From NCBI GenBank assembly GCA_029882355.1, contig JAOUKV010000008.1, positions 1-64,000 on the forward strand: 64,000 bases of DNA, read 5' to 3'. The DNA comes from Gammaproteobacteria bacterium (GTDB lineage: Bacteria > Pseudomonadota > Gammaproteobacteria > SZUA-229). This document shows, piece by piece, positions 1-64,000 of the stretch. Under the pieces are notes generated by a model. That model did not search any database. It saw only the letters and a program-made list of their open reading frames with translations, and had not been told where the DNA came from. Numbering within the stretch: position 1 is the stretch's first letter; every line of letters begins with the position of its first letter. Both the position numbers and the translations under genes were made by a program.

Positions 1-374
1 CTCAGGTCGCTACCGCGTGTGGCACGACTACGTCCACCACGACCACGACCACCACCAAAAATATCACCAAAAACATCGCCAAAAACATCACCAAAGTCAC
101 CGTTGCCACCACCAAAACCAGCAGCGCCAGGACGGCCACCCATAGATGGATCAACTCCGGCATGACCGTATTGATCATAAGCGGCTCTTTTTTGTGCATC
201 AGAAAGAATTTCGTAGGCCTCTTTTGCGTCCTTGAATTTTCCTTCTGCTTCTGTGTCATCAGTATTACGGTCTGGATGATGTTTCATTGCAAGACGGCGA
301 TAAGCCTTCTTCAAATCAGCATCGTTAACATCACGTGCAACACCCAGTATTTCGTAATAATCGCGTTTAGACAT
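1..374 (-). CDS. dnaJ: Chaperone DnaJ, N-terminal part (runs off window)
   Basis: This is the first ~124 codons of the Hsp40 co-chaperone that stimulates DnaK ATP hydrolysis and delivers unfolded substrates. Translation from the ATG at 374 begins [12 protein letters not shown] and shows a full J domain with the HPD tripeptide in MKHHPDRN. It is followed by the Gly/Phe-rich linker with repeated GDVFGD units and an Arg/Gly stretch. The zinc-finger and C-terminal domains lie outside the left edge. It follows dnaK on the same strand after about 95 bp, the usual order. The other reading frames here are low-complexity shadows of the Gly/Phe region. Confidence 0.97.
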
Positions 375-407
375 AGTTAATCTTCACCACATTAATTCTT
401 AATAAAC

Positions 408-444
408 ACAAAACCAGGACAGTCACCTGCCCTGGTTTTGTTTC
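408..444 (-). terminator. Hairpin between dnaK and dnaJ
   Basis: An inverted repeat (AAACCAGG with CCTGGTTT, extended by CAG/CTG across one mismatch) is followed on the minus strand by a T-rich stretch. It lies between the dnaK stop and the dnaJ start. It could be an attenuator that lowers dnaJ expression relative to dnaK, or a processing site. The structure is read directly; its function is inferred. Confidence 0.55.
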
Positions 445-469
445 TTTAACTTATACAAAAAGTCGCTAC

Positions 470-2395
470 TTACTTTTTGTCGTCCTTGTCATCAACTTCT
501 TCGAATTCAGCATCCACAACATCTTCAGCTGGCTCAGCGGAAGCATCAGCAGTACCTGCGTCACCACCAGCATCTGCTTGTGCAGCGTATGCTTTTTCTG
601 CAATCTTACTGGCGATTTCAGTCAATGCTGTTGATTTAGCTTCGATGGCATCTTTGTCATCAGTTTCAAGTGCAGCTTTAAGATCAGCAATGGCAGATTC
701 TGCCTGTGACTTCTCGTCAGCTTCTACTTTGTCACCCAAATCTTTGATTGATTTTTCAGTCGCGTGAATCATATTTTCAGCGGAGTTCTTAGCATCAATC
801 AAAGCACGTGCTTTCTTATCTTCTTCAGCATGAGCTTCAGCATCTTTGATCATTTGATCAACTTCTTCATCAGACAAACCACTGGAAGCTTTAATAACGA
901 TAGATTGTTCTTTACCGGTTGCTTTGTCTTTAGCCGACACATTCAAAATACCGTTGGCATCAATATCAAAGCTGACTTCAATTTGTGGTACGCCTCGTGC
1001 GGCAGGCGGAATGTCACTCAGATCAAAACGACCCAGTGATTTGTTACCCGTTGCCATTTCACGCTCACCTTGAAGTACGTGTACGGTTACCGCGTTCTGG
1101 TTGTCATCAGCAGTTGAGAATACCTGCGAAGCCTTGGTAGGAATCGTGGTGTTTTTATCAACCAGTTTGGTCATAACGCCGCCCATGGTTTCAATACCCA
1201 GTGACAAAGGTGTTACGTCGAGCAACAAAATGTCGTTAACTTCACCACCAAGAACACCACCTTGCAGTGCTGCGCCCATGGCCACAGCTTCATCAGGATT
1301 CACATCCTTACGAGGTTCTTTACCGAAGAACTTTTGTACTTCTTCCTGAACCTTGGGCATACGCGTTTGACCACCAACCATGATGATGTCGTCTATATCG
1401 CTTGCAGATAAACCCGCATCTTTCAATGCTTGTTTACAGGGGGCAATAGTACTTGTGATCAAATCATCAACCAGACTTTCAAGCTTGGAGCGTGACAGCT
1501 TGATGTTCATATGTTTAGGACCTGAAGCATCTGCAGTGATGTAAGGTAAATTCACATCGGTCTGCTGTGTTGTAGATAATTCAATCTTGGCTTTTTCAGC
1601 CGCTTCCTTAAGACGCTGCAACGCCAAGGGATCGTTGTGTAAATTAATGCCTGAATCTTTTTCAAATTCGTCTGAAAGATAATCGATCAAACGCATATCG
1701 AAATCTTCACCACCGAGGAATGTATCACCGTTAGTCGCCAATACTTCAAACTGGTATTCACCGTCGATTTCTGCAATTTCGATTACTGATACGTCAAAAG
1801 TACCACCACCTAAATCATAAACGATGATTTTAGAATCGCCGGCTTTTTTGTCCATACCATAAGCAAGGGCAGCTGCAGTTGGCTCATTGATAATACGTTT
1901 AACTTCGAGACCAGCAATACGACCTGCATCTTTTGTCGCCTGACGTTGTGAATCATTGAAATAAGCAGGTACGGTAATAACCGCTTCTGTGACTTCATGA
2001 CCTAAATAGTCTTCTGCAGTTTTTTTCATCTTCTGCAACACACGTGCAGAAATTTCAGGCGGTGCCATTTTGTTATTGTGCGCCTCAACCCATGCATCAC
2101 CGTTGTCAGCCTTAATGATTTTGTAAGGTACAAGCTTGATGTCACGTTGAACAACTTCTTCATCAAAACGACGACCAATCAAACGTTTTACCGCAAACAT
2201 AGTATCAGCCGGATTAGTCACGGCTTGACGCTTAGCAGATTGACCAACAATCACTTCATCATCTGCTGTGAAAGCAACGATTGAGGGTGTAGTGCGATCA
2301 CCTTCACTATTTTCGATAACTTTAGCGACGCCGCCATCCATTACTGCTACGCAGGAGTTGGTAGTGCCGAGGTCGATTCCTATAATTTTTGACAT
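470..2395 (-). CDS. dnaK: Molecular chaperone DnaK (Hsp70)
   Basis: This cytoplasmic ATP-dependent Hsp70 chaperone works with DnaJ and GrpE. The 641-aa length is standard. The N-terminus [15 protein letters not shown] is the Hsp70 phosphate-loop signature, and [12 protein letters not shown] and [13 protein letters not shown] are the other two family signatures. The substrate-binding domain and helical lid follow, ending in an acidic EEV-containing tail ([11 protein letters not shown]). The ATG is preceded by GGAG at suitable spacing. A sigma-32 promoter lies just upstream, so heat induction is likely, independently of read-through from grpE. Confidence 0.99.
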
Positions 2396-2447
2396 GGGTT
2401 AAATCTCCAAATAATTAATACTATAAATATGTTTATGTTTGGCTCAA

Positions 2448-2474
2448 ATATGGGGTTATCTACGCCCTTTTCAA
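2448..2474 (-). promoter_or_regulatory. Sigma-32 heat-shock promoter of dnaK
   Basis: On the minus strand there is TTGAAA (2474-2469), a 13-bp spacer, and CCCCATAT (2455-2448). This closely matches the RpoH consensus CTTGAAA-N(11-16)-CCCCATNT. It sits about 55-80 bp upstream of the dnaK ATG. Confidence 0.88.
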
Positions 2475-2501
2475 TACCTGAGTTAAATAAGGTTTAAACT
2501 T

Positions 2502-3065
2502 TTATTCTGCCGCTTTTGAAACCATCACCATCGCCGGTCTAACCAGGCGTTCATTCAATATATAACCTTTTTGCATAACAGCAATCACGGTATTGGGTTC
2601 AACATCATCTGTCGGCTGTGCCGCCATCGCCTGATGTAGTTCCGGATCAAATTTCTCATTCATCGGGTCAATCATTTTGATATTGAATTTTTCAAACATC
2701 TGGCTAACCATATTGATCGTCAGCGTCATGCCTTCACGCAAACTCTCAGCGCTGGCTTCTTCTGCAGCTAAACCTAATTCCATACTGTCCATCACTGGAA
2801 TAAGTTCGCTGACAAATTTTTCGATGCCGTACTTATGGGCATTTTCAAGATCAATCTGAGTGCGACGGCGTAGGTTTTCCATTTCAGCCTTGGTACGCAA
2901 CAATAAATCCCAATTTTCTTCCGCTTTTGATTTAGCCTGATTAAGCTGCTCGATCAAATCATCTTCAGCCTGAACCAGTGCCTCTTCCTCGGCCTTCATC
3001 ACAGCTTCTTGATCTAATTCTTCGACTACAGGATCTTGTTCCTGGTTTGCCTCATTCGATGACAT
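2502..3065 (-). CDS. grpE: Nucleotide exchange factor GrpE
   Basis: GrpE releases ADP from DnaK. The ~187-aa protein has an acidic, glutamate-rich N-terminal coiled coil (QDPVVEELDQEAVMKAEEEA), the central helix with RTKAEMENLRRR, and the family C-terminal core ending near LVRPAMVMVSK. I prefer the ATG at 3065 (MSSNEANQ) over a GTG two codons upstream, because GGAGTG is correctly spaced for the ATG and overlaps the GTG. It lies between hrcA and dnaK in the standard hrcA-grpE-dnaK-dnaJ order and has its own heat-shock promoter. Confidence 0.97.
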   Translation of the reverse strand: MSSNEANQEQDPVVEELDQEAVMKAEEEALVQAEDDLIEQLNQAKSKAEENWDLLLRTKAEMENLRRRTQIDLENAHKYGIEKFVSELIPVMDSMELGLAAEEASAESLREGMTLTINMVSQMFEKFNIKMIDPMNEKFDPELHQAMAAQPTDDVEPNTVIAVMQKGYILNERLVRPAMVMVSKAAE

Positions 3066-3124
3066 GTTCACTCCAAATTTAAATAAATCAATAAGTTATA
3101 TAATATTTCTTAGTCTGAATCGCA

Positions 3125-3153
3125 ATATGGGGATACGGTTAAGACAATTCAAG
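3125..3153 (-). promoter_or_regulatory. Sigma-32 heat-shock promoter of grpE
   Basis: On the minus strand there is CTTGAAT (3153-3147), a spacer of about 14 bp, and CCCCATAT (3132-3125). Its -10 box is identical to that of the dnaK promoter. It lies in the hrcA-grpE intergenic region about 60 bp before the grpE start. Confidence 0.85.
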
Positions 3154-3170
3154 CCCTTACCCTAAATATT

Positions 3171-4214
3171 TTAGGATTTAAGCGCTTCACCCAATAATCG
3201 CGCTGTGACATCGACAACGGGAATCACCTGATCGTAATTAATACGAGTTGGACCAATTACACCAAGCGCACCAATTACCTCGCCATTAACTGAATACGGT
3301 GCCGTCACCACGCTGCAATTTCCCAGACCTTCAATACCCACTTCGTGGCCAATATAAATCTTCACGCCATCAGCCTGAATGCAGCGATCCAGCAGCCCCA
3401 GCATTTCACGTTTATGGTCGAACGTATCCAGCATGTGCTGCATATTTTCCCTGTTATTATCATTACCATATCTGATCAGATTGGATTTACCCTGCACCAG
3501 GTATGGCTGCTGTGGTTGTTCAAAACCCGGCAAAGCTTTATCTGCGACATCGATAACCGTGCGCATAATCTCATCCATATCTTTGCGGGTGCTATGCAAA
3601 TCAGATAACAATTCTTTACGAGCTGCGAAGATATCCTGTCCTGAAAAATGTTGATTCAGATAATTAGCTGCAGCCTGCAACTGTTCAGTCGAGTAGTTCT
3701 GATCCAGATGCACTACCCGGTTTTGCACTTCTTTTTCGTTGGTGACCAGTATCGCCAGAACCTTATTTTCAGGTAGCGATAAAAATTCTATGTGACGTAA
3801 TTTTGACTGGCTGTTTTTCGGAACGGTAATAACACCGGCCATATGTGTCAGCTCAGATAACATCTGATTGGCCTGATTTATCAGTGTATCTTTATTCTGA
3901 TCAGGATTGAGCTGGCTTTTAAGCTTGCTGAGCATCTGCTTCTGCAACGGCTGCACTTCGAGCATGGTATCAACAAACATGCGCAGCCCCTGTTCAGTGG
4001 GGATTTTCCCCGATGAAGTATGTGGTGCTACCACCAGGCCTTTTTTCTCAAGTCCAGACATCACGTTACGAATCGTCGCCGAGCTAATATCCAGACCCGC
4101 CATATCCGCCAATTGCTTGGAACCCACTGGCAGACCATCACTGATATAGCTATCGACCAGCTTCTTCAGCAATGTTGCTGCGCGGTCATTCAATATCTGG
4201 GGAGTTGTAGCCAT
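3171..4214 (-). CDS. hrcA: Heat-inducible transcription repressor HrcA
   Basis: HrcA represses class I heat-shock genes by binding the CIRCE inverted repeat, with activity modulated by GroEL. The 347-aa length fits the family. The N-terminus carries a winged helix (DRAATLLKKLVDSYISDG, then LDISSATIRNVMSGLEKKG), followed by a GAF-like core and the conserved C-terminal segment with ALGVIGPTRINYDQV. A CIRCE element 33 bp upstream of its ATG implies autoregulation. It is first in the run hrcA-grpE-dnaK-dnaJ on the minus strand. Confidence 0.97.
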   Translation of the reverse strand: MATTPQILNDRAATLLKKLVDSYISDGLPVGSKQLADMAGLDISSATIRNVMSGLEKKGLVVAPHTSSGKIPTEQGLRMFVDTMLEVQPLQKQMLSKLKSQLNPDQNKDTLINQANQMLSELTHMAGVITVPKNSQSKLRHIEFLSLPENKVLAILVTNEKEVQNRVVHLDQNYSTEQLQAAANYLNQHFSGQDIFAARKELLSDLHSTRKDMDEIMRTVIDVADKALPGFEQPQQPYLVQGKSNLIRYGNDNNRENMQHMLDTFDHKREMLGLLDRCIQADGVKIYIGHEVGIEGLGNCSVVTAPYSVNGEVIGALGVIGPTRINYDQVIPVVDVTARLLGEALKS

Positions 4215-4246
4215 TCAGCACTCAATAATACAATACGGGATAAAAA

Positions 4247-4273
4247 TTGGCACTCGCCAGTGATGAGTGCCAG
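4247..4273 (-). promoter_or_regulatory. CIRCE operator for HrcA
   Basis: TTGGCACTC, nine bases, GAGTGCCAG is an inverted repeat. It matches the CIRCE consensus TTAGCACTC-N9-GAGTGCTAA with one change per arm, and the two changes keep the pairing. It lies just downstream of the sigma-70 -10 box, placing it over the predicted transcription start of hrcA. A further unpaired CAGCACTC half-site sits at 4216-4223. Confidence 0.92.
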
Positions 4274-4279
4274 ACATGG

Positions 4280-4308
4280 ATTATCGATGGAAACCACTAT
4301 TGGGTCAA
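4280..4308 (-). promoter_or_regulatory. Sigma-70 promoter of hrcA
   Basis: On the minus strand TTGACC (4308-4303), a 17-bp spacer and GATAAT (4285-4280) form a good housekeeping promoter, five of six consensus bases in each box. The CIRCE operator immediately downstream would block it when HrcA is bound. Confidence 0.75.
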
Positions 4309-4383
4309 GGATTAAGCAGTCCGGAGTGTCTTACTAAGCTGATAGTGAATAAATTCTAGCCAGGCAGGATAATATTGTAACGA

Positions 4384-4414
4384 TAAAAAAGGCGGCCATC
4401 TGGCCGCCTTTTTT
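4384..4414 (-). terminator. Rho-independent terminator after the 708-aa exported protein gene
   Basis: A perfect 8-bp GC stem, GGCGGCCA and TGGCCGCC with a 2-base loop, is flanked by A6 and T6. It can therefore work in both directions. It lies 16 bp beyond the stop of the minus-strand gene and insulates it from hrcA. Confidence 0.9.
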
Positions 4415-4430
4415 GAGTAAAGTAACCGCT

Positions 4431-6557
4431 TTACCTTAGTTTTACACCTAAACCTAAAGAACGACTCGTTTGAGTCACATCCAGTCCCTGTGGGTCGAAG
4501 TAGGTCAGAGCCTTACCATCAGCAGATGGGAAGATAGCCACCTGATGTTGAGTCGGTGTTAACGGATCGTATGCAACGATGGCATCTACAATCTTGCCGC
4601 CATCAGCGACACAATTCAGACTATTGATATCCATACGTGCAAAAGTCCCTGGTACTCCACTTACACCGATACAGGCGTTGAGAATTTCCCAGCCTATAAC
4701 CTGACTACCACCACTGATGCGATTGAGATTATCAACATCGGTAATGTTGACTGTACCCGTTCCATCAGCATTCAGCGTTACTTCACCTACAGACCCACCA
4801 AAGCTGGAGTTACCCGCATCAAGTGAATCCCAGACACCACTAATAAAGTAGGTACCTGCCAGGCCAGCCATGGTCTGAGACCCTGTAGGGGCTAACTGTA
4901 CCAGAATGTTGAAGCTGGAATTTTTACGCACCCAGAAGTCATACATTGGATCAACACTACCACCAGCTACGTACGCATCATCAGAAAAACGCGCATCAAA
5001 CTCAGCAGCACCAGTCATAATAGCAACCTGACCGGAGGGAGAAACCGCCATCCAGTTTTCAAGTCCTGGACCAACCATACCAGCACCATCGATAAAGCCA
5101 CTCAGGATTGAGCTAAAGTCCTGGGCAGTCTCACCTTCATCAGACAGAGAGTTGGTGCTAGTGAATGTAGTTAGATCAGGGTTCTGTAATTCCTGACGGG
5201 CACCAATGGTGGCCATAGAAGCACTAGTGTGAACGGTAGCATCGATCCAGCCGACCGAACCATGGTAGCTGGAATGGAGAGCCTCGTCGCCATCAATGAC
5301 TGTACCATTAGAACCTTTATTATTGAATGGATCATCATTACGACCCAGTTCCACCATATAGCTATTCCAGGAATAGATGTTGTTTGGTAGGGCTGTAATG
5401 CCAGTAGCAACTTTCACACCCATGCTGAGGCCAATTCCATCAGAAGTTTCACCGACCACCAGAGTTTGATAATCATCACTGAAGGCGCCTTGTATACTAC
5501 TGCTGCCATCAATAAACAGGGTCAGACGATTATTGGAATCCAGATGATAAGTACCAGCTACAGTTGGGGTAACATCCGCAATTGGTGCCGCTATGAAACT
5601 CTCATTACCCGCACTAAATACTGGTGCAAATCGTTGCCAGCCAGGGTCGCGTATAAGCGAAACACTGCCTTCACCGACAGTATTGGGAGCACCAAGACTT
5701 ACTTTCATACCCCAACGCACCTCACGTGTAGTTCTGGCACGAATCTGTGCCTGGTATTTGGCAGCATCAGCGGAGCTAAGCAGAGCCTGATAGATAGAAG
5801 TACCGTCGGAGGCAATGCCAGGCTCGATCATCTGACCTGGTGCGATGTCTGCTGGTGGCCATGATGCAGCAGGGATAAGTGAGTTGGCGGTGATGAGAGA
5901 CTCTGCACTCAACCAGGGGTTGTGTACGTTGGTGCCCACTATCCAGTAATCACCACCTGTAAAGCTAGCAGCGGCTGTAGGTTGTTCATAGCTGGTAACA
6001 TTAAAGCTTGGTGCCGCGATGGTTGCTGTAGTACCAACACAGCTTAAGGTTCCAGCAGTATTAAATTGTATTGTTACATTAGTAGTACCATCGGCTGAAA
6101 CCACCACAGGTGCACTCATAATGAGAGGATGTGCATCACTACCGTTGGCATACCAGCCGGTAGATCCAGGGATCGCTGCATCAGCGGTTGCGAAGGCTAC
6201 AGTGACTTGATCAGTTGGGGCAAGACTACTATCGATTAAGGTGGTCGTGGTCGCTGCCGCTGCGCAGGCACCTCCAGGGGAACCTGTCACACTGATTTCA
6301 TTTTTCAGGGTAAACCGAAAACGATTGTAGCTACCAGTTGCGACACTGGGATTACTACCAAAAGCACCAGTACCACCAACCAGTTCAGCTGCAACACCTG
6401 CAACATCATCTAGAATTGTACTACATGCTGCATCCGTACAAACCTCAGTTTTATAGGCAGTGACGTTAACAGCAGTAGGGTCAGCGGCCAATACTTCTCC
6501 CGACATCAGGGAACTCGTGACTGCACTGGCGGCCAATATCATGTTTATTTTTTTCAT
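4431..6557 (-). CDS. Unrecognised exported protein, 708 aa
   Basis: I do not recognise the family. A Sec signal peptide is clear (MKKINMILAASAVTSSLMSG, cleavage near VLAA-DP). The mature part is low in Lys, rich in Ala, Gly, Ser and Thr, and mostly predicted beta, with a few scattered cysteines such as CTDAAC near the N-terminus. Around residues 560-600 there is a motif AGTYFISGVWDSLDAGN, and residues 335-350 contain the similar start AGTYHLDSNNRL, so it may hold two copies of a beta-barrel or sandwich module. The start is supported by GGAAGGA upstream. A 46-aa lipoprotein gene lies 51 bp upstream and is probably co-transcribed. A surface or periplasmic role is inferred only from export. Confidence 0.8.
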   Translation of the reverse strand: MKKINMILAASAVTSSLMSGEVLAADPTAVNVTAYKTEVCTDAACSTILDDVAGVAAELVGGTGAFGSNPSVATGSYNRFRFTLKNEISVTGSPGGACAAAATTTTLIDSSLAPTDQVTVAFATADAAIPGSTGWYANGSDAHPLIMSAPVVVSADGTTNVTIQFNTAGTLSCVGTTATIAAPSFNVTSYEQPTAAASFTGGDYWIVGTNVHNPWLSAESLITANSLIPAASWPPADIAPGQMIEPGIASDGTSIYQALLSSADAAKYQAQIRARTTREVRWGMKVSLGAPNTVGEGSVSLIRDPGWQRFAPVFSAGNESFIAAPIADVTPTVAGTYHLDSNNRLTLFIDGSSSIQGAFSDDYQTLVVGETSDGIGLSMGVKVATGITALPNNIYSWNSYMVELGRNDDPFNNKGSNGTVIDGDEALHSSYHGSVGWIDATVHTSASMATIGARQELQNPDLTTFTSTNSLSDEGETAQDFSSILSGFIDGAGMVGPGLENWMAVSPSGQVAIMTGAAEFDARFSDDAYVAGGSVDPMYDFWVRKNSSFNILVQLAPTGSQTMAGLAGTYFISGVWDSLDAGNSSFGGSVGEVTLNADGTGTVNITDVDNLNRISGGSQVIGWEILNACIGVSGVPGTFARMDINSLNCVADGGKIVDAIVAYDPLTPTQHQVAIFPSADGKALTYFDPQGLDVTQTSRSLGLGVKLR

Positions 6558-6608
6558 CGTTATATTCCTTCCATATTGGTTATATCTTTCTAAACATTTA
6601 GCACGTTG

Positions 6609-6749
6609 TTACTGATTACTTTTAGCCTGAATATTTACTGTACCAGTAGTAGATGCGGGCGGGCTATCTGAGCTTGAACTACAGGCAGCTAACACCATGA
6701 GACCGGCAATAACCAGCAGAATTGAAACGATAGATTTTTTTAAACGCAT
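6609..6749 (-). CDS. Small lipoprotein, 46 aa
   Basis: This short gene encodes a typical small lipoprotein: MRLKKSIVSILLVIAGLMVL followed by a lipobox LAAC, then CSSSSDSPPASTTG and a polar tail ending in AKSNQ. An AAGGAG ribosome-binding site is six bases before the ATG. The mature peptide would be only 24 residues, starting at the lipidated Cys23. No family is recognised. It precedes the 708-aa exported protein gene by 51 bp on the same strand, so a shared transcript is likely. The chance of a random ORF with SD, signal sequence and lipobox all in place is low. Confidence 0.75.
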   Translation of the reverse strand: MRLKKSIVSILLVIAGLMVLAACSSSSDSPPASTTGTVNIQAKSNQ

Positions 6750-7273
6750 TGATATCTCCTTGATTATGTTAAATTTTTGTCGCTCAGGATGAAGTTGTAC
6801 TGAAACAACAAAACTAACTAGTTTGCTTGTCTGAAAATAGACTTAGTTAAGGTAGAAATTAAGGGGTACAACATCCTCAGATTCTTTTGTCTACCGTGAG
6901 ATAATATAGCGTATAAATTACTGGTTTGCATGTGAATCTCATCACACTTTATATAGATATGGCTTTAATTTATTAAGCTGCGCTAGCAATAAAGTACATA
7001 AGGCACAAAATTTTCAGGAGGTTTACAACATTCGCATTATTCGTGGACATATTTAATGGATTTACCGCATCAGGAATTGATGCATTCGACTCTGAGACCA
7101 CCCTGCTTCTAATATTAGAAAATATTGCTCACTACCAGCCATTTTTTGCTCTCAGAGATTCAAGAGTACAAGTATAATGAACTGGTAGTTCGCAACAAAT
7201 GCGTTCTGTTAATTAGTTCTTACATGCTTTATATTCAACACATAAAATAGATTAAATGGACAGGAATCTCTTA
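6750..7273 (-). promoter_or_regulatory. 524-bp non-coding region between divergent genes, with nested inverted repeats
   Basis: No convincing gene is present. Next to the small lipoprotein gene are nested inverted repeats. The outer arms are AGGAT..GTTGTAC (6788-6800) and GTACAACATCCT (6866-6877). An inner arm pair is AACTAA / TTAGTT, and an innermost hairpin is GTCT-gaaaat-AGAC. In minus-strand RNA this would form a long leader stem upstream of the lipoprotein gene. The remaining part toward 7273 is AT-rich and should hold the promoter of the FG-GAP lipoprotein; I could not pick a single good -35/-10 pair. The start strand given is that of the possible leader. Confidence 0.4.
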
Positions 7274-8395
7274 ATGATTAACCCCTACTTCCGATTTAAC
7301 AAATATAAGTACTCTATTTTCATCTTTATATTTTTACTGACTGCCTGTTCCACTAGCTTCATTGATTCTGGCCAGTCACTGGGCTCGAATGATAGTAATG
7401 CCGTAGTCTTAGGCGATGTCGATGGTGACGGTGACCTGGATATGGCGGTGGCAAATCAAAATCAGGGTAATCGTATTTACCTCAATGACGGCACAGGTGA
7501 TTTTAGTGATTCTGGTTTGTCTTTGGGTGCAAACAGTAGTCAATCTATTGCTCTGGGTGATATCGACGCTGACGGTGATCTCGATATGGTGGTAGCAAAT
7601 CAAAATCAGGGTAATCGTATTTACCTCAATGATGGCACAGGTGATTTCAGTGACTCTGGTCAATCACTGGCTACCAACGACAGTGCCTCTATTTTTCTGG
7701 GCGATGTTGATGGTGATGGTGATCTGGACATAGTGGTAGCAAATAGAAACCAGGCCAATCTGCTCTATATAAACGATAGTTCAGGTAATTTTAGTGATTC
7801 TGGTCAGGCATTCGGAAATAACGATAGTCGTTCCATTGTCCTAGGCGATGTCGATGGCGACAATGATCTAGATATGGTGGTAGCGAATCAGGGGCAGCCA
7901 AACCTGGTATACATCAATGACAGTATCGGCAATTTCAGCGATTCCGGTCAGTCACTGGGCAGCAATGATAGCAATTCAGTAATCTTGGGTGATCTTGATA
8001 ATGATGGTGATCTGGATATGGCAGTGGCCAACCAGAATCAGGGAAACCGGATATATATCAACGACGGATTTGGCACCTTTAGTGATTCTAATCAATCACT
8101 GAATACAAATGACAGTAGATCTCTTGCATTGGGTGATGTGGATAATGATGGTGATCTGGACATGGTGGTGGCAAATTACGATCAGAATAACCGTGTCTAT
8201 ATCAACAATGGCACTGGTGACTTCGACGAAGATCAGGCTTTAGGTACAAACAGTAGTCAATCTATCGCTCTTGGAGATCTCAGCGGCGATAATAAATTGA
8301 GCATCGTAGTTGCCAATTATGGTCAGGGAAACACGGTTTATCACTACGAAACCGAAACATTTGGTCTATCTGATTTATTTGGCGGTGGCCAATAA
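7274..8395 (+). CDS. FG-GAP/VCBS-repeat lipoprotein, predicted seven-bladed propeller
   Basis: This is an exported lipoprotein: a hydrophobic segment (YKYSIFIFIFLLTAC) ends in the lipobox LTAC. Seven tandem repeats of about 48 residues follow, each with a calcium-loop motif of the type GDVDGDGDLDMAVAN and then a YINDGTGDF strand. Seven units fit a closed beta-propeller of the FG-GAP/VCBS kind. The last unit has a degenerate loop (GDLSGDNKLSI). I choose the ATG at 7274 because AGGA lies eight bases upstream; the earlier ATG at 7256 has no ribosome-binding site. The ligand is unknown; cell-surface binding is inferred from fold and lipidation. It stands alone, convergent with lolD. Confidence 0.85.
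   Translation: MINPYFRFNKYKYSIFIFIFLLTACSTSFIDSGQSLGSNDSNAVVLGDVDGDGDLDMAVANQNQGNRIYLNDGTGDFSDSGLSLGANSSQSIALGDIDADGDLDMVVANQNQGNRIYLNDGTGDFSDSGQSLATNDSASIFLGDVDGDGDLDIVVANRNQANLLYINDSSGNFSDSGQAFGNNDSRSIVLGDVDGDNDLDMVVANQGQPNLVYINDSIGNFSDSGQSLGSNDSNSVILGDLDNDGDLDMAVANQNQGNRIYINDGFGTFSDSNQSLNTNDSRSLALGDVDNDGDLDMVVANYDQNNRVYINNGTGDFDEDQALGTNSSQSIALGDLSGDNKLSIVVANYGQGNTVYHYETETFGLSDLFGGGQ
7358..8355 (+). repeat. Seven tandem ~144-bp coding repeats
   Basis: The repeat unit of the FG-GAP lipoprotein is visible in the DNA. Units 1 and 2 share an almost identical stretch of over 50 bp around GCAAATCAAAATCAGGGTAA, and units 5 and 6 are close relatives. This points to recent internal duplication or gene conversion rather than protein-level convergence only. 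Confidence 0.8.
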
Positions 8396-8464
8396 AAAAG
8401 GTCTTAATGTGGTTAGCCAGGAATGACTAGACTCTGCAATGAGGAAAATATAGATCAGAGCTAT

Positions 8465-9148
8465 TTATTGCGGCGCGAGAATCCCATCTTCAAGCGTATA
8501 AATTCGACTCATACGCTCAGCAATCTGTAAGTCGTGGGTGACGATCACTAACGCGGTTTTATAACTTTGATTGAGTTCTATGATGAGCTCTATAGCCTGC
8601 TCAGCATTTTTTTTATCTAAATTACCCGTAGGTTCATCAGCCAGTACACAGTCAGGACGATGAATCAGGGCACGAGCAATTGCTGCACGTTGACGCTCAC
8701 CCCCTGATAATTCGCTGGGTTTGTGGTGCAGGCGGTGTGATAAACCGACTTCGCCCAGTATGGCTTCTGATCGCTGGCTGGCTATTTCTGGAGAGATGCC
8801 ACCAATCAACAATGGCATAGCAGCATTCTCAAGCGCCGTGAACTCGGGTAACAAATGATGAAACTGATAGATAAAACCGAGGTGCCTGTTACGGATAGTG
8901 CAACGCGTTTTTTCACTGTGTTTGGCGATATCATCACCGTTCAGCAACACCTTTCCTGACGTCGGTTCATCCAGACCACCCAGAGAATTAAGCAAGGTGG
9001 TTTTACCTGAACCTGATGAACCAATAATGGCGACAGTTTCACCGTGGTGCAGATGTAAATCAATGTCCGACAAGACATGCAGCGCATCGCCACTGCCCTC
9101 TTGATACATCTTACCTAAACCAATGGCTTCAAGACTAAAATCACTCAT
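8465..9148 (-). CDS. lolD: Lipoprotein-releasing ABC transporter ATPase LolD
   Basis: LolD powers release of outer-membrane lipoproteins from the inner membrane to LolA. The sequence has Walker A GSSGSGKTTL, signature LSGGERQR, Walker B CVLADEPTGNLD and the H-loop in VIVTHD. I start at the ATG at 9148 (MSDFSLEA) rather than 21 codons upstream: this ATG overlaps the permease stop in ATGAGTGA, the usual translational coupling, and gives the normal family length of about 227 aa. It is directly downstream of, and surely co-transcribed with, the permease gene. Confidence 0.95.
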   Translation of the reverse strand: MSDFSLEAIGLGKMYQEGSGDALHVLSDIDLHLHHGETVAIIGSSGSGKTTLLNSLGGLDEPTSGKVLLNGDDIAKHSEKTRCTIRNRHLGFIYQFHHLLPEFTALENAAMPLLIGGISPEIASQRSEAILGEVGLSHRLHHKPSELSGGERQRAAIARALIHRPDCVLADEPTGNLDKKNAEQAIELIIELNQSYKTALVIVTHDLQIAERMSRIYTLEDGILAPQ

Positions 9149-10388
9149 AGCGTAATGCCTCAGCAGGTAAGATTTTCGAAGCTCGCCATGCTGGATAGAT
9201 GGTTGCAGCAATAGTGATTAAAAATGCGGATACAGCATAAGTAATAACTTCATCGGCTTTGACATCGGCGACAACGTCGCTGATGTAATAAACATCCGAG
9301 GGAAGAAAATCAGTATTAAAAACCTGCTCAAACCAACTCACAATTTCGAAAACATTCAGTGCTGTCGGCACACCAGCAGCAACACCAATCAGAGTTCCAA
9401 ACAGTCCAATAACCGCACCCTGAATCATAAAAATAGCCATAACACTACGAGGTGTGATGCCCAGCGCCCGTAAGATAGCAATGTCCGATTCTTTATCATT
9501 AACCGACATCATCAGGGTCGAAACAATATTTAGTGCGGCAACGGCCACCACCATCAGCAAAATAATAAACATGACAGTTTTTTCAGTTCTCAGCGCACGG
9601 AAAAAATTAGTGTGTTGAGTAGTCCAGTCACGCACCCAGTGCTCCTCACCAAAAACATTATCCAGTCGCCGAGCAATTGTGGGAGCCTGAAAAAGATCGG
9701 TGAGTTTTAAACGTACACCATTAACCTTATCGTCATAACCAAACAGCGTGCCGGCATCATCAATATGCATATAAGACATTAGACTATCAAACTGATGCAT
9801 GCCGACTTCAAAAACACCAACCACCTCGAAACGCCTCAAACGCGGCATCACACCCACAGCAGTGATCATTGCCTGAGGAGTAATTAATGTGATGCGATCG
9901 CCCTCATAAACACCAAGTGAGCGGGCAAGTTCACTACCAAGAATAATGCCAAATTCACCAGGCTTAAGATCGCTTAATTTACCGGAAACCATTTTACTGG
10001 CAATACTTGAAACATCACCTTCCAACTCTGGCCGAATACCTCGCACTCCAGATCCGCTGACACGCTTTCCATTGGTTAACATCACCTCCTTTTGTATATA
10101 AGGTGCCGTAGCGACAACGCCCTCTTCCTGAGCGGCTTTATCTGAAACCGCCTGCCAGTCAGAGATAGTGCCATCGAAGCCAGTGATAGTGGCATGAGAG
10201 GTCATGCTCAAGGTGCGATTACGTAATTCATTGCCAAAGCCATTCATTACAGATAAAACTACAATCAGTGCAAAAACACCGAGTGCAACTCCAGCAATCG
10301 AGATAAACGCAATGAAGGAGACAAAATGATTTTTGCGTTTGGCACGTGTATAGCGCAGACCGATAAAAATTTCTTTAGGTAAAAACAT
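9141..10388 (-). CDS. lolC: Lipoprotein-releasing ABC transporter permease, LolC/LolE family (LolF-like arrangement)
   Basis: This is an inner-membrane permease of the Lol exporter, 415 aa. The N-terminal helix with FISIAGVALGVFALIVVLSVMNGF is characteristic of LolC/E, followed by a large periplasmic domain. Three C-terminal membrane segments include VMFIILLMVVAVAALNIVSTL and AIFMIQGAVIGLFGTLIGV. Only one permease gene accompanies lolD here, unlike the lolC-lolD-lolE order of E. coli. Either a second copy lies elsewhere, or this is the single-permease LolF type that forms a homodimer. The assignment to the family is secure; the letter is not. Confidence 0.92.
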   Translation of the reverse strand: MFLPKEIFIGLRYTRAKRKNHFVSFIAFISIAGVALGVFALIVVLSVMNGFGNELRNRTLSMTSHATITGFDGTISDWQAVSDKAAQEEGVVATAPYIQKEVMLTNGKRVSGSGVRGIRPELEGDVSSIASKMVSGKLSDLKPGEFGIILGSELARSLGVYEGDRITLITPQAMITAVGVMPRLRRFEVVGVFEVGMHQFDSLMSYMHIDDAGTLFGYDDKVNGVRLKLTDLFQAPTIARRLDNVFGEEHWVRDWTTQHTNFFRALRTEKTVMFIILLMVVAVAALNIVSTLMMSVNDKESDIAILRALGITPRSVMAIFMIQGAVIGLFGTLIGVAAGVPTALNVFEIVSWFEQVFNTDFLPSDVYYISDVVADVKADEVITYAVSAFLITIAATIYPAWRASKILPAEALRYE

Positions 10389-10468
10389 GGGCGGATTTAA
10401 TCAGGAATGACAAGATAATGCTATGCAATCGAGATTACTAATGGAAATCTTTGATAATTAACGTCTAT

Positions 10469-11413
10469 TTATTCTATCTGGACTGATTGAGGCAGGACAA
10501 TGATCTCAACACGACGGTTTTGTTGTCGACCTGATTCTGTGTCATTCGTTGAAACAGGCCGTTGTTCACCATATCCTACGGCTTTAATTTTTGTCTGGAT
10601 TTGAGGCAAGTGCTGTGAAAGGTATTCTGCAACGGCATTGGCACGTTGCTGTGAAAGTTCCATATTATAATCATCAGTACCTCTATCGTCGGTGTGCCCG
10701 TCTACCGTGATGGTAGATTGTGTATAGGCCGTTATTTTTGCTATAACTTCATCCAGCCTGATCACTGACTCACTACTTAGTTGGGATTGGTTGAAGGCAA
10801 AAATCACACCACTATCCAGTGTCAGGCTTAGAGCTGAGCCAATAGCACCGATGGCATCAATATCCGAACCGGGTGATCCTCGACCACAATGTTGTTTTAA
10901 ATCAGTCAGTCTGAGATAGCGAAAGCTATCAAATCTTTGTGAATAGGCTGCAATATCAACATCAGCGTGACCACCACTGATTTCCCCAACCATAATCCAA
11001 TTTTTATTATCAGGCGATATTTCAAGCTGTGTTGGCTCTATCGCTGTTCCGACTTCAAAGATATGTAAATCTGGACCCTGAATATCAGTTAAAACATTAT
11101 CATTGAACTTAACCACCAGTACGCCGCCACAACCCAGGCTCAAATAACCTTCGCCTGTACGATGTTGATAGTCAGGAGTTGATAAGGCGTTGGTAGCATT
11201 ACGATGCTTCGCTTTAAGCGGTGCTGGATCACCCGCATGGTAATAAATTACCTCATCGGCAAATGAAATATCGCCTAAAGGAAAACGAACCTCACTGCCA
11301 TGTCCATCTGAATAAAATGTAGAATTGACTGCTGCTTGCTGCTGCGCCGTTGCATAAGATGCGGTTAATAGCAGTAGAGGAAAAATAAAATTTAGATAGC
11401 TGTATTTACGCAT
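10469..11413 (-). CDS. Exported protein with C-terminal OmpA peptidoglycan-binding domain
   Basis: The protein of about 314 aa has a signal peptide (MRKYSYLNFIFPLLLLTASY...ATA). A beta-rich N-terminal domain of about 170 residues (DISFADEVIYYHAG, LGCGGVLVVKFNDN, DLHIFEVG) follows, then a complete OmpA-like domain with TITVDGHTDDRGTDDYNMEL, LSQQRANAVAEYL and GRQQNRRVEIIVLP. The C-terminal domain should hold peptidoglycan. The N-terminal part resembles the lectin- or discoidin-like module often seen in bacterial surface proteins. I choose the ATG at 11413 because a GGATG sequence precedes it and it starts directly with the signal peptide. Confidence 0.85.
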   Translation of the reverse strand: MRKYSYLNFIFPLLLLTASYATAQQQAAVNSTFYSDGHGSEVRFPLGDISFADEVIYYHAGDPAPLKAKHRNATNALSTPDYQHRTGEGYLSLGCGGVLVVKFNDNVLTDIQGPDLHIFEVGTAIEPTQLEISPDNKNWIMVGEISGGHADVDIAAYSQRFDSFRYLRLTDLKQHCGRGSPGSDIDAIGAIGSALSLTLDSGVIFAFNQSQLSSESVIRLDEVIAKITAYTQSTITVDGHTDDRGTDDYNMELSQQRANAVAEYLSQHLPQIQTKIKAVGYGEQRPVSTNDTESGRQQNRRVEIIVLPQSVQIE

Positions 11414-11489
11414 ATTTTCATCCATGAATAATGTTTTTGAAGTTTTATAATAAAACAGTTGCAGCAATATGTCTTGTTTAAATAGGAAA

Positions 11490-12632
11490 TTACTGAATTC
11501 GCTGAATCGTCCACAATAGACCTGTGATTGATATCAACACTGATCCAGGAATGATAATCCTTTTCCGATACCAGTGTTTATGACGAAACCAGAAACCGAC
11601 TATCGCAAATGCAATTGCAATAACAGTGAGCTGAGCCAGCTCGACACCAACATTGAAACTAATCAGGGCTGTCGCAAAGTCATCTTCAGGTAGTCCAAAA
11701 TCATTAAGCACACCGGCAAAACCCAGGCCGTGCAATAGACCAAAAAGAAAAACTAAAACAAGTCGACTTTTATGCAGTGACTTGTGAACAATATTTTCTA
11801 TTCCAATATACGCAATGGATAGCGCGATTAAGGGCTCAACGATGTTCGCTGGCAAACTAATCACACCATTCATCGACAAACCCAATGTAATAGTATGCGC
11901 TAAAGTAAACATGGTTACCTGCCATAACAAAGGCTTAAGTCTCACGCTTAGAAGAAAGATACCCAGAATAAACAATAAATGATCTGTACCTTTGGGAATA
12001 ATGTGCTCAAAGCCAACCGCTATATAGGATCCGATCACTGCAGTTAATGAACGCTTGGCAAATACCTCCTGCATGGAAAATAGCTCACTCGCCTGATCTT
12101 TGCGTAACCACTGCCATTCTGACCAGTGCCATTGTTCATTGGCCTCATCAATCTGCCTGACCCTGACCGCGTTATCACCAAAACGTGCCGGGTAATACCA
12201 TTCTAACTCTCGGCTACTGGTTAATATTTGACCACTTAAGTTAATGATGCTGATACGAGGTACTTTGGTATAACCGGGTTCGGGTATGGTCACTGTGTTG
12301 ACAGACAAAGTAACTTTACCGGCCTCAGTCTTGAGAAAGAGACTATCGAGCATCTCCTGATGAAATGTAGAGAATTCTTTATCCAGTTCAGCAGGCGACA
12401 TGGCTCGAAGAACATCGTAGTCGTCAGCGGTGGGTGCATCTTTGGTGTTTTTATATTGTGCATTAATACCGGTGAGCAAGGCTTCGATGCTGGCTCGTAT
12501 CTCGATATCAACCTTGCCACTGCTATGGATATTGATTTCAACCAATGCTGGTTTGACCACATCGGCCAGAGCTGGATTAAGACAAAATGAATAGATAACT
12601 AAGCTGAGTAAAATTTTATGAATAAACTGCAA
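11490..12632 (-). CDS. HupE/UreJ-type membrane protein with periplasmic N-terminal domain
   Basis: A signal peptide (KILLSLVIYSFCLNPALA) and a soluble region of about 180 residues precede a C-terminal membrane domain of about seven segments. That domain shows the HupE/UreJ-2 pattern: GFEHIIPKGTDHLLFILGIF, FTLAHTITLGLS, and LFGLLHGLGFAGVL. Conserved histidines in these helices suggest metal (nickel or cobalt) handling, which is inference from the family. The reading frame opens with TTG at 12632 and no good ribosome-binding site, so the exact start is uncertain. Its C-terminus lies 76 bp upstream of the start of the OmpA-domain gene, so the two may be co-transcribed. It is divergent from soxB. 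Confidence 0.8.
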   Translation of the reverse strand: MQFIHKILLSLVIYSFCLNPALADVVKPALVEINIHSSGKVDIEIRASIEALLTGINAQYKNTKDAPTADDYDVLRAMSPAELDKEFSTFHQEMLDSLFLKTEAGKVTLSVNTVTIPEPGYTKVPRISIINLSGQILTSSRELEWYYPARFGDNAVRVRQIDEANEQWHWSEWQWLRKDQASELFSMQEVFAKRSLTAVIGSYIAVGFEHIIPKGTDHLLFILGIFLLSVRLKPLLWQVTMFTLAHTITLGLSMNGVISLPANIVEPLIALSIAYIGIENIVHKSLHKSRLVLVFLFGLLHGLGFAGVLNDFGLPEDDFATALISFNVGVELAQLTVIAIAFAIVGFWFRHKHWYRKRIIIPGSVLISITGLLWTIQRIQ

Positions 12633-12762
12633 GTTAAGGCGTCTCTAAGAAAGGATTAAAATTGTACGATTAACATAAATGGATTAGTATAAGCGTTTAT
12701 GTAAATGATTCTAAATCTCATCTTTAATTCTAAATATTACTCAACATTGAGGAGACATTTTT

Positions 12763-14673
12763 ATGTCGAAGATTAATCGACGCGATTTTCTAAAATTGCT
12801 AGGCATTACTGCAACCGCTGGTTCTCTCCCTGCTATTTATGGTTGTTCAGGTACCAGCCGCTCTGTCTTCGCTAAAGATCTTTACACCTTGCCGATGAAG
12901 GGCAACGCACGAATTCTACATATAACCGATGTGCATGGACAATTAAATCCCGTTTATTTCCGTGAACCTAATGTCAATCTAGGTGTGGGCGATGCTTTTG
13001 GTCGCCCGCCTCACGTTGTAGGTCCCAAATTCCTCGAAACAATGAAATTCAAACCTGCCACAGCAGAATCTTATGCTTACACTTATATGGATTTTGAAAG
13101 TAGCGCAAAGAAATATGGCCGTATGGGTGGATTTGCCCACATAAAAACCCTGCTCGACAGTCTGCGTCAACAGGCGGGGGGCAAAACCAACACCATTACG
13201 CTGGATGGTGGCGATCTGTGGCAAGGCTCTGGCACCTCTTTATGGACTCGTGGTGTGGACATGGTTGAAGCTTCCAATATTCTCGGTGTAGACGTCATGG
13301 TTGGTCACTGGGAGTTCACTTACAGAGAAAGAGAAGTGCTCAGCAATGTGGCCTTGTTCAAAGGTGATTTTATAGGACAAAACGTACGCGTTGAAGACGC
13401 CTCACTGATGGATGATGTTTATGGAGAATTGGTCGAAGAGTTTGATGGTAGAGGTCTTTATGATGAAGATGCCGGTTATGCCTTTCAGCCCTATGTGATA
13501 AAAAATGTGGGTGGTGCTCGTATTGCGGTGATTGGTCAGGCCTTCCCCCGTACCGGTAACGCCAACCCCAAAGAGTTTTTCCCGGACTGGTCATTTGGTA
13601 TTCGTGAAGACGACATGATTGAGCTGGTCAATACCATTAGAGAAGAAGAAAAACCTGATGCCATCGTACTACTTTCACATAACGGTATGGATGTTGATAT
13701 AAAAATGGCCGAGAACGTTCCCGGTCTGAATGCGATATTTGGTGGTCATACACACGATGGTATCCCTCAGCCAATTAAAGTTAAAAATATAGAAGGTAAT
13801 ACCTGCCTGGTCACCAATGCGGGTTCGAACGGCAAATTCATTGGCGTCATGGATTTCGATATTCAGGATGGCAAAGTCAAAGAAATGCATTATCAAATGT
13901 TACCTGTGTTTGCAGATGCCTTACCAGCAGATAAAGAAATGCAGGCTTATATCGACCAGATGCGTAATACAAAATACGACAAGAACATTATTGAAAGTCG
14001 TGTCAAAGAACATTTCTATCTTGATAGCCGCCTGGGCAAAACCTTCAAAGAGATTCTCGATGAGAAGCTGGCCATTGCCGATCGCCTGCTCTATCGACGT
14101 GGTAATTTCATGGGCACCTGGGATCAGATTTTATGTAATGCACTTCGAGAAGAATATGATGCCGATATTGCTATGTCTGCGGGTGTACGCTGGGGAACCA
14201 GCACATTAAAAGGCGACTGGATCACCATGGAAGATTTGATGACGCAATGTTCTTTAACTTACGGAGAAACTTATGTCACCGAAATGACCGGCCATGACCT
14301 GCTCAATACCATCGAGCAAGTTGCTGATAATTTGTTCGATCCAGACCCCTATTTGCAATCGGGTGGTGACATGGTTCGCCTGGGTGGGCTTGACTACACC
14401 ATCGATCCATCACAAAAACTTTATGAGCGCATTACCGATGCACGTCTGGATAACGGCCATCTCATAGAAGCCGATAAAACTTACAAAGTAGCAGGCTGGG
14501 CAACCGTTGGTAAAGCTCCTGATGGCCGCTTAATGTGGGACGTGGTTCGAGATTACATCATCAAGAATAAAGGTAAAGACAACATTCTTAAGCTTGATAA
14601 GATCAATCATCCAAAACTACTTGGTGTATCAAGCAATCCTGGAATAGCTGATTATCCGGGTGAAGTTGGCTAA
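12763..14673 (+). CDS. soxB: Thiosulfohydrolase SoxB
   Basis: SoxB is the periplasmic dimanganese enzyme that hydrolyses sulfate off the SoxYZ-bound cysteine-S-thiosulfonate during thiosulfate oxidation. A Tat signal is present (NRRDFLKLLG). The metal ligands of the 5'-nucleotidase-like fold appear in order: TDVHGQ (~55), DGGDLWQGSGTSLWTRG (~147), GHWEFTY (~180, the SoxB variant of the family GNHEF), LSHNGMDVD (~305) and GGHTHDG (~327). Residue spacing and the 636-aa length fit a slightly long SoxB. GAGGAGA precedes the ATG. No soxXYZA genes are adjacent, as in sulfur oxidisers with scattered sox genes. Confidence 0.95.
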   Translation: MSKINRRDFLKLLGITATAGSLPAIYGCSGTSRSVFAKDLYTLPMKGNARILHITDVHGQLNPVYFREPNVNLGVGDAFGRPPHVVGPKFLETMKFKPATAESYAYTYMDFESSAKKYGRMGGFAHIKTLLDSLRQQAGGKTNTITLDGGDLWQGSGTSLWTRGVDMVEASNILGVDVMVGHWEFTYREREVLSNVALFKGDFIGQNVRVEDASLMDDVYGELVEEFDGRGLYDEDAGYAFQPYVIKNVGGARIAVIGQAFPRTGNANPKEFFPDWSFGIREDDMIELVNTIREEEKPDAIVLLSHNGMDVDIKMAENVPGLNAIFGGHTHDGIPQPIKVKNIEGNTCLVTNAGSNGKFIGVMDFDIQDGKVKEMHYQMLPVFADALPADKEMQAYIDQMRNTKYDKNIIESRVKEHFYLDSRLGKTFKEILDEKLAIADRLLYRRGNFMGTWDQILCNALREEYDADIAMSAGVRWGTSTLKGDWITMEDLMTQCSLTYGETYVTEMTGHDLLNTIEQVADNLFDPDPYLQSGGDMVRLGGLDYTIDPSQKLYERITDARLDNGHLIEADKTYKVAGWATVGKAPDGRLMWDVVRDYIIKNKGKDNILKLDKINHPKLLGVSSNPGIADYPGEVG

Positions 14674-14701
14674 AACACCAAACTTCATTCGATTTAAAGA
14701 G

Positions 14702-14730
14702 GCCTCGCAATATTGCGAGGCTTTTTTTTG
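14702..14730 (+). terminator. Rho-independent terminator of soxB
   Basis: GCCTCGCAAT / ATTGCGAGGC form a near-perfect stem immediately followed by eight T residues, 28 bp after the soxB stop. Confidence 0.93.
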
Positions 14731-14828
14731 ATAATTGAATTTAGATAAATTAAGCCATGTTTAAGGTTGTGATATGAAAATGGCTCAAATAATTTATGTA
14801 AGAACAGATACACCAATACTGGACAGAT

Positions 14829-16433
14829 GTGAATATTACTTCAATTAACACTCCCGAAATAACAAACACTAAACTTATTCTCCTTGTCTCATCATTTTTG
14901 ATGATCTTTGGTAATATCTCATTTTTCTCAAATGTAGTAGATGTCTATCCCATCAATTTTAAAAACAGCCTGTTTATAATCTCGCTGTTAATTGTTTTTG
15001 GCGGTTCACTGATTTTATTATTAGCGCTTATTTGCCACAAACACACCATAAAACCGATATTAATTACTACCCTGATAGTTTCATCTTCGGTGAGTTACTT
15101 CATGGATAGTTATAACGTAGTTATCGATGACTCAATGATTCGCAATCTCGTGAACACCAATATGGCTGAATCTTTAGATTTGGTTTCGTTAAAAATGATT
15201 TTATATGTCTTATTTTTAGGTGTTGCCCCTTCCTTGCTTATCTACAAAGTGAATATAGTTAGTCATGGAATTAAGAGACAAATTCTCTCAACGATTAAAC
15301 TATCGCTATTATCGCTTACATCGATAATCCTGATCATTGTTATTTTTGGAAATTTCTATGCCTCATTCTTCCGAGAACATAAATCGTTACGCTATTATGC
15401 TAATCCAAGTTTTTACATATATTCTTCCATTAAGTACATTAACAGCCTTACTGTAAGAAATAACCAGCCATTAATACTGTTAGGTACAGATGCAATTACA
15501 CCCGTTACAGATGCGGATAGAGAGCTGGTTATATTTGTATTAGGCGAGACAGCAAGAGCAGATAGGTTTTCACTAAATGGTTACCAAAGAGAAACGAACC
15601 CATTATTAAAAAAAGAAGATGTTATCAGTTTTTCTAACTTCTGGTCTTGCGGCACTTCGACGGCTGATTCAGTGCCATGTATTTTTTCAATCTTAAATAA
15701 GGATGATTATAGCGTATCAGAAGCAAATAAAAGTGAAAACCTTATTGATGTATTGTCACATGCTAAAGTTAATGAATTATGGTTAGACAATAACTCTGAT
15801 TCAAAAGGTGTTGCCCTGAGAATTCGGCACATGGACTACAGGACGCCTGCTAATAATCCTGTCTGTGATATCGAGTGTAGAGATGAGGGAATGCTAGCTA
15901 ATCTTCAAACCTATATTAATGAACATGACAAAGGTGATATTTTTATTGTTCTACACCAAATGGGAAATCATGGCCCAGCCTATTACAAAAGGTATACAAA
16001 AGAATTTGAAATATTTATACCTACCTGTAATACCAATCAGTTAGAAGACTGTAGCAAAGAAGAAATTGATAATACCTATGACAATGCTATTTTATATACA
16101 GATTACTTTTTATCGAAAGTGATTAACCTGCTAAAAGATAACGATGAGAACTTTGAAACTGCGATGCTTTACGTCAGTGATCACGGTGAATCTTTGGGCG
16201 AGAATGGTATTTACCTACATGGCATGCCTAAGTTTATCGCGCCCGATGCGCAATTACATGTACCCGCTATTATGTGGTTCGGAAGTGGTTTCAATGATCC
16301 AGAGATAGCTAATCTTCATAATAAGAAAAACAACCTATACTCACATGATAATATTTTTCATACGATACTAGGTTTAATGGAAATGGAAACATCGACCTAC
16401 AACAAACAGATGGATATCGTTCACGTTAATTAA
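14829..16433 (+). CDS. eptA: Lipid A phosphoethanolamine transferase, EptA-like
   Basis: This inner-membrane enzyme family transfers phosphoethanolamine to lipid A or another surface glycan; related members confer polymyxin resistance. Five N-terminal membrane segments (residues ~15-180) precede a periplasmic alkaline-phosphatase-like domain. That domain has FVLGETARADRFSLNGY, the nucleophile threonine in CGTSTADSVPC, LHQMGNHGP and YVSDHGESLGENG. The start is GTG at 14829 with a weak GGA upstream; the next in-frame ATG would cut the first membrane helix. The gene is visibly AT-richer than soxB and msrP, hinting at transfer. Its stop overlaps the msrQ stop on the other strand. Confidence 0.9.
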   Translation: MNITSINTPEITNTKLILLVSSFLMIFGNISFFSNVVDVYPINFKNSLFIISLLIVFGGSLILLLALICHKHTIKPILITTLIVSSSVSYFMDSYNVVIDDSMIRNLVNTNMAESLDLVSLKMILYVLFLGVAPSLLIYKVNIVSHGIKRQILSTIKLSLLSLTSIILIIVIFGNFYASFFREHKSLRYYANPSFYIYSSIKYINSLTVRNNQPLILLGTDAITPVTDADRELVIFVLGETARADRFSLNGYQRETNPLLKKEDVISFSNFWSCGTSTADSVPCIFSILNKDDYSVSEANKSENLIDVLSHAKVNELWLDNNSDSKGVALRIRHMDYRTPANNPVCDIECRDEGMLANLQTYINEHDKGDIFIVLHQMGNHGPAYYKRYTKEFEIFIPTCNTNQLEDCSKEEIDNTYDNAILYTDYFLSKVINLLKDNDENFETAMLYVSDHGESLGENGIYLHGMPKFIAPDAQLHVPAIMWFGSGFNDPEIANLHNKKNNLYSHDNIFHTILGLMEMETSTYNKQMDIVHVN

Positions 16434-17037
16434 TGCTCCGTGTATTTCTTTGGATATATGTTCTGTACACCAGTAGAAGTAAAAGTATGAGAAAATAAAC
16501 AACGGGCTGAAGATAGTCCGCTTTCACCAACCAGGTAAAATGAAGCACGCCCAATACCGCAATAACATAAATAAGCTTATGTAAAACCAACCAGTTCTTT
16601 TTAAGCCGACGTATCATTATTTTGTTAGACGTCAGCGCTAGCGGTATCAATAAAACAAAAGCAGCAAAACCGATGGTTATAAATGGTCGTTTGACAACAT
16701 CTTTAACAATCTCAGACCAGTTAAAATACTGATCAAACCAGATATAAGTTATAAAATGCATGACTGCATAAAAGAACACAAACAAACCAAGCATCCTTCT
16801 TAATTTGATCAACCATGGCAAATTTAATATTTTCCTTGCCGGTGTAATCGATAAGGTAATCAAAAGAAAGCGTAACACCCACTCCCCTGTTTCGCGTGTC
16901 ATGACCTCAACGGGGTTTGCACCCAGCGTGTCATTTATCGCACCCCAAACTAACCATACCAGTGGAACCAGGCAAATAATAAATAGAACTGGTTTGATAA
17001 CATAACTGACGGCGCTAGCTGATGGTGTTACAGACAT
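16426..17037 (-). CDS. msrQ: MsrQ, heme-binding membrane subunit of the MsrPQ methionine sulfoxide reductase
   Basis: MsrQ passes electrons from the quinone pool to periplasmic MsrP. The protein of about 203 aa has six hydrophobic segments and the heme-ligand histidines in AVMHFITYIW, VLHKLIYV and VLHFTWLV, with the family start pattern VKPVLF..LVPLVWLVW. I start at the ATG at 17037 (MSVTPSAS), one base after the msrP stop, instead of far upstream inside msrP. Its stop overlaps the convergent eptA stop by eight bases, so no terminator separates them. Confidence 0.93.
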   Translation of the reverse strand: MSVTPSASAVSYVIKPVLFIICLVPLVWLVWGAINDTLGANPVEVMTRETGEWVLRFLLITLSITPARKILNLPWLIKLRRMLGLFVFFYAVMHFITYIWFDQYFNWSEIVKDVVKRPFITIGFAAFVLLIPLALTSNKIMIRRLKKNWLVLHKLIYVIAVLGVLHFTWLVKADYLQPVVYFLILLLLLVYRTYIQRNTRSIN

Positions 17038-17038
17038 C

Positions 17039-17989
17039 TTAAAAATATTTTCGTAAATCCATACCAGTATAAAGCTGCGCAACCTGTTCACCATAACCAT
17101 TAAACATTTCAGTTTTAATCTTAGGCTTCCAGAATGGCTCACCAATACGACGCTCCGTACTCTGACTCCAGCGCGGATGATCAACCTCAGGATTAACGTT
17201 AGAATAAAACCCGTATTCTTTAGGTGCTAACTCATTCCATGTTGTGTTTGGCATGGTCTCAACAAAGCGAATTTTCACTATCGATTTTATGCTCTTGAAA
17301 CCATACTTCCACGGCACGACCAGACGAATCGGCGCTCCGTTCTGGTTAGGTAAAACATCGCCGTATAAACCCACAGCCATAATCGGCAAGGGATTCATGG
17401 CCTCATCAATTCGCAAGCCTTCAACATAAGGCCAGTTCAAAACACGGCGAGATTGTCCTGGCAAACGAGACTTATCCAGTAAGGTCGTAAACTCGACATA
17501 TTTTGCTTTTGAATTTGGCTCGAATTTTTTGAGCATGTCGGCGAGAGAAAACCCTACCCACGGAACTACCATCGACCAGCCTTCAACACAGCGCAATCTA
17601 TATATATACTCCTGCAAAGCATAGGGCTTGATAAAGTCTTCCAGATTAAACACACCCGGTTTATTACATTCACCTTCTACGGCAATACTCCATGGATTCG
17701 GATTAAACAATGAAGCATTTTTAGCTGGATCTGTTTTTGACGTGCCCAGTTCGTAAAAATTGTTATAACTCGTAATATCTTCTAATGAGGTTAATTTATC
17801 ATCTGCTTTGAATGCACTTTGTGGCAGATCAGGCCAACGCTTTGCCCAGGCTGGCAACATGGCGTCAGCACCAACTAACAAACTGCTGGCGAATACCTGT
17901 TTCATGAAGCGGCGACGATCCAGATAAACAGATTTAGGCGTAATTTCAGATGACTTTATATCAGAGGTTTTTTTTATGATTAGGGGCAT
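17039..17989 (-). CDS. msrP: MsrP, molybdenum-cofactor periplasmic methionine sulfoxide reductase
   Basis: MsrP repairs oxidised methionines in envelope proteins. A Tat signal is seen ([15 protein letters not shown]). The oxidoreductase molybdopterin domain has the cofactor-binding cysteine in [15 protein letters not shown] (about residue 134) and the motifs [21 protein letters not shown] and [11 protein letters not shown]. The C-terminus ends GMDLRKYF. Length 316 aa is usual. AGGAG lies before the ATG. It is coupled to msrQ downstream. Confidence 0.96.
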
Positions 17990-18021
17990 GCTATCTCCTG
18001 TTGTTTATTAACAGACAATAG

Positions 18022-18046
18022 CAAATTAGAATGGTTCTATTCTAAC
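18022..18046 (-). terminator. Possible weak terminator at the purL stop
   Basis: TTAGAAT-ggttct-ATTCTAA is a hairpin that overlaps the purL stop codon, followed on the minus strand only by a short T-rich run. Weak support for termination; msrP begins 33 bp further on. Confidence 0.35.
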
Positions 18047-21000
18047 CAAGCCAGACTCTCGCATTCCTGAACATCCGCATCCACGGTGAATCTTCACCCC
18101 ACTCTTCAGGACGCCATGAATTCTGCACACTGCGGAAGACGCGTTCTGGATGTGGCATCATAATCGAGACTCGACCATCGTCGGTAGTAAAACCGGTTAA
18201 ACCTTCGGGTGAACCATTAGGGTTTAACGGGTACTGTTCTGTTGCGGCACCGTTGTTATCAACAAAACGCAACATAGAGTGTGCTTGTTTGCGTTGCTCG
18301 TCTGATTGATATTCAGCCAAACCTTCACCGTGAGCAACGGCGATTGGCATACGAGAGCCCTGCATACCGGCTAATAGAATCGAGGGCGACTCCATGACTT
18401 CAACGGTACTAAAGCGGCCTTCAAACTGTTCTGACTGGTTGCGAACAAAGTGTGGCCAGTGTTCAGCGCCGGGGATGAGATCTTTTATATTCGCCATCAT
18501 CTGGCATCCGTTACAAACGCCTAAACTAAATGTATCTTCGCGATTAAAGTATTCACTAAAGACATCACGTGCGCGTGAGTTGAAAAGAATTGTTTTTGCC
18601 CAGCCTTCACCAGCTCCGAGTACATCGCCGTAGGAGAAACCACCACAGGCAACCAGACCTTTGAATTCATCGAGACTTAGGTTGTTATTAATAATGTCAC
18701 TCATATGCACATCGATTGAATCAAAACCAGCACGATCAAAAGCCGCGGCCATTTCGATTTGACCATTCACGCCCTGTTCTCTTAATACGGCAATTCTTGG
18801 ACGAGCGCCGCTGTTGATCATGGGCGCGGCAACGTCCTCACTGGGGTCAAATGAAAGTGAAACATTAATGCCAGCATCGTCTTCTTTAATGCCGTCAAAT
18901 TCCTGTTGCGCGCAATCTGAATTGTCGCGAATAGATTGAATTTGGTAACTGGTTTCGCTCCAGGCTTTTTGCATGGTAATTAAGTCAGATTCAAATACCA
19001 GACCTTCATCCATACGGCTGAAACGAATTTTTGAATCGTCTCTAATTGTTCCAATACGATGACTGCAAGATTTAATCTGATATTTTTCAAGCAAGGCTTC
19101 AACTTTCGACAAGTTTTCAGTCTTAACCTGAATGACACCACCCAGCTCTTCATTAAACAGAGCTCCAATATCATCTTCAGGCAATTCATCCAGTGAAATA
19201 TCAAGGCCGCAATGACCTGCAAATGCCATTTCTGACAGACAGGCAAACAGGCCACCGTCAGAACGATCGTGCCATGCCAGCAATAAATTTTCTTTGTTCA
19301 GTTTCTGAATTGCAGCAAAGAAAAATTTAAACTGTTCAGTATCATCAAGATCGGGCGGCACATCACCCACCTGCTTATAAGTTTGCGCCAGTGCCGATGC
19401 ACCCAGACGATTTTTTCCCTTACCCAGATCAATTAGGATTAATTCTGTATCACCTGCATCAGTGACCAGCTGCGGCGTTAATGTTTTGCGTACATCGCTA
19501 ACCGTTGAAAACGCGGTAATGATCAATGACAAAGGTGCAGTAACAGCACGTTGCTCGCCATCGACATCCCAGACCGTTTTCATCGACATGGAATCTTTTC
19601 CGACCGGAATGGTTAGGCCTAACTTGGGACAAATATCCATACCGACCGTTTTTACAGTTTCGTATAAACGCGCATCTTCACCGGGATGCCCCGCAGGTGC
19701 CATCCAGTTAGCAGAAAGTTTAATACCGGAAAGCTCATCAATCGGCGCGGCCATAATATTGGTGATCGCTTCGGCTATCGCCATACGGCCAGAAGCCGGT
19801 GCATCCAATAACGCAATAGGTGTACGTTCACCCACTGCCATGGCCTCACCCACGTAATCCTCAAACGAAGATGTGGTCACCGCGACATCGGCAACAGGCA
19901 CCTGCCAGGGTCCAACCATTTGGTCACGCGTGACCATGCCGGTAATGCTACGGTCACCAATGGTAATCAAAAATGATTTGCTGGCGACAGAAGGCAAACG
20001 TAAAACATTAAACGCGGCTTCGTTGATGTCAATTTTACTGGTATTAAAAGCCTTCTGATTAATACGAATAGTTTTTACATCGCGCAACATTTTGGGTGGC
20101 TTGCCGAGTAAAACATCCAGCGGCATGTCCACAGGATAATTATCAAAATGTTTGTCGTGTACTTTTAGATCTAATGCTTTCGTAGTCTTGCCGAGAATGG
20201 CATAAGGACAACGCTCGCGTTCACAAAGTTTTTTAAAGTCTTCAATCTTTTCGGGATCAATGGCGATGGTGTAACGCTCCTGAGATTCGTTGCACCAGAT
20301 TTGCATCGGTGTCATACCCGGCTCATCGTTGTGCACTTCACGCAATTCAAACTCAGCTCCGCAGCCGCCGTCGTGCACTAATTCAGGCAAGGCGTTGGAT
20401 AAACCACCCGCACCAACATCATGAATAGATAGAATCGGATTGTTATCGCCCTGCATCCAGCAACTGTCGATCACTTCCTGACAACGGCGCTCCATTTCAG
20501 GATTGCCGCGTTGCACCGACGCGAAATCTAAATTCTCAGCACTGGTGCCGCTGGCCATAGAAGAAGCAGCACCGCCGCCTAAACCAATCAACATCGCCGG
20601 ACCACCGAGTACGACGATGGGTGTGCCCACAGGAATCTGCAATTTGTCGACATGGTCTTCACGAATGTTGCCGTAACCACCCGCCAGCATAATCGGCTTG
20701 TGATAACCGCGAATTTCATCGCCGTCGGTACCCGGTACTTTTTCTTCGAAGGTACGAAAATAACCGCAGATATTCGGGCGACCAAATTCGTTATTGAATG
20801 CCGCAGAACCAATCGGGCCTTCAATCATAATATCCAGTGCGGATACAATACGATTGGGTTTGCCGTTGTCCGTTTCCCATGGCTGTGCAAAACCCGGAAT
20901 TTTTAGATTGGATACCGAAAAGCCGCTCAAACCAACTTTAGGCTTGGAGCCACGACCAGTCGCACCTTCATCACGAATCTCACCACCCGCGCCAGTTGCA

Positions 21001-21929
21001 GCGCCGGGGAAAGGTGAAATCGCGGTGGGATGATTATGTGTTTCAACCTTCATCAACAAGGCGATGTGTTCTTTGTTGTAACCGTACTGTTTGCTATCGG
21101 CATCGACGGTGAAACGTGGCGCTGTGTGTGAGACCATCACCGCTGAATTATCATGATAGGCACTGAGTACGCCTTCAGAATGTAATTCGTGCGTATTACG
21201 GATCATCTTGAATAAGGAACGATCCTGCTCTTCGCCGTCGATCACCCAGTCAGCATTAAAAATCTTGTGGCGGCAATGCTCAGAGTTGGCCTGCGCGAAC
21301 ATCATCAGCTCGGCATCGACCGGATTACGTTTGATTGAGAGATAAAACTCGACCAGATAATCGATTTCATCGTCAGATAAAGCCAGACCCAGCTCGGTGT
21401 TAGCGCTACGCAGGGCTTCGATACCACCACTGAGAATATCGACAGTGTTACCCTGCTCAGGTGACATGTGGGCAAACAAGGCTTCGGCTTCCTCATATGA
21501 GCGCAGCACAGATTCGATCATGCGATCATGCAGACAGGCATCAATTACCGCAATATCGGCTTTTGTCATCGTCGCACCAGCATCGCAGGCCACCACATAG
21601 GCGATGCCACGTTCCAGTCGCAAAATCTTGTTCAAATTACAGTTGTGGGCAATATCGGTCGCCTTGGATGACCAGGGTGAAATCGTACCTGCACGGGGTG
21701 TCACAAGGAACAAATCACCTTCGCAATCATGCTCCTCTATCTTGGGTCCGTATTGCAATAAACGAGCAAGAATGGAACTTTCTTCGTCATTCAGTGCCTC
21801 ATTCACATCGGCAAAATGTACAAAATGCGTAGCAAGACCGGAAACCGCCGGGACCAGCGTTTTCAGCTCATTCAGTAGTTTATTTAAACGAAAATCGGAT
21901 AGCGCGGGAGACCCTTGAATATGCAGCAT
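18042..21929 (-). CDS. purL: Phosphoribosylformylglycinamidine synthase PurL (FGAM synthetase)
   Basis: PurL converts FGAR and glutamine to FGAM in de novo purine synthesis. It is the large single-chain form: N-terminal domain, two AIRS-like ATP-binding halves ([33 protein letters not shown]) and a C-terminal class I glutaminase. The glutaminase has nucleophile cysteine in [10 protein letters not shown] (~1137) and the His-Glu pair in [11 protein letters not shown] start at the ATG at 21929 ([11 protein letters not shown]), which has AAGGG upstream and gives 1295 aa, the E. coli length; the frame extends 16 codons further without a better signal. It is divergent from ssrA. Confidence 0.98.
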
Positions 21930-22038
21930 GTTGCCCTTATATGTGTGAGTGTAAGCAAAGACGGAATGATAAAGCAAAGCCGCGACAGATTAAACCACGA
22001 AGTGTGGATAAGACGTAGCAGATTGCACATTCCAGGCG

Positions 22039-22044
22039 TATAAT
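22039..22044 (+). promoter_or_regulatory. -10 box upstream of ssrA
   Basis: A perfect TATAAT lies about 50 bp before the mature tmRNA 5' end, leaving room for a processed precursor leader. No good -35 hexamer stands at 16-18 bp spacing. Confidence 0.6.
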
Positions 22045-22094
22045 CGCCGCCAGAGCCTTGACCAGCTCTTTTACTACAGTTCAGGAAAAAACAC

Positions 22095-22455
22095 GGGGGC
22101 GACTTGGCTTCGACGTGGGTAGCAAAACCTGAGGTGCATGCAGAGGTGTGAAGTTCCTCTTAAATCCAATCACAAAACTTATAGTTGCCAACGACGACAA
22201 CTACGCTTTAGCAGCTTAAACTCCTGCTCAAAGCCCTCGGCCTGATGTGTGCTTATACGCTCAGATAACCGGGGTCGACTCATATAAGCTCGCGATGAAG
22301 CATGTCTGGTGTGGATTCGCTAAAACCTATCCAGAATCGCCTTCAGTCTTCCCCGCCCATTGGGTAGCTGCTGGTTAAATTAAGAATGGGATAAGCATGT
22401 AGAGCCGATGGCGGAGTGCTTGCGGACGCGGGTTCAATTCCCGCCGCCTCCACCA
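22095..22455 (+). ncRNA. ssrA: tmRNA (ssrA)
   Basis: tmRNA rescues stalled ribosomes and tags nascent chains for proteolysis. The 5' end GGGGGCGACTTGGCTTCGACG and the 3' end GCCTCCACCA form a seven-pair acceptor stem with one G-U pair. A T arm with GGGTTCAATTCCC precedes the 3' CCA. The tag reading frame is at 22187-22219 and encodes ANDDNYALAA and a TAA stop. Total length is 361 nt. A terminator follows directly. Confidence 0.98.
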
Positions 22456-22462
22456 AATAAAC

Positions 22463-22497
22463 AAGGGTTACCCGTCTTCCGGGTAGCCCTTTTTTAT
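22463..22497 (+). terminator. Rho-independent terminator of ssrA
   Basis: AAGGGTTACCCG and CGGGTAGCCCTT pair with one G-T wobble around a small loop and are followed by a T6 run. Confidence 0.92.
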
Positions 22498-22535
22498 TGT
22501 GATAATAGCCTCTGATATTTGGATACAGAACAAAA

Positions 22536-24434
22536 CTATTCGTCATTTACTTCGTTAGAAAGCGCCATATCATCGACCACCACGGGTAGCTCCTGATAAA
22601 CACTCTCGACTACCGAATTCATTTCTGCATCAGATACCGGCAAATATGAAAAGCTTTCACCTTTATTCTGCATGGCTTCAAGATCGAGCAAGGTTCCGGG
22701 TGGTAGATCATCGCCATTACCAAGGTCACCTTTAACGGCATAAACTACCCAGCGCGGGCCCTCCAGAGAAAGCACCAGATAGGAGGCGTCGGCAACGGCC
22801 AATACGCTGTGCGCAGCTAATTGACTGACTGTGCCATAACCAAGCACGATGCCACCACCCAGCTCATAACTGGCAGGTACCACTACCGCTTTCGTTAATT
22901 CATAGACACCGACTGTGGTTCCTGCGACTACTGATGCCGTGGTGCCTGCTACTACGGTGGTTCCGGCTAACACATTGCCAAATACCTGCGATGTTAGTGA
23001 TACCGCTTCGCCACCTACAGCGATGGCTGAACCGGTAATAACACCCGCACTACCGGCTACAACACCAACGGTTCCAGCGCCCAGGGTAACTCCTGCTGCA
23101 GTTACAGGAACGCCGATGTACTGAACCGCTTTCCCCGAAATATAGCCAACGCCTTTGACTGTATTGCCAACCACCTGACCGGTTAGTACACTGCCACCAC
23201 CAAGTGTGGCAACACCGACACCAGCAGCACCAGCTGCAATGTTGCCGGCAGTAAATTCAAACAAACTATAAATAGATGCCACCGCCGCTTTTGTGCTGGG
23301 AGCGACCAGGTCATAAGTGGCACCAACGGTGTTCCAGGTAACTTCTACTGCCAGATTAGTCACAGCGACACCTTCATTAATCACAACCATCACAGGAAAG
23401 GCGGCGAGATTGACTGCAATGTAACCAACTGAGCCTGCACCGAGTTTCGTTACCGGCTTAATCAAACCGTCCCATAATATGCCTTGCAAAACCCAGCGGG
23501 AAGATTTTAACAAAGCCAAACCAAATCCAGTTACGCCTACGCTTTCAGTAAATGCTTCACCGGCTTTATTGAAGGATTCTTTTACATCATCTACATAACT
23601 ACCGGTTGCATCAACCACCAGGTCAGTCATAACATCGCTGTACTCTTCTCGAATGGTATTCGCGTCAGCAATACCTTTTGTAAAATCACTTAACTCTGCA
23701 GCACCAGCAATATCCTTGGCTCGGTGTGATAATTTGCCCGGTACCGCAACGTAGCCCTTTACAAATGCATCACTGGCATAGAGCAAACTTTTTTTCGCTG
23801 CTGTATTAGCTGTATGAGAAATAGACCGAGTAATACCCCAGGATTTTTTTATCGTAGCACTGCCTAAATCTGTCATCGAATCTGCGATCATATTGCCGCC
23901 TTTGATACTTCCCTGCTCTAGTGCGACACCATAGCGATCTATTTCAGCTGCTGTTTTTTTGCCTAAATCCCATGCCTTTAAGGTCACTTTTTTACCGGCA
24001 AAGTAAGAACGATCAACAATAAAAACACCAACGGGTCGTGTAATATTAGTAACACCTTCGGCTATTTCTTCACCGCCAGTTTGAATGTTTTTCGCATAAT
24101 CAAGACTTAGCTTGCTTCCTTTTGGAATAAGGTAAACAGAATCAGCGGCATTTTTTAATGATTTCAAAAATGACTGGCGTGCGTGCAGTCCCATCATCTC
24201 GAAAGCAAGATCAGAAGCAGATTGACCCGCAGGGATCAGTTTTATTTCTGTACCAGGAACATGAAAAGCACCGTTGTTATATAAAGAAGCATGACCTTCT
24301 TTGGTTAATTTTCGGGTGTACTTTAGAGGGTCTTCAGCGCTACCTGTGGTACTGCAACTGGTTAATACAAATGAAAATAGCATGAGAAAAAATGCTATCG
24401 TTTTTGGGGCAATTATTTTGTTGAAGTTATTCAC
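22536..24434 (-). CDS. Large Gly/Ala/Val-rich lipoprotein, paralogue of the upstream gene
   Basis: Family not recognised. A lipoprotein signal is clear (TIAFFLMLFSFVLTSC). The first ~330 residues are mixed. Residues ~330-560 are a long glycine-, alanine- and valine-rich stretch with many small-xxx-small motifs (VVAGSAGVITGSAIAVGG), which could be membrane-embedded or amphipathic. The tail LEGPRWVVYAVKGDLG...PPGTLLDLEAM closely parallels the tail of the 486-aa neighbour (YDGPRLVIAYAKGEIK...PVGSVVDLNTL), as do HASLYNNG / HAALYDEG near the N-terminus, so the two are paralogues. I start at GTG 24434, five bases after AGGTGA; a GTG three codons upstream is possible. It overlaps the preceding gene by eight bases. 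Confidence 0.8.
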   Translation of the reverse strand: MNNFNKIIAPKTIAFFLMLFSFVLTSCSTTGSAEDPLKYTRKLTKEGHASLYNNGAFHVPGTEIKLIPAGQSASDLAFEMMGLHARQSFLKSLKNAADSVYLIPKGSKLSLDYAKNIQTGGEEIAEGVTNITRPVGVFIVDRSYFAGKKVTLKAWDLGKKTAAEIDRYGVALEQGSIKGGNMIADSMTDLGSATIKKSWGITRSISHTANTAAKKSLLYASDAFVKGYVAVPGKLSHRAKDIAGAAELSDFTKGIADANTIREEYSDVMTDLVVDATGSYVDDVKESFNKAGEAFTESVGVTGFGLALLKSSRWVLQGILWDGLIKPVTKLGAGSVGYIAVNLAAFPVMVVINEGVAVTNLAVEVTWNTVGATYDLVAPSTKAAVASIYSLFEFTAGNIAAGAAGVGVATLGGGSVLTGQVVGNTVKGVGYISGKAVQYIGVPVTAAGVTLGAGTVGVVAGSAGVITGSAIAVGGEAVSLTSQVFGNVLAGTTVVAGTTASVVAGTTVGVYELTKAVVVPASYELGGGIVLGYGTVSQLAAHSVLAVADASYLVLSLEGPRWVVYAVKGDLGNGDDLPPGTLLDLEAMQNKGESFSYLPVSDAEMNSVVESVYQELPVVVDDMALSNEVNDE

Positions 24435-25887
24435 GAAGATCACCTGGTAATTTCTGTAGAATATTCTTGATTACGGCTGGATCATCGGAGAGTACTTGTA
24501 CATCGATACCCTCCTGCTTGAGTGTATTAAGGTCGACGACACTGCCCACCGGTAAACTATCAACTCTGACCGATGTATTATCTTTATTTTTTATTTCACC
24601 TTTGGCATAAGCGATAACTAAACGCGGCCCGTCATAGGCTAAAAAAACGGCACTATCGACAATACTCATAAACGCATGTGCAGGTAATGCAGTGAGCGCG
24701 TTGTAACCAAGTACGACTGCGGCACTCGCCTGATTGATAACCACTTTACTAGTACCGACAACTGCATCATAACTAACAAAAGCCACATACTTTCCGGTAT
24801 CGGCTACGGTTAATGCAACTTCACTACTCGCCGTTACAATAGGCGCGGCGGCGGTAAAAGCCACCTGATTTACCGCTCCGATACTGGCACCTGTTACATA
24901 GGTCAATGGTGCAGTACCTAATGATAGTATGGCCATACCACTTAAGAGCCCGGCTTCAACTGTCGGTGATATCACTTCGACACCAAATTTTCCCGTATAA
25001 AAAATCGTAGTACCCACCGCTTCGATGGTTCGTCCACTAATACTAATTGCGGTAGCTGTAGGTAGAAACACTATTTGCGCGGCACCTTTAGCACCCACTG
25101 ATACAGCATTCACTACTGTGCTTGCGCTCGGTTTAAATAAACCCTGATAGAGCCCTTTGGCATAGCCCGTTATGATATGGAACAATCCGCCAAGTGCATT
25201 CGATGACTGCCCCGATTTATTGTATTCATCATTAAAAGAATCAGCAGCATCACTAAAAGCATTACTCCAGGTTGAACCAATATGAAGAGAATAATCATCC
25301 TGAATTTTGGATGTGATTTCATAGATATTGGAAAAATCGTTACTTAGATTCTGAAAATAATTACCCGGCTGCTTAACTAGAGCATCACGGGTTGACTGAG
25401 TACGCTGAGCAAGATGCAGATTACCTTTGACAAAACGTGACCAGCCTTTTTTAAGAGATTCAGTTCCAAAGTCAACCTGGGCTCCGGCAATATCTGATGT
25501 GGCAGCAAACATTTTTCGAGTTATGCGGGTACCTGTTTGAAAAGTTTTTATACCTAGATCAGCGGAAAGATCCCAGTGTTCGGCCAGGTCTTTTGCCAGT
25601 TCTTGATTTTGTTCAGCAACCGAGTTAGCGGCTAGAGATATTGCTTCTGCGGATGAAATAAAAGATTTTTGCTTTGCGTAAGCTAAAGCATCTTCACTTG
25701 AGGTGATGACATACCAGCCTTCGTCGTACAAGGCTGCGTGGCCGCGCATATTCGCCATGGTAATAGGGATGACATCTTCTACTGCTTTTTGAGCAGATGA
25801 ATTCGAATCTGTCCGATCATTATTTGAAGCGCAGCCAGTTAAAAATAATATGGCAATCAATATTAGTGTTTGATAATCCTTATGCAT
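24427..25887 (-). CDS. Gly/Ala/Val-rich lipoprotein, 486 aa
   Basis: Family not recognised. The lipobox is in LILIAILFLTGC. The N-terminal half is helical and polar, with GHAALYDEGWYVITSSEDAL near residue 50. Residues ~250-420 are hydrophobic and rich in small residues, with no classical long membrane helix but many GxxxG/AxxxA spacings. The conserved tail (AYDGPRLVIAYAKGEIKNK) and the lipid anchor are shared with the 635-aa gene downstream. AGGAG precedes the ATG. It begins eight bases after the phospholipase-like gene stop, so the three form one operon. A role as a membrane-associated partner of that enzyme is only inferred from position. Confidence 0.8.
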   Translation of the reverse strand: MHKDYQTLILIAILFLTGCASNNDRTDSNSSAQKAVEDVIPITMANMRGHAALYDEGWYVITSSEDALAYAKQKSFISSAEAISLAANSVAEQNQELAKDLAEHWDLSADLGIKTFQTGTRITRKMFAATSDIAGAQVDFGTESLKKGWSRFVKGNLHLAQRTQSTRDALVKQPGNYFQNLSNDFSNIYEITSKIQDDYSLHIGSTWSNAFSDAADSFNDEYNKSGQSSNALGGLFHIITGYAKGLYQGLFKPSASTVVNAVSVGAKGAAQIVFLPTATAISISGRTIEAVGTTIFYTGKFGVEVISPTVEAGLLSGMAILSLGTAPLTYVTGASIGAVNQVAFTAAAPIVTASSEVALTVADTGKYVAFVSYDAVVGTSKVVINQASAAVVLGYNALTALPAHAFMSIVDSAVFLAYDGPRLVIAYAKGEIKNKDNTSVRVDSLPVGSVVDLNTLKQEGIDVQVLSDDPAVIKNILQKLPGDLRE

Positions 25888-25895
25888 TTCTACTC

Positions 25896-26357
25896 CTATT
25901 TGTTACTGGTCAATTTACTCGAGCTGATCTCGTCAGAGATACTAACAACCATTTTCATAAATAGCTGTAATTTATTGTTGATATCAGTTCGTTCCTGTTC
26001 ACTTAATAACTGATAACCACGTGGGTAGGACCAACCATAACCCCAGCGATAAGAAGTTGGGAAATAAGGAGAGCCACCAACACGCACGCCCGCTAACATG
26101 AGCCTGGCAATTTCTGGTTCTCCTGCCCTGGTAACACAGCTGTTTAATGTTTGATCTGCCTGGCGACGTTCATCATAAGTACCGCCCGCCCAATAAGCCA
26201 AATCATGTTTTATACAGCAATCTAGCCATAATGTTTGTTGATGAATCGTACCATCAGGGAAAGCACTGCAGCCATCGGTGGTGAATAGCGCAATTTCTTC
26301 CGCCAATGATAACACTGGATCAATTAACAGTAATATTACAATAAGAATTTTCCGCAT
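25896..26357 (-). CDS. Small secreted phospholipase-A2-like protein
   Basis: The 153-aa protein has a signal peptide (MRKILIVILLLIDPVLSLAE) and a compact cysteine-containing core. The motif DGCSAFPDGT is followed by LDCCIKHDLAYWAGGTYDER, ADQTLNSCV and GVRVGGSP. The CC-xx-HD pattern is the catalytic signature of secreted phospholipases A2 (His-Asp dyad), with flanking cysteines able to form disulfides. Enzymatic activity is inferred; related bacterial proteins of this size are mostly uncharacterised. It is first in a three-gene minus-strand operon with two lipoproteins. AAGGGTG lies upstream of the ATG. Confidence 0.72.
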   Translation of the reverse strand: MRKILIVILLLIDPVLSLAEEIALFTTDGCSAFPDGTIHQQTLWLDCCIKHDLAYWAGGTYDERRQADQTLNSCVTRAGEPEIARLMLAGVRVGGSPYFPTSYRWGYGWSYPRGYQLLSEQERTDINNKLQLFMKMVVSISDEISSSKLTSNK

Positions 26358-26567
26358 TTTATAAACACCCTTGTTATCACGGCTTAAATATTTACTTGAA
26401 CAAGCAGGTCAAATTTTAACTAATAAACCCCATACAAAGTAGATGAATTAATACATTCTTATTTACCACATGCAAGAAGAATAAAAATAGTTTCATGCAA
26501 AGAACCTAAATATAAAAGTCCTTATAAATACTCGAAAATGAAAAGGTTTTTAATAAATATAGTACAG

Positions 26568-26615
26568 TATAATCTGTCTTTATATCAATGACTGGCCTGA
26601 GGAGGCCTACCTAGC
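26568..26615 (+). promoter_or_regulatory. -10 box and ribosome-binding-site hairpin of the hybrid kinase gene
   Basis: TATAAT at 26568-26573 is a probable -10 box. Between it and the ATG, GGCCT-gagg-AGGCC (26594-26607) can form a five-pair GC hairpin that contains the GAGGAGG Shine-Dalgarno sequence, so translation initiation may be restrained. Read from sequence; effect untested. Confidence 0.45.
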
Positions 26616-29600
26616 ATGGCACCACGTACCGCTGACTCAATGCAAACCCAACAAGTGAACAGCTCCCCTTTGATCTACGTTATTGAAAGTGACCAGATAC
26701 AGGCAGAACTATTAAATAAAACATTGTTAGATAATGGTTATCGAGTCCAGTTATTTACCGAAGCAGATACTTTGTTCTTCTCGGCGTGTACAGATCCTGA
26801 TATTGAACGACCTTCTGTTGTGATTATGGATATTATTTTTTCCGGTGACGAGCTGATCTCATCCTTCACTAATGACATTGTATTCTGTAAAAACTCAAAT
26901 GTCCCTGCCATTGTTACTTCCAAACGTGATGATATTACAGCTCGTCTCGCCAGTCTTCGCGCTGGTGCTAAACACTATTTAAGCAAGCCTGTTAATAACG
27001 ACAAGTTAATCGGTCTATTAGATGAAATTACAGGACGTTTGAAATACGAACCATATCGTGTACTACTGGTAGATGATGATGAAATTTCGATTAAATTACA
27101 TAAACAAATTTTGACTAAGGCTGGCATGGTTGTGCAGGCATTGTTAGACCCTATCAAGACGCTGGATGTTGTTAAGGATTTCAAACCAGATTTGATTTTG
27201 CTTGATGTTTATATGCCAGAAATTAATGGCGCTGAACTGGTTGCTGTATTACGTGATAGTGGTTTTCTATTGCCTGTCTTATTTCTATCCGGTGAGACCG
27301 ATTTAACACAGCAGTTACTGGCACTCGATAACGGCGGAGATGATTTTATTGTTAAACCAATTCAGCCTGAGAATTTGGTTGCCACGGTTTTAGCACGCGC
27401 AAAAAAATCACGTCGAAGTAATAATATTTATTATCGCCTTGAAAACACTTTATATGAACGTGAACGTGAACATTTGGCACTGGATCACCATTGCATTATT
27501 AGTGTTGCTGATAATAAAGGCAACATAATCTACGTTAACGAACGCTTTTGTGAGGCCAGTGGCTATTCTCGAGAAGAACTACTGGGAAAAAATCACCGAA
27601 TTATTAAATCTGATATTCATACACCTGAGTTTTACCAGAACATGTGGAGCACTATCTCAGAAGGTAATGTTTGGCAAGGTGAGACCTGTAACAAACGTAA
27701 AGACGGTAGTTTATTCTGGGTAGAATCAACTATCACGCCATTCCTGGATACTACTGGTGAACCCTATCAGTATGTAGCAATCCGAACTGACATCACTGAT
27801 ATCAAAAAAAGTGAGCAGGTTCTTCGTACTATAGTCGATAGTACTTCTTTAGTCACAGGTGAAGCTTTTTTCAAAAACACTGTGCGCTGTATGGCAGAGT
27901 CAATGAATGTGAGATTCAGCTTCATTGCTAAAATGGAAGCAGATGATGCATCCACAATTAAGACTATTGCTATCTGGGATACGGATCAGCTAATCGACAA
28001 CTTTAGTTACCCTATTATAGATACGCCATGTGAACAGGTAATGAACACGGGTTTGTCTGCCTACTCATCTAAGGTCGCAGAAACATTTCCAAAAGATTTC
28101 TGGTTAAAAGAAAATGGTATTGAAAGTTATATCGGTATCCCTCTGTTTGATAGCAATGATGACTTTCTTGGTCACATGGGGATCCTTGATGATAAACCAA
28201 TATCCAACGCTAATTATAATATCGATCTACTCAAAATTTTTGCTGCCAGTGTTGCGAGTGAAATGGAACGCGCACAATCAGATTCGGCTCTACAAAATAG
28301 TGAGTCCCGTTTAAAATTTTTAGTGTCTTCCAGTCCGGTAACAATATACACCTGTGAAGCCACTCCTCCCTTCGCTGCTACCTATATTAGTCCAAACGTT
28401 AAACAGTTAATGGGTTACGAACCTGAGCAGTTTACTGAAAACGCGGTATTTTGGGCAGACAATATTCACCCAGAGGATCAACAGCAGGTTTTTGATAATC
28501 TACCGCAGCTATTTGAGCACGCTAAACACCAGCACGAGTACCGTTTCTGTAAGCCTGATGGCAGTTATGCCTGGATGCACGATGAAATGCGTCTGATTAA
28601 AAATGCAGCCGGCGAACCGATTAAAATTACGGGTTACTGGGCGGATATCAGCGAGCGAAAAGCAACCGAGCAATTACTGGAACTCAACAAAGAAAGGTTA
28701 CGCCGGGGTCAGGTTTTTGCCAATATTGGCACCTGGGACTGGAACATACAGACCGGAGATTTATTCTGGTCTGAACGCATCGCTCCCCTGTTTGGTTATG
28801 CTGATGGTGAGTTAGCTACCTCTTATGAAAACTTCATCAATGCGGTACATCCTGATGATCGTCAACGGGTAAGTGATGCTGTCACTGCCTGCGTTGAACA
28901 GGATACAGCTTACGACATTGAGCATCGCGTGCTTTGGCCCGATGGTACGATCCGCTGGTTACATGAGCGAGGAGCAGTAATCCGTGATGCCGAGGGCATG
29001 CCATTACAGATGCTGGGCGTGGTGCAGGACATTGACGATCGCAAGCAGGCTGAACTAGCACTGCTTGAACGTGAACATCAATTGCGCGAAGCCCAGACCA
29101 TGGCTCACATTGGCAACTGGAAAGCTGACTTATTAACTGGAAAATTAGACTGGTCGGATGAGATTTACCGGATCTTTGGTTATGAACCTGGTGCTTTGGA
29201 ACCCAGTATTGATATTTTTAATTCAGCATTACACCCTGATGATAAATCTAAGGTTCGGCAAAGTGAAAAACTTGCTGAAGAAACGGGCTTGCATGATGTT
29301 ATTCACCGCATTATCCGACCTGACGGCAGCATACGCCACGTGCATGAACTGGCTCAGGCTGTCACCGATGCATCTGGTCAACTCATAGAACTTGCTGGCA
29401 CGGTGCAGGACGTCACCGAACAGATTGAAGCTGAGGCGGCACTGGCAGAGAATGAGGATAAGTTCCGTGGCCTCTATGAACAATCACCAGTCGGTATCGC
29501 ACTAAATGAAATGGATGGTAGTTTTGTCGAGGCTAATCAGGGTTTCCTTGATCTAATTGGTTATACCGATAAAGAGTGCCGTGCATTAACTTACTGGCAA

Positions 29601-31742
29601 CTGACCCCCGAGGAATATGCGACACAGGAAGCGCGACAGTTAGAGAGTCTTAACTCATCTGGTCACTACGGGCCTTATGAAAAGGAGTACATCCATAAGG
29701 ATGGTCATCGCGTGGCGGTACTGCTCAACGGTAGTATTGTTAATGACCGAGACGGCAATAAGCGAATTTGGTCGATTGTTCAGGATATCTCAAAACGCAA
29801 AAACGCCGAACTTGCGATGCAGGAAAGTGAAGAGCGATTTGCCTTCGCTGTTGAGGGTGCTGGCGATGGTATCTGGGACTGGGATATGAAGACCAGTGTC
29901 ATGCAGTTTTCTCAGCTGTATATGGAGATGTTAGGTTACGCTCAGAATGAATTACCACAGCACGTTGACACCTGGGTTGCGAGTGTTCATCCCGATGATC
30001 TTGCACGTATCCAGAAGAATTTGCAGGAATACCTGGAAGGCAAAACAACGACATATCACGTTGAGTTAAGGCTACGTTGCAAAGATGGTAGCTACAAGTG
30101 GATTTTATGTCGGGGCACGATTGTTGGTCGTGATGAAGAAGGTAACGCCATTCGTATGATTGGTATTCATAGTGATATCACCGAACAAAAACGAAATGAG
30201 GCGGCCGTAACAGAATCTCAGCAACGTATGGCTTTACACGTTCAGCGTACACCATTAGGTGTTATTGAGTGGGATAATAACTTTTGTGTTACTGAATGGA
30301 ATAGCGCGGCCGAATCAATTTTTAAATATTCAAAAGAAGAGGTAATGGGACGCCACGCCACTGATATAATTGTCCCTGATAATCTTTTTACTCAGGTTGG
30401 TCAAGTTTGGGAAGAGCTACTGACTTTGAAAGGTGGCCTACGCAGTAGTAATGAAAATATTACCAAGCATGGAGATATGATATTTTGTGAATGGTATAAC
30501 ACCCCATTGATAAATGATGATGGAAAAGTTATCGGCGTTGCCTCACTAGTGCAGGATATAACCAAGCAAAAAAATGCTGAAATCAATCTTATCAGGGCAA
30601 AAGTGGAAGCCGAATACGCCAACAACGCTAAATCAGAATTTCTCTCCAGCATGAGTCACGAATTACGTACTCCGATGAATGCCATTCTTGGTTTTGGTCA
30701 ACTACTTGAATTCGACGACGACATGACCGATTTGCAAAATGATAACGTGCAAGAGATTCTTACTGCAGGCCATCACTTACTAAACCTTATCAATGAAGTG
30801 CTTGACCTGGCCAAAATAGAATCTGGTCAGATTGAATTATCATTAGAACCGGTTGATGTTTGTCAGGCTGTCGAGGAATGCTTGAACCTGATGGAACCTC
30901 TAGCCTTAAAACGTGATATACGTATCAGTCATTCTGGGCTTAAAGGCGTAGCCGTGCGTGCAGACCACACACGCTTCAAACAAGTATTAATAAACTTGCT
31001 TTCCAACGCCATTAAATATAATCATGATGGTGGCACTGTCAGACTTGATGTTGAGCATATCGAAAATGATCGTTTAAAAATAATAATTACAGATACTGGC
31101 ATCGGTGTTCCAGAGGATGGCATTGCTGATTTATTCCAGCCATTCAATCGACTTAATGCTGAAAAAACGAGTATCGAAGGTACTGGTATTGGCTTGACCA
31201 TTACACGTCGTATCGTTGAATTGATGGGCGGCTCAATTAATGTAAAAAGTGAAATAGGTGTTGGTAGCAGTTTCTGGATTGAACTGCCTCTGGAAACAAT
31301 CGAAGAATCTGATTACATTGAGGTAATCGATGACAGTGCCGAATCGCAACCAATTGATGCCACGATAAAACATACCGTACTCTATATCGAAGACAATCCT
31401 GCCAATCTAAAACTGGTCGCACAGATACTGGGACATCGAAAGCACATTCATTTACTCACCGCTCACACACCCGAAATAGGTATTGAGCTTGCAAAAAGTC
31501 GCCTACCAGAACTAATCTTGCTCGACATCAATATGCCTAATATTGATGGCTATGAAGTAATGGGAATATTTAACAATGATAGCAGCCTTAGAAATATACC
31601 CGTAGTTGCCGTTACCGCGAACGCCATGAGTCGAGATATTGACAGAGGCAATGCAGCTGGGTTTATTGATTATGTTACCAAGCCTATAGATGTACCAAAA
31701 TTTCTCGATATTGTGGACAAACATCTTCGAGGTGGAAATTAA
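26616..31742 (+). CDS. Hybrid sensor histidine kinase with three receiver, seven PAS and one GAF domain
   Basis: This is a 1708-aa phosphorelay protein with no membrane segment, so likely cytoplasmic. Order: REC1 (~18-135; Asp in VVIMDIIF, Lys in YLSKPV), REC2 (~148-265; LLVDDDE, LILLDVYMPEINGAE), PAS1 (~290-400), GAF (~410-550), PAS2 to PAS7 (~565-1330, each with WxW or FGYxxxE patterns and PAC tails). Then come HisKA (~1340-1400; SSMSHELRTPMNAILGF), HATPase (NLLSNAIKYN, ITDTGIGVP, GTGIGLTITRRIVELMGG) and C-terminal REC3 (LYIEDNPANLK, LILLDINMPNIDGYE, DYVTKPI). All phosphoryl-acceptor residues appear intact. The signal is unknown. No cognate regulator gene is adjacent. GGAGG lies ten bases before the ATG. 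Confidence 0.95.
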   Translation: MAPRTADSMQTQQVNSSPLIYVIESDQIQAELLNKTLLDNGYRVQLFTEADTLFFSACTDPDIERPSVVIMDIIFSGDELISSFTNDIVFCKNSNVPAIVTSKRDDITARLASLRAGAKHYLSKPVNNDKLIGLLDEITGRLKYEPYRVLLVDDDEISIKLHKQILTKAGMVVQALLDPIKTLDVVKDFKPDLILLDVYMPEINGAELVAVLRDSGFLLPVLFLSGETDLTQQLLALDNGGDDFIVKPIQPENLVATVLARAKKSRRSNNIYYRLENTLYEREREHLALDHHCIISVADNKGNIIYVNERFCEASGYSREELLGKNHRIIKSDIHTPEFYQNMWSTISEGNVWQGETCNKRKDGSLFWVESTITPFLDTTGEPYQYVAIRTDITDIKKSEQVLRTIVDSTSLVTGEAFFKNTVRCMAESMNVRFSFIAKMEADDASTIKTIAIWDTDQLIDNFSYPIIDTPCEQVMNTGLSAYSSKVAETFPKDFWLKENGIESYIGIPLFDSNDDFLGHMGILDDKPISNANYNIDLLKIFAASVASEMERAQSDSALQNSESRLKFLVSSSPVTIYTCEATPPFAATYISPNVKQLMGYEPEQFTENAVFWADNIHPEDQQQVFDNLPQLFEHAKHQHEYRFCKPDGSYAWMHDEMRLIKNAAGEPIKITGYWADISERKATEQLLELNKERLRRGQVFANIGTWDWNIQTGDLFWSERIAPLFGYADGELATSYENFINAVHPDDRQRVSDAVTACVEQDTAYDIEHRVLWPDGTIRWLHERGAVIRDAEGMPLQMLGVVQDIDDRKQAELALLEREHQLREAQTMAHIGNWKADLLTGKLDWSDEIYRIFGYEPGALEPSIDIFNSALHPDDKSKVRQSEKLAEETGLHDVIHRIIRPDGSIRHVHELAQAVTDASGQLIELAGTVQDVTEQIEAEAALAENEDKFRGLYEQSPVGIALNEMDGSFVEANQGFLDLIGYTDKECRALTYWQLTPEEYATQEARQLESLNSSGHYGPYEKEYIHKDGHRVAVLLNGSIVNDRDGNKRIWSIVQDISKRKNAELAMQESEERFAFAVEGAGDGIWDWDMKTSVMQFSQLYMEMLGYAQNELPQHVDTWVASVHPDDLARIQKNLQEYLEGKTTTYHVELRLRCKDGSYKWILCRGTIVGRDEEGNAIRMIGIHSDITEQKRNEAAVTESQQRMALHVQRTPLGVIEWDNNFCVTEWNSAAESIFKYSKEEVMGRHATDIIVPDNLFTQVGQVWEELLTLKGGLRSSNENITKHGDMIFCEWYNTPLINDDGKVIGVASLVQDITKQKNAEINLIRAKVEAEYANNAKSEFLSSMSHELRTPMNAILGFGQLLEFDDDMTDLQNDNVQEILTAGHHLLNLINEVLDLAKIESGQIELSLEPVDVCQAVEECLNLMEPLALKRDIRISHSGLKGVAVRADHTRFKQVLINLLSNAIKYNHDGGTVRLDVEHIENDRLKIIITDTGIGVPEDGIADLFQPFNRLNAEKTSIEGTGIGLTITRRIVELMGGSINVKSEIGVGSSFWIELPLETIEESDYIEVIDDSAESQPIDATIKHTVLYIEDNPANLKLVAQILGHRKHIHLLTAHTPEIGIELAKSRLPELILLDINMPNIDGYEVMGIFNNDSSLRNIPVVAVTANAMSRDIDRGNAAGFIDYVTKPIDVPKFLDIVDKHLRGGN

Positions 31743-31832
31743 TCCGAGTGAGAATTTCCGACCTGCGCCATTATACATTTCATCACAGCAGCGTGAAAAC
31801 CAGTCATCTGGCTATGCGCGCCGGCTTTAACC

Positions 31833-31870
31833 GAAAAAAAATCCGGTGATCAAGACGATCACCGGATTGA
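31833..31870 (-). terminator. Rho-independent terminator at the end of the type VI/two-partner gene array
   Basis: AATCCGGTGATC and GATCACCGGATT pair around AAGAC, and on the minus strand a run of eight T follows. It lies about 30 bp beyond the stop of the repeat lipoprotein gene, closing the long minus-strand cluster. In the plus direction there is no T run for the kinase gene. Confidence 0.92.
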
Positions 31871-31897
31871 TTCGTAGCTGCAACAAAATAAATCGGT

Positions 31898-34800
31898 TTA
31901 ATAAAGGTAGACAGCGCCAGCGTTGCCAGCTAAATTGTCAGTCTGGCTGCCATTGATGCCGTTGGCGTTGCTGTCTTCGCCTCCCGCGCCCACCGCCATG
32001 GTGTTGCCATCTCCCGACAGCGCGGCTGCTATGCCGAAGTAGTCATATGCTGCGGTATTGGGTGCCTTGACGTAGGCCTGCTGGCTCCATGTGCCGCTGC
32101 TCAAGGTAAATGTATAGACCGCGCCGCTATCGGTGGCCAACTCGTCGTACTGATCACCGCCTATGCCAATGGCGCTGCTGTCTTCATAACGCGCCCCCAC
32201 CGCCAGGCTGTTGCCGTCGTCCGAGAGCGCAATACTGTAGCCGAAATTGTCATCCGTTGCTAAATTGCTTGCCTGGATCTTGTGCTGCTCGAGATAGCCA
32301 GAGGAGGTGCTGTTGAAGATATAAACTGCGCCAGTATTGGGGAAGCTGGCGTCGTCTTCTTGCAGGGGCGCGCTCACCGCCAGGCTGCCGCCGTCGGCTG
32401 AAAGCGCAACTCTGTGACCGAATTGGTCATTTGATCCAGCATCGGTGGCAGTAAGCCATTGCGCAAAGGTACCGCTGAGGAACACCTCGACCAAGCCCGT
32501 ACCGAGATTCCAACCGGGCGAACCCACTGCCAGAATACTGCCGTCCGCCGAGAGCGCAACGCTGCTGCCGAACACGGAAGACGCAAACGGATACGGCCAC
32601 GATGACGTTAGGCCGCCCTGAAGGGTCCAGGTGGAGCCGCTGCGACCGTAGAGATAGGCCGCACCGATGTCAGATACACCACCGAGATCAAAACCGGGTT
32701 CGCCCACCGCCAGAGTGTTGCCATTCGCAGACAGGGAGAGGCTGGTACCGAACTTATAACCTGCTGTGGCGTTGGCGGAAGCTAAAGATTTTTCCCAGTT
32801 CCAAGTGGTGCCACTGTAGCGGTACACGTAGACGCGACCCTGATCTGAATTCGATTTGGGCGAGCCCACCGCCAGGGTGTTGCCATCCCCCGACAGTGCA
32901 ACGCTGCTGCCAAATACTACACCTGATGGGAGTACCGTTATATCTCCTATAAGTGGGATAGTTATAGTTATTGGAGGTGGGGTGAGATAGGCCTGCTGAC
33001 TCCAGACTATGCCGTTATGGTGGAAGATATAGACTGCGCCACTATTGATGTCGGCACCGTCTTCCAAGGGCGCGCCCACCGCCATGGTTTTGCCGTCTGA
33101 CGATAGCGAGACACTACGTCCGAAGTCATCACTCGCTCCAGAATTGTGTGCCTTCACATACCCCGCCGCGCTGGCCAGATTGCCGCTGACGGAGACTACA
33201 TTGGAACTGGCGCAGATACCGGCATCGCAAGCCTCCAGCATATAACGGGCATTGATGCGCCCGGGTAGATAGGCCTCGAGCTGGTAACTGGTGACTCCGG
33301 TACTGAGCGTAGCAATCTGGGTATACCCCGAGCTGCCATCAGGGTCTTCCAGCAGGCGGTACTCGGTGGCATTACTGACATTCGCCCAGCTGAAAGCAAA
33401 GGTTTTGACGCTCTGCATTGTCATTGCCAGCTCCGGCGGGGTAAAACTGGCGACAACAGTACAGTCTGCGGTAATCGCCGCCGTGGTATAGGTGGTGCCA
33501 ACCAGAGCGCCGCCACAGGTGCCGGCCACACTGGCGGTGTAACCGACGTCCGGTGTAACGGTAAAGCTGGGGATCGCACCGTAATCGAACACCGTCGCCA
33601 AATCCGGACTGATGCTGCCATTGGCACCTGCCGAAGGGGTGACGGTGTAGGTATCAATAAAAAAACTGGCAATAACCGTACAGTCTGCGGTAATCGCCGT
33701 CGTGGTATAGGTGGTGCCACTCAGGATACCACTACAGGTTCCACCCATACTGGCGTGGTAATTAAGGTCCGGGGTAACGGTAAAGCTGGTGGGATCGCCA
33801 TGAGTGACCGTCGTCGTACCCGGACTGCTGATGCTGCCATTCCCCACTACCGAGGCGGTGACGGTGTGGCTGTTAGAGACAAAACTGGCGACGACCGTAC
33901 AGTCTGCGATAATCCCCGCCGTGGTGTAAGTGGTGCCAGCCAGATCCAGAGTGCCGCCACAGGTGCCGGCCATTTCGGCGTGGTAATCAAGGTCCGGGGT
34001 AACGGCAAAGCTGGTCATAGCCCCATGTTCAACCGTCGCCGGGGTCAGGACGATGCTGCCATTGGCGCCCGCCACCGAAGGGGTGACGGTGTAGCTTTTA
34101 ATAATAAAACTGGCGTCAATCGTACAGTCTCCGGTAATCGCCGCCGTGGTATAAGTGTTGACACTCAGAGCGCCGCCGCAGGTGCCGCCCACGACGTCAA
34201 TGTTGTAGCCGGTATTCGGGTTGACGGTAACACTGGGGGTACTACCATAAGTGACATTGTTGATGCTTGTTGGGTTGAAATTGCCGCCTGTACCGGCTGA
34301 GGTCGTTACTGTGTAGCTTATAAGACTAAAGTTGGCCACAACCGAACAGGATGCGGTAATCGACGCCGTGGTATAGACATCGCCAACCAGGGTACCACCA
34401 CAGGTTCCGCCAACACCGGCGATCTCATAACCCGTAAACGGGGTGAGCGTGAAGCTGGCGGTATTGCCATGATTAACACCTGCAGAAGCCGGATTGATGC
34501 CACCGCCTGCGCTCGTTGAGGTGCTTATGGTGTAGTTATTGAGGTCAAAACTGGCCTGTACGGTGCAGTCCGCGTTAATCGCGTCCGTCGTGTAGATGTT
34601 GCCATTCAACGTGCCACCACAGCTGCCACCTATGTTGGTGGCAAAACCGAGATATGGTGTAACAGTGAAGCTGGTGGTGGCACCACGGTCAACCGTAACA
34701 CTGGCCGGACTAATGCTGCCGCCTGTACCATAGGTCGCATTGACCGTGAAGCTGTTAGCAATAAAACTGGCTTCGACCGTACAGTCGGCGGCAATCGAAT

Positions 34801-35098
34801 CCGTGGTATAGGTATTACCGCTCAGCACACCACCACAGGTTCCGCCTACACTGTCAATACTGTAATTGGTGTCAGGAGTAAAAGTAAAACTGGTGCTGGC
34901 ACCATCGCTAACCGTGGCAGTGGGTTGATCAACACTGCCGCCAGCACTGGCGATGGCGCTGACCGTATAACCTGAGGTTGATGCAGCGCCGCTATCACTA
35001 CCGCCGCCACAGGCAGAGAGCGATAACAACAGAGCAGCGAACAGCGGTGCCCGCCACGGATGGCGTGACTCAAGGTGATTTAAGCAAATGTTTATCAT
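31898..35098 (-). CDS. Large surface lipoprotein: InlB-type B repeats plus FG-GAP repeats
   Basis: The lipoprotein signal (APLFAALLLSLSAC) is followed by Gly/Ser linkers. Seven repeats of ~68 residues of the divergent InlB B-repeat kind come next (YTVTPSAGANGSISP ... GGTCGGTL ... YTTAAITADCTVVASF), each with two cysteines. A fibronectin-III-like domain (TFAFSWANVSNATEYRLLED) follows, then seven FG-GAP_2 units (DDFGRSVSLSSDGKTMAVGAP, SGAVYIF), which suggest a propeller head. A lipid anchor, a cysteine-braced stalk and a propeller fit a cell-surface adhesin or receptor. I start at the ATG at 35098 (AAGGA six bases upstream). The gene is visibly richer in G+C than the flanks. It is last in the minus-strand array, 53 bp after tpsA. 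Confidence 0.88.
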   Translation of the reverse strand: MINICLNHLESRHPWRAPLFAALLLSLSACGGGSDSGAASTSGYTVSAIASAGGSVDQPTATVSDGASTSFTFTPDTNYSIDSVGGTCGGVLSGNTYTTDSIAADCTVEASFIANSFTVNATYGTGGSISPASVTVDRGATTSFTVTPYLGFATNIGGSCGGTLNGNIYTTDAINADCTVQASFDLNNYTISTSTSAGGGINPASAGVNHGNTASFTLTPFTGYEIAGVGGTCGGTLVGDVYTTASITASCSVVANFSLISYTVTTSAGTGGNFNPTSINNVTYGSTPSVTVNPNTGYNIDVVGGTCGGALSVNTYTTAAITGDCTIDASFIIKSYTVTPSVAGANGSIVLTPATVEHGAMTSFAVTPDLDYHAEMAGTCGGTLDLAGTTYTTAGIIADCTVVASFVSNSHTVTASVVGNGSISSPGTTTVTHGDPTSFTVTPDLNYHASMGGTCSGILSGTTYTTTAITADCTVIASFFIDTYTVTPSAGANGSISPDLATVFDYGAIPSFTVTPDVGYTASVAGTCGGALVGTTYTTAAITADCTVVASFTPPELAMTMQSVKTFAFSWANVSNATEYRLLEDPDGSSGYTQIATLSTGVTSYQLEAYLPGRINARYMLEACDAGICASSNVVSVSGNLASAAGYVKAHNSGASDDFGRSVSLSSDGKTMAVGAPLEDGADINSGAVYIFHHNGIVWSQQAYLTPPPITITIPLIGDITVLPSGVVFGSSVALSGDGNTLAVGSPKSNSDQGRVYVYRYSGTTWNWEKSLASANATAGYKFGTSLSLSANGNTLAVGEPGFDLGGVSDIGAAYLYGRSGSTWTLQGGLTSSWPYPFASSVFGSSVALSADGSILAVGSPGWNLGTGLVEVFLSGTFAQWLTATDAGSNDQFGHRVALSADGGSLAVSAPLQEDDASFPNTGAVYIFNSTSSGYLEQHKIQASNLATDDNFGYSIALSDDGNSLAVGARYEDSSAIGIGGDQYDELATDSGAVYTFTLSSGTWSQQAYVKAPNTAAYDYFGIAAALSGDGNTMAVGAGGEDSNANGINGSQTDNLAGNAGAVYLY
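33420..34990 (-). repeat. Tandem ~200-bp repeats coding for InlB-type modules
   Basis: Seven head-to-tail units of about 195-210 bp are seen in the DNA, each containing variants of GTGGTATAGGTGGTGCCA and GCCGCCACAGGTGCCG (plus-strand reading). Adjacent units near 33.4-34.2 kb are the most alike. Confidence 0.8.
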
Positions 35099-35151
35099 AA
35101 GAATTCCTTCATCATTATTTTTATGTGCCAGCCTGGAGCTCTGCAATATAA

Positions 35152-38100
35152 TTACAGCCAGTCAACTTTACGTTCCTGCCCCTGCCTCTGCTGGTTCATC
35201 GGTCTTCTTGGCGTTGCCTTAAATTCCCAGCCGTCTCTTGTGCGTATCATCACAGGCACAACATTATTGAGAGAACTACTATCCTCTTCTTCCTCAGTCA
35301 ATGATGAAAGATTGTAGTCGGCGCCTAATACCGAGATATATGAATCGGTATTAATTTGATCGTTTACTACCGTTTCGGTTTGACCGGAATTAAGACCGAC
35401 GTTATGGCCCACACCAATAATCTGACCACTGAAGATCAGGCCGATCGCCACGGTACCTGAACCATTATTTACAATTAGGGTGCTATTCAGGTCGTTAATA
35501 TAGGCTTCCTGTGCATTGAAATCCAACGTGATTAAACCAGCCGGGTTGGTGTCGATGGTGATCGCATCGGTGCTGGATGTGCCGATGCGATCATCGGCAA
35601 TGATGGTGGTGCTGTTAGCTATAATGTTGGTGAGTGTATTGGCGATATCGATAAATACACCATTATTATTCAATACACTGCCTGCACTGGCGGTTAGGTT
35701 TACGTTAGCGGTACCTGCATCGGTGAGCCCCAGCAGAATATCACCATCGCTTGCAGTAATGTCGATCAATTGGTTATTTGTTGTAATGCTGGACGGTGCA
35801 CCCATGATGACTCCCAGACCCGCCGATAAGGTAAACACGCCGTTGGTTTCAATAGTGTTGTTCATGGCGAAAGTCTCTGCAACGATAATGTCCAGTGATG
35901 AAGCTGCGGTTAGTGCGCTGTCGCCGATATCCAGACTGCTGGCCAGATTAACAGTTGTCGCAGATGGCATGGTTATGGTGCCAGCATTCAGTGTCAGCGG
36001 TACAACAGAAGTGGAAATAAAGGAGCCTTCGATTGTTATATCATTGGCGGTATTCAGTGTTATGCCTGCACCAGTCATGGCCACGAATTCATTGATAGTA
36101 ATATTCAGACGACCGGTCTGATTGAAGCCGAGTCCAATACTATTACCGGCATCGGTGATGCTGATGGTGCCAGCTGCACTGTCCATGCTGCCAGTGACCT
36201 CGATGTCATTGGCAGTAATGATGATGTTATTGCCACCGGTAGTTGCCAGCACGTCGTCAATATTTAGTAAACCTGTGCTGGCATCAATACTCAACACACC
36301 GTTGGTAGAAAGGGCGAACAGTAAATTAATATCAGCCCCTGAGTTCAAACTGAGATCGCCTGCGCCAGTGGCCGCCGCATTAATATTTAAGTCACCTGCA
36401 GCGGTAAGGCTGAGGTTCGGATTGAAGGTGATCGGATCCGTACTGTTTAAATTTAATGAGCCGGTTGTGGTAGTGATATCACTTTGTAGATTCAATGCGT
36501 TGGCAGTGATAGTTGTTATGCCATCAATCACCATTGGCTTGTTATAGGTGAGATCGGTAGCGGCACTTAGAGTTAACGCGCCGCTGCCGGCAATGCTGTT
36601 ATTGGCATCGAGAACAATACCACCCGCAGTGGATTTGACTGTGGAATTAGCACCAAAAATAATGTCGCCCAATGTTGATTGCAGTGTCACGGTACCATTG
36701 GTAGTGAGTGAGCTATTGATGGCGATATTACTCTGGCTGATTAGATTAAGGGTACCACTTGCCAGCGAGGCACTGCCAACAACGCTAATGCCACCGGTGT
36801 GGCTGGCACTTCCAATGATTAAGCCTGTTGATGTGTTAATTGCGCTCAACATGGTATCGCTGATTCCGAGCGTGGAGACATTGCTCGCGCCAGCACCAAT
36901 TAATATGCCCCGCGTTGTATCGAAGGTTGTCAGTGTTACATCGGCAGCGCCTGCGTCGATGTTACCGGTAAAGCTCATGGCGTCCGCCAGTAAGCTGACG
37001 CTACCACCGTTAGAGTTGATACCCGCTGCACCAATAATCAAATCTCCGCTTGTTTCTGACAATTGAATAACACCGGTCGTAGTGCCGGTGACGGTGACAC
37101 CTGATGCCATCGTGTTAGTGATATAGATACCACCCAATGTCGATGTGAAGCTAAGATTTTGAGTCGCGGTTTCCAGTGGTGATAAGTCGGTGCCGATACC
37201 ACTATCGGTGTTTAAATCAATACTGCCCGCCGCTAAAATGGCACCGGCAACGCCACTAATCGTTTCTGAATTTATCGTAATCGTACTCGCTGCACCCGCG
37301 TTCATAGCAGTCTGTACTTCAACAGTATCAACATCAGTAGCATCACCCGTATTAATAGTGATGTCGGCATTCCAGAGTGCATCCAGTGTATTGAACTGAA
37401 CAGTGTCGTTACCGCTGCCGCCATTGATGGTGAGTGAGGTGGCAGGATTGGCAAAAGTGACCGCAGCACCCAGCGTAGAATCAATGAATGAGTGACCATC
37501 ACTGCCGTTAATATCAGCCAGGTTAATGGTTTCATTGCCGCCAGCAAAACTAAAAATTCGGTTAGTGGCAGCCAGATTATCGGTGATCGACTCTAGACCA
37601 GTGTAGCCAACGGTAGCGCCATCAAGATTGATGTTGCCGTCGATTGCATTGGTAAAGTTATGGGTGATGTCAGTAAATCCTGCGGCGTTATTGAGTATCA
37701 GGCTATCGCTGCCACCGTTGGCATTATAGATAAGACCACCAGCGATATTGAACGGCGTACCGTTAATAAAGTCCAGCGTTAAGACGTTATCACCAGCGCC
37801 ACCATTGATGACTAAGGTGCTGACATTAGCCCATGCTTCAGTGAGAAAAGTAGTAGTTGAACCGTCGTCCGTCACTATAATATTAATGCCTGCGGCATCG
37901 AGACTAACATCGAGTATCGAGCTACCAAGAACATCCATATCTAAATTAAGATTAAACGTAGCCAGGCCAGCATGTGTGGCGGTTTCCATGCCTGCAAATG
38001 TCATGCTGGCAGGATCGTTGGTGATGTAAGTGCCGGTAAAGCCGGTAGCGGCAGTGCCACCCGTCTTACTGAATGCAGGATTGCTAAAATTAGCATCAAT

Positions 38101-41100
38101 ATAATCGATGCTGTCGGCCCCATTGCCACCGTCAAGATGGGCGAAGCCACTGAAAGTGATAGCGCCAGAATCAATGAAGCCTGAATTTATACCATCGACT
38201 ACAAATGCCTCACCAGCAGCAGAACCCGTCAGTGTCGAATTTGCACCGTTGCCGATAAAGTTATCTATTCCCAAAATTCCACCAGTTCCAGTTGCTTCAG
38301 TGGTTTCTAGATTGACAGCAACAGTTGTGTTGTAGTTGCCATAGTTAACTGTTCCGCCTACCGCAGTGAACGTGCCTGCAACGCTGCCGGCCAAGCCCAT
38401 GTTGAAGATGCCCGCGCCCGTGTCGATAAGATTTTCAACCGAGGTCCATGTCACCGTGCCGTTGCTACCCGCATTCGCTATCGCATCGTCCAGCGTGTAG
38501 GTCTGCACTGCACCCCTGATCGTATCGCTGTTGCCGCTGCCCGCCATTGTAGTGATACCGCTCCATGTACCGCCGATACCTGTGCTTACACCTGTACCGT
38601 TGGCGAGATCAAATATCGCCGCAGTTCCGTAGCTGCCATAGTTCACCGTGCCACCAACCGCGCTGATGCTACCCGTGACGCTGCCGCCCGTGCCCATGTT
38701 GAAGACGCCTGCGCCGGTGTCTGTCAGATTGGCGAACGAAGTCCAGAAAATCGTGCCGTCGTTACCCACGTTGGCACCGGTCAGGTTATATGTAGCATCA
38801 GTACCTGTGATCGTACCCGTACCCGCCACTGATGTGGCCGCAGCAAATGTCATTCCATAGCTGCTCTTTGTCGTGAGATTAAAGTCGGATGCCCCGGTCA
38901 CGGTCGTCGCACCACTCGCTGCGTTGAATCCGGTGTACGTATCACCACTCGCTGCCGTGCCCGCATTTGCGCCTGTCAGTGCAAAGCTCGCCGTGCCGGT
39001 AACGTCACCGCCTGCACCGGCTACCGAAGTAAATCCGGATGAGTACGTAAGTGAACTCGCAGACGATACTCCTGAGGTATCGTTAAAATTGCCTGTCACA
39101 CCCGTGATTGCACCAGTGCCCGTGACCGTCCCCGAGAGCGCCGCAAACGTGATTCCCTGGCTGATCTTTGTCGTGTCATCAAAGCCTACTACGCCGGTCA
39201 CAGTGGTGGTGTTGCTCGCCGCATCAAATGCCGTGTAGTTAAGGCCGCTCGCGCCAGTACCGGCATTGGCACTGGTGATATCGAACGTCGCTGAGTTAGT
39301 CACGTCCGCCGTACCGTCTCCGGCCACGGTCGCTAGTGATGTCAGTCCACTGTAGTCAATGCCGCTGCCGGAAACATGGGAGCTATCATTGAAGCTGCTC
39401 GCCACACCGGTCAGGGCCGTCGCGCTACCGCTCACTGCCGCCAGTGAAGTCAGACCGCTGTAATCAACTCCGCTAGCCGACACTTTTGTGCTGTCGTTGA
39501 AGCTGGTTGCCACGCCGGTCAGGGCCGTCGCGCCACCGCTCACCGAGGACACGCCGGTGTAGGTCAGGCCGCTTGTCGAAACCAGAGTGCTGTCATTGAA
39601 GCTAGTCGCCACGCCGGTCAGAGCCAGCAAAGTGCCGTTAACATTCGCAAGCGAAGCCAGTCCACTGTAATCAATGTTGCTGCCCGCCGAGATCTGGGTC
39701 ACGTCACCGAAACCAACGGTCACGCCGTTGAGGGTCGTCGCACTGCCGCTCACTGTCGCCAGTGAAGTCAGGCCACTGTAATCAACTCCGCTACCCGACA
39801 CTTTTGTGCCGTCGTTGAAGCTGGTTGCCACGCCGGTCAATGCCGTGCCCGTGCCGCTAACTGAGTTCACCGAAGCAAATATCATTCCCTGGTTATCCAA
39901 GGTAGTGTCATCAAAGCCTGTTGCGCCGGTCACCGTGGTGGTGTCCGCTGAGGTGAAACCGGTATAACTGATACCACCCGCTGTGCCAGTGGTTAAGCCG
40001 ATCAGGTCGAATGTTGTGGCACCCATGTTGGTGATACCACCCGTGCTATTACCGGTGATTGTAGTGAAACCACTATTGGTGCCAGTAATACCCGTGCTGC
40101 CAGCCCCACCGCCATGGATATAATTAACTGCTGTACCGTAGCTGCTGTAGTCCAATGTACCACCTACAGTACTGAGTGCACCCGTCACGCTGCCGGCCGT
40201 ACCCATATTGAAATTGCCCGCGCCATTATCGGTCAGGTTAGCCATGTTGGAGAAACCAATCTGTGTCTGTCCTACAGGGGTCAGGGTTCCTGCATTAGAT
40301 GTATCCACTGCCCAAGTATTAGAAAGATTTGGGCCGATCAATGTATCAGCATTTGCAGCCGTACCAGTCACAGTGATACTACTCGCGTTATAAACAGTGC
40401 CATTAAATGTAACCGTCTCTGTACCGTTATCATTGGCATCAGGATAAATTGCCACAGCACCAAGTGCTGCACCTACGACACCAAGACTACCAACTGTAAT
40501 TCCACCATTTGAGTTTAGAGTCGTCGCAGCATTTGTACCGGAAGCCCCTCCTCCAGAACCAGCACCACCTGAACCAGTGATATTTCCTACCGTTAACAGA
40601 GCATCGCTATTTTGTGTGAGTAAAATAGTGCCTGCATTACCACCAGCAGCTGCACCGCCACCTCCTGCACCACCACCAGCTGATCCAATATTACCAATCG
40701 TTATAGCGCCACCCGTTCCACTAATAGTTACATCTCCACCATTAGAGCCTGAACTATTGGAATCTGTCCCTCCAGTAGTAAAAATATCGCCAATACTGAT
40801 AAGGCCAGATGTTGCTGTAACCGTTACTGCACCACCAGCAGTCGACGCATTTGAACTTGTACCTTGTGTTGAAATATTTCCAGTACTCACCGAAACCCCG
40901 GAAAGTGATACCAAACCACCTGCTGATAACAAAGCTCCTGTTCCAGTGATGCTACCAGTTCCAGTTTGAACGCCAGCAGCATCATTTGCGGTGAAATTGA
41001 TCGCGCCACCGTTGGTGGTTATAGTGTTCGCACCCCATGCAATGTTATTACCCGCCTGTGCCGTAATTCCAACTCCTGCTGCGGCAATATTGACTGACGT

Positions 41101-42561
41101 GAGAAAATTAATATTGTTATCAGCCTGCAATAATACGTTAGCAACTGCATTATCAATCAGCGCGACGTCAACTGAAGATGTTGCTACCGTTGTGGTACCT
41201 ATATTGGTTGTTGCAAATGCATCAACGTCAGCGAGAACCGCATCAGCAGATACCGTTAAAACGACGTCGATATTGGTAGGGTCAAGTAACCATGTTCCTA
41301 CCTGACCGGCGGCAGCATCCGTATTCACACGAATATCTGTAACATCCAGAAAATGAGCAGAAGTTTCGATGAATCCACCGTTACCGGAAAGAGCACCGCC
41401 CTGAGCAGAAATCGAACCATGTACACGAGTTACATCATCGCCCCAGATAATGACTTTGCCACCATTGCCAGTTTCAATCGCATCAGCAGTAATAGAGGCG
41501 TTCACACCTACATAAGTTTGCGATGCATTTTGTACATCCGGATTATTGCCCTGATAGTCGCCACCAATTAATACTGTGCCGCCTCCTGTAGTACCCGAAG
41601 CATCGATACTGGCTTGCCCGAATAAACCAACGTTATCACCCAAAAGAAATACTGTACCACCCTGGCCATTTTCACCGAGCGCATCAATGACACCACTATG
41701 AATAGTTGTGCCTGAATTACCCGTAAGATAAACGTCACCACCGACATTTTCTAAACGATGCGCGGTTATTACGCCTTCATTATTGATAGCATTGGTAAAC
41801 ACATCTGTAGCAACATGCGCATCTAAGAGTATTTGACCGCCATTAGCCTGTATGCTTCCCGTGTTAATAATGGATGAAGCATCGGCATTAAGATTAGTTA
41901 AAATATCATCGCTAACCTGAATATTAATTAAACCATCACCATCGAAATTTAAAACCGCCTGATTACCTGTGGCCAGATTAATGTGACCATAATCAGCAAT
42001 GATGTAACCATCATTAGTAACCTGCCCCCCGACCAATGTCACACTGCCGCCAGATGCCGCAGATAACAGACCATAATTAATAATTGCGCCCGGCGTATAA
42101 CCATCAGAATTAAAAAGATAATTACCATTCATAAAGTCATCGTTAGAAATGGTTAAACCAGTAGCCATTAATGCACCAACATTAACGGTAGCCGTTTGAC
42201 CAAAAATAATGCCATTGGGATTACTTAAAAAGACCTGACCATTGGCGTTAATTGAGCCAAATATCTGACTTGGATTTTGGTCGTAAATATTATTTAGTAC
42301 AGATGAGTTACTCGATGGCTGAATAAAATTGACCGTTTCTTGAGCTGAAATATTAAAGCTATTCCAGTCAACAACCATAGAGCCGCTTAACTGATTAACA
42401 TTAGTCACATTAGCTGTTGCAGTAATATCACCTTGTCCGCCAACGACAACGCCACCTTGAGGTGCAGCATGAACAATACTCACTACACTTACAGGGATAA
42501 TGAAAGAGAAGAATATTTTATTCTTAGCAAATAAAAATGTTTTTTCAATACGTTGTAACAT
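35152..42561 (-). CDS. Two-partner secretion exoprotein (TpsA, filamentous-haemagglutinin-like)
   Basis: The 2469-aa exported beta-helix protein has an extended signal region and then the TPS secretion domain. That domain shows GDITATANVTNVNQ, VDWNSFNISAQETVNFIQP and the hallmark LSNPNGIIFG (~113). The body is made of Ser/Thr/Gly/Asn-rich beta-helix repeats. Residues ~890-1090 contain a block of close repeats (ALTGVATSFNDSTKVS, GVDYSGLTSLATVSG). The C-terminus (EEEEDSSSLNNVVPVMIRT, then RRPMNQQRQGQERKVDWL) carries no VENN motif or recognisable toxin, so a structural adhesin is more likely than a contact-dependent-inhibition toxin. Its transporter tpsB is 72 bp upstream. The plus-strand frames here are shadows. 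Confidence 0.92.
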   Translation of the reverse strand: MLQRIEKTFLFAKNKIFFSFIIPVSVVSIVHAAPQGGVVVGGQGDITATANVTNVNQLSGSMVVDWNSFNISAQETVNFIQPSSNSSVLNNIYDQNPSQIFGSINANGQVFLSNPNGIIFGQTATVNVGALMATGLTISNDDFMNGNYLFNSDGYTPGAIINYGLLSAASGGSVTLVGGQVTNDGYIIADYGHINLATGNQAVLNFDGDGLINIQVSDDILTNLNADASSIINTGSIQANGGQILLDAHVATDVFTNAINNEGVITAHRLENVGGDVYLTGNSGTTIHSGVIDALGENGQGGTVFLLGDNVGLFGQASIDASGTTGGGTVLIGGDYQGNNPDVQNASQTYVGVNASITADAIETGNGGKVIIWGDDVTRVHGSISAQGGALSGNGGFIETSAHFLDVTDIRVNTDAAAGQVGTWLLDPTNIDVVLTVSADAVLADVDAFATTNIGTTTVATSSVDVALIDNAVANVLLQADNNINFLTSVNIAAAGVGITAQAGNNIAWGANTITTNGGAINFTANDAAGVQTGTGSITGTGALLSAGGLVSLSGVSVSTGNISTQGTSSNASTAGGAVTVTATSGLISIGDIFTTGGTDSNSSGSNGGDVTISGTGGAITIGNIGSAGGGAGGGGAAAGGNAGTILLTQNSDALLTVGNITGSGGAGSGGGASGTNAATTLNSNGGITVGSLGVVGAALGAVAIYPDANDNGTETVTFNGTVYNASSITVTGTAANADTLIGPNLSNTWAVDTSNAGTLTPVGQTQIGFSNMANLTDNGAGNFNMGTAGSVTGALSTVGGTLDYSSYGTAVNYIHGGGAGSTGITGTNSGFTTITGNSTGGITNMGATTFDLIGLTTGTAGGISYTGFTSADTTTVTGATGFDDTTLDNQGMIFASVNSVSGTGTALTGVATSFNDGTKVSGSGVDYSGLTSLATVSGSATTLNGVTVGFGDVTQISAGSNIDYSGLASLANVNGTLLALTGVATSFNDSTLVSTSGLTYTGVSSVSGGATALTGVATSFNDSTKVSASGVDYSGLTSLAAVSGSATALTGVASSFNDSSHVSGSGIDYSGLTSLATVAGDGTADVTNSATFDITSANAGTGASGLNYTAFDAASNTTTVTGVVGFDDTTKISQGITFAALSGTVTGTGAITGVTGNFNDTSGVSSASSLTYSSGFTSVAGAGGDVTGTASFALTGANAGTAASGDTYTGFNAASGATTVTGASDFNLTTKSSYGMTFAAATSVAGTGTITGTDATYNLTGANVGNDGTIFWTSFANLTDTGAGVFNMGTGGSVTGSISAVGGTVNYGSYGTAAIFDLANGTGVSTGIGGTWSGITTMAGSGNSDTIRGAVQTYTLDDAIANAGSNGTVTWTSVENLIDTGAGIFNMGLAGSVAGTFTAVGGTVNYGNYNTTVAVNLETTEATGTGGILGIDNFIGNGANSTLTGSAAGEAFVVDGINSGFIDSGAITFSGFAHLDGGNGADSIDYIDANFSNPAFSKTGGTAATGFTGTYITNDPASMTFAGMETATHAGLATFNLNLDMDVLGSSILDVSLDAAGINIIVTDDGSTTTFLTEAWANVSTLVINGGAGDNVLTLDFINGTPFNIAGGLIYNANGGSDSLILNNAAGFTDITHNFTNAIDGNINLDGATVGYTGLESITDNLAATNRIFSFAGGNETINLADINGSDGHSFIDSTLGAAVTFANPATSLTINGGSGNDTVQFNTLDALWNADITINTGDATDVDTVEVQTAMNAGAASTITINSETISGVAGAILAAGSIDLNTDSGIGTDLSPLETATQNLSFTSTLGGIYITNTMASGVTVTGTTTGVIQLSETSGDLIIGAAGINSNGGSVSLLADAMSFTGNIDAGAADVTLTTFDTTRGILIGAGASNVSTLGISDTMLSAINTSTGLIIGSASHTGGISVVGSASLASGTLNLISQSNIAINSSLTTNGTVTLQSTLGDIIFGANSTVKSTAGGIVLDANNSIAGSGALTLSAATDLTYNKPMVIDGITTITANALNLQSDITTTTGSLNLNSTDPITFNPNLSLTAAGDLNINAAATGAGDLSLNSGADINLLFALSTNGVLSIDASTGLLNIDDVLATTGGNNIIITANDIEVTGSMDSAAGTISITDAGNSIGLGFNQTGRLNITINEFVAMTGAGITLNTANDITIEGSFISTSVVPLTLNAGTITMPSATTVNLASSLDIGDSALTAASSLDIIVAETFAMNNTIETNGVFTLSAGLGVIMGAPSSITTNNQLIDITASDGDILLGLTDAGTANVNLTASAGSVLNNNGVFIDIANTLTNIIANSTTIIADDRIGTSSTDAITIDTNPAGLITLDFNAQEAYINDLNSTLIVNNGSGTVAIGLIFSGQIIGVGHNVGLNSGQTETVVNDQINTDSYISVLGADYNLSSLTEEEEDSSSLNNVVPVMIRTRDGWEFKATPRRPMNQQRQGQERKVDWL
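39295..39900 (-). repeat. Intragenic repeats in tpsA
   Basis: Several copies of a ~110-120-bp unit occur, recognisable on the plus strand by GTGCTGTCGTTGAAGCTGGT, CACGCCGGTCAGGGCCGTCG and AGTGAAGTCAGGCCACTGTA. They encode the GVATSFNDS...GVDYSGLTSLA block. This part of the gene looks richer in G+C than the 5' third. Confidence 0.75.
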
Positions 42562-42633
42562 GATCTTATTCCATGATTAAAATATACAAATGTAACTGTA
42601 CATATATGTTATTTCTCAAGCTTAACTAAGCTA

Positions 42634-44379
42634 TTAAAACTGATATTTCATACTTAAATAAAATGGCAGTGACTGCGCATCGGTTGGCTCGTCACCGAGT
42701 GCTGCTGACAAATCAACTCTGGTAATAAAATTATTAAACGGTGAAATTTGAATACCCAGACCCATGCCCGATAATGTCGCGGTGCTGACCTCATTAGTTA
42801 AGGGATCATTTAAATCACCACTAGCGTAATCAAAAAAAACTGATAACTGCAGAGATCTAAGCCATTGAAGTTCAATTTCAGGTGAAGTATTCAATATATA
42901 TTCAATGGAAGTAAAGACAGCATTATCAACCAGAACTTCAGCCACAGGATAAGCTCGAACATTATATGGCCCACCTAAACTGTATTGCTCAAGAGAGGTC
43001 AGCAAATCAGATGTATACTGCGCTTCAAACCTTAAAAGTAACGATTGAAAATTAACTACAGGCTGTAGGCGAGTATAACGGAGATTAAATTTAGTAAAGT
43101 CACCACCTGCGTAACCACTTATCTCACCCTGACGACTTGAGAAATCATTACCTGTCTCATCCATTGAACCAAGAAAATCGGCCATTCCAATACTCACTGA
43201 AGCTATTAACTCGTGATTAGCCCGCCACAACCAACGATCAACTCCTGAGTAGATAGCATCAAATCTTATCACTGATAATTTGTCTTCGGCACTCACCTCG
43301 GTGAAGAGTTTATTGGTGGCGGACTTCAGGCTTAAATCAGCCAGCATAGAAAAGCGATCGAGTTTTGTATGAAAAAAATTGTAACTAATAAAACCATTAA
43401 TGACTAACGATTCGCCATTAATATCCAGATCAGCCAATTCCTGGCCAACACTAAAAAGGTTTATTTTTGCACCACCACCAACATCGAGCTGAGATTTAAA
43501 TATAGGTTGAACGTAGTTGACATCGGCGTACTGACTATTAGCAGGAGACAACCCAGCCATAAGATTAAAAGTTAATGCATCGGCATTACCAGAAACATTA
43601 TTATTAACGTGCCTAAACAACACTCTGTTTTCACCTGTATATGACGAACCATAATTATCAAATGACAAGTAATTTTCAGAAGGCACCTCTTTTGCTCTAA
43701 TCATGATGGCGGCAGAACCGGATTTAGAGCCCGGTCCAAAAATTGCAGAAGCAGTTAGTCCGGGATAATTATTTAATTTAATTAGTGCAGACTCGACACC
43801 AGTAATATGAACAGGCTTATCAATAAGACCTTCAAATAAAACATTCATTGTTTCATCATCGTATAGTTGATTGCCATCATAATTGACCTGGTCCAGAAAA
43901 CTTTCAGCTACTATTAATTTTACAATACCATCATTAACTTTTTGCTCGGGAATATATGCTCTAGCTAAAAAGAAGCCGCGTTCACGGTAATAACGGGTGA
44001 TAGCATTAGCCACTCGCTCATACATACCTATTGTAAATAAACTTGGCTTACCTTCAGGTATCATAGCAGCCGTTTCAGCGGCAATTATTTGTTGAATTAT
44101 GGCAAGCGATATATCGTATTCGGGATAATCTTTGACACCAAATATTTCGAACCCTTTAAGCAACATTCTCGGAGCATTAGGGTCATCAATAACTGGCGCA
44201 ATTGCTGGAGATTGCAGCACTTCGATATCAGGATAAACAAACTGTTCTGTCTGATCATTGACTTGAGGCATAGCGCCACCGGGAACAGCCTGCACAGAAG
44301 AAATGCAAAAAAATATTACTAGTACACAAGCACGAGAAAAGAGCAAGGAAGCGTCAGCCTTCAACAGATAATCAATCAT
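42634..44379 (-). CDS. Two-partner secretion transporter (TpsB, ShlB/FhaC family)
   Basis: This is the outer-membrane pore that exports its TpsA partner. The 581-aa protein has a signal sequence (ACVLVIFFCISSVQA) and a POTRA region (MLLKGFEIFGVKDYPEYD, ITRYYRERGFFLARAYIPEQ, GIVKLIVAESFLDQV). A beta-barrel domain (NYLSFDNYGSSYTGENRV, YSLGGPYNVRAYPVAEV) ends in the aromatic terminus YLSMKYQF. It begins eight bases after the DUF4150 gene stop, which places the TPS pair at the tail of the type VI accessory operon. Its ribosome-binding site is weak, consistent with translational coupling. Confidence 0.93.
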   Translation of the reverse strand: MIDYLLKADASLLFSRACVLVIFFCISSVQAVPGGAMPQVNDQTEQFVYPDIEVLQSPAIAPVIDDPNAPRMLLKGFEIFGVKDYPEYDISLAIIQQIIAAETAAMIPEGKPSLFTIGMYERVANAITRYYRERGFFLARAYIPEQKVNDGIVKLIVAESFLDQVNYDGNQLYDDETMNVLFEGLIDKPVHITGVESALIKLNNYPGLTASAIFGPGSKSGSAAIMIRAKEVPSENYLSFDNYGSSYTGENRVLFRHVNNNVSGNADALTFNLMAGLSPANSQYADVNYVQPIFKSQLDVGGGAKINLFSVGQELADLDINGESLVINGFISYNFFHTKLDRFSMLADLSLKSATNKLFTEVSAEDKLSVIRFDAIYSGVDRWLWRANHELIASVSIGMADFLGSMDETGNDFSSRQGEISGYAGGDFTKFNLRYTRLQPVVNFQSLLLRFEAQYTSDLLTSLEQYSLGGPYNVRAYPVAEVLVDNAVFTSIEYILNTSPEIELQWLRSLQLSVFFDYASGDLNDPLTNEVSTATLSGMGLGIQISPFNNFITRVDLSAALGDEPTDAQSLPFYLSMKYQF

Positions 44380-44387
44380 AGTAGCAA

Positions 44388-44804
44388 TTATTTCAATACC
44401 AGCACTTTAAACTGCGATGGCACAATCGTCATACCTGGTATATTTAAACTCATACCATTTTGCCCACTCATGCTAGTCATTTTTGTACAGGGCATCCCAC
44501 CAACCAGTACTGTAAAGCTTCCCATTAAATGACGAGTTGGTCCCATAACCATGCCAGACATGACACCCATCATAAGACCGGCATTATCTCCATTACTGAG
44601 AGTACCTGTGGTCATCAAATTGTGTGAAGGCATAGCAACTGTTAGCACTTTCAGCGACGCAGTCGGCGGTATCGCAGTTGTACCAATGGATATATTGGGA
44701 TACGGTATTGGCGTCGGAATTGGGCCTGCTGGTGATGGTATAGGTGTGAGACAAACATCAGGCATTGCCATATTCATTCCACCCATATGTGTATTCATAA
44801 ACAT
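44388..44804 (-). CDS. PAAR-like DUF4150 protein
   Basis: DUF4150 proteins are PAAR-like caps of the VgrG spike tip in type VI secretion. The 138-aa sequence has PDVCLTPIPSPAGPIPTPIP, PYPNISIGTTA and MPSHNLMTTGTLSNGDNAG, then GVMSGMVMGPTRHLMGSFTV and GGMPCTKMTSMSGQN, all typical. No C-terminal extension is fused, so unlike many DUF4150 proteins it carries no toxin. It is 15 bp after the DUF3540 gene and eight bases before tpsB. Confidence 0.88.
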   Translation of the reverse strand: MFMNTHMGGMNMAMPDVCLTPIPSPAGPIPTPIPYPNISIGTTAIPPTASLKVLTVAMPSHNLMTTGTLSNGDNAGLMMGVMSGMVMGPTRHLMGSFTVLVGGMPCTKMTSMSGQNGMSLNIPGMTIVPSQFKVLVLK

Positions 44805-44819
44805 AATATTATTCTCGCA

Positions 44820-45476
44820 TTAACCCATGTGGATTCGTTCGCCATCAATCTTTACATCCTGCTCAGCTAAAATAACAGCTTGCCTTGTTTTAACTGACAT
44901 AAGATTGCGTATTGATTGCATTAAATTACCGGCTGTTAACTGATCAATTTTTTCGACAAATCGAAATGAGTTCTGAACTCTTTGCGTCAATGTAGTAGCA
45001 ACTGTTTCAATAGTGTTAGTAAAAATCCTACTCGATTTAGCATGTACTGTTGCGGCATCTGAAACCAGATCGACTTTATTTATTTGAAACAACCCATGGT
45101 GACTACTGATCGCAACATCTTGAGATGAAATAGATACACTTTCAGTTGACGCAAGATTGATGGCTTCACGTGCGGCCAACGTAATATTGTCATTTTTCGA
45201 TTCAATCATCAGGCCGTTCTCAACAGAAATGCATGTGGATTGTTGCTTTATTCTGTCAAGAATCGACAATATATATCCATTACCATTTTCATCCATATAC
45301 AACAGAACTGTATCACCTATAACTGGTTTAACAAGACAACTAACTGCTGGTTTGGCACTATATTGGCCATGTTCTGCTTTAGCAAAAAAACCAGAAGGAT
45401 GTTCTGAAATCAAAATAGCTGTGACTGCCATCGACTCTAAATGAGTTGATTTTGGCTTCAAGTTTATTGCCTGCAT
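44820..45476 (-). CDS. DUF3540 type VI-associated protein
   Basis: The 218-aa cytoplasmic protein is of the DUF3540 type found with VgrG, DUF2169, pentapeptide and DUF4150 genes. Seen: an OB-fold-like first third (KPVIGDTVLLYMDENGNGYI) resembling the base of VgrG spikes. A beta-helix-like run follows (LMIESKNDNITLAAREAINLAS, TESVSISSQDVAISS), then a helical segment and IDGERIHMG at the end. The gp5-like character suggests it may cap or extend the spike; that is inference. GAGG precedes the ATG. Confidence 0.8.
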   Translation of the reverse strand: MQAINLKPKSTHLESMAVTAILISEHPSGFFAKAEHGQYSAKPAVSCLVKPVIGDTVLLYMDENGNGYILSILDRIKQQSTCISVENGLMIESKNDNITLAAREAINLASTESVSISSQDVAISSHHGLFQINKVDLVSDAATVHAKSSRIFTNTIETVATTLTQRVQNSFRFVEKIDQLTAGNLMQSIRNLMSVKTRQAVILAEQDVKIDGERIHMG

Positions 45477-45518
45477 ATTAAAACCTCGAGTGATTAATTA
45501 TTTCTATTGTGCTTAACA

Positions 45519-46571
45519 TTATTTTGGCTTCCATTGTTCCGCATTAGCTCTTTTCACATCGGTACCAAGCGCTGTCAACTTTGATGATCCTTGCCAAATT
45601 GCAGCATCATCAAAAACATCATGTAAATTGGTGCGAAATAGTTCAGCATGCATAAAGTTAGAATCACGTAGGTCAGCATGTGCTAAATCAGCATATGTCA
45701 GATCTGCTTTTGTAAATAGGGCTGCTTCACATTTTGAATTGGCCATTTGTGCCTGAATAAGTTTGGCTTTTGTAAAATCACATTCATACAAATTACATTC
45801 CTGCATGCTCGCTTGTTCTAGCTGAGCTTCTTTCAAACTACAGCCTTTCATGTTTGCGCCATAAAAAATCGCATTATTCGCAATGGCATGATCGAACACA
45901 GCATTTTCCAAGTCTGCGTCCATGAAACTGGTTTGTGTAAGATTTGCTCCAACAAAGCGACAGTCTTTCATATTTGCTTCTCTAAACTGTGACATAGATA
46001 AATCCATACCTGAAAAATCTTGCCCAGCCAGATCAGGTTTAATAAAAACTGTTTGTTTAATATATGCTCCCTGAATAACTACATCCTGCAAATTTGCCTC
46101 AATAAAATTAGTTCTCTCTAGATTCGCCTCATTAAATGACGCACCCTCAAGATTGGCATTAATTAAATTGGTAAAGTTCATTTGAGCTTTATCGAAGCAT
46201 GCATTCGAGAGATCAGGATCAATAAAACTTGCCTGAAACATATTAGCGCCTGAAAAATCTGCCTGTTTCATTTTTGCGCTAACGAAGTTACAGTTACTAA
46301 CATCTGAGTCATTAAATAGTGCAGCTTCCATTACTGGCTCAATAAAATTTGCAATACCAAAAGTCATTCCTGAAAAGTCAGTTCTATTAAACGTGCAATT
46401 AATAAAATTCGCCTCATTTAATAACGCGTTTTTGAACGAGCAATCACTGAAATTAGTCTCCATGAAAACGCCACCAGCCAGATCGGCGCCAGAATAGTCA
46501 TTTCCACTAAGGTTCTGATTAAGAATGATTTCACCAGACTTAACTTCTTTTTGGAGTTCCTGTAATGTCAT
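45519..46571 (-). CDS. Pentapeptide-repeat protein, type VI accessory
   Basis: Nearly all of the 350 residues follow the A(D/N)LXX five-residue period, for example ADLAGGVFMETNFSDCSF, ANLEGASFNEANLERTNF and ADLTYADLAHADLRDSNF, predicting a right-handed quadrilateral beta-helix. No signal peptide or membrane segment is seen. Its start overlaps the stop of the DUF2169 gene by four bases (ATGA), so the two are translationally coupled. Function in type VI clusters is not established; a load, scaffold or effector role is possible. Confidence 0.88.
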   Translation of the reverse strand: MTLQELQKEVKSGEIILNQNLSGNDYSGADLAGGVFMETNFSDCSFKNALLNEANFINCTFNRTDFSGMTFGIANFIEPVMEAALFNDSDVSNCNFVSAKMKQADFSGANMFQASFIDPDLSNACFDKAQMNFTNLINANLEGASFNEANLERTNFIEANLQDVVIQGAYIKQTVFIKPDLAGQDFSGMDLSMSQFREANMKDCRFVGANLTQTSFMDADLENAVFDHAIANNAIFYGANMKGCSLKEAQLEQASMQECNLYECDFTKAKLIQAQMANSKCEAALFTKADLTYADLAHADLRDSNFMHAELFRTNLHDVFDDAAIWQGSSKLTALGTDVKRANAEQWKPK

Positions 46572-49360
46572 TTCTCAGGCCTCCAATCACGTAATTTTGA
46601 CATATCAAGATTTGCACCAGAAAAATCAGTTCCACCAACTGTAGCACCCATGAACTCTACTGCGTATAGATTTGAGCCTTGGAGGGTGGCACTGGTCAAT
46701 CTTGCTTTCAACATACTACCTTCATAAAAACTGGCGTTTGAAAGATCTGCAAGTGCGAGATCACTTTTTATAAATAAGGGTCGTTCACCTTTTGCACGAT
46801 TAAAAACTGCTTTTTCAAATACGCCACCACTAAAATCTGTCATATTAATGCTGGCATCTGTAAAATCTGCTTGTTTTAAATCAGAATCTCGAAGATTGGC
46901 TTTATCAAGACATGCACCTGTAAATTTCGAGCCAGATAGATCACTGTTCAAAACAAACCTTACATTCGTCATATTCGCATTTGCAAAGTTGGAGCAAGAT
47001 GCTTTTGCGCTGATAAAAGCAGTCTCAAAAAGAGTAGCTTCTGAAAAATTAGAGCCTGATAATTCACAATCTATAAAAGTTCCATTCGAAAGATCAGAAC
47101 CAGAGAAATTTGAACCACTAAGATCCCGGTCAAGAAATATCGCGTTCTTGAGTTTGGCGTTGCTAAGCTCAATCCCTGCTAGCTTCGCTTCCAGGAAATA
47201 AACATCTGTGAAATCACAACCTGAGAAAACAGCATTTTCAAGGTTAGATTTACTGAGTGTTGCACCAGTGAAATTACAATTGGTAAAAACTGCGTCCATA
47301 GCAATGATTGCACCGAGGTTTGCACCACTAAAATTTGTATTTGTTATTGACGCAGAGGTGAGATTTGATCGAGCTAATATAGCTTCACTTAGATTTGCGG
47401 AATCTAATTTCACATTTCTAAGATCAACATCTTCAAGATAGGCAAAACTCAGGTCAATATTCTTTAAATCTAAACCAGACAAATCAAGTCCGGCATAATC
47501 ACCATCATGTAGACTCTGCCCAGCAGTAAATAGACTATCGAATTCCTCTTTCTTTTTATCCATGCAATCTACATGAGGCGGATCACCTTTTGGCAGCTCA
47601 TGAGCTCCCATGCGATAAACACCTTTTAATTGCGCACTGGCATCACCAAACTGTTTTTCTAGTGCATCAACATCTAAATCAATCTTCAAAGCTTTCAATT
47701 GTTCAGCGCTTACTCCCTTTTCTAGCAGCTCATGATATTGTTGCTTTGCTTGCTCAATATTATGTCTTAACTGGGTAATCACCTCATCAAGATGTGGTCG
47801 TGGCAGTGGAGGCGGTTCATCCATTTTTTGTATCGCCTTACGAAGCTCTTCTGCAGCATGCTTAGTTGCTTCCTGACCACTTAGCTCATCTGCCTGTTTT
47901 GCCAATGTTTCTTTAATTTTCTTTTTCTGTGATTCTGCAAATAATTCCATCTCTTTTTGCAAATCACCCATCTTACTTAAATCTATATCACTCACTTTGG
48001 TATCTTTATTTCCCTTTGTAGCTCCTGGTACTACTGAGTTCATAAAGTCCATTAGCCTCTTTACGTCAGGATCATCGATTTCTGATGCATTATCAAATTT
48101 TTTCAGATAAGGCGCGGGATCTATTCCAGCAGCCTCAAGCTGTTTTATTAACTGCTGTTTCTGCCCTTCAACTTGTTCTTCGATTTGTGCTTTGACCAAA
48201 TCACCTTTTGCTTCCATGTTCTTCATCATTTCCATTGATGGCGCATCAACACTATCCAGAATACGCTTAAATCCACATCGAACACCCTCAGGAATTAAGT
48301 CTTCAGTAGTCATCATATAGTTAATTTTGGTCGATTCGTTCTGACGATTACTCATTGCCTGACAATAGTGTTCCAGACCTCTTTTTTCAGAGGCCAACCA
48401 CTCATAACCTATAACAATATCTTTAATGTCAGATCCATCATCTTCGGTAACTTTCGTTGTGCCTCTATAAATAAGTACGCCTTTTTTTGCGTGTGGAAAG
48501 AAACAGACAGTGTCCATACGCATACTAATTTCTTTAAAATCTGGCTCACTCTCCTGATCACTATGCATATTAATAAAGCAACTTACCCGATACCCAGGCA
48601 AGTTACCTTTTATATTTGACTCTTCGGGGTGCATATTGGCAATTTCAAAAGGTTCATTACCGATAAAGAAATCATCCATCCATTGATCTGGTGATGCGGT
48701 ATTGAAATGCGTCCAGTCAAGATCTTCGGGATAGGCAGGGGCACGCTCATTAATCCATTTCTCATCATAGGTACCAAGCTTGCTGCTACGTTGTGGCCAC
48801 ATTGCATCAATCTGTCTAAAACTGGCAGGTTCCGGGCGGTGACCTGTGTCGGTAACCAGCTTATCTGGGTCTTCAATATTTGGCATTGGAGTGACAGTTT
48901 CACCTGTTTCAAGCTTCACTTCATCTATACCTTTACCCATTGGATTACTATCAAAACTTTTGCCACCGAAAGCATGCTCGAAATCAACTGGCATTGTAAT
49001 AAAGGGCTCTGGTGGGGTTGGCCCAATGACCGGGCGCCAGTAGCGATCTCCAATAACTGCCAACTCCTTGGTTAAGTTGCCAACTGAGAAACCGACTCTG
49101 TCTGCTGTCACTGGTTTATTCGTAGGTGAATAGTAATTGCCATACACCAACACTTCGCCATTGTGTTTCGGCATACAAAAATCCAGCGCCTGATCCTTAC
49201 CTAATTCTTCTGCCAGAAATTTCCATAAATCGGCCTCAAGCATGGATTCGCCATCATCCATTGAAAAACCAATGAGCGCAGTCGCTGCAAAATTTTGCTC
49301 TGCTTCCCATTCAAAAGTTTTGAATAGCAAGCTAATATCGAGTGGTTTAATGGTATTCAT
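46568..49360 (-). CDS. DUF2169 protein with C-terminal pentapeptide repeats
   Basis: The 930-aa protein combines an N-terminal DUF2169 domain (~1-340; MPKHNGEVLVYGNYYSPT, VIGPTPPEPFITMPVDFEHAFGG, MWPQRSSKLGTYDEKW, LGTYDEKWINERAPAYPEDLDW in parts) with a charged coiled-coil linker (~380-600). About 60 pentapeptide repeats (~620-925; ADLSNASFYEGSML) follow. DUF2169 proteins accompany VgrG and DUF4150 genes and are thought to help load cargo on the spike. It is 20 bp downstream of vgrG and coupled to a second pentapeptide gene. Confidence 0.88.
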   Translation of the reverse strand: MNTIKPLDISLLFKTFEWEAEQNFAATALIGFSMDDGESMLEADLWKFLAEELGKDQALDFCMPKHNGEVLVYGNYYSPTNKPVTADRVGFSVGNLTKELAVIGDRYWRPVIGPTPPEPFITMPVDFEHAFGGKSFDSNPMGKGIDEVKLETGETVTPMPNIEDPDKLVTDTGHRPEPASFRQIDAMWPQRSSKLGTYDEKWINERAPAYPEDLDWTHFNTASPDQWMDDFFIGNEPFEIANMHPEESNIKGNLPGYRVSCFINMHSDQESEPDFKEISMRMDTVCFFPHAKKGVLIYRGTTKVTEDDGSDIKDIVIGYEWLASEKRGLEHYCQAMSNRQNESTKINYMMTTEDLIPEGVRCGFKRILDSVDAPSMEMMKNMEAKGDLVKAQIEEQVEGQKQQLIKQLEAAGIDPAPYLKKFDNASEIDDPDVKRLMDFMNSVVPGATKGNKDTKVSDIDLSKMGDLQKEMELFAESQKKKIKETLAKQADELSGQEATKHAAEELRKAIQKMDEPPPLPRPHLDEVITQLRHNIEQAKQQYHELLEKGVSAEQLKALKIDLDVDALEKQFGDASAQLKGVYRMGAHELPKGDPPHVDCMDKKKEEFDSLFTAGQSLHDGDYAGLDLSGLDLKNIDLSFAYLEDVDLRNVKLDSANLSEAILARSNLTSASITNTNFSGANLGAIIAMDAVFTNCNFTGATLSKSNLENAVFSGCDFTDVYFLEAKLAGIELSNAKLKNAIFLDRDLSGSNFSGSDLSNGTFIDCELSGSNFSEATLFETAFISAKASCSNFANANMTNVRFVLNSDLSGSKFTGACLDKANLRDSDLKQADFTDASINMTDFSGGVFEKAVFNRAKGERPLFIKSDLALADLSNASFYEGSMLKARLTSATLQGSNLYAVEFMGATVGGTDFSGANLDMSKLRDWRPEK

Positions 49361-49380
49361 TGAATTGACTGCATTTAGTT

Positions 49381-52176
49381 TTAACCCAGCATCTGAAAAG
49401 CGGCGTTCTTCATAGCAATCGCTTTATTCTTAATTTCTGTGGCACCACTTTCTATTGCCGTTGCTGTTGCTTTAATCGCAGTAACATTAGCCTTGAGGGC
49501 AGTAGTGACAGTACTTAGGCTGGCAGCAGTCGTGGTATCCATTTCACACAATTTCAATTTACCACTGACCATTTTAAGCTCCATTTCAGCCGCACCATTA
49601 GCTTCTATTTTTACGCCTGCAGAAACTTCCATAACAACGGCGAGTGTTGTATCAATCTTGCCTCCGATAAATAAATCATTGGTAAGTCCAACTGTCATAG
49701 AATTAGCGGCATTCACGTTCATTTCATTTTTTGCACCAAGAAACATATCACTGGTTCTGCCCATAACTTTATTATCTGCATCACCATGAATCGTTTCTTT
49801 TTTGTCGCCATAAGTTTCCGACAGGGTATCACCAACAGTTATCTCTGCCGTGTATCCATTTGTGTATGAATAACTATTCCCCCATTTTTTTTCAATAGAA
49901 GATATGCTTGGGTCTATCGTATTTGTTTTGTAGGTTGCAGCTGCATAGCTATCATGCGATGTATCAAGGTCATTAGTTTCTGCAGTTCCGCCCGACACCT
50001 CTAATAAATTTTCAGTATAACCATTACCATAGTTATAAGTTTGAAGTGAGCCACCTGGTCCTACACCGCCACTCCAGTTAAATGCACGTCCAAAATGATA
50101 TTCGCATTTATCACCCCAACTTTTTTCAACCAGTCCATCTTGCCCATCTTCCCATTCTGAATAGTCTTTGCTGATTTCAGCATCTGCAACGTAATCATGT
50201 TCCTTTAGCGTAGTACCGAGAGATCTCATTGCCTCAGTCATATTAAAATGTTCGCCTTCAATCTGTTCCTCAGACTCGTGAATTTCTTCATAATCATTAC
50301 CAAACCCTATAGTAAAGTCGGCACCCCAATTATAGATATTACCTTCTGTATAGTTGTATTGGTCGCCATACATCATTTTTATGTGATGCCTTCCATCATT
50401 CATATCCAAAGGCAGACCCTCAGTACTAAAGCGTGTTCCTCCAGGCGATTCTGTTGTTTGTTCATAAAGACCAAATGAAAATTCTGGGTCAACAAATGTC
50501 CAGTCTTTTGTCTTAATTTTCTTTTTAGCACCACCACGTACTTCTGTTACTGACATACCATGTGTACTAAATACTGACTGGTTGCTATTTTCACTATTTA
50601 CCAGTGATTGAGTTGGTTGATTTGAAACGGCGCCAGAAATTACTGGTCGATCTGGATCACCATTGACGAAAGTAAGGAAGACTTCGGTCCCATCCATTAG
50701 TGGGTAAAACAAGCCCTCCTCTTCCCACTGTCCTTCTGAATTTATAACCCCACCTGCATAAGGCTGAGACATACGTATATAGTGGCTGGCACGATCGCTA
50801 TCATCAATTATCGTACTACGCTTGAAAGGAAGCAGGACTCGAAACCGTCCATGCTCATCTAGCTCAGCATATTCACCCGGTGCCGCAGCGTAAATAAATG
50901 CTGAAATGATGCCGTGAAATCTTGGTTTGTGAGTAACACGTGCAGGCCGATATTGCACAGTCTCATCAATAGCAACGAAGTTGTTTTCATATAGTGGAGA
51001 TGATGTGGAGCTACCGTAATCATGAGAATCATGGTCACGATGGCCCAATCCAAGACCTTTTCCATGAGAATCATGACCTTTTCCAGAGCCATGACTATGT
51101 CTTGAAGATTCATGACTGCCAGAAGATGCAGTACTATCAAGAAAAAAACCACGATGAGTTACTTCAGTTATCAGGTAATTCGTTGAATTATTAAACGCAT
51201 CATTAGGATGATTATTCATCGCAAAAACGTAACCTGATCTCAATCCGCAAACGCCACTTTGACCGTAATAACGTGTATTTTTTACAGCAAATTCTTCTGC
51301 GCGAATTTGAGCAATATTTTCAATATTATAGCCGCCGTCGTCATCATTAAAGTCGCCACCGTAGACATAGTGGTTACCAGAAAAGCTTGCTTCAATATCG
51401 TGATCGGCAAATACATCATCTGCAGGCGCAGATGGATTATAAGACTCTAATGCAACTGAACCAGGTAACCTTGTTTTTCTGCATGACCAACCTGTAATTG
51501 ATTGATACAACTTATTAGCTGAAGGACTTACATCGAATTCAATTTCAGAAGTATGCCAGGTATCATCGCCTGCAGGCCCATCACTAAAGACTAACGTATC
51601 AGTACCTGATTGCTGATCAAAATAATAATAAATACCCTCGTTCTCTAACAATCGAGAGATGAAATCAAAATCAGTTTCATTAAACTGGCATCGATAATTC
51701 TTACTCTGTAATGGACCCTGGATATCAGCTGTACGATAGGCTACATCTTGATATTCATCATCTAGCATACTCTCAAGAACTTCCTTGACAGTTAAAACAG
51801 ATGGATCATTGAATACTTTACTTGTTTTATTTAATGTAAGCTGCCACAGGCGTGGGACCAGCGTTGCAGTATAATAGGTATAACCCGCAGCAGTATTATT
51901 TTCATCAAAACTGGCTAGCATGCCATAGACAGGACAGTCCTCAGCACCAGTATATTTTATTGTAAAACATGGATTCCCTCTAAGCATGTCATCGAGAAAA
52001 TCCACGTCGGGCGCATGAGTATCAGATGCTTTTAATTCAATCCTGTACTCATATAATCGAGAAATACCCTCGGTTGCCTCAAAAGAAACAACGGTAAAAT
52101 AATCCTCCGCACCCGAATCAGCTGCATCTGAAGTAAATATAAATTCAGGAACTGCATTTGAAGTTGAATCACTCAT
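49381..52176 (-). CDS. vgrG: Type VI spike protein VgrG (TssI)
   Basis: VgrG forms the trimeric spike at the tip of the Hcp tube. Residues ~1-330 are the gp27-like part (YFTVVSFEATEGISRLYEYR, CQFNETDFDFISRLLENEGIYYYF). The gp5 OB fold follows (EYAELDEHGRFRVLLPFKRS, GLFYPLMDGTEVFLTFVNGD, DRPVISGAV). The stalk has repeats near MTVGLTNDLFIGGK. Two oddities stand out: a histidine-rich loop at ~347-392 (SRHSHGSGKGHDSHGKGLGL, then GHRDHDSHDYG) between the gp27 and gp5 parts, and an Ala/Lys/Thr helix at the C-terminus (TALKANVTAIKATATAIESG). No toxin domain is fused. Ten bases separate it from tssG. Confidence 0.95.
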   Translation of the reverse strand: MSDSTSNAVPEFIFTSDAADSGAEDYFTVVSFEATEGISRLYEYRIELKASDTHAPDVDFLDDMLRGNPCFTIKYTGAEDCPVYGMLASFDENNTAAGYTYYTATLVPRLWQLTLNKTSKVFNDPSVLTVKEVLESMLDDEYQDVAYRTADIQGPLQSKNYRCQFNETDFDFISRLLENEGIYYYFDQQSGTDTLVFSDGPAGDDTWHTSEIEFDVSPSANKLYQSITGWSCRKTRLPGSVALESYNPSAPADDVFADHDIEASFSGNHYVYGGDFNDDDGGYNIENIAQIRAEEFAVKNTRYYGQSGVCGLRSGYVFAMNNHPNDAFNNSTNYLITEVTHRGFFLDSTASSGSHESSRHSHGSGKGHDSHGKGLGLGHRDHDSHDYGSSTSSPLYENNFVAIDETVQYRPARVTHKPRFHGIISAFIYAAAPGEYAELDEHGRFRVLLPFKRSTIIDDSDRASHYIRMSQPYAGGVINSEGQWEEEGLFYPLMDGTEVFLTFVNGDPDRPVISGAVSNQPTQSLVNSENSNQSVFSTHGMSVTEVRGGAKKKIKTKDWTFVDPEFSFGLYEQTTESPGGTRFSTEGLPLDMNDGRHHIKMMYGDQYNYTEGNIYNWGADFTIGFGNDYEEIHESEEQIEGEHFNMTEAMRSLGTTLKEHDYVADAEISKDYSEWEDGQDGLVEKSWGDKCEYHFGRAFNWSGGVGPGGSLQTYNYGNGYTENLLEVSGGTAETNDLDTSHDSYAAATYKTNTIDPSISSIEKKWGNSYSYTNGYTAEITVGDTLSETYGDKKETIHGDADNKVMGRTSDMFLGAKNEMNVNAANSMTVGLTNDLFIGGKIDTTLAVVMEVSAGVKIEANGAAEMELKMVSGKLKLCEMDTTTAASLSTVTTALKANVTAIKATATAIESGATEIKNKAIAMKNAAFQMLG

Positions 52177-52186
52177 TATCTATCCT

Positions 52187-53188
52187 CTATGCACAATTTT
52201 CTAAACTAGTTAACGGCATTGTTAGGTTATTCGTTTGACCACTGCTAACACCAACCATCCAGGCATTACGTCCAAGCGTTGAACTTGCCACATCACCCAA
52301 CATGATATTCTTCTCAGCACCTGGTTCTAATTTCAGAATAATGTCATATGCAAGTGGCTGTGAAAGAAACAATTTAGTTACAGCAGAAACAAATGTTCTC
52401 GTTGCGTCATCATTTGTTATATTTTCAAACACAGAACGGCTCACAGGTCCAATTTCTATCACAAATTTACCAGATCGATCATCGACCTGCTGACCAATAA
52501 CTGTAGCGTTTCCCAATGAATTATTTTCTTTCCCCAATACACATCTCTGATGATCAGATATAGGAACTTTCCTATGAACACAAGGAACAATATCTACTAC
52601 TGCATCGTTAAAATAATCTTTTAATATCGTCTTTAAACCTAGTTGTGTTTTTGGCTGCTGACAGAGTATTCCAGAATACTTTAGCAGTTTTCCTGCAAGA
52701 TTCTGATTGCTTCTGAACTCTTCACTTAACCCTGTAACGCTGTATAAAATTTCCCAGTAACGGCTGTTTTCTTCTTCAATAGCATTGTGCGAAAACTTAT
52801 ATTTTAACCATGCCTTATACAGCAGTGGATACATATGATGATGAATAATATCAAGAAATTCTTTTGACGCATTTCTCTCTTCCCACTCTTCATCAAGAAG
52901 TTCTTCAGTAAAGTACCCTGGCAGAGGTGAAGATATACCGTACAACCCAAAAAATGTCGATATTATTTCATAGCCACTTTCTATTTTTCTAACTTCTGTA
53001 ATGTCAGAATGCGGATAACTCAGATTTAGCTCTGGGTGTATGCGTAACTCAGGCTGTTTCTTATTATCTGACGAATCTTTTGACAGCCTATTTAATAAGC
53101 GAATTGCCTGAAAGAAGTCATACGACTCACCATCTTCAATAATGTCATCTATTAAATTAATGGTCTGTCTCCAGTTCTTGGCGCCCAT
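52187..53188 (-). CDS. tssG: Type VI baseplate protein TssG
   Basis: TssG with TssE, TssF and TssK forms the baseplate wedge. The 333-aa sequence shows the family start (YDFFQAIRLLNRLSKD, ELRIHPELNLSYPHSDI), the central FFGLYGISSPLPGYFTEELL and RYWEILYSVTGLSEEFR. Its start lies inside tssF, overlapping by 37 bases. The ATG at 53188 gives the expected N-terminus. Confidence 0.94.
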   Translation of the reverse strand: MGAKNWRQTINLIDDIIEDGESYDFFQAIRLLNRLSKDSSDNKKQPELRIHPELNLSYPHSDITEVRKIESGYEIISTFFGLYGISSPLPGYFTEELLDEEWEERNASKEFLDIIHHHMYPLLYKAWLKYKFSHNAIEEENSRYWEILYSVTGLSEEFRSNQNLAGKLLKYSGILCQQPKTQLGLKTILKDYFNDAVVDIVPCVHRKVPISDHQRCVLGKENNSLGNATVIGQQVDDRSGKFVIEIGPVSRSVFENITNDDATRTFVSAVTKLFLSQPLAYDIILKLEPGAEKNIMLGDVASSTLGRNAWMVGVSSGQTNNLTMPLTSLENCA

Positions 53189-54882
53189 TTAAAAACCACA
53201 TCTGAAACACTATCGGTCATTGTAAACTCTGTAAAGCTATTGAGACTGGCGAAGCTTCCAAACAAATAATCCAGCAGCATTCCAAATAAATACATATCAC
53301 CTGAACAGGAATAGCTTTTAGAATTAACGTGGACATTAATCGCCTGGCCGCGCATGGGAATACCTGAAACCAAACGATCACAGGGAGCAACCTTGATATC
53401 AACAACCCCTTCTATACATTTTCTATTGATAGCCTCCTGTTTATTTCCAGCACCGCTGGTAAATATATACAACCCAAGTAATGCCTTGAAATTATCTACT
53501 TCAGCAAGTGAAAGATAATTTAGAGACAAATGCGACAGCAATCGCCATAACATAGATTTACCTGAAGGAATCCTCTGACTATCTGAAGGCTGCATAATAT
53601 TCTTAAATTCAACTAACTCAGGCGTACATTTAGTTCGTTTGCAAATATCACCTAATCTAAGGTTAGAAGGAATATTCCCGTTAGAACACGTCATCCCGAT
53701 CAAAACGGTTTCCTGTTCGCCCATTTGATATTCAGGAGGATAACTAAAAGACAAATAAGCATTAGTCTTATTTTCAGTATCACCCTGGCGATAACTTACC
53801 TGATACACTGCATCAGAATTCCGATCAGGATCAGAAAGTCCTAATTCCTTATATTCATTTTTTCTAGCAGTCTTTCGATCAGTTCCGATGACGCTATTTA
53901 TAGAGTAAATATGATAATTATTCCCTGGATCTCTCAAGGGACGAATTCGATACTCACTCCTTTTATGGTCATTAAGAATTGATTCCGCATCATGCTCGAA
54001 TAAATTAACCGCAGGTGTGGCATTAAGAACAAATCGTTTTTCATTGATACGTGGAATGCGTATTGGTATCTCGTTAAGATTAAATCTCAGGGTTAGACAA
54101 TTGCCAGTTATTTGCGTTGTATATTTGCTTAGATTCTTCAGCTCAATAAACAAAAACTTCTCTCTCAGAAGAAAAAATTCTTGTATGAGTCGGTAAGCAG
54201 GAAAAGCATTACTAGGATATTCAAGTAAAGCGTCTTCATCATCAAACCCTAGTGCCGTTACTTTAGCATCAGTAGCAAGGACACTATTCTTGTCTGAACC
54301 ATTTGATATTTCAATACTGTGTAAAAAATTCAATAGAATATAATAAAGATCAGAGGCTCCTGAATAATCACCAGCGAGATGTATCTTTAGCGAATCAGTG
54401 TTCCATTTAGAGATATCAATCCCCCTTGTTTCAATCTTTACATCAATCGCTTGTTTACCCGTAGATGTTTCAGATATCTTTGCACCGGTAACAGCAACTG
54501 GCCAAACATCAAGATCATAGGTCGTCCTGAATCGACACTTAACATCATCAACAGGTTCCGAGTCTAAATAGGCACCTTTGGGTATATCTAATTTATTTTT
54601 TAGTATTGGTGTCGGCGTAAATTCAACAATAGTTGCAGACGGCAAAGGCCTTAAGTAGTGAGGAAATATGTGTTTGAGTAGACCTTGTGAGAACTCAGGG
54701 AATTCATCATCAATTTTTTGACGTATTTTCCCAGTTAAGAATGCAACACCTTCCAGTATTCTCTCAACATCTGGATCAACACTTGCTGCATTTAATTGAG
54801 GCGCAATTGTTGGATATGCATTCGAAAACTCAGTTGCAAGATCGCGAAGATTATCAAGTTCATTTTGATAATATTTATTCAT
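53152..54882 (-). CDS. tssF: Type VI baseplate protein TssF
   Basis: The 576-aa baseplate protein begins YYQNELDNLRDLATEFSNAY with VDPDVERILEGVAFLTGKIR, followed by FPEFSQGLLKHIFPHYLRPL, which are typical TssF sequences. Later motifs include LRFNLNEIPIRIPRI, YRIRPLRDP and SYPPEYQMGEQETVLIGMTC. It starts within the tssE stop (TAATG), a one-base overlap that implies translational coupling. Confidence 0.94.
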   Translation of the reverse strand: MNKYYQNELDNLRDLATEFSNAYPTIAPQLNAASVDPDVERILEGVAFLTGKIRQKIDDEFPEFSQGLLKHIFPHYLRPLPSATIVEFTPTPILKNKLDIPKGAYLDSEPVDDVKCRFRTTYDLDVWPVAVTGAKISETSTGKQAIDVKIETRGIDISKWNTDSLKIHLAGDYSGASDLYYILLNFLHSIEISNGSDKNSVLATDAKVTALGFDDEDALLEYPSNAFPAYRLIQEFFLLREKFLFIELKNLSKYTTQITGNCLTLRFNLNEIPIRIPRINEKRFVLNATPAVNLFEHDAESILNDHKRSEYRIRPLRDPGNNYHIYSINSVIGTDRKTARKNEYKELGLSDPDRNSDAVYQVSYRQGDTENKTNAYLSFSYPPEYQMGEQETVLIGMTCSNGNIPSNLRLGDICKRTKCTPELVEFKNIMQPSDSQRIPSGKSMLWRLLSHLSLNYLSLAEVDNFKALLGLYIFTSGAGNKQEAINRKCIEGVVDIKVAPCDRLVSGIPMRGQAINVHVNSKSYSCSGDMYLFGMLLDYLFGSFASLNSFTEFTMTDSVSDVVFKWAPRTGDRPLI

Positions 54883-55298
54883 TACATCATATCCAAAGTT
54901 ACGCTACCATCACCAAATAAATTCACATTAACTGTAAAATTTATATCTTGATCGTTATGATTGAATTCTGCTGAAACAATAAAACAAAGGTTATCACTGT
55001 TTTTTGTTTCGTTATATTGAATTGATACTGAAGACAATCGTTTTTCATAATTTTTCGTTAGCATTAATAATGACTTCTGTATATTTTCAATCTCAGGCTC
55101 AGCATAACCATTAAACAGTTGGCCAAAGTCCTGCAAACCAAAATCACTATCTGTTAGTACAGTACCCTTGCGTGTATTGTATAATTTTTCAAGATCATCA
55201 CGAATAGAATCAGTCAACTCATTGACATCAAGAATTTCTATTGATGTATCAAGAGCACGTTCCCAGCGACTTATTTTTTTTAGTAATCTTTCTTGCAT
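54882..55298 (-). CDS. tssE: Type VI baseplate protein TssE (gp25-like)
   Basis: TssE is the gp25-like wedge protein that starts sheath polymerisation. The 138-aa sequence has the N-terminal MQERLLKKISRWE, DELTDSIRDDLEKLYNTRKG-like segment (VNELTDSIRDDLEKLYNTR) and TVLTDSDFGLQDFGQLF. A conserved IQKSLLMLTKNYEKRLSSVS and a beta-strand tail follow. The family EPR motif is not obvious; the region reads RKGTVLTDSDFG. It is ten bases downstream of hcp. Confidence 0.9.
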   Translation of the reverse strand: MQERLLKKISRWERALDTSIEILDVNELTDSIRDDLEKLYNTRKGTVLTDSDFGLQDFGQLFNGYAEPEIENIQKSLLMLTKNYEKRLSSVSIQYNETKNSDNLCFIVSAEFNHNDQDINFTVNVNLFGDGSVTLDMM

Positions 55299-55308
55299 GA
55301 TAATTTAA

Positions 55309-55791
55309 TTAAGCTATCTCGCCCCAAGCATCCTCAAATTCAATACCATCTGCTTCCCATGTCCATATGATCTTTTCGTATGAAATAAATACGTCTTCCA
55401 TATGCTTTAATGTCTCATTACTCCTATCTAGAACGTTAGGCACCCATGGGTGAACTTTTGTAATCATTGCATTTTCCATCTGCATACTAAAATACAATTC
55501 TTGTTCACCGAAGCCATCCATCCTATACCAATCTAAAACCACTTCAGTTAATAACTCTCCAGTACACAGAGCCTGATAAAGCATAGGTGTACTCTTATCA
55601 AATTCCTTAGTTATCATCATTGGCCTATGTAGCCTTCTACCGATCGCAACCCCCCGATCATCAGTAGGTATTTCTACAATATGATCAAAGGCCTGTACAA
55701 GTATGGTACCTTCGCGTTCCTCTATATCACAGGAGCCTTCAATTAAGCCTTGCTCCTCACCTGTTATTGTTAAATTACCCGGCATTGGCAT
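55309..55791 (-). CDS. hcp: Type VI tube protein Hcp (TssD)
   Basis: Hcp hexamers stack into the inner tube. The 160-aa protein starts MPMPGNLTITGEEQGLIEGS and shows TILVQAFDHIVEIPTDDRG, GRRLHRPMMITKEFDKSTPM, and near the end the Hcp signature FISYEKIIWTWEADGIEFEDAW. AGGAGAAG lies before the ATG. It sits between the sheath gene and tssE inside the main operon, so it is the housekeeping tube subunit. It is distinct from the second hcp whose end is at the right edge. Confidence 0.95.
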   Translation of the reverse strand: MPMPGNLTITGEEQGLIEGSCDIEEREGTILVQAFDHIVEIPTDDRGVAIGRRLHRPMMITKEFDKSTPMLYQALCTGELLTEVVLDWYRMDGFGEQELYFSMQMENAMITKVHPWVPNVLDRSNETLKHMEDVFISYEKIIWTWEADGIEFEDAWGEIA

Positions 55792-55835
55792 AGTTCTTCT
55801 CCTGACTTAAACTTTTCATCATTGACCATCTGGGA

Positions 55836-57584
55836 TTAATTTTTTTCAAGCTTGGTCGTTTCAGATAATGTGAATGAATTACCCATAAACTTAATGTGTG
55901 GGGTAATTTTAATCCCCGTCAAAAACCAGTCACCTTTACCTTCCACTTCTCTTACTTTGATTTCTACACGTCGTAACGGTCTTCGTGCACGAACACCTGG
56001 TGCAGGATTATCCATGTCAGATACATACTGCTTAATCCAGTTATTTAGTTCATGATCAACATCACGGCGATTTTTCCATGTGCCGATATGCTCACGCTGC
56101 ATCATTTTTATATAATGTGAGATGCGACTGATAATTAATAAATAGGGTATCTGAGCACCTAATCTGACAGACAAGTTATTTTCTCTATTTTTTTCGTTAT
56201 TATCTTCATGAAAAGCATGGGTGGAATAAGCCGAATAAAATGCAGCACTGTCATCACCTTTATGCACACTCAGTGGGATAAACCCTTGCGACACAATTTC
56301 TGCTTCTCTTTTATCCGTTAAAAGAACTTGTGTCGGAATTTTTCCCGTGCGCATATCATCAGAATTCACACCTGCCTGAGACATGCCTTGAACTTTACCG
56401 TCTTCACCTCCCATGATATTCAAACAAAGACGATATTTTGAAAAGCTAGATACCAGGCGTGTAGCAAAAGCAAAAGCAGCATTACCCCAAACTAAATTCT
56501 TTCCATTTTTACCAGTAGATTCTCGATAAAATAAACCACCTGTGGCGATATCATACGGCTGCCGTAACAAGAATGCAGGTAGTGTTAATGCAACATACCG
56601 TGAATCAGGTGATTCTCTAAAGGACTTCCATTTGGCATATGATGGCTGCTCAAAAATAGATTTAACATCTCTAAGGCGGCTAAAATCCTCATAGCTAGAC
56701 ACACCAAAAAACTCAGCCGATGCTGATGCAATAAATGGCAGATGAGATATTGCAGATACCGCTGCAATTCGCTGCAGTAGTTTTATATCAGGAGCCTTTG
56801 GTGTGAAATCGTAATTGCCAATTATCGCACCATAAGGTTTACCCCCAAACTGCCCAAATTCGGCTGAGTAAACTACCTGATAGAATTCGGATTGGATGAC
56901 TTCCGGGGCGTCCTCTAAATCATCCATCAATGCTTGCTTACTAATATTTAAAACATCGATTTCACAATTCTCGGAAAAATCTGTACGCTCCACAAGGAAA
57001 TTTAATGAACGCCATATAGCTTCTAGCTGTTTAAACTTCTCGTGATGTAATATCTCATCTAACTGCAAGGTCATGCGATTTGTTAATTCTGAAACAAGCC
57101 TTCCAATAATACTACTATCAGATGATACATCGCTTAGCGAAAAGCCTTCATTATCAAGAATTTTTAATATTGCAGGATGCACGTCTTTGATAGTCGATAA
57201 ATCAACGTTGTCATCACTTTCTACAAACTCAATAAATTCACTTATAGCAGAAAAAGCCTTTGTATTTGCAATAATATTCTTCGGACTAAAATCATCAAGT
57301 GACTCAAATATATATTCTAAAACAAGATCACTATCATCCTGCAGTAATTTATTTTCAACGTGAATACTTATTTCAGGTTTGAGCCTTAAAAACAGACTCA
57401 CCAAACTATTTTCTGAAACCACCTGTACTTCTTGACCTTCAAAATATTCTGAATTCTCATTACAGGTAAAATCACCACAAACTAGCAAGCGAAATGGCAG
57501 TTCAATTTCCTGCTCAGAACCGCCTACTGTTGTTTTATAGACAAAGTTAACCCTATCTACCGAAATATTTTTTGACTCAGCCAT
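55836..57584 (-). CDS. tssBC: Natural fusion of type VI sheath subunits TssB and TssC
   Basis: One open frame of ~582 aa encodes both sheath proteins. Residues ~8-125 are TssB-like (SVDRVNFVYKTTVGGSEQEI with ELPFRLLVCGDF; LFLRLKPEISIHVENKL; EYIFESLDDFSPKNI). From ~155 to the end it is TssC: MTLQLDEILHHEKFKQLEAI, WRSLNFLVERTDF, IDVLNISKQAL, AEFGQFGGKPYGAIIGNYDF, LPFIASASAEFF, ESPDSRYVALTLPAFLLRQP, LTDKREAEIVSQGFIPL, and a TssC C-terminus (PHIKFMGNSFTLSETTKL). Separate TssB (~165 aa) and TssC (~495 aa) would total about 660, so the join removed roughly 70-80 residues around the TssB end and TssC start. The ATG at 57584 follows AAAGGA; tssM ends 13 bp upstream. No other tssB or tssC is in the window. 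Confidence 0.9.
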   Translation of the reverse strand: MAESKNISVDRVNFVYKTTVGGSEQEIELPFRLLVCGDFTCNENSEYFEGQEVQVVSENSLVSLFLRLKPEISIHVENKLLQDDSDLVLEYIFESLDDFSPKNIIANTKAFSAISEFIEFVESDDNVDLSTIKDVHPAILKILDNEGFSLSDVSSDSSIIGRLVSELTNRMTLQLDEILHHEKFKQLEAIWRSLNFLVERTDFSENCEIDVLNISKQALMDDLEDAPEVIQSEFYQVVYSAEFGQFGGKPYGAIIGNYDFTPKAPDIKLLQRIAAVSAISHLPFIASASAEFFGVSSYEDFSRLRDVKSIFEQPSYAKWKSFRESPDSRYVALTLPAFLLRQPYDIATGGLFYRESTGKNGKNLVWGNAAFAFATRLVSSFSKYRLCLNIMGGEDGKVQGMSQAGVNSDDMRTGKIPTQVLLTDKREAEIVSQGFIPLSVHKGDDSAAFYSAYSTHAFHEDNNEKNRENNLSVRLGAQIPYLLIISRISHYIKMMQREHIGTWKNRRDVDHELNNWIKQYVSDMDNPAPGVRARRPLRRVEIKVREVEGKGDWFLTGIKITPHIKFMGNSFTLSETTKLEKN

Positions 57585-57597
57585 AAGATGTCCTTTA

Positions 57598-60500
57598 TCA
57601 GTTAGACCAGCAAGCAATCACTTGTTTTGGCGGAGATAGCGGTACGGCAGTTAGCATCTGAATAACTGGGCCTTGACCTTTGATCGTGTAATTTACATCA
57701 ATCGCTTTAACAGAAGAATTAATCAACTGAGAGGCCTGTTCTGGAAAGTCTTCTGGTTTAAAAATATGTCTGCCATCAATAAAGTCAGCAAGAAATAATG
57801 AAAACCCTTTTCTTCCAGAATATGTTTTACGTAGAGAATATTCACCTAATTCGATCCTTAATGTAACATCACCACATTTTTCGAGTGACCATATAAAATC
57901 ATTAGATGCTGAATAGTTATAATTTGCCAGAGTCTGCACTGCATCAGCACAGTGTAAATCTACGTAGGTAGCAAACGGTGATATTGTTGCACTTTGATTA
58001 ATACCCGTAGGTAAGGCTCCAATTTTAACTGTAAATTCATTGGCAACGATACTTCTACCTTCATCAGCATTATTAATAAAACTCATGAAGTTAGATTCCC
58101 ATGAGAGTGATTTTTTTTCTACAACACTAGGAATATACCCCTTCCTATATTTTTTACTCAGGAATGGCATTGCAACTTTATCCAGGTAATTCCATACCAG
58201 ACCATCATCTCCGATTAATGCAACACCCAACTTATCTTCATTGACCCCGACAATCCCTGATAATACTTTATCTTCCCAGTCAGTTTGAAGGTGGCACGCA
58301 GTTTCTTGTTGCATATAGTCATAAGCTAACCGGACTGGACCTGTATATAAATCCCAGAACAAGCGATTGCTTTCACGAGGCTTGCCTATTATGCGCTGCA
58401 GATTTGTTATTGCCGTCCATGCTTTTGCACCAGCATCATCTCCTTTGCTGATTTCGTCTGGATTCGTAAATGCATTTACTGTTGCGTTATAGGATAATTT
58501 TGTCGAATCAGAATTAAATGCTATATCTTGCAATGCCAACTTATATTCCTTATATGTTGTAGCAGCTTGTTCTAGCGCATCATCAAGATCAACTTCTTTA
58601 CCACCACCCGACATTTTATCGGCTTTCTTTTTAGCCTTCATGCCAGTCTTTCCAGCTTTTGCCACAGCTTTACCAACGCCGCCAAGCTTACCAATGAGCT
58701 TAAGTGCCATTTTAGCTGCTTTTTTATTACCCTTTCCGTCATCACCACCAGAGGCATCACCAACAAAGTCCTGCATCTCAGCAAAATAATTAATTTTTTC
58801 ACGTGCCTGAAAATAACCCTCGGCATAGACAGGTTCCAGCTCAGTAGAAACTCGTCGCATAAATGAGAAGTACGGGTTATCTTTGCCAGTCATTGTCTCA
58901 AGCGTATCAAGCCATTCCTTACGCCCTCTTAATTTGTCTTTCCCAGAATCAAACTGTTCTGCAAATAACTGCCATGTTTTTAAATATTTTCTATTATAGA
59001 AAATCATGAACTCTTCTTTAATCGTAGATAGCTCGATTGAGCCTTCACTTGATTGATTTAATTCATCAAGAAATTGATTAAGAAAATCACGACCTATAAG
59101 TGTATAGGCAGCATCGATAACTGGCTGATTATTAATAACACGACTACCACCCCAAAAATCATCAAGCTTAACTTTGGCAAAGCCCTGGATGTTGGCCCAT
59201 TCAATCAACCACTCATGATTGCCATGACTAGAAGCAACAGTTTTTACTAAAAGCGCCTGTAATGAATTTTGTTCTTCAGTGAGGACAATAGCAGACGGTT
59301 GCAGAAGTGTATACTGTCGGTATAAAGCATCAAAAAGCTGTGAAGCTTCAACGCTAATTGTATCACTTACTGAAACAAGGTATTCATCAGGGACTTTTGG
59401 AAGAGCATCAAAACCAATCATATCTTCTTTTAAAATGGCTTTAGTTAAATTTATTCGACGAACAATGCCTGATACTAAATATGCCGTTTGCTCACTACTA
59501 ATGCTTCCGACTAATAAATTAAGTGGTTTATCTATTGAAACCAATAACTCATTTTTAAATGTGTCGATATAAATACTGACTAGCTTTTTATATTGTGGCG
59601 ATTGATTAAAAGGCCCATACCATGGAATGACCCATTCATTCTCAGCCTGTCGTATTTCAGAAATCAACTCATGAAGACGATTCAACGCAATAATTTGGTC
59701 ACTGGTATCACCTTCAACAAGATTTACTTCTGAATAGGATTCAACGATTCTATCAAGAGTTGATTTATCATTGAGGAAAGTGGACGTAAGACCGATCATT
59801 ACTAACAGCAACAATGCGCCACTGGTACTTATACCGTAGTTTCTAATCGCACGTCTAACCCTCTCTGAACTAGCTAGTGTACTTAATATTCCACGATCCG
59901 GAGGCATTACCTTCGTAAATAAATGATGCAGAAAAATGCCTTTATTACTTAATTTATCTGAATTAGTTTCAGCCTGTGATTGTTGACTGGAACTAAAATA
60001 CAACCCCCTGAATCTTGGTGTTTCCTGGTATAGATTGTCCTTCAGTGCTGTACGTGCAAAAGCATGTAAACCTTTTCGCATCTTCTCTAAATTTAGAGGA
60101 AGCTCAATAAGACTATCATCAGGATTATCGTTACGCTCCATCATCAATAAACGAAGTTCTTTAATGCGTCCTAGCACTTCATCAAAAGCCTTATTAAGGA
60201 TGCTTTCAATATCGCCAGTTTCTTCTTCGCACAAATACCCCATAACTTGTTGCAATGCATCTTCAGGCAAGTAATTGCACCAGTTAGAAAACTGATCAAC
60301 AAGGTCGCATTTTGTAACCATTAGGTATACAGGCATTTGCGCTTCAAGGCGTTCCATCAAATCATTAATACCTGAACGGATCTGCTGCCCCTCTTCCATT
60401 AATTCTTCTTCCGAACATGTTAGCAATCGCTCGGCAGAAACAACCAGAACGACACCATTCAATGGTTCTTTCTGTTTGTGACGGGATAACATTCCAAGCA

Positions 60501-61068
60501 ACGACGCCCATTCTTTACGATCCCTCTTATCTACATCAGGAACCGCATATCGTCCGGCCGTATCAATAACAATTGCTTGATCGTATAACCACCATTCAAG
60601 ATTTAATGTAGAGCCATCAGCATGTTCAGATAATTCCATCGCGGGTGTTAGTAAGCTTGCATTACGTAATGCAGTACTTTTACCAGAGCGAGGTTTGCCG
60701 AATACCATATACCACGGCAACACATACAGGGGATCACCTTTAAGTTTTAGATGTGACGATTTAAGAGTTTTAACCGCTTTATTCCAATCTTTTTTCAAGC
60801 CCTTCAGTAAGTCCTTGGATGACATACCTAATTCAGCATCAACTAAAGAATTTTCTTTTTGCAGCACTCGCATTACTTGAGCCTTTGCGCGATATCTGAT
60901 TATCATTTTTTTAATCAGAATAACTAGCACCCAAAGCCCAAGAATCAAGCCAAAGATAATCGCGGCTTTTTCTAACGGCAGCTCCATTAGTAATGCAACA
61001 CCAAACACAATACCTGCAATCAGCAGTACGATGAAAAGATAAAGCAAGAAAGTGAAGAATTTTTTCAT
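57598..61068 (-). CDS. tssM: Type VI membrane-complex protein TssM (IcmF)
   Basis: TssM spans the inner membrane and contacts TssJ in the periplasm. The 1156-aa protein has two N-terminal membrane segments (FFTFLLYLFIVLLIAGIVFG, AAIIFGLILGLWVLVILIKK). A cytoplasmic GTPase-like domain follows, with Walker A FGKPRSGKSTALRNAS (~120) and VIDTAGRYAVPD. A third membrane helix (SGALLLLVMIGLTSTFL, ~420) and a large periplasmic part complete it. It follows tssL after six bases. Unlike many TssM proteins the Walker motif looks intact. Confidence 0.96.
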   Translation of the reverse strand: MKKFFTFLLYLFIVLLIAGIVFGVALLMELPLEKAAIIFGLILGLWVLVILIKKMIIRYRAKAQVMRVLQKENSLVDAELGMSSKDLLKGLKKDWNKAVKTLKSSHLKLKGDPLYVLPWYMVFGKPRSGKSTALRNASLLTPAMELSEHADGSTLNLEWWLYDQAIVIDTAGRYAVPDVDKRDRKEWASLLGMLSRHKQKEPLNGVVLVVSAERLLTCSEEELMEEGQQIRSGINDLMERLEAQMPVYLMVTKCDLVDQFSNWCNYLPEDALQQVMGYLCEEETGDIESILNKAFDEVLGRIKELRLLMMERNDNPDDSLIELPLNLEKMRKGLHAFARTALKDNLYQETPRFRGLYFSSSQQSQAETNSDKLSNKGIFLHHLFTKVMPPDRGILSTLASSERVRRAIRNYGISTSGALLLLVMIGLTSTFLNDKSTLDRIVESYSEVNLVEGDTSDQIIALNRLHELISEIRQAENEWVIPWYGPFNQSPQYKKLVSIYIDTFKNELLVSIDKPLNLLVGSISSEQTAYLVSGIVRRINLTKAILKEDMIGFDALPKVPDEYLVSVSDTISVEASQLFDALYRQYTLLQPSAIVLTEEQNSLQALLVKTVASSHGNHEWLIEWANIQGFAKVKLDDFWGGSRVINNQPVIDAAYTLIGRDFLNQFLDELNQSSEGSIELSTIKEEFMIFYNRKYLKTWQLFAEQFDSGKDKLRGRKEWLDTLETMTGKDNPYFSFMRRVSTELEPVYAEGYFQAREKINYFAEMQDFVGDASGGDDGKGNKKAAKMALKLIGKLGGVGKAVAKAGKTGMKAKKKADKMSGGGKEVDLDDALEQAATTYKEYKLALQDIAFNSDSTKLSYNATVNAFTNPDEISKGDDAGAKAWTAITNLQRIIGKPRESNRLFWDLYTGPVRLAYDYMQQETACHLQTDWEDKVLSGIVGVNEDKLGVALIGDDGLVWNYLDKVAMPFLSKKYRKGYIPSVVEKKSLSWESNFMSFINNADEGRSIVANEFTVKIGALPTGINQSATISPFATYVDLHCADAVQTLANYNYSASNDFIWSLEKCGDVTLRIELGEYSLRKTYSGRKGFSLFLADFIDGRHIFKPEDFPEQASQLINSSVKAIDVNYTIKGQGPVIQMLTAVPLSPPKQVIACWSN

Positions 61069-61074
61069 TATTTT

Positions 61075-61749
61075 TTAATATTTCACAAGTTGTTGAATTT
61101 CATTTAGTGTTGCTGCAATATCGAAACCAAAGTACAGCATCATAATCACAATAATAGTTACTGGTAAGCCAATCAGGACTGGGTATATATTTAATCTTGG
61201 TTGATACCCTGAACTCTTATCCAAACTATGACCACGATATGCAAACGGGAACAATGTCGCCGAATCAATATCCTGCTCTGACTCATCAGGTAAAATTACG
61301 CTCAAATTAAACGCTTTGATTTCTTCGTAACGCTGCCGATCTTCACCACGAAAGTATTTACCTCTAAAACCAAGCCCTAAACACAGGGCATATATTTCTC
61401 TTATATCTCTATCAGGCCCAAATTTATTCAATTCGTTCAAGCGATCATAGAATGCTGATCCCGCACTTGTTGTGTTAAAACAAAGCCTTTGCAATGTATT
61501 TGTTTTCCACTCACTTTTATACGCCCAGTTTGAGCAAAGAAATAATTCATCAACAAATGCAACAACAGGGAACTTTGCTTGCTCAAGCATTTCACTAGAG
61601 ATAGCATATTCTTCGGACATTGTTTTTGATTTATCCAGCAGTGACATCAGATTAGTTCTTGCCTCATCTGCCGATGCAACTTGTATATCACCTCTAGCCA
61701 GTTTACGAGCGTACAATATGGCATCTGTAAAACAGTCTACTATTCGCAT
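61075..61749 (-). CDS. tssL: Type VI membrane-complex protein TssL (DotU)
   Basis: TssL is a C-tail-anchored inner-membrane partner of TssM and TssK. The 224-aa protein has the cytoplasmic hook domain with FPVVAFVDELFLCSNW, LQRLCFNTTSAGSAFYDRL and EIYALCLGLGFRGKYF. A single C-terminal membrane helix (YPVLIGLPVTIIVIMMLYFG) is followed by a short periplasmic tail. There is no OmpA-type peptidoglycan-binding extension. It starts one base after the tssK stop, with GAGGAAG inside tssK as ribosome-binding site. Confidence 0.95.
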   Translation of the reverse strand: MRIVDCFTDAILYARKLARGDIQVASADEARTNLMSLLDKSKTMSEEYAISSEMLEQAKFPVVAFVDELFLCSNWAYKSEWKTNTLQRLCFNTTSAGSAFYDRLNELNKFGPDRDIREIYALCLGLGFRGKYFRGEDRQRYEEIKAFNLSVILPDESEQDIDSATLFPFAYRGHSLDKSSGYQPRLNIYPVLIGLPVTIIVIMMLYFGFDIAATLNEIQQLVKY

Positions 61750-61750
61750 A

Positions 61751-63136
61751 CTACTTCCTCACAACCACAAGTTCGACCTTAGTATCTTGTGGTGCCTCTT
61801 CCCATAAAAGAGATACGTTTTGCTGCCTGGCCACACTACTCCACTGATCATCATGAACATCAAGACGTAAGTAGTATGAATTAGGCCGACGAGGCAAACC
61901 TGGTGGAGGTGCAGGCATATAAATCATACCAACACCTGGCAATGAGCGTTCAACCAATACTTCAACTGAATCTCTTGATGACAATTTAGCCGCGGTTAAC
62001 AATGACTGTTGTGCATCATCAAAACTATCCATTGTATTAACAATCAGATAGAAATCCACATGCTCTGTAAAGAATTCCTGTGGCACATCCGCAGAAAAAG
62101 CCACTTCATCTCGTATCATCTCAACCAGATATTGAGGCCCTATTGTTATTTCATTTAATAATTGCGTAACTAAAGAGCTGGCAGAGGTGAAGCAGTGACC
62201 AATGTCACTATGATTATACGGTGGCAACAAACGCTCGCCATCAGCCGTCTCTCCCAATACCGTAACACGGTCTGTAAAGGTACTTACCTCGCCTACAAGT
62301 TCTCGAAGTACTCCGTAAACAATCCAGGGATGAACATCGCCACATTCAGACAAATGAAAAAGCCTGGGCACAAAACGACTCAATGATTGCAAGGCCATTT
62401 TGTAACGAAGTAGATTTGCATCAAATCCTTTTTTAGCATGTACAGGTGCTTTATAAGATGATAACTGTAATGCTCTTCCCATGATCTCATCACGCACATC
62501 CTTAACTAGCCTTGCCAGCTCTGGCACAGCGCTTAGAGTTACTGTTGGCGGTACAAAATGTCGGTTATACATTATCGAATCACCATCACGAATAACCTGA
62601 GCAACAGGAATAAGTTCATAATCATTCATATCATCTTTTTCATTATCAAAGACTATTTTGACAACATGGTTTAAGAACTTGACTTGCGCTTCTGGACCAT
62701 CAACATACATATCCTTGACGTCTTCTGGATTTGCCATGCTAACAAAGCGTGTATTTATATCATTAACATTATTCAATTCATTAACGACAGTAACATTATC
62801 ACCAAACTTATTATATTTATGAATAGCCAGATAAATGGTGAATGGCTTTTCAGGATCAACCCACTCAGATTCAAAAGAACGAGGTGCAACAACGCCATTA
62901 TCTGGAACTGACACAAATGTCCCATCAGAAAAAATAAACTCACCCTTATCGATTTCACAGGTTCGATGGTTTAATGAGGCACTTTGCATCTCAATTGAAC
63001 ACACACCCCAGAAATGAGGCTGTTGAAAAGTGTGATAAGGATACAATAATGACTGCTGATATCTTTCAGCAAGCTGAAAGTGCTGCGGCTGCAAAAATAG
63101 ACCTTGATGCCAAAATACTGGTTTATTATTTCCCAC
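61751..63136 (-). CDS. tssK: Type VI baseplate-membrane connector TssK
   Basis: TssK links baseplate wedges to TssL and TssM. The 461-aa protein has the family start PVFWHQGLFLQPQHFQLAER and YHTFQQPHFWGVCSIEMQSA, and later SRFVPRLFHLSECGDVHPW, YGVLRELVGEVSTF and the C-terminal YYLRLDVHDDQWSSVARQQN. Translation starts at GTG with GAGGTG upstream. Confidence 0.95.
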   Translation of the reverse strand: MGNNKPVFWHQGLFLQPQHFQLAERYQQSLLYPYHTFQQPHFWGVCSIEMQSASLNHRTCEIDKGEFIFSDGTFVSVPDNGVVAPRSFESEWVDPEKPFTIYLAIHKYNKFGDNVTVVNELNNVNDINTRFVSMANPEDVKDMYVDGPEAQVKFLNHVVKIVFDNEKDDMNDYELIPVAQVIRDGDSIMYNRHFVPPTVTLSAVPELARLVKDVRDEIMGRALQLSSYKAPVHAKKGFDANLLRYKMALQSLSRFVPRLFHLSECGDVHPWIVYGVLRELVGEVSTFTDRVTVLGETADGERLLPPYNHSDIGHCFTSASSLVTQLLNEITIGPQYLVEMIRDEVAFSADVPQEFFTEHVDFYLIVNTMDSFDDAQQSLLTAAKLSSRDSVEVLVERSLPGVGMIYMPAPPPGLPRRPNSYYLRLDVHDDQWSSVARQQNVSLLWEEAPQDTKVELVVVRK

Positions 63137-63212
63137 AACACACCTCTGTATTAACCATTGTTAGTTGTACCATAAAGTTCATATCATTTAGTTTTTAATA
63201 AAATACCTGGAG

Positions 63213-63854
63213 TTATTTAATAGCATCAGACCAATCAATATCGGATCTATTGCTACTTCCACTTTGAGTCGATTTTTTTTTATTATCAGTAATCTGTTTT
63301 GTGCTTGAGCGCCCCAGGTCTACATAAATATTTAATTTATCTGGGAATGCTTTTGCTTCATCTGATATTAATGTTAATGCAACCAGTCCTTTTTCTACGA
63401 GTCCACGTTCTTGTGCACGCATCGGTATAGGGAACACTTTAATATCTTTTGTCGGATTAAGATTGTAATAACCGACAATCATGCCTAGATGTTGTGCAGA
63501 TTGAGCGCGATTAAGAGTCACTTTTTTTTGCTCACCAGGTCTAACATTAATTAATGTAAAACCAGCAACTGTTTCATCAATCTGACCTTTTTGAAGTAAT
63601 TCGACAGCACCTTCCATTGTCACTGATAAACCACTAAACGTATTTGGATCACTCAATTGAAAAACACCAATTGCCAATGAGTGAGGTCTTCCGCTAACGG
63701 AATTCAAATCTGCAGGCGCTGATATAGACACTGTAATTGCACGCTTAGCATACGTCCAATCATCAGGATCAACTGTTAATTCTGTTGGCGTTGAGCTACA
63801 AGCTTGTAACATAAACACTACAAGTACGTATAAGCACCTATTATTTAGCAACAC
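63213..63854 (-). CDS. tssJ: Type VI outer-membrane lipoprotein TssJ
   Basis: TssJ anchors the TssM periplasmic domain to the outer membrane. The lipoprotein signal CLYVLVVFMLQAC gives lipobox LQAC. The mature domain has the transthyretin-like pattern with SISAPADLNSVSGRPHSLAIGV (in two parts) and VFQLSDPNTFSGLS, then ELLQKGQIDETVAGF and YVDLGRSS. A polar C-terminal tail after residue 185 (KKKSTQSGSSNRS) is extra. Translation probably starts at GTG 63854. It is 76 bp upstream of tssK and preceded by a terminator, so it may head the operon. Confidence 0.92.
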   Translation of the reverse strand: MLLNNRCLYVLVVFMLQACSSTPTELTVDPDDWTYAKRAITVSISAPADLNSVSGRPHSLAIGVFQLSDPNTFSGLSVTMEGAVELLQKGQIDETVAGFTLINVRPGEQKKVTLNRAQSAQHLGMIVGYYNLNPTKDIKVFPIPMRAQERGLVEKGLVALTLISDEAKAFPDKLNIYVDLGRSSTKQITDNKKKSTQSGSSNRSDIDWSDAIK

Positions 63855-63880
63855 TTCAAATTATATCCATAAAAATAAAC

Positions 63881-63922
63881 AAAAAACCAAGCCGATACTG
63901 AATCCTCAATATCGACTTGGTA
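63881..63922 (-). terminator. Rho-independent terminator between an hcp gene and tssJ
   Basis: ACCAAGCCGATA and TATCGACTTGGT form a stem with one mismatch around a 12-base loop, followed on the minus strand by T6. It separates the hcp at the right edge from tssJ, leaving about 25 bp for a tssJ promoter. A TATAAT at 63860-63865 (minus strand) is too close to the GTG for an ordinary leader, so partial read-through from hcp is likely. Confidence 0.85.
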
Positions 63923-63927
63923 ATAAC

Positions 63928-64000
63928 CTAGCCTGCGCTACCTGCACGCCAGTCATCAGTACCTTCAGTACCAGCAACCTCATGCGTCCATGTAATAGTT
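63928..64000 (-). CDS. hcp: Second Hcp, C-terminal end only (runs off window)
   Basis: The last 23 codons and the TAG stop of a minus-strand gene are present: TITWTHEVAGTEGTDDWRAG followed by SAG. This is the usual end of Hcp tube proteins (YxxITWTH..AGxxGxDDWRA). It differs clearly from the other Hcp in the window, which ends KIIWTWEADGIEFEDAW, so two tube subunits are encoded. The N-terminal part is outside the right edge. Confidence 0.8.
   Translation of the reverse strand, partial: TITWTHEVAGTEGTDDWRAGSAG

What the first reader, a model, noticed from the sequence alone, without database searches (positions are those of the whole stretch)
55836..57584. Single-chain TssB-TssC contractile sheath protein
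Canonical type VI systems use two sheath proteins. Here one uninterrupted frame carries TssB motifs (IELPFRLLVCGDF, ESLDDFSPKNI) followed by TssC motifs (LDEILHHEKFKQLEA, EFGQFGGKPYGAIIG). The fused form resembles the one-subunit sheaths of T4-like phages and other contractile injection systems. The junction is shorter than the sum of two separate proteins, so this looks like an evolved fusion and not a simple lost stop codon.
Basis: partly seen in the sequence, partly recalled or inferred. Interest (0 to 1): 0.82.

Follow-up and report, generated by a model that had tools for sequence, protein, structure and literature searches.

The report
Extra single-chain type VI sheath protein
A gammaproteobacterium carries, beside its normal two-part contractile sheath, an extra gene in which both sheath parts are one protein that lacks the tag used for sheath recycling; it is inherited together with the base of the weapon and may be a dedicated base ring.

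Summary
The minus-strand gene at 55836-57584 encodes one 582-aa protein: a TssB-like part (residues 1-112), a short variable linker and a near-complete TssC. It is not a lost stop codon. Eight genomes carry it as one strongly supported clade (45-73% identity to the window copy), under purifying selection. A confident model (pLDDT 90) matches single-chain sheath proteins of phages and other injection systems across both halves.

The implied reading, that one fused gene replaces tssB and tssC, fails here. Canonical tssB and tssC lie in the same cluster about 10 kb away, just outside the window, and all eight genomes also have a canonical tssC. The fusion is an extra subunit, in the order tssM-FUSION-hcp2-tssE-tssF-tssG. 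It lacks the TssC N-terminal helix by which ClpV recognises contracted sheath (0/8, against 60/60 canonical TssC). Its trees agree with the baseplate genes and conflict with those of the canonical sheath.

Most likely it is a ClpV-blind sheath protomer working with the baseplate, probably the first ring(s) together with Hcp2 (inferred). TssB-TssC fusions beside canonical genes are already published (roseobacter TssCL, PMC9515649), but the one tested here lacks the C-terminal sheath domain. Verdict: new variant of a known kind.

The parts
55836..57584 (-). fused TssB-TssC sheath gene, 582 aa
57249..57584 (-). TssB-like part (residues 1-112), with the N-terminal donor linker R11..E28-L29-P30 at the same spacing as in canonical TssB
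57090..57248 (-). linker (residues 113-165), replacing the TssB C-terminus and the TssC N-terminus with its ClpV helix; 4-43% identity between relatives
56175..57089 (-). TssC core, PF05943 (residues 166-470), with D424 = VipB D333
55839..56174 (-). C-terminal TssC gpW/gp25-like domain, PF18945 (residues 471-582)
55309..55791 (-). hcp2, a second Hcp tube protein; in its order this type is found only in fusion genomes
54882..55298 (-). tssE baseplate gene (gp25-like)
53152..54882 (-). tssF baseplate gene, the only one in the genome
52187..53188 (-). tssG baseplate gene
49381..52176 (-). vgrG spike gene (named by similarity to vgrG of related clusters and by its place)
57598..61068 (-). tssM; ends 13 bases before the fusion start codon; marks the tree breakpoint
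61075..63136 (-). tssL (61075-61749) and tssK (61751-63136), named from the similarity of these ORFs to tssL and tssK of related clusters
63213..63854 (-). tssJ lipoprotein gene
63928..64000 (-). end of hcp1. The cluster goes on outside the window on contig C50: hcp1 to 64443, clpV 64507-67107, canonical tssC 67154-68629, canonical tssB 68668-69147, tssA 69147-70835

Best explanation
The gene encodes a complete single-chain sheath protomer, made once by fusing a duplicated tssB-tssC pair, and kept as an extra subunit beside the canonical TssB/TssC sheath. Shown by sequence: it keeps the parts needed to enter and contract with a sheath lattice, namely the TssB donor linker at exact length, the C-terminal TssC domain and strand, and the D333 residue. 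Shown: it has lost the TssC N-terminal helix that ClpV grips, so ClpV should not extract it (inferred from published ClpV work). Shown: it is inherited with hcp2 and the baseplate genes and not with the canonical sheath. Inferred: it co-assembles with TssBC as the baseplate-proximal ring or rings, docking on TssE and surrounding an Hcp2 ring. It would work as a fitted, non-recycled adaptor between a variable baseplate and a conserved sheath/tube, much as other contractile injection systems use more than one sheath paralogue.
For: Extra gene: canonical tssB, tssC and clpV on the same contig; all eight fusion genomes have a canonical tssC, on the same contig in five. One origin: 8 fusions form one clade, 100/100, inside a canonical TssC class; the TssB halves also form one clade. 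Functional: pN/pS 0.21-0.27. Lattice parts: R-x17-E-L-P linker spacing 8/8 identical to TssB, D333 equivalent 8/8 (importance of both from PMC5797969). Fold: AF2 pLDDT 89.6, pTM 0.91; TssC chains Z 37-44, single-chain phage/CIS sheaths Z 18-25 over model residues 27-569, so both halves. ClpV helix: HMM scores at least 28 bits in 60/60 canonical TssC (hold-out lowest 20.8), none in 8/8 fusions; deleting this helix abolishes ClpV binding (PMC5048182). Baseplate link: tssM-FUSION-hcp2-tssE order in all loci long enough to show it; trees of TssBC, TssM and module 1 pair window with G005 (98-100), whereas FUSION+Hcp2 and TssEFG pair G005 with G059 (100); only one tssF per genome; hcp2 type present only in fusion genomes of the order.
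Against: No experiment and no structure of the complex; the ring position is inferred. Co-inheritance with tssE-G could reflect gene adjacency alone, since one recombination tract moves neighbours together, and the tree conflict rests on five taxa; the fusion alone gives 90/92. Rate of change is no evidence: TssE/F/G diverge just as fast relative to TssC in clusters without a fusion. The V. cholerae baseplate map shows ordinary sheath as the first ring and a uniform Hcp tube (PMC5813253), so T6SS does not generally need such a ring.
Confidence: 0.5

Rival explanations
1. Fusion plus Hcp2 form a complete alternative sheath and tube, built on the same baseplate in place of TssBC/Hcp1: a one-shot tail that ClpV cannot recycle, with the two tails used under different conditions.
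For: Fusion and hcp2 are adjacent and co-inherited; the fusion keeps all lattice and contraction features; unrelated genomes G419 and G467 have a fused protein as sole sheath gene and no ClpV, so fused sheaths can evidently serve alone.
Against: The fusion lies in one tight gene string with the only baseplate genes (spacings 10-44 bases), so separate regulation from the baseplate is unlikely; it never occurs without the canonical set.
Confidence: 0.25
2. The fusion is a regulatory minor subunit, for example a distal-end cap or a deliberate stopper that changes sheath length, stability or contraction, scattered in or ending the TssBC sheath.
For: Mixed sheaths with altered VipA or VipB subunits block activity in a dominant way (PMC5797969), so a minor variant subunit could regulate; lack of the ClpV helix would locally protect sheath.
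Against: Linker length and D333, whose change blocks contraction, are kept in 8/8, so it does not look like a stopper; gene position and trees tie it to the baseplate rather than to TssA or the distal end.
Confidence: 0.13
3. A decaying paralogue or an assembly artefact without function.
For: It diverges faster than canonical TssC (69% against 92% identity within the genus) and 5 of 69 TssC-invariant columns are lost in all copies.
Against: Eight genomes, no frameshifts, pN/pS 0.21-0.27, 79% of invariant TssC cells kept.
Confidence: 0.03

Closest known systems
Canonical TssB/TssC (VipA/VipB) sheath heterodimer
   Same: All three Pfam domains, donor linker, D333, TssC fold at Z 37-44
   Different: One chain; no ClpV helix; TssB C-terminus and TssC N-terminus removed; present in addition to the canonical pair
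Roseobacter TssCL (PMC9515649)
   Same: TssB and TssC domains in one protein, coexisting with tssB and tssC
   Different: TssCL is 1,684 aa in the paper (two VipA, one VipB); the homologue tested here is 1,207 aa, has no PF18945 C-terminal sheath domain and groups with a different, truncated fusion family. Window fusion is compact, has the full C-terminal domain and arose separately in Gammaproteobacteria
TssC40/ImpD, the second TssC of Agrobacterium, Rhizobium and Pseudoalteromonas
   Same: Extra sheath-subunit gene next to the baseplate genes, without the ClpV helix (0/10); in Agrobacterium needed for Hcp secretion and not redundant with TssC41 (PMC3702570)
   Different: Not fused to TssB; separate clade in another TssC class, so the likeness is convergent
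Fused TssBC as sole sheath gene (G419, G467; also an extra one in G610)
   Same: TssB-TssC in one chain, no ClpV helix
   Different: 690-781 aa, other TssC class, long linker; the only sheath gene in G419 and G467, which lack ClpV
Single-chain sheath proteins of phages, pyocins, PVC and AFP
   Same: Whole-chain fold match across both halves, Z 18-25
   Different: About 10% sequence identity; the likeness arose by fusion within T6SS and not by descent from these

Membership tests
T6SS contractile sheath proteins | TssB domain PF05591 over gathering cut-off | tested here: met
   73 bits against a cut-off of 24; NCBIfam TIGR03358 is under its equivalog cut-off (74.7 against 97.3)
T6SS contractile sheath proteins | TssC domains PF05943 and PF18945 | tested here: met
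   357 and 122 bits; TIGR03355 490 bits against a cut-off of 271.5
T6SS contractile sheath proteins | donor linker length and D333 equivalent needed for contraction | tested here: met
   8/8
T6SS contractile sheath proteins | N-terminal TssC helix recognised by ClpV | tested here: not met
   absent in 8/8, present in 60/60 canonical TssC
T6SS contractile sheath proteins | assembles into sheath | not testable with these tools
   needs experiment
TssCL fusions | TssB and TssC domains in one gene beside canonical tssB and tssC | tested here: met
TssCL fusions | same clade and domain layout as TssCL (no PF18945) | tested here: not met
   window fusion has PF18945 and sits in another clade; the TssCL branch is long
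TssC40/ImpD type | clade of second TssC proteins | tested here: not met
   separate 100-supported clades
Sole single-chain sheath replacing TssB/TssC | no separate tssB and tssC in the genome | tested here: not met
   both present in the same cluster

The most novel reading that the evidence does not exclude
A type VI system with a dedicated baseplate-proximal sheath ring (the fusion) and its own tube ring (Hcp2), both outside the ClpV recycling pool and exchanged between lineages together with baseplate and spike as one cassette, while the long sheath, tube, membrane complex and ClpV stay with the lineage. The fusion and the unrelated TssC40/ImpD type would be convergent solutions to the same need.
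Probability: 0.4. Interest if true: 0.8.

Novelty: new variant of a known kind. Interest (0 to 1): 0.6.

Why it matters
Why some type VI systems keep a second, non-redundant sheath subunit is open. Here three kinds of protein (the window fusions, TssC40/ImpD, and fused sheaths that are sole sheath genes) all lack the ClpV helix, and the two genomes whose only sheath is fused have no ClpV. That gives a direct, testable link between sheath architecture and recycling. If the fusion is a baseplate ring, it would show how a conserved tail is fitted to an exchangeable baseplate and spike. It would also mean that one-chain protomers, the phage arrangement, have evolved again from the two-chain type VI sheath.

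Tried and rejected
Lost stop codon or assembly error: rejected by seven further genomes with the same trimmed fusion. Replacement of tssB/tssC by the fusion: rejected by the canonical pair in the same cluster. Fast divergence of tssE-G as evidence for an adaptor ring: rejected by a control on clusters without a fusion, where TssE/F/G diverge equally fast relative to TssC; only the tree conflict was kept. First structure job with 7 sequences: unusable (pLDDT 44). The literature phrase 'TssB-TssC fusion' found nothing; TssCL was found later through 'two tssC'. Boyer 2009 mentions no TssB-TssC fusion. PVC/AFP multi-paralogue sheath papers were not usefully held, so the comparison with their multiple sheath paralogues rests on my own knowledge. 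One fetched region (L151) was a mistyped stray and was not used. Co-occurrence of a canonical tssC in G797 may come from a different T6SS cluster (61% identity, other gene order), and in G799 and G802 it lies on another contig, so 'same cluster' is shown for five genomes only.

Full report
WHAT IS THERE. The finding lies on the minus strand. ATG at 57584 (RBS AAAGGA) to the stop ending at 55836 gives 582 aa. Pfam detects TssB (PF05591), TssC N-domain (PF05943) and TssC C-domain (PF18945) in one chain. TIGR03355 matches only from profile position 44. Against the genome's own TssB (159 aa) and TssC (491 aa), the fusion keeps TssB to about residue 112 and TssC from about residue 62. It drops the TssB C-terminus and the TssC N-terminus. 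The 53-residue linker is poorly conserved (4-43% identity), while the C-terminal domain is the best conserved part (58-91%).

THE CLUSTER. The window ends inside the cluster. The same contig continues with hcp1, clpV, canonical tssC, canonical tssB and tssA. Full order: tssA-tssB-tssC-clpV-hcp1-tssJ-tssK-tssL-tssM-FUSION-hcp2-tssE-tssF-tssG-vgrG. So the fusion is an additional sheath gene. The genome has exactly two TssC genes and one tssF.

RELATIVES. The same fusion occurs in seven other genomes (L040-L045, L055), named Gammaproteobacteria, Thiotrichaceae or Pseudomonadales MAGs where a name is given, at 45-73% identity. It is found in 4 of 54 genomes of its order and, as a fusion, in the window genome and one other of 369 sampled genomes of the class. 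All eight carry a canonical tssC; it is on the same contig as the fusion in five (window, G005, G059, G801, G347). hcp2 follows the fusion in all eight. In the order, Hcp2-type proteins (72% identity or more) occur only in fusion genomes, and the next matches, at 42-44%, are Hcp1.

ORIGIN. TssC trees give the fusions as one clade with 100/100 support, inside the canonical TssC class that also holds the clusters' own TssC and Salinivibrio TssC. The TssB halves also form one clade (99). Two other sorts of TssB-TssC fusion lie elsewhere on the tree. 'BC' proteins (690-781 aa; G610, G419, G467) belong to another class. 'dC' proteins (about 520 aa) lack PF18945, and the roseobacter TssCL homologue groups with these. 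TssC40/ImpD proteins are a further clade, unfused. Fusions or second TssC genes have therefore arisen several times.

IS IT A WORKING SHEATH PROTOMER? pN/pS is 0.21-0.27 against relatives, although synonymous sites are near saturation. Fusions keep 79% of the cells of 69 columns that are invariant in 60 canonical TssC. The VipA donor linker, whose lengthening by two residues blocks contraction in V. cholerae (PMC5797969), has exactly canonical spacing in 8/8. The residue equal to VipB D333, needed for contraction, is present in 8/8. AlphaFold2 with a 66-row alignment gives pLDDT 89.6 and pTM 0.91. The model matches TssC chains at Z 37-44, and single-chain sheath proteins of phages, pyocins, PVC and AFP at Z 18-25 across residues 27-569, covering both halves. 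The alignment given to AlphaFold contained separate TssB and TssC rows, so the relative placement of the two halves rests partly on the eight fused rows.

THE LOST RECYCLING TAG. [quoted passage not shown] review PMC10433429). An HMM of this segment (consensus ..GSLLDQIIKETRLAP..) scores at least 28 bits in 60/60 canonical TssC, with a lowest hold-out score of 20.8. It finds nothing in 8/8 fusions, 10/10 TssC40-type or 3/3 BC proteins. A TssC loop, LPxHxF, is also lost in the fusions. G419 and G467, whose only TssC gene is a fused BC protein, have no ClpV above the family cut-off (best scores 844 and 807 bits, in the ClpB range). Five genomes with canonical TssBC score 1177 or more. That is two genomes only, so it is suggestive and not proof.

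WHERE DOES IT ACT? Between the window and G005 (same genus), genes up to tssM are 76-92% identical; the fusion is 69%, hcp2 74%, tssE 46%, tssF 57%. I first took this as evidence for an adaptor. A control on clusters without a fusion showed that tssE-G always diverge fast relative to tssC, so that argument was dropped. What remains is a tree conflict. TssB+TssC, TssM and all of module 1 pair window with G005 (98-100). FUSION+Hcp2 (100/99) and TssE/F/G (100/100) pair G005 with G059, and the fusion alone does so at 90/92. The fusion is therefore inherited with the baseplate and not with the canonical sheath, with the break near the tssM/fusion boundary. Adjacency could explain part of this. In known systems the first sheath ring hands its linkers to TssE, and T6SS is said to lack special tube proteins between spike and tube (PMC5813253).

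MECHANISM, STEP BY STEP. Shown by sequence: fused protomer with lattice features kept, ClpV tag lost, extra to TssBC, linked to hcp2 and the baseplate genes. Inferred: it assembles in sheath; it is not extracted by ClpV; it forms the first ring or rings on TssE around Hcp2, and canonical TssBC/Hcp1 then polymerise on top. I give about 0.5 for this, 0.25 for a full alternative non-recycled sheath, and 0.13 for a regulatory minor subunit.

KNOWN OR NEW. A TssB-TssC fusion beside canonical genes was published in 2022 as TssCL, stated there not to occur outside Alphaproteobacteria (PMC9515649). The window protein differs in size, in having the full C-terminal domain, in clade and in host group. 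It is a new variant of a known kind. The general point that several ClpV-helix-less sheath proteins evolved independently was not found in the papers searched here.

Noticed in passing
L051 (G419) 7883-9952 minus; L052 (G467) 9226-11568 plus: Fused TssB-TssC proteins (690 and 781 aa) are the only TssC genes of these genomes, and neither genome has ClpV above the family cut-off: candidate T6SS with a single-chain, non-recycled sheath.
   Followed up: partly
L016, L018, L030-L033, L053, L057, L077 (G799): A widespread family of about 480-520 aa proteins: TssB plus TssC without the C-terminal gpW/gp25-like domain, on a long branch. Roseobacter TssCL groups with it. Its role is unknown.
   Followed up: partly
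TssC40/ImpD-type genes, e.g. L126:9499-10887, L127:7914-9440: The second TssC of these clusters also lacks the ClpV helix and sits next to tagJ-tssE, like the window fusion; the likeness looks convergent.
   Followed up: yes
canonical TssC residues 309-313 (LPxHxF); window fusion residues 401-405: The loop histidine is H in 57/60 canonical TssC and in dC proteins, but lost in all window-type fusions, TssC40-type and BC proteins; it may dock the N-terminal helix or ClpV.
   Followed up: partly
window 55309-55791 against C50:63928-64443: Hcp2 lacks a nine-residue stretch near the N-terminus that Hcp1 has (ALSEESVGN region) and has fixed differences from Hcp1, possibly bearing on ring stacking.
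   Followed up: no
window 44388-49360 minus: Downstream cargo: PAAR-like protein (PF13665), DUF3540 protein, and two large proteins (350 and 930 aa) with repetitive A(D/N)LxxA-type motifs typical of pentapeptide repeats, likely T6SS spike/effector genes; vgrG is only about 33% identical to that of the nearest relatives.
   Followed up: no
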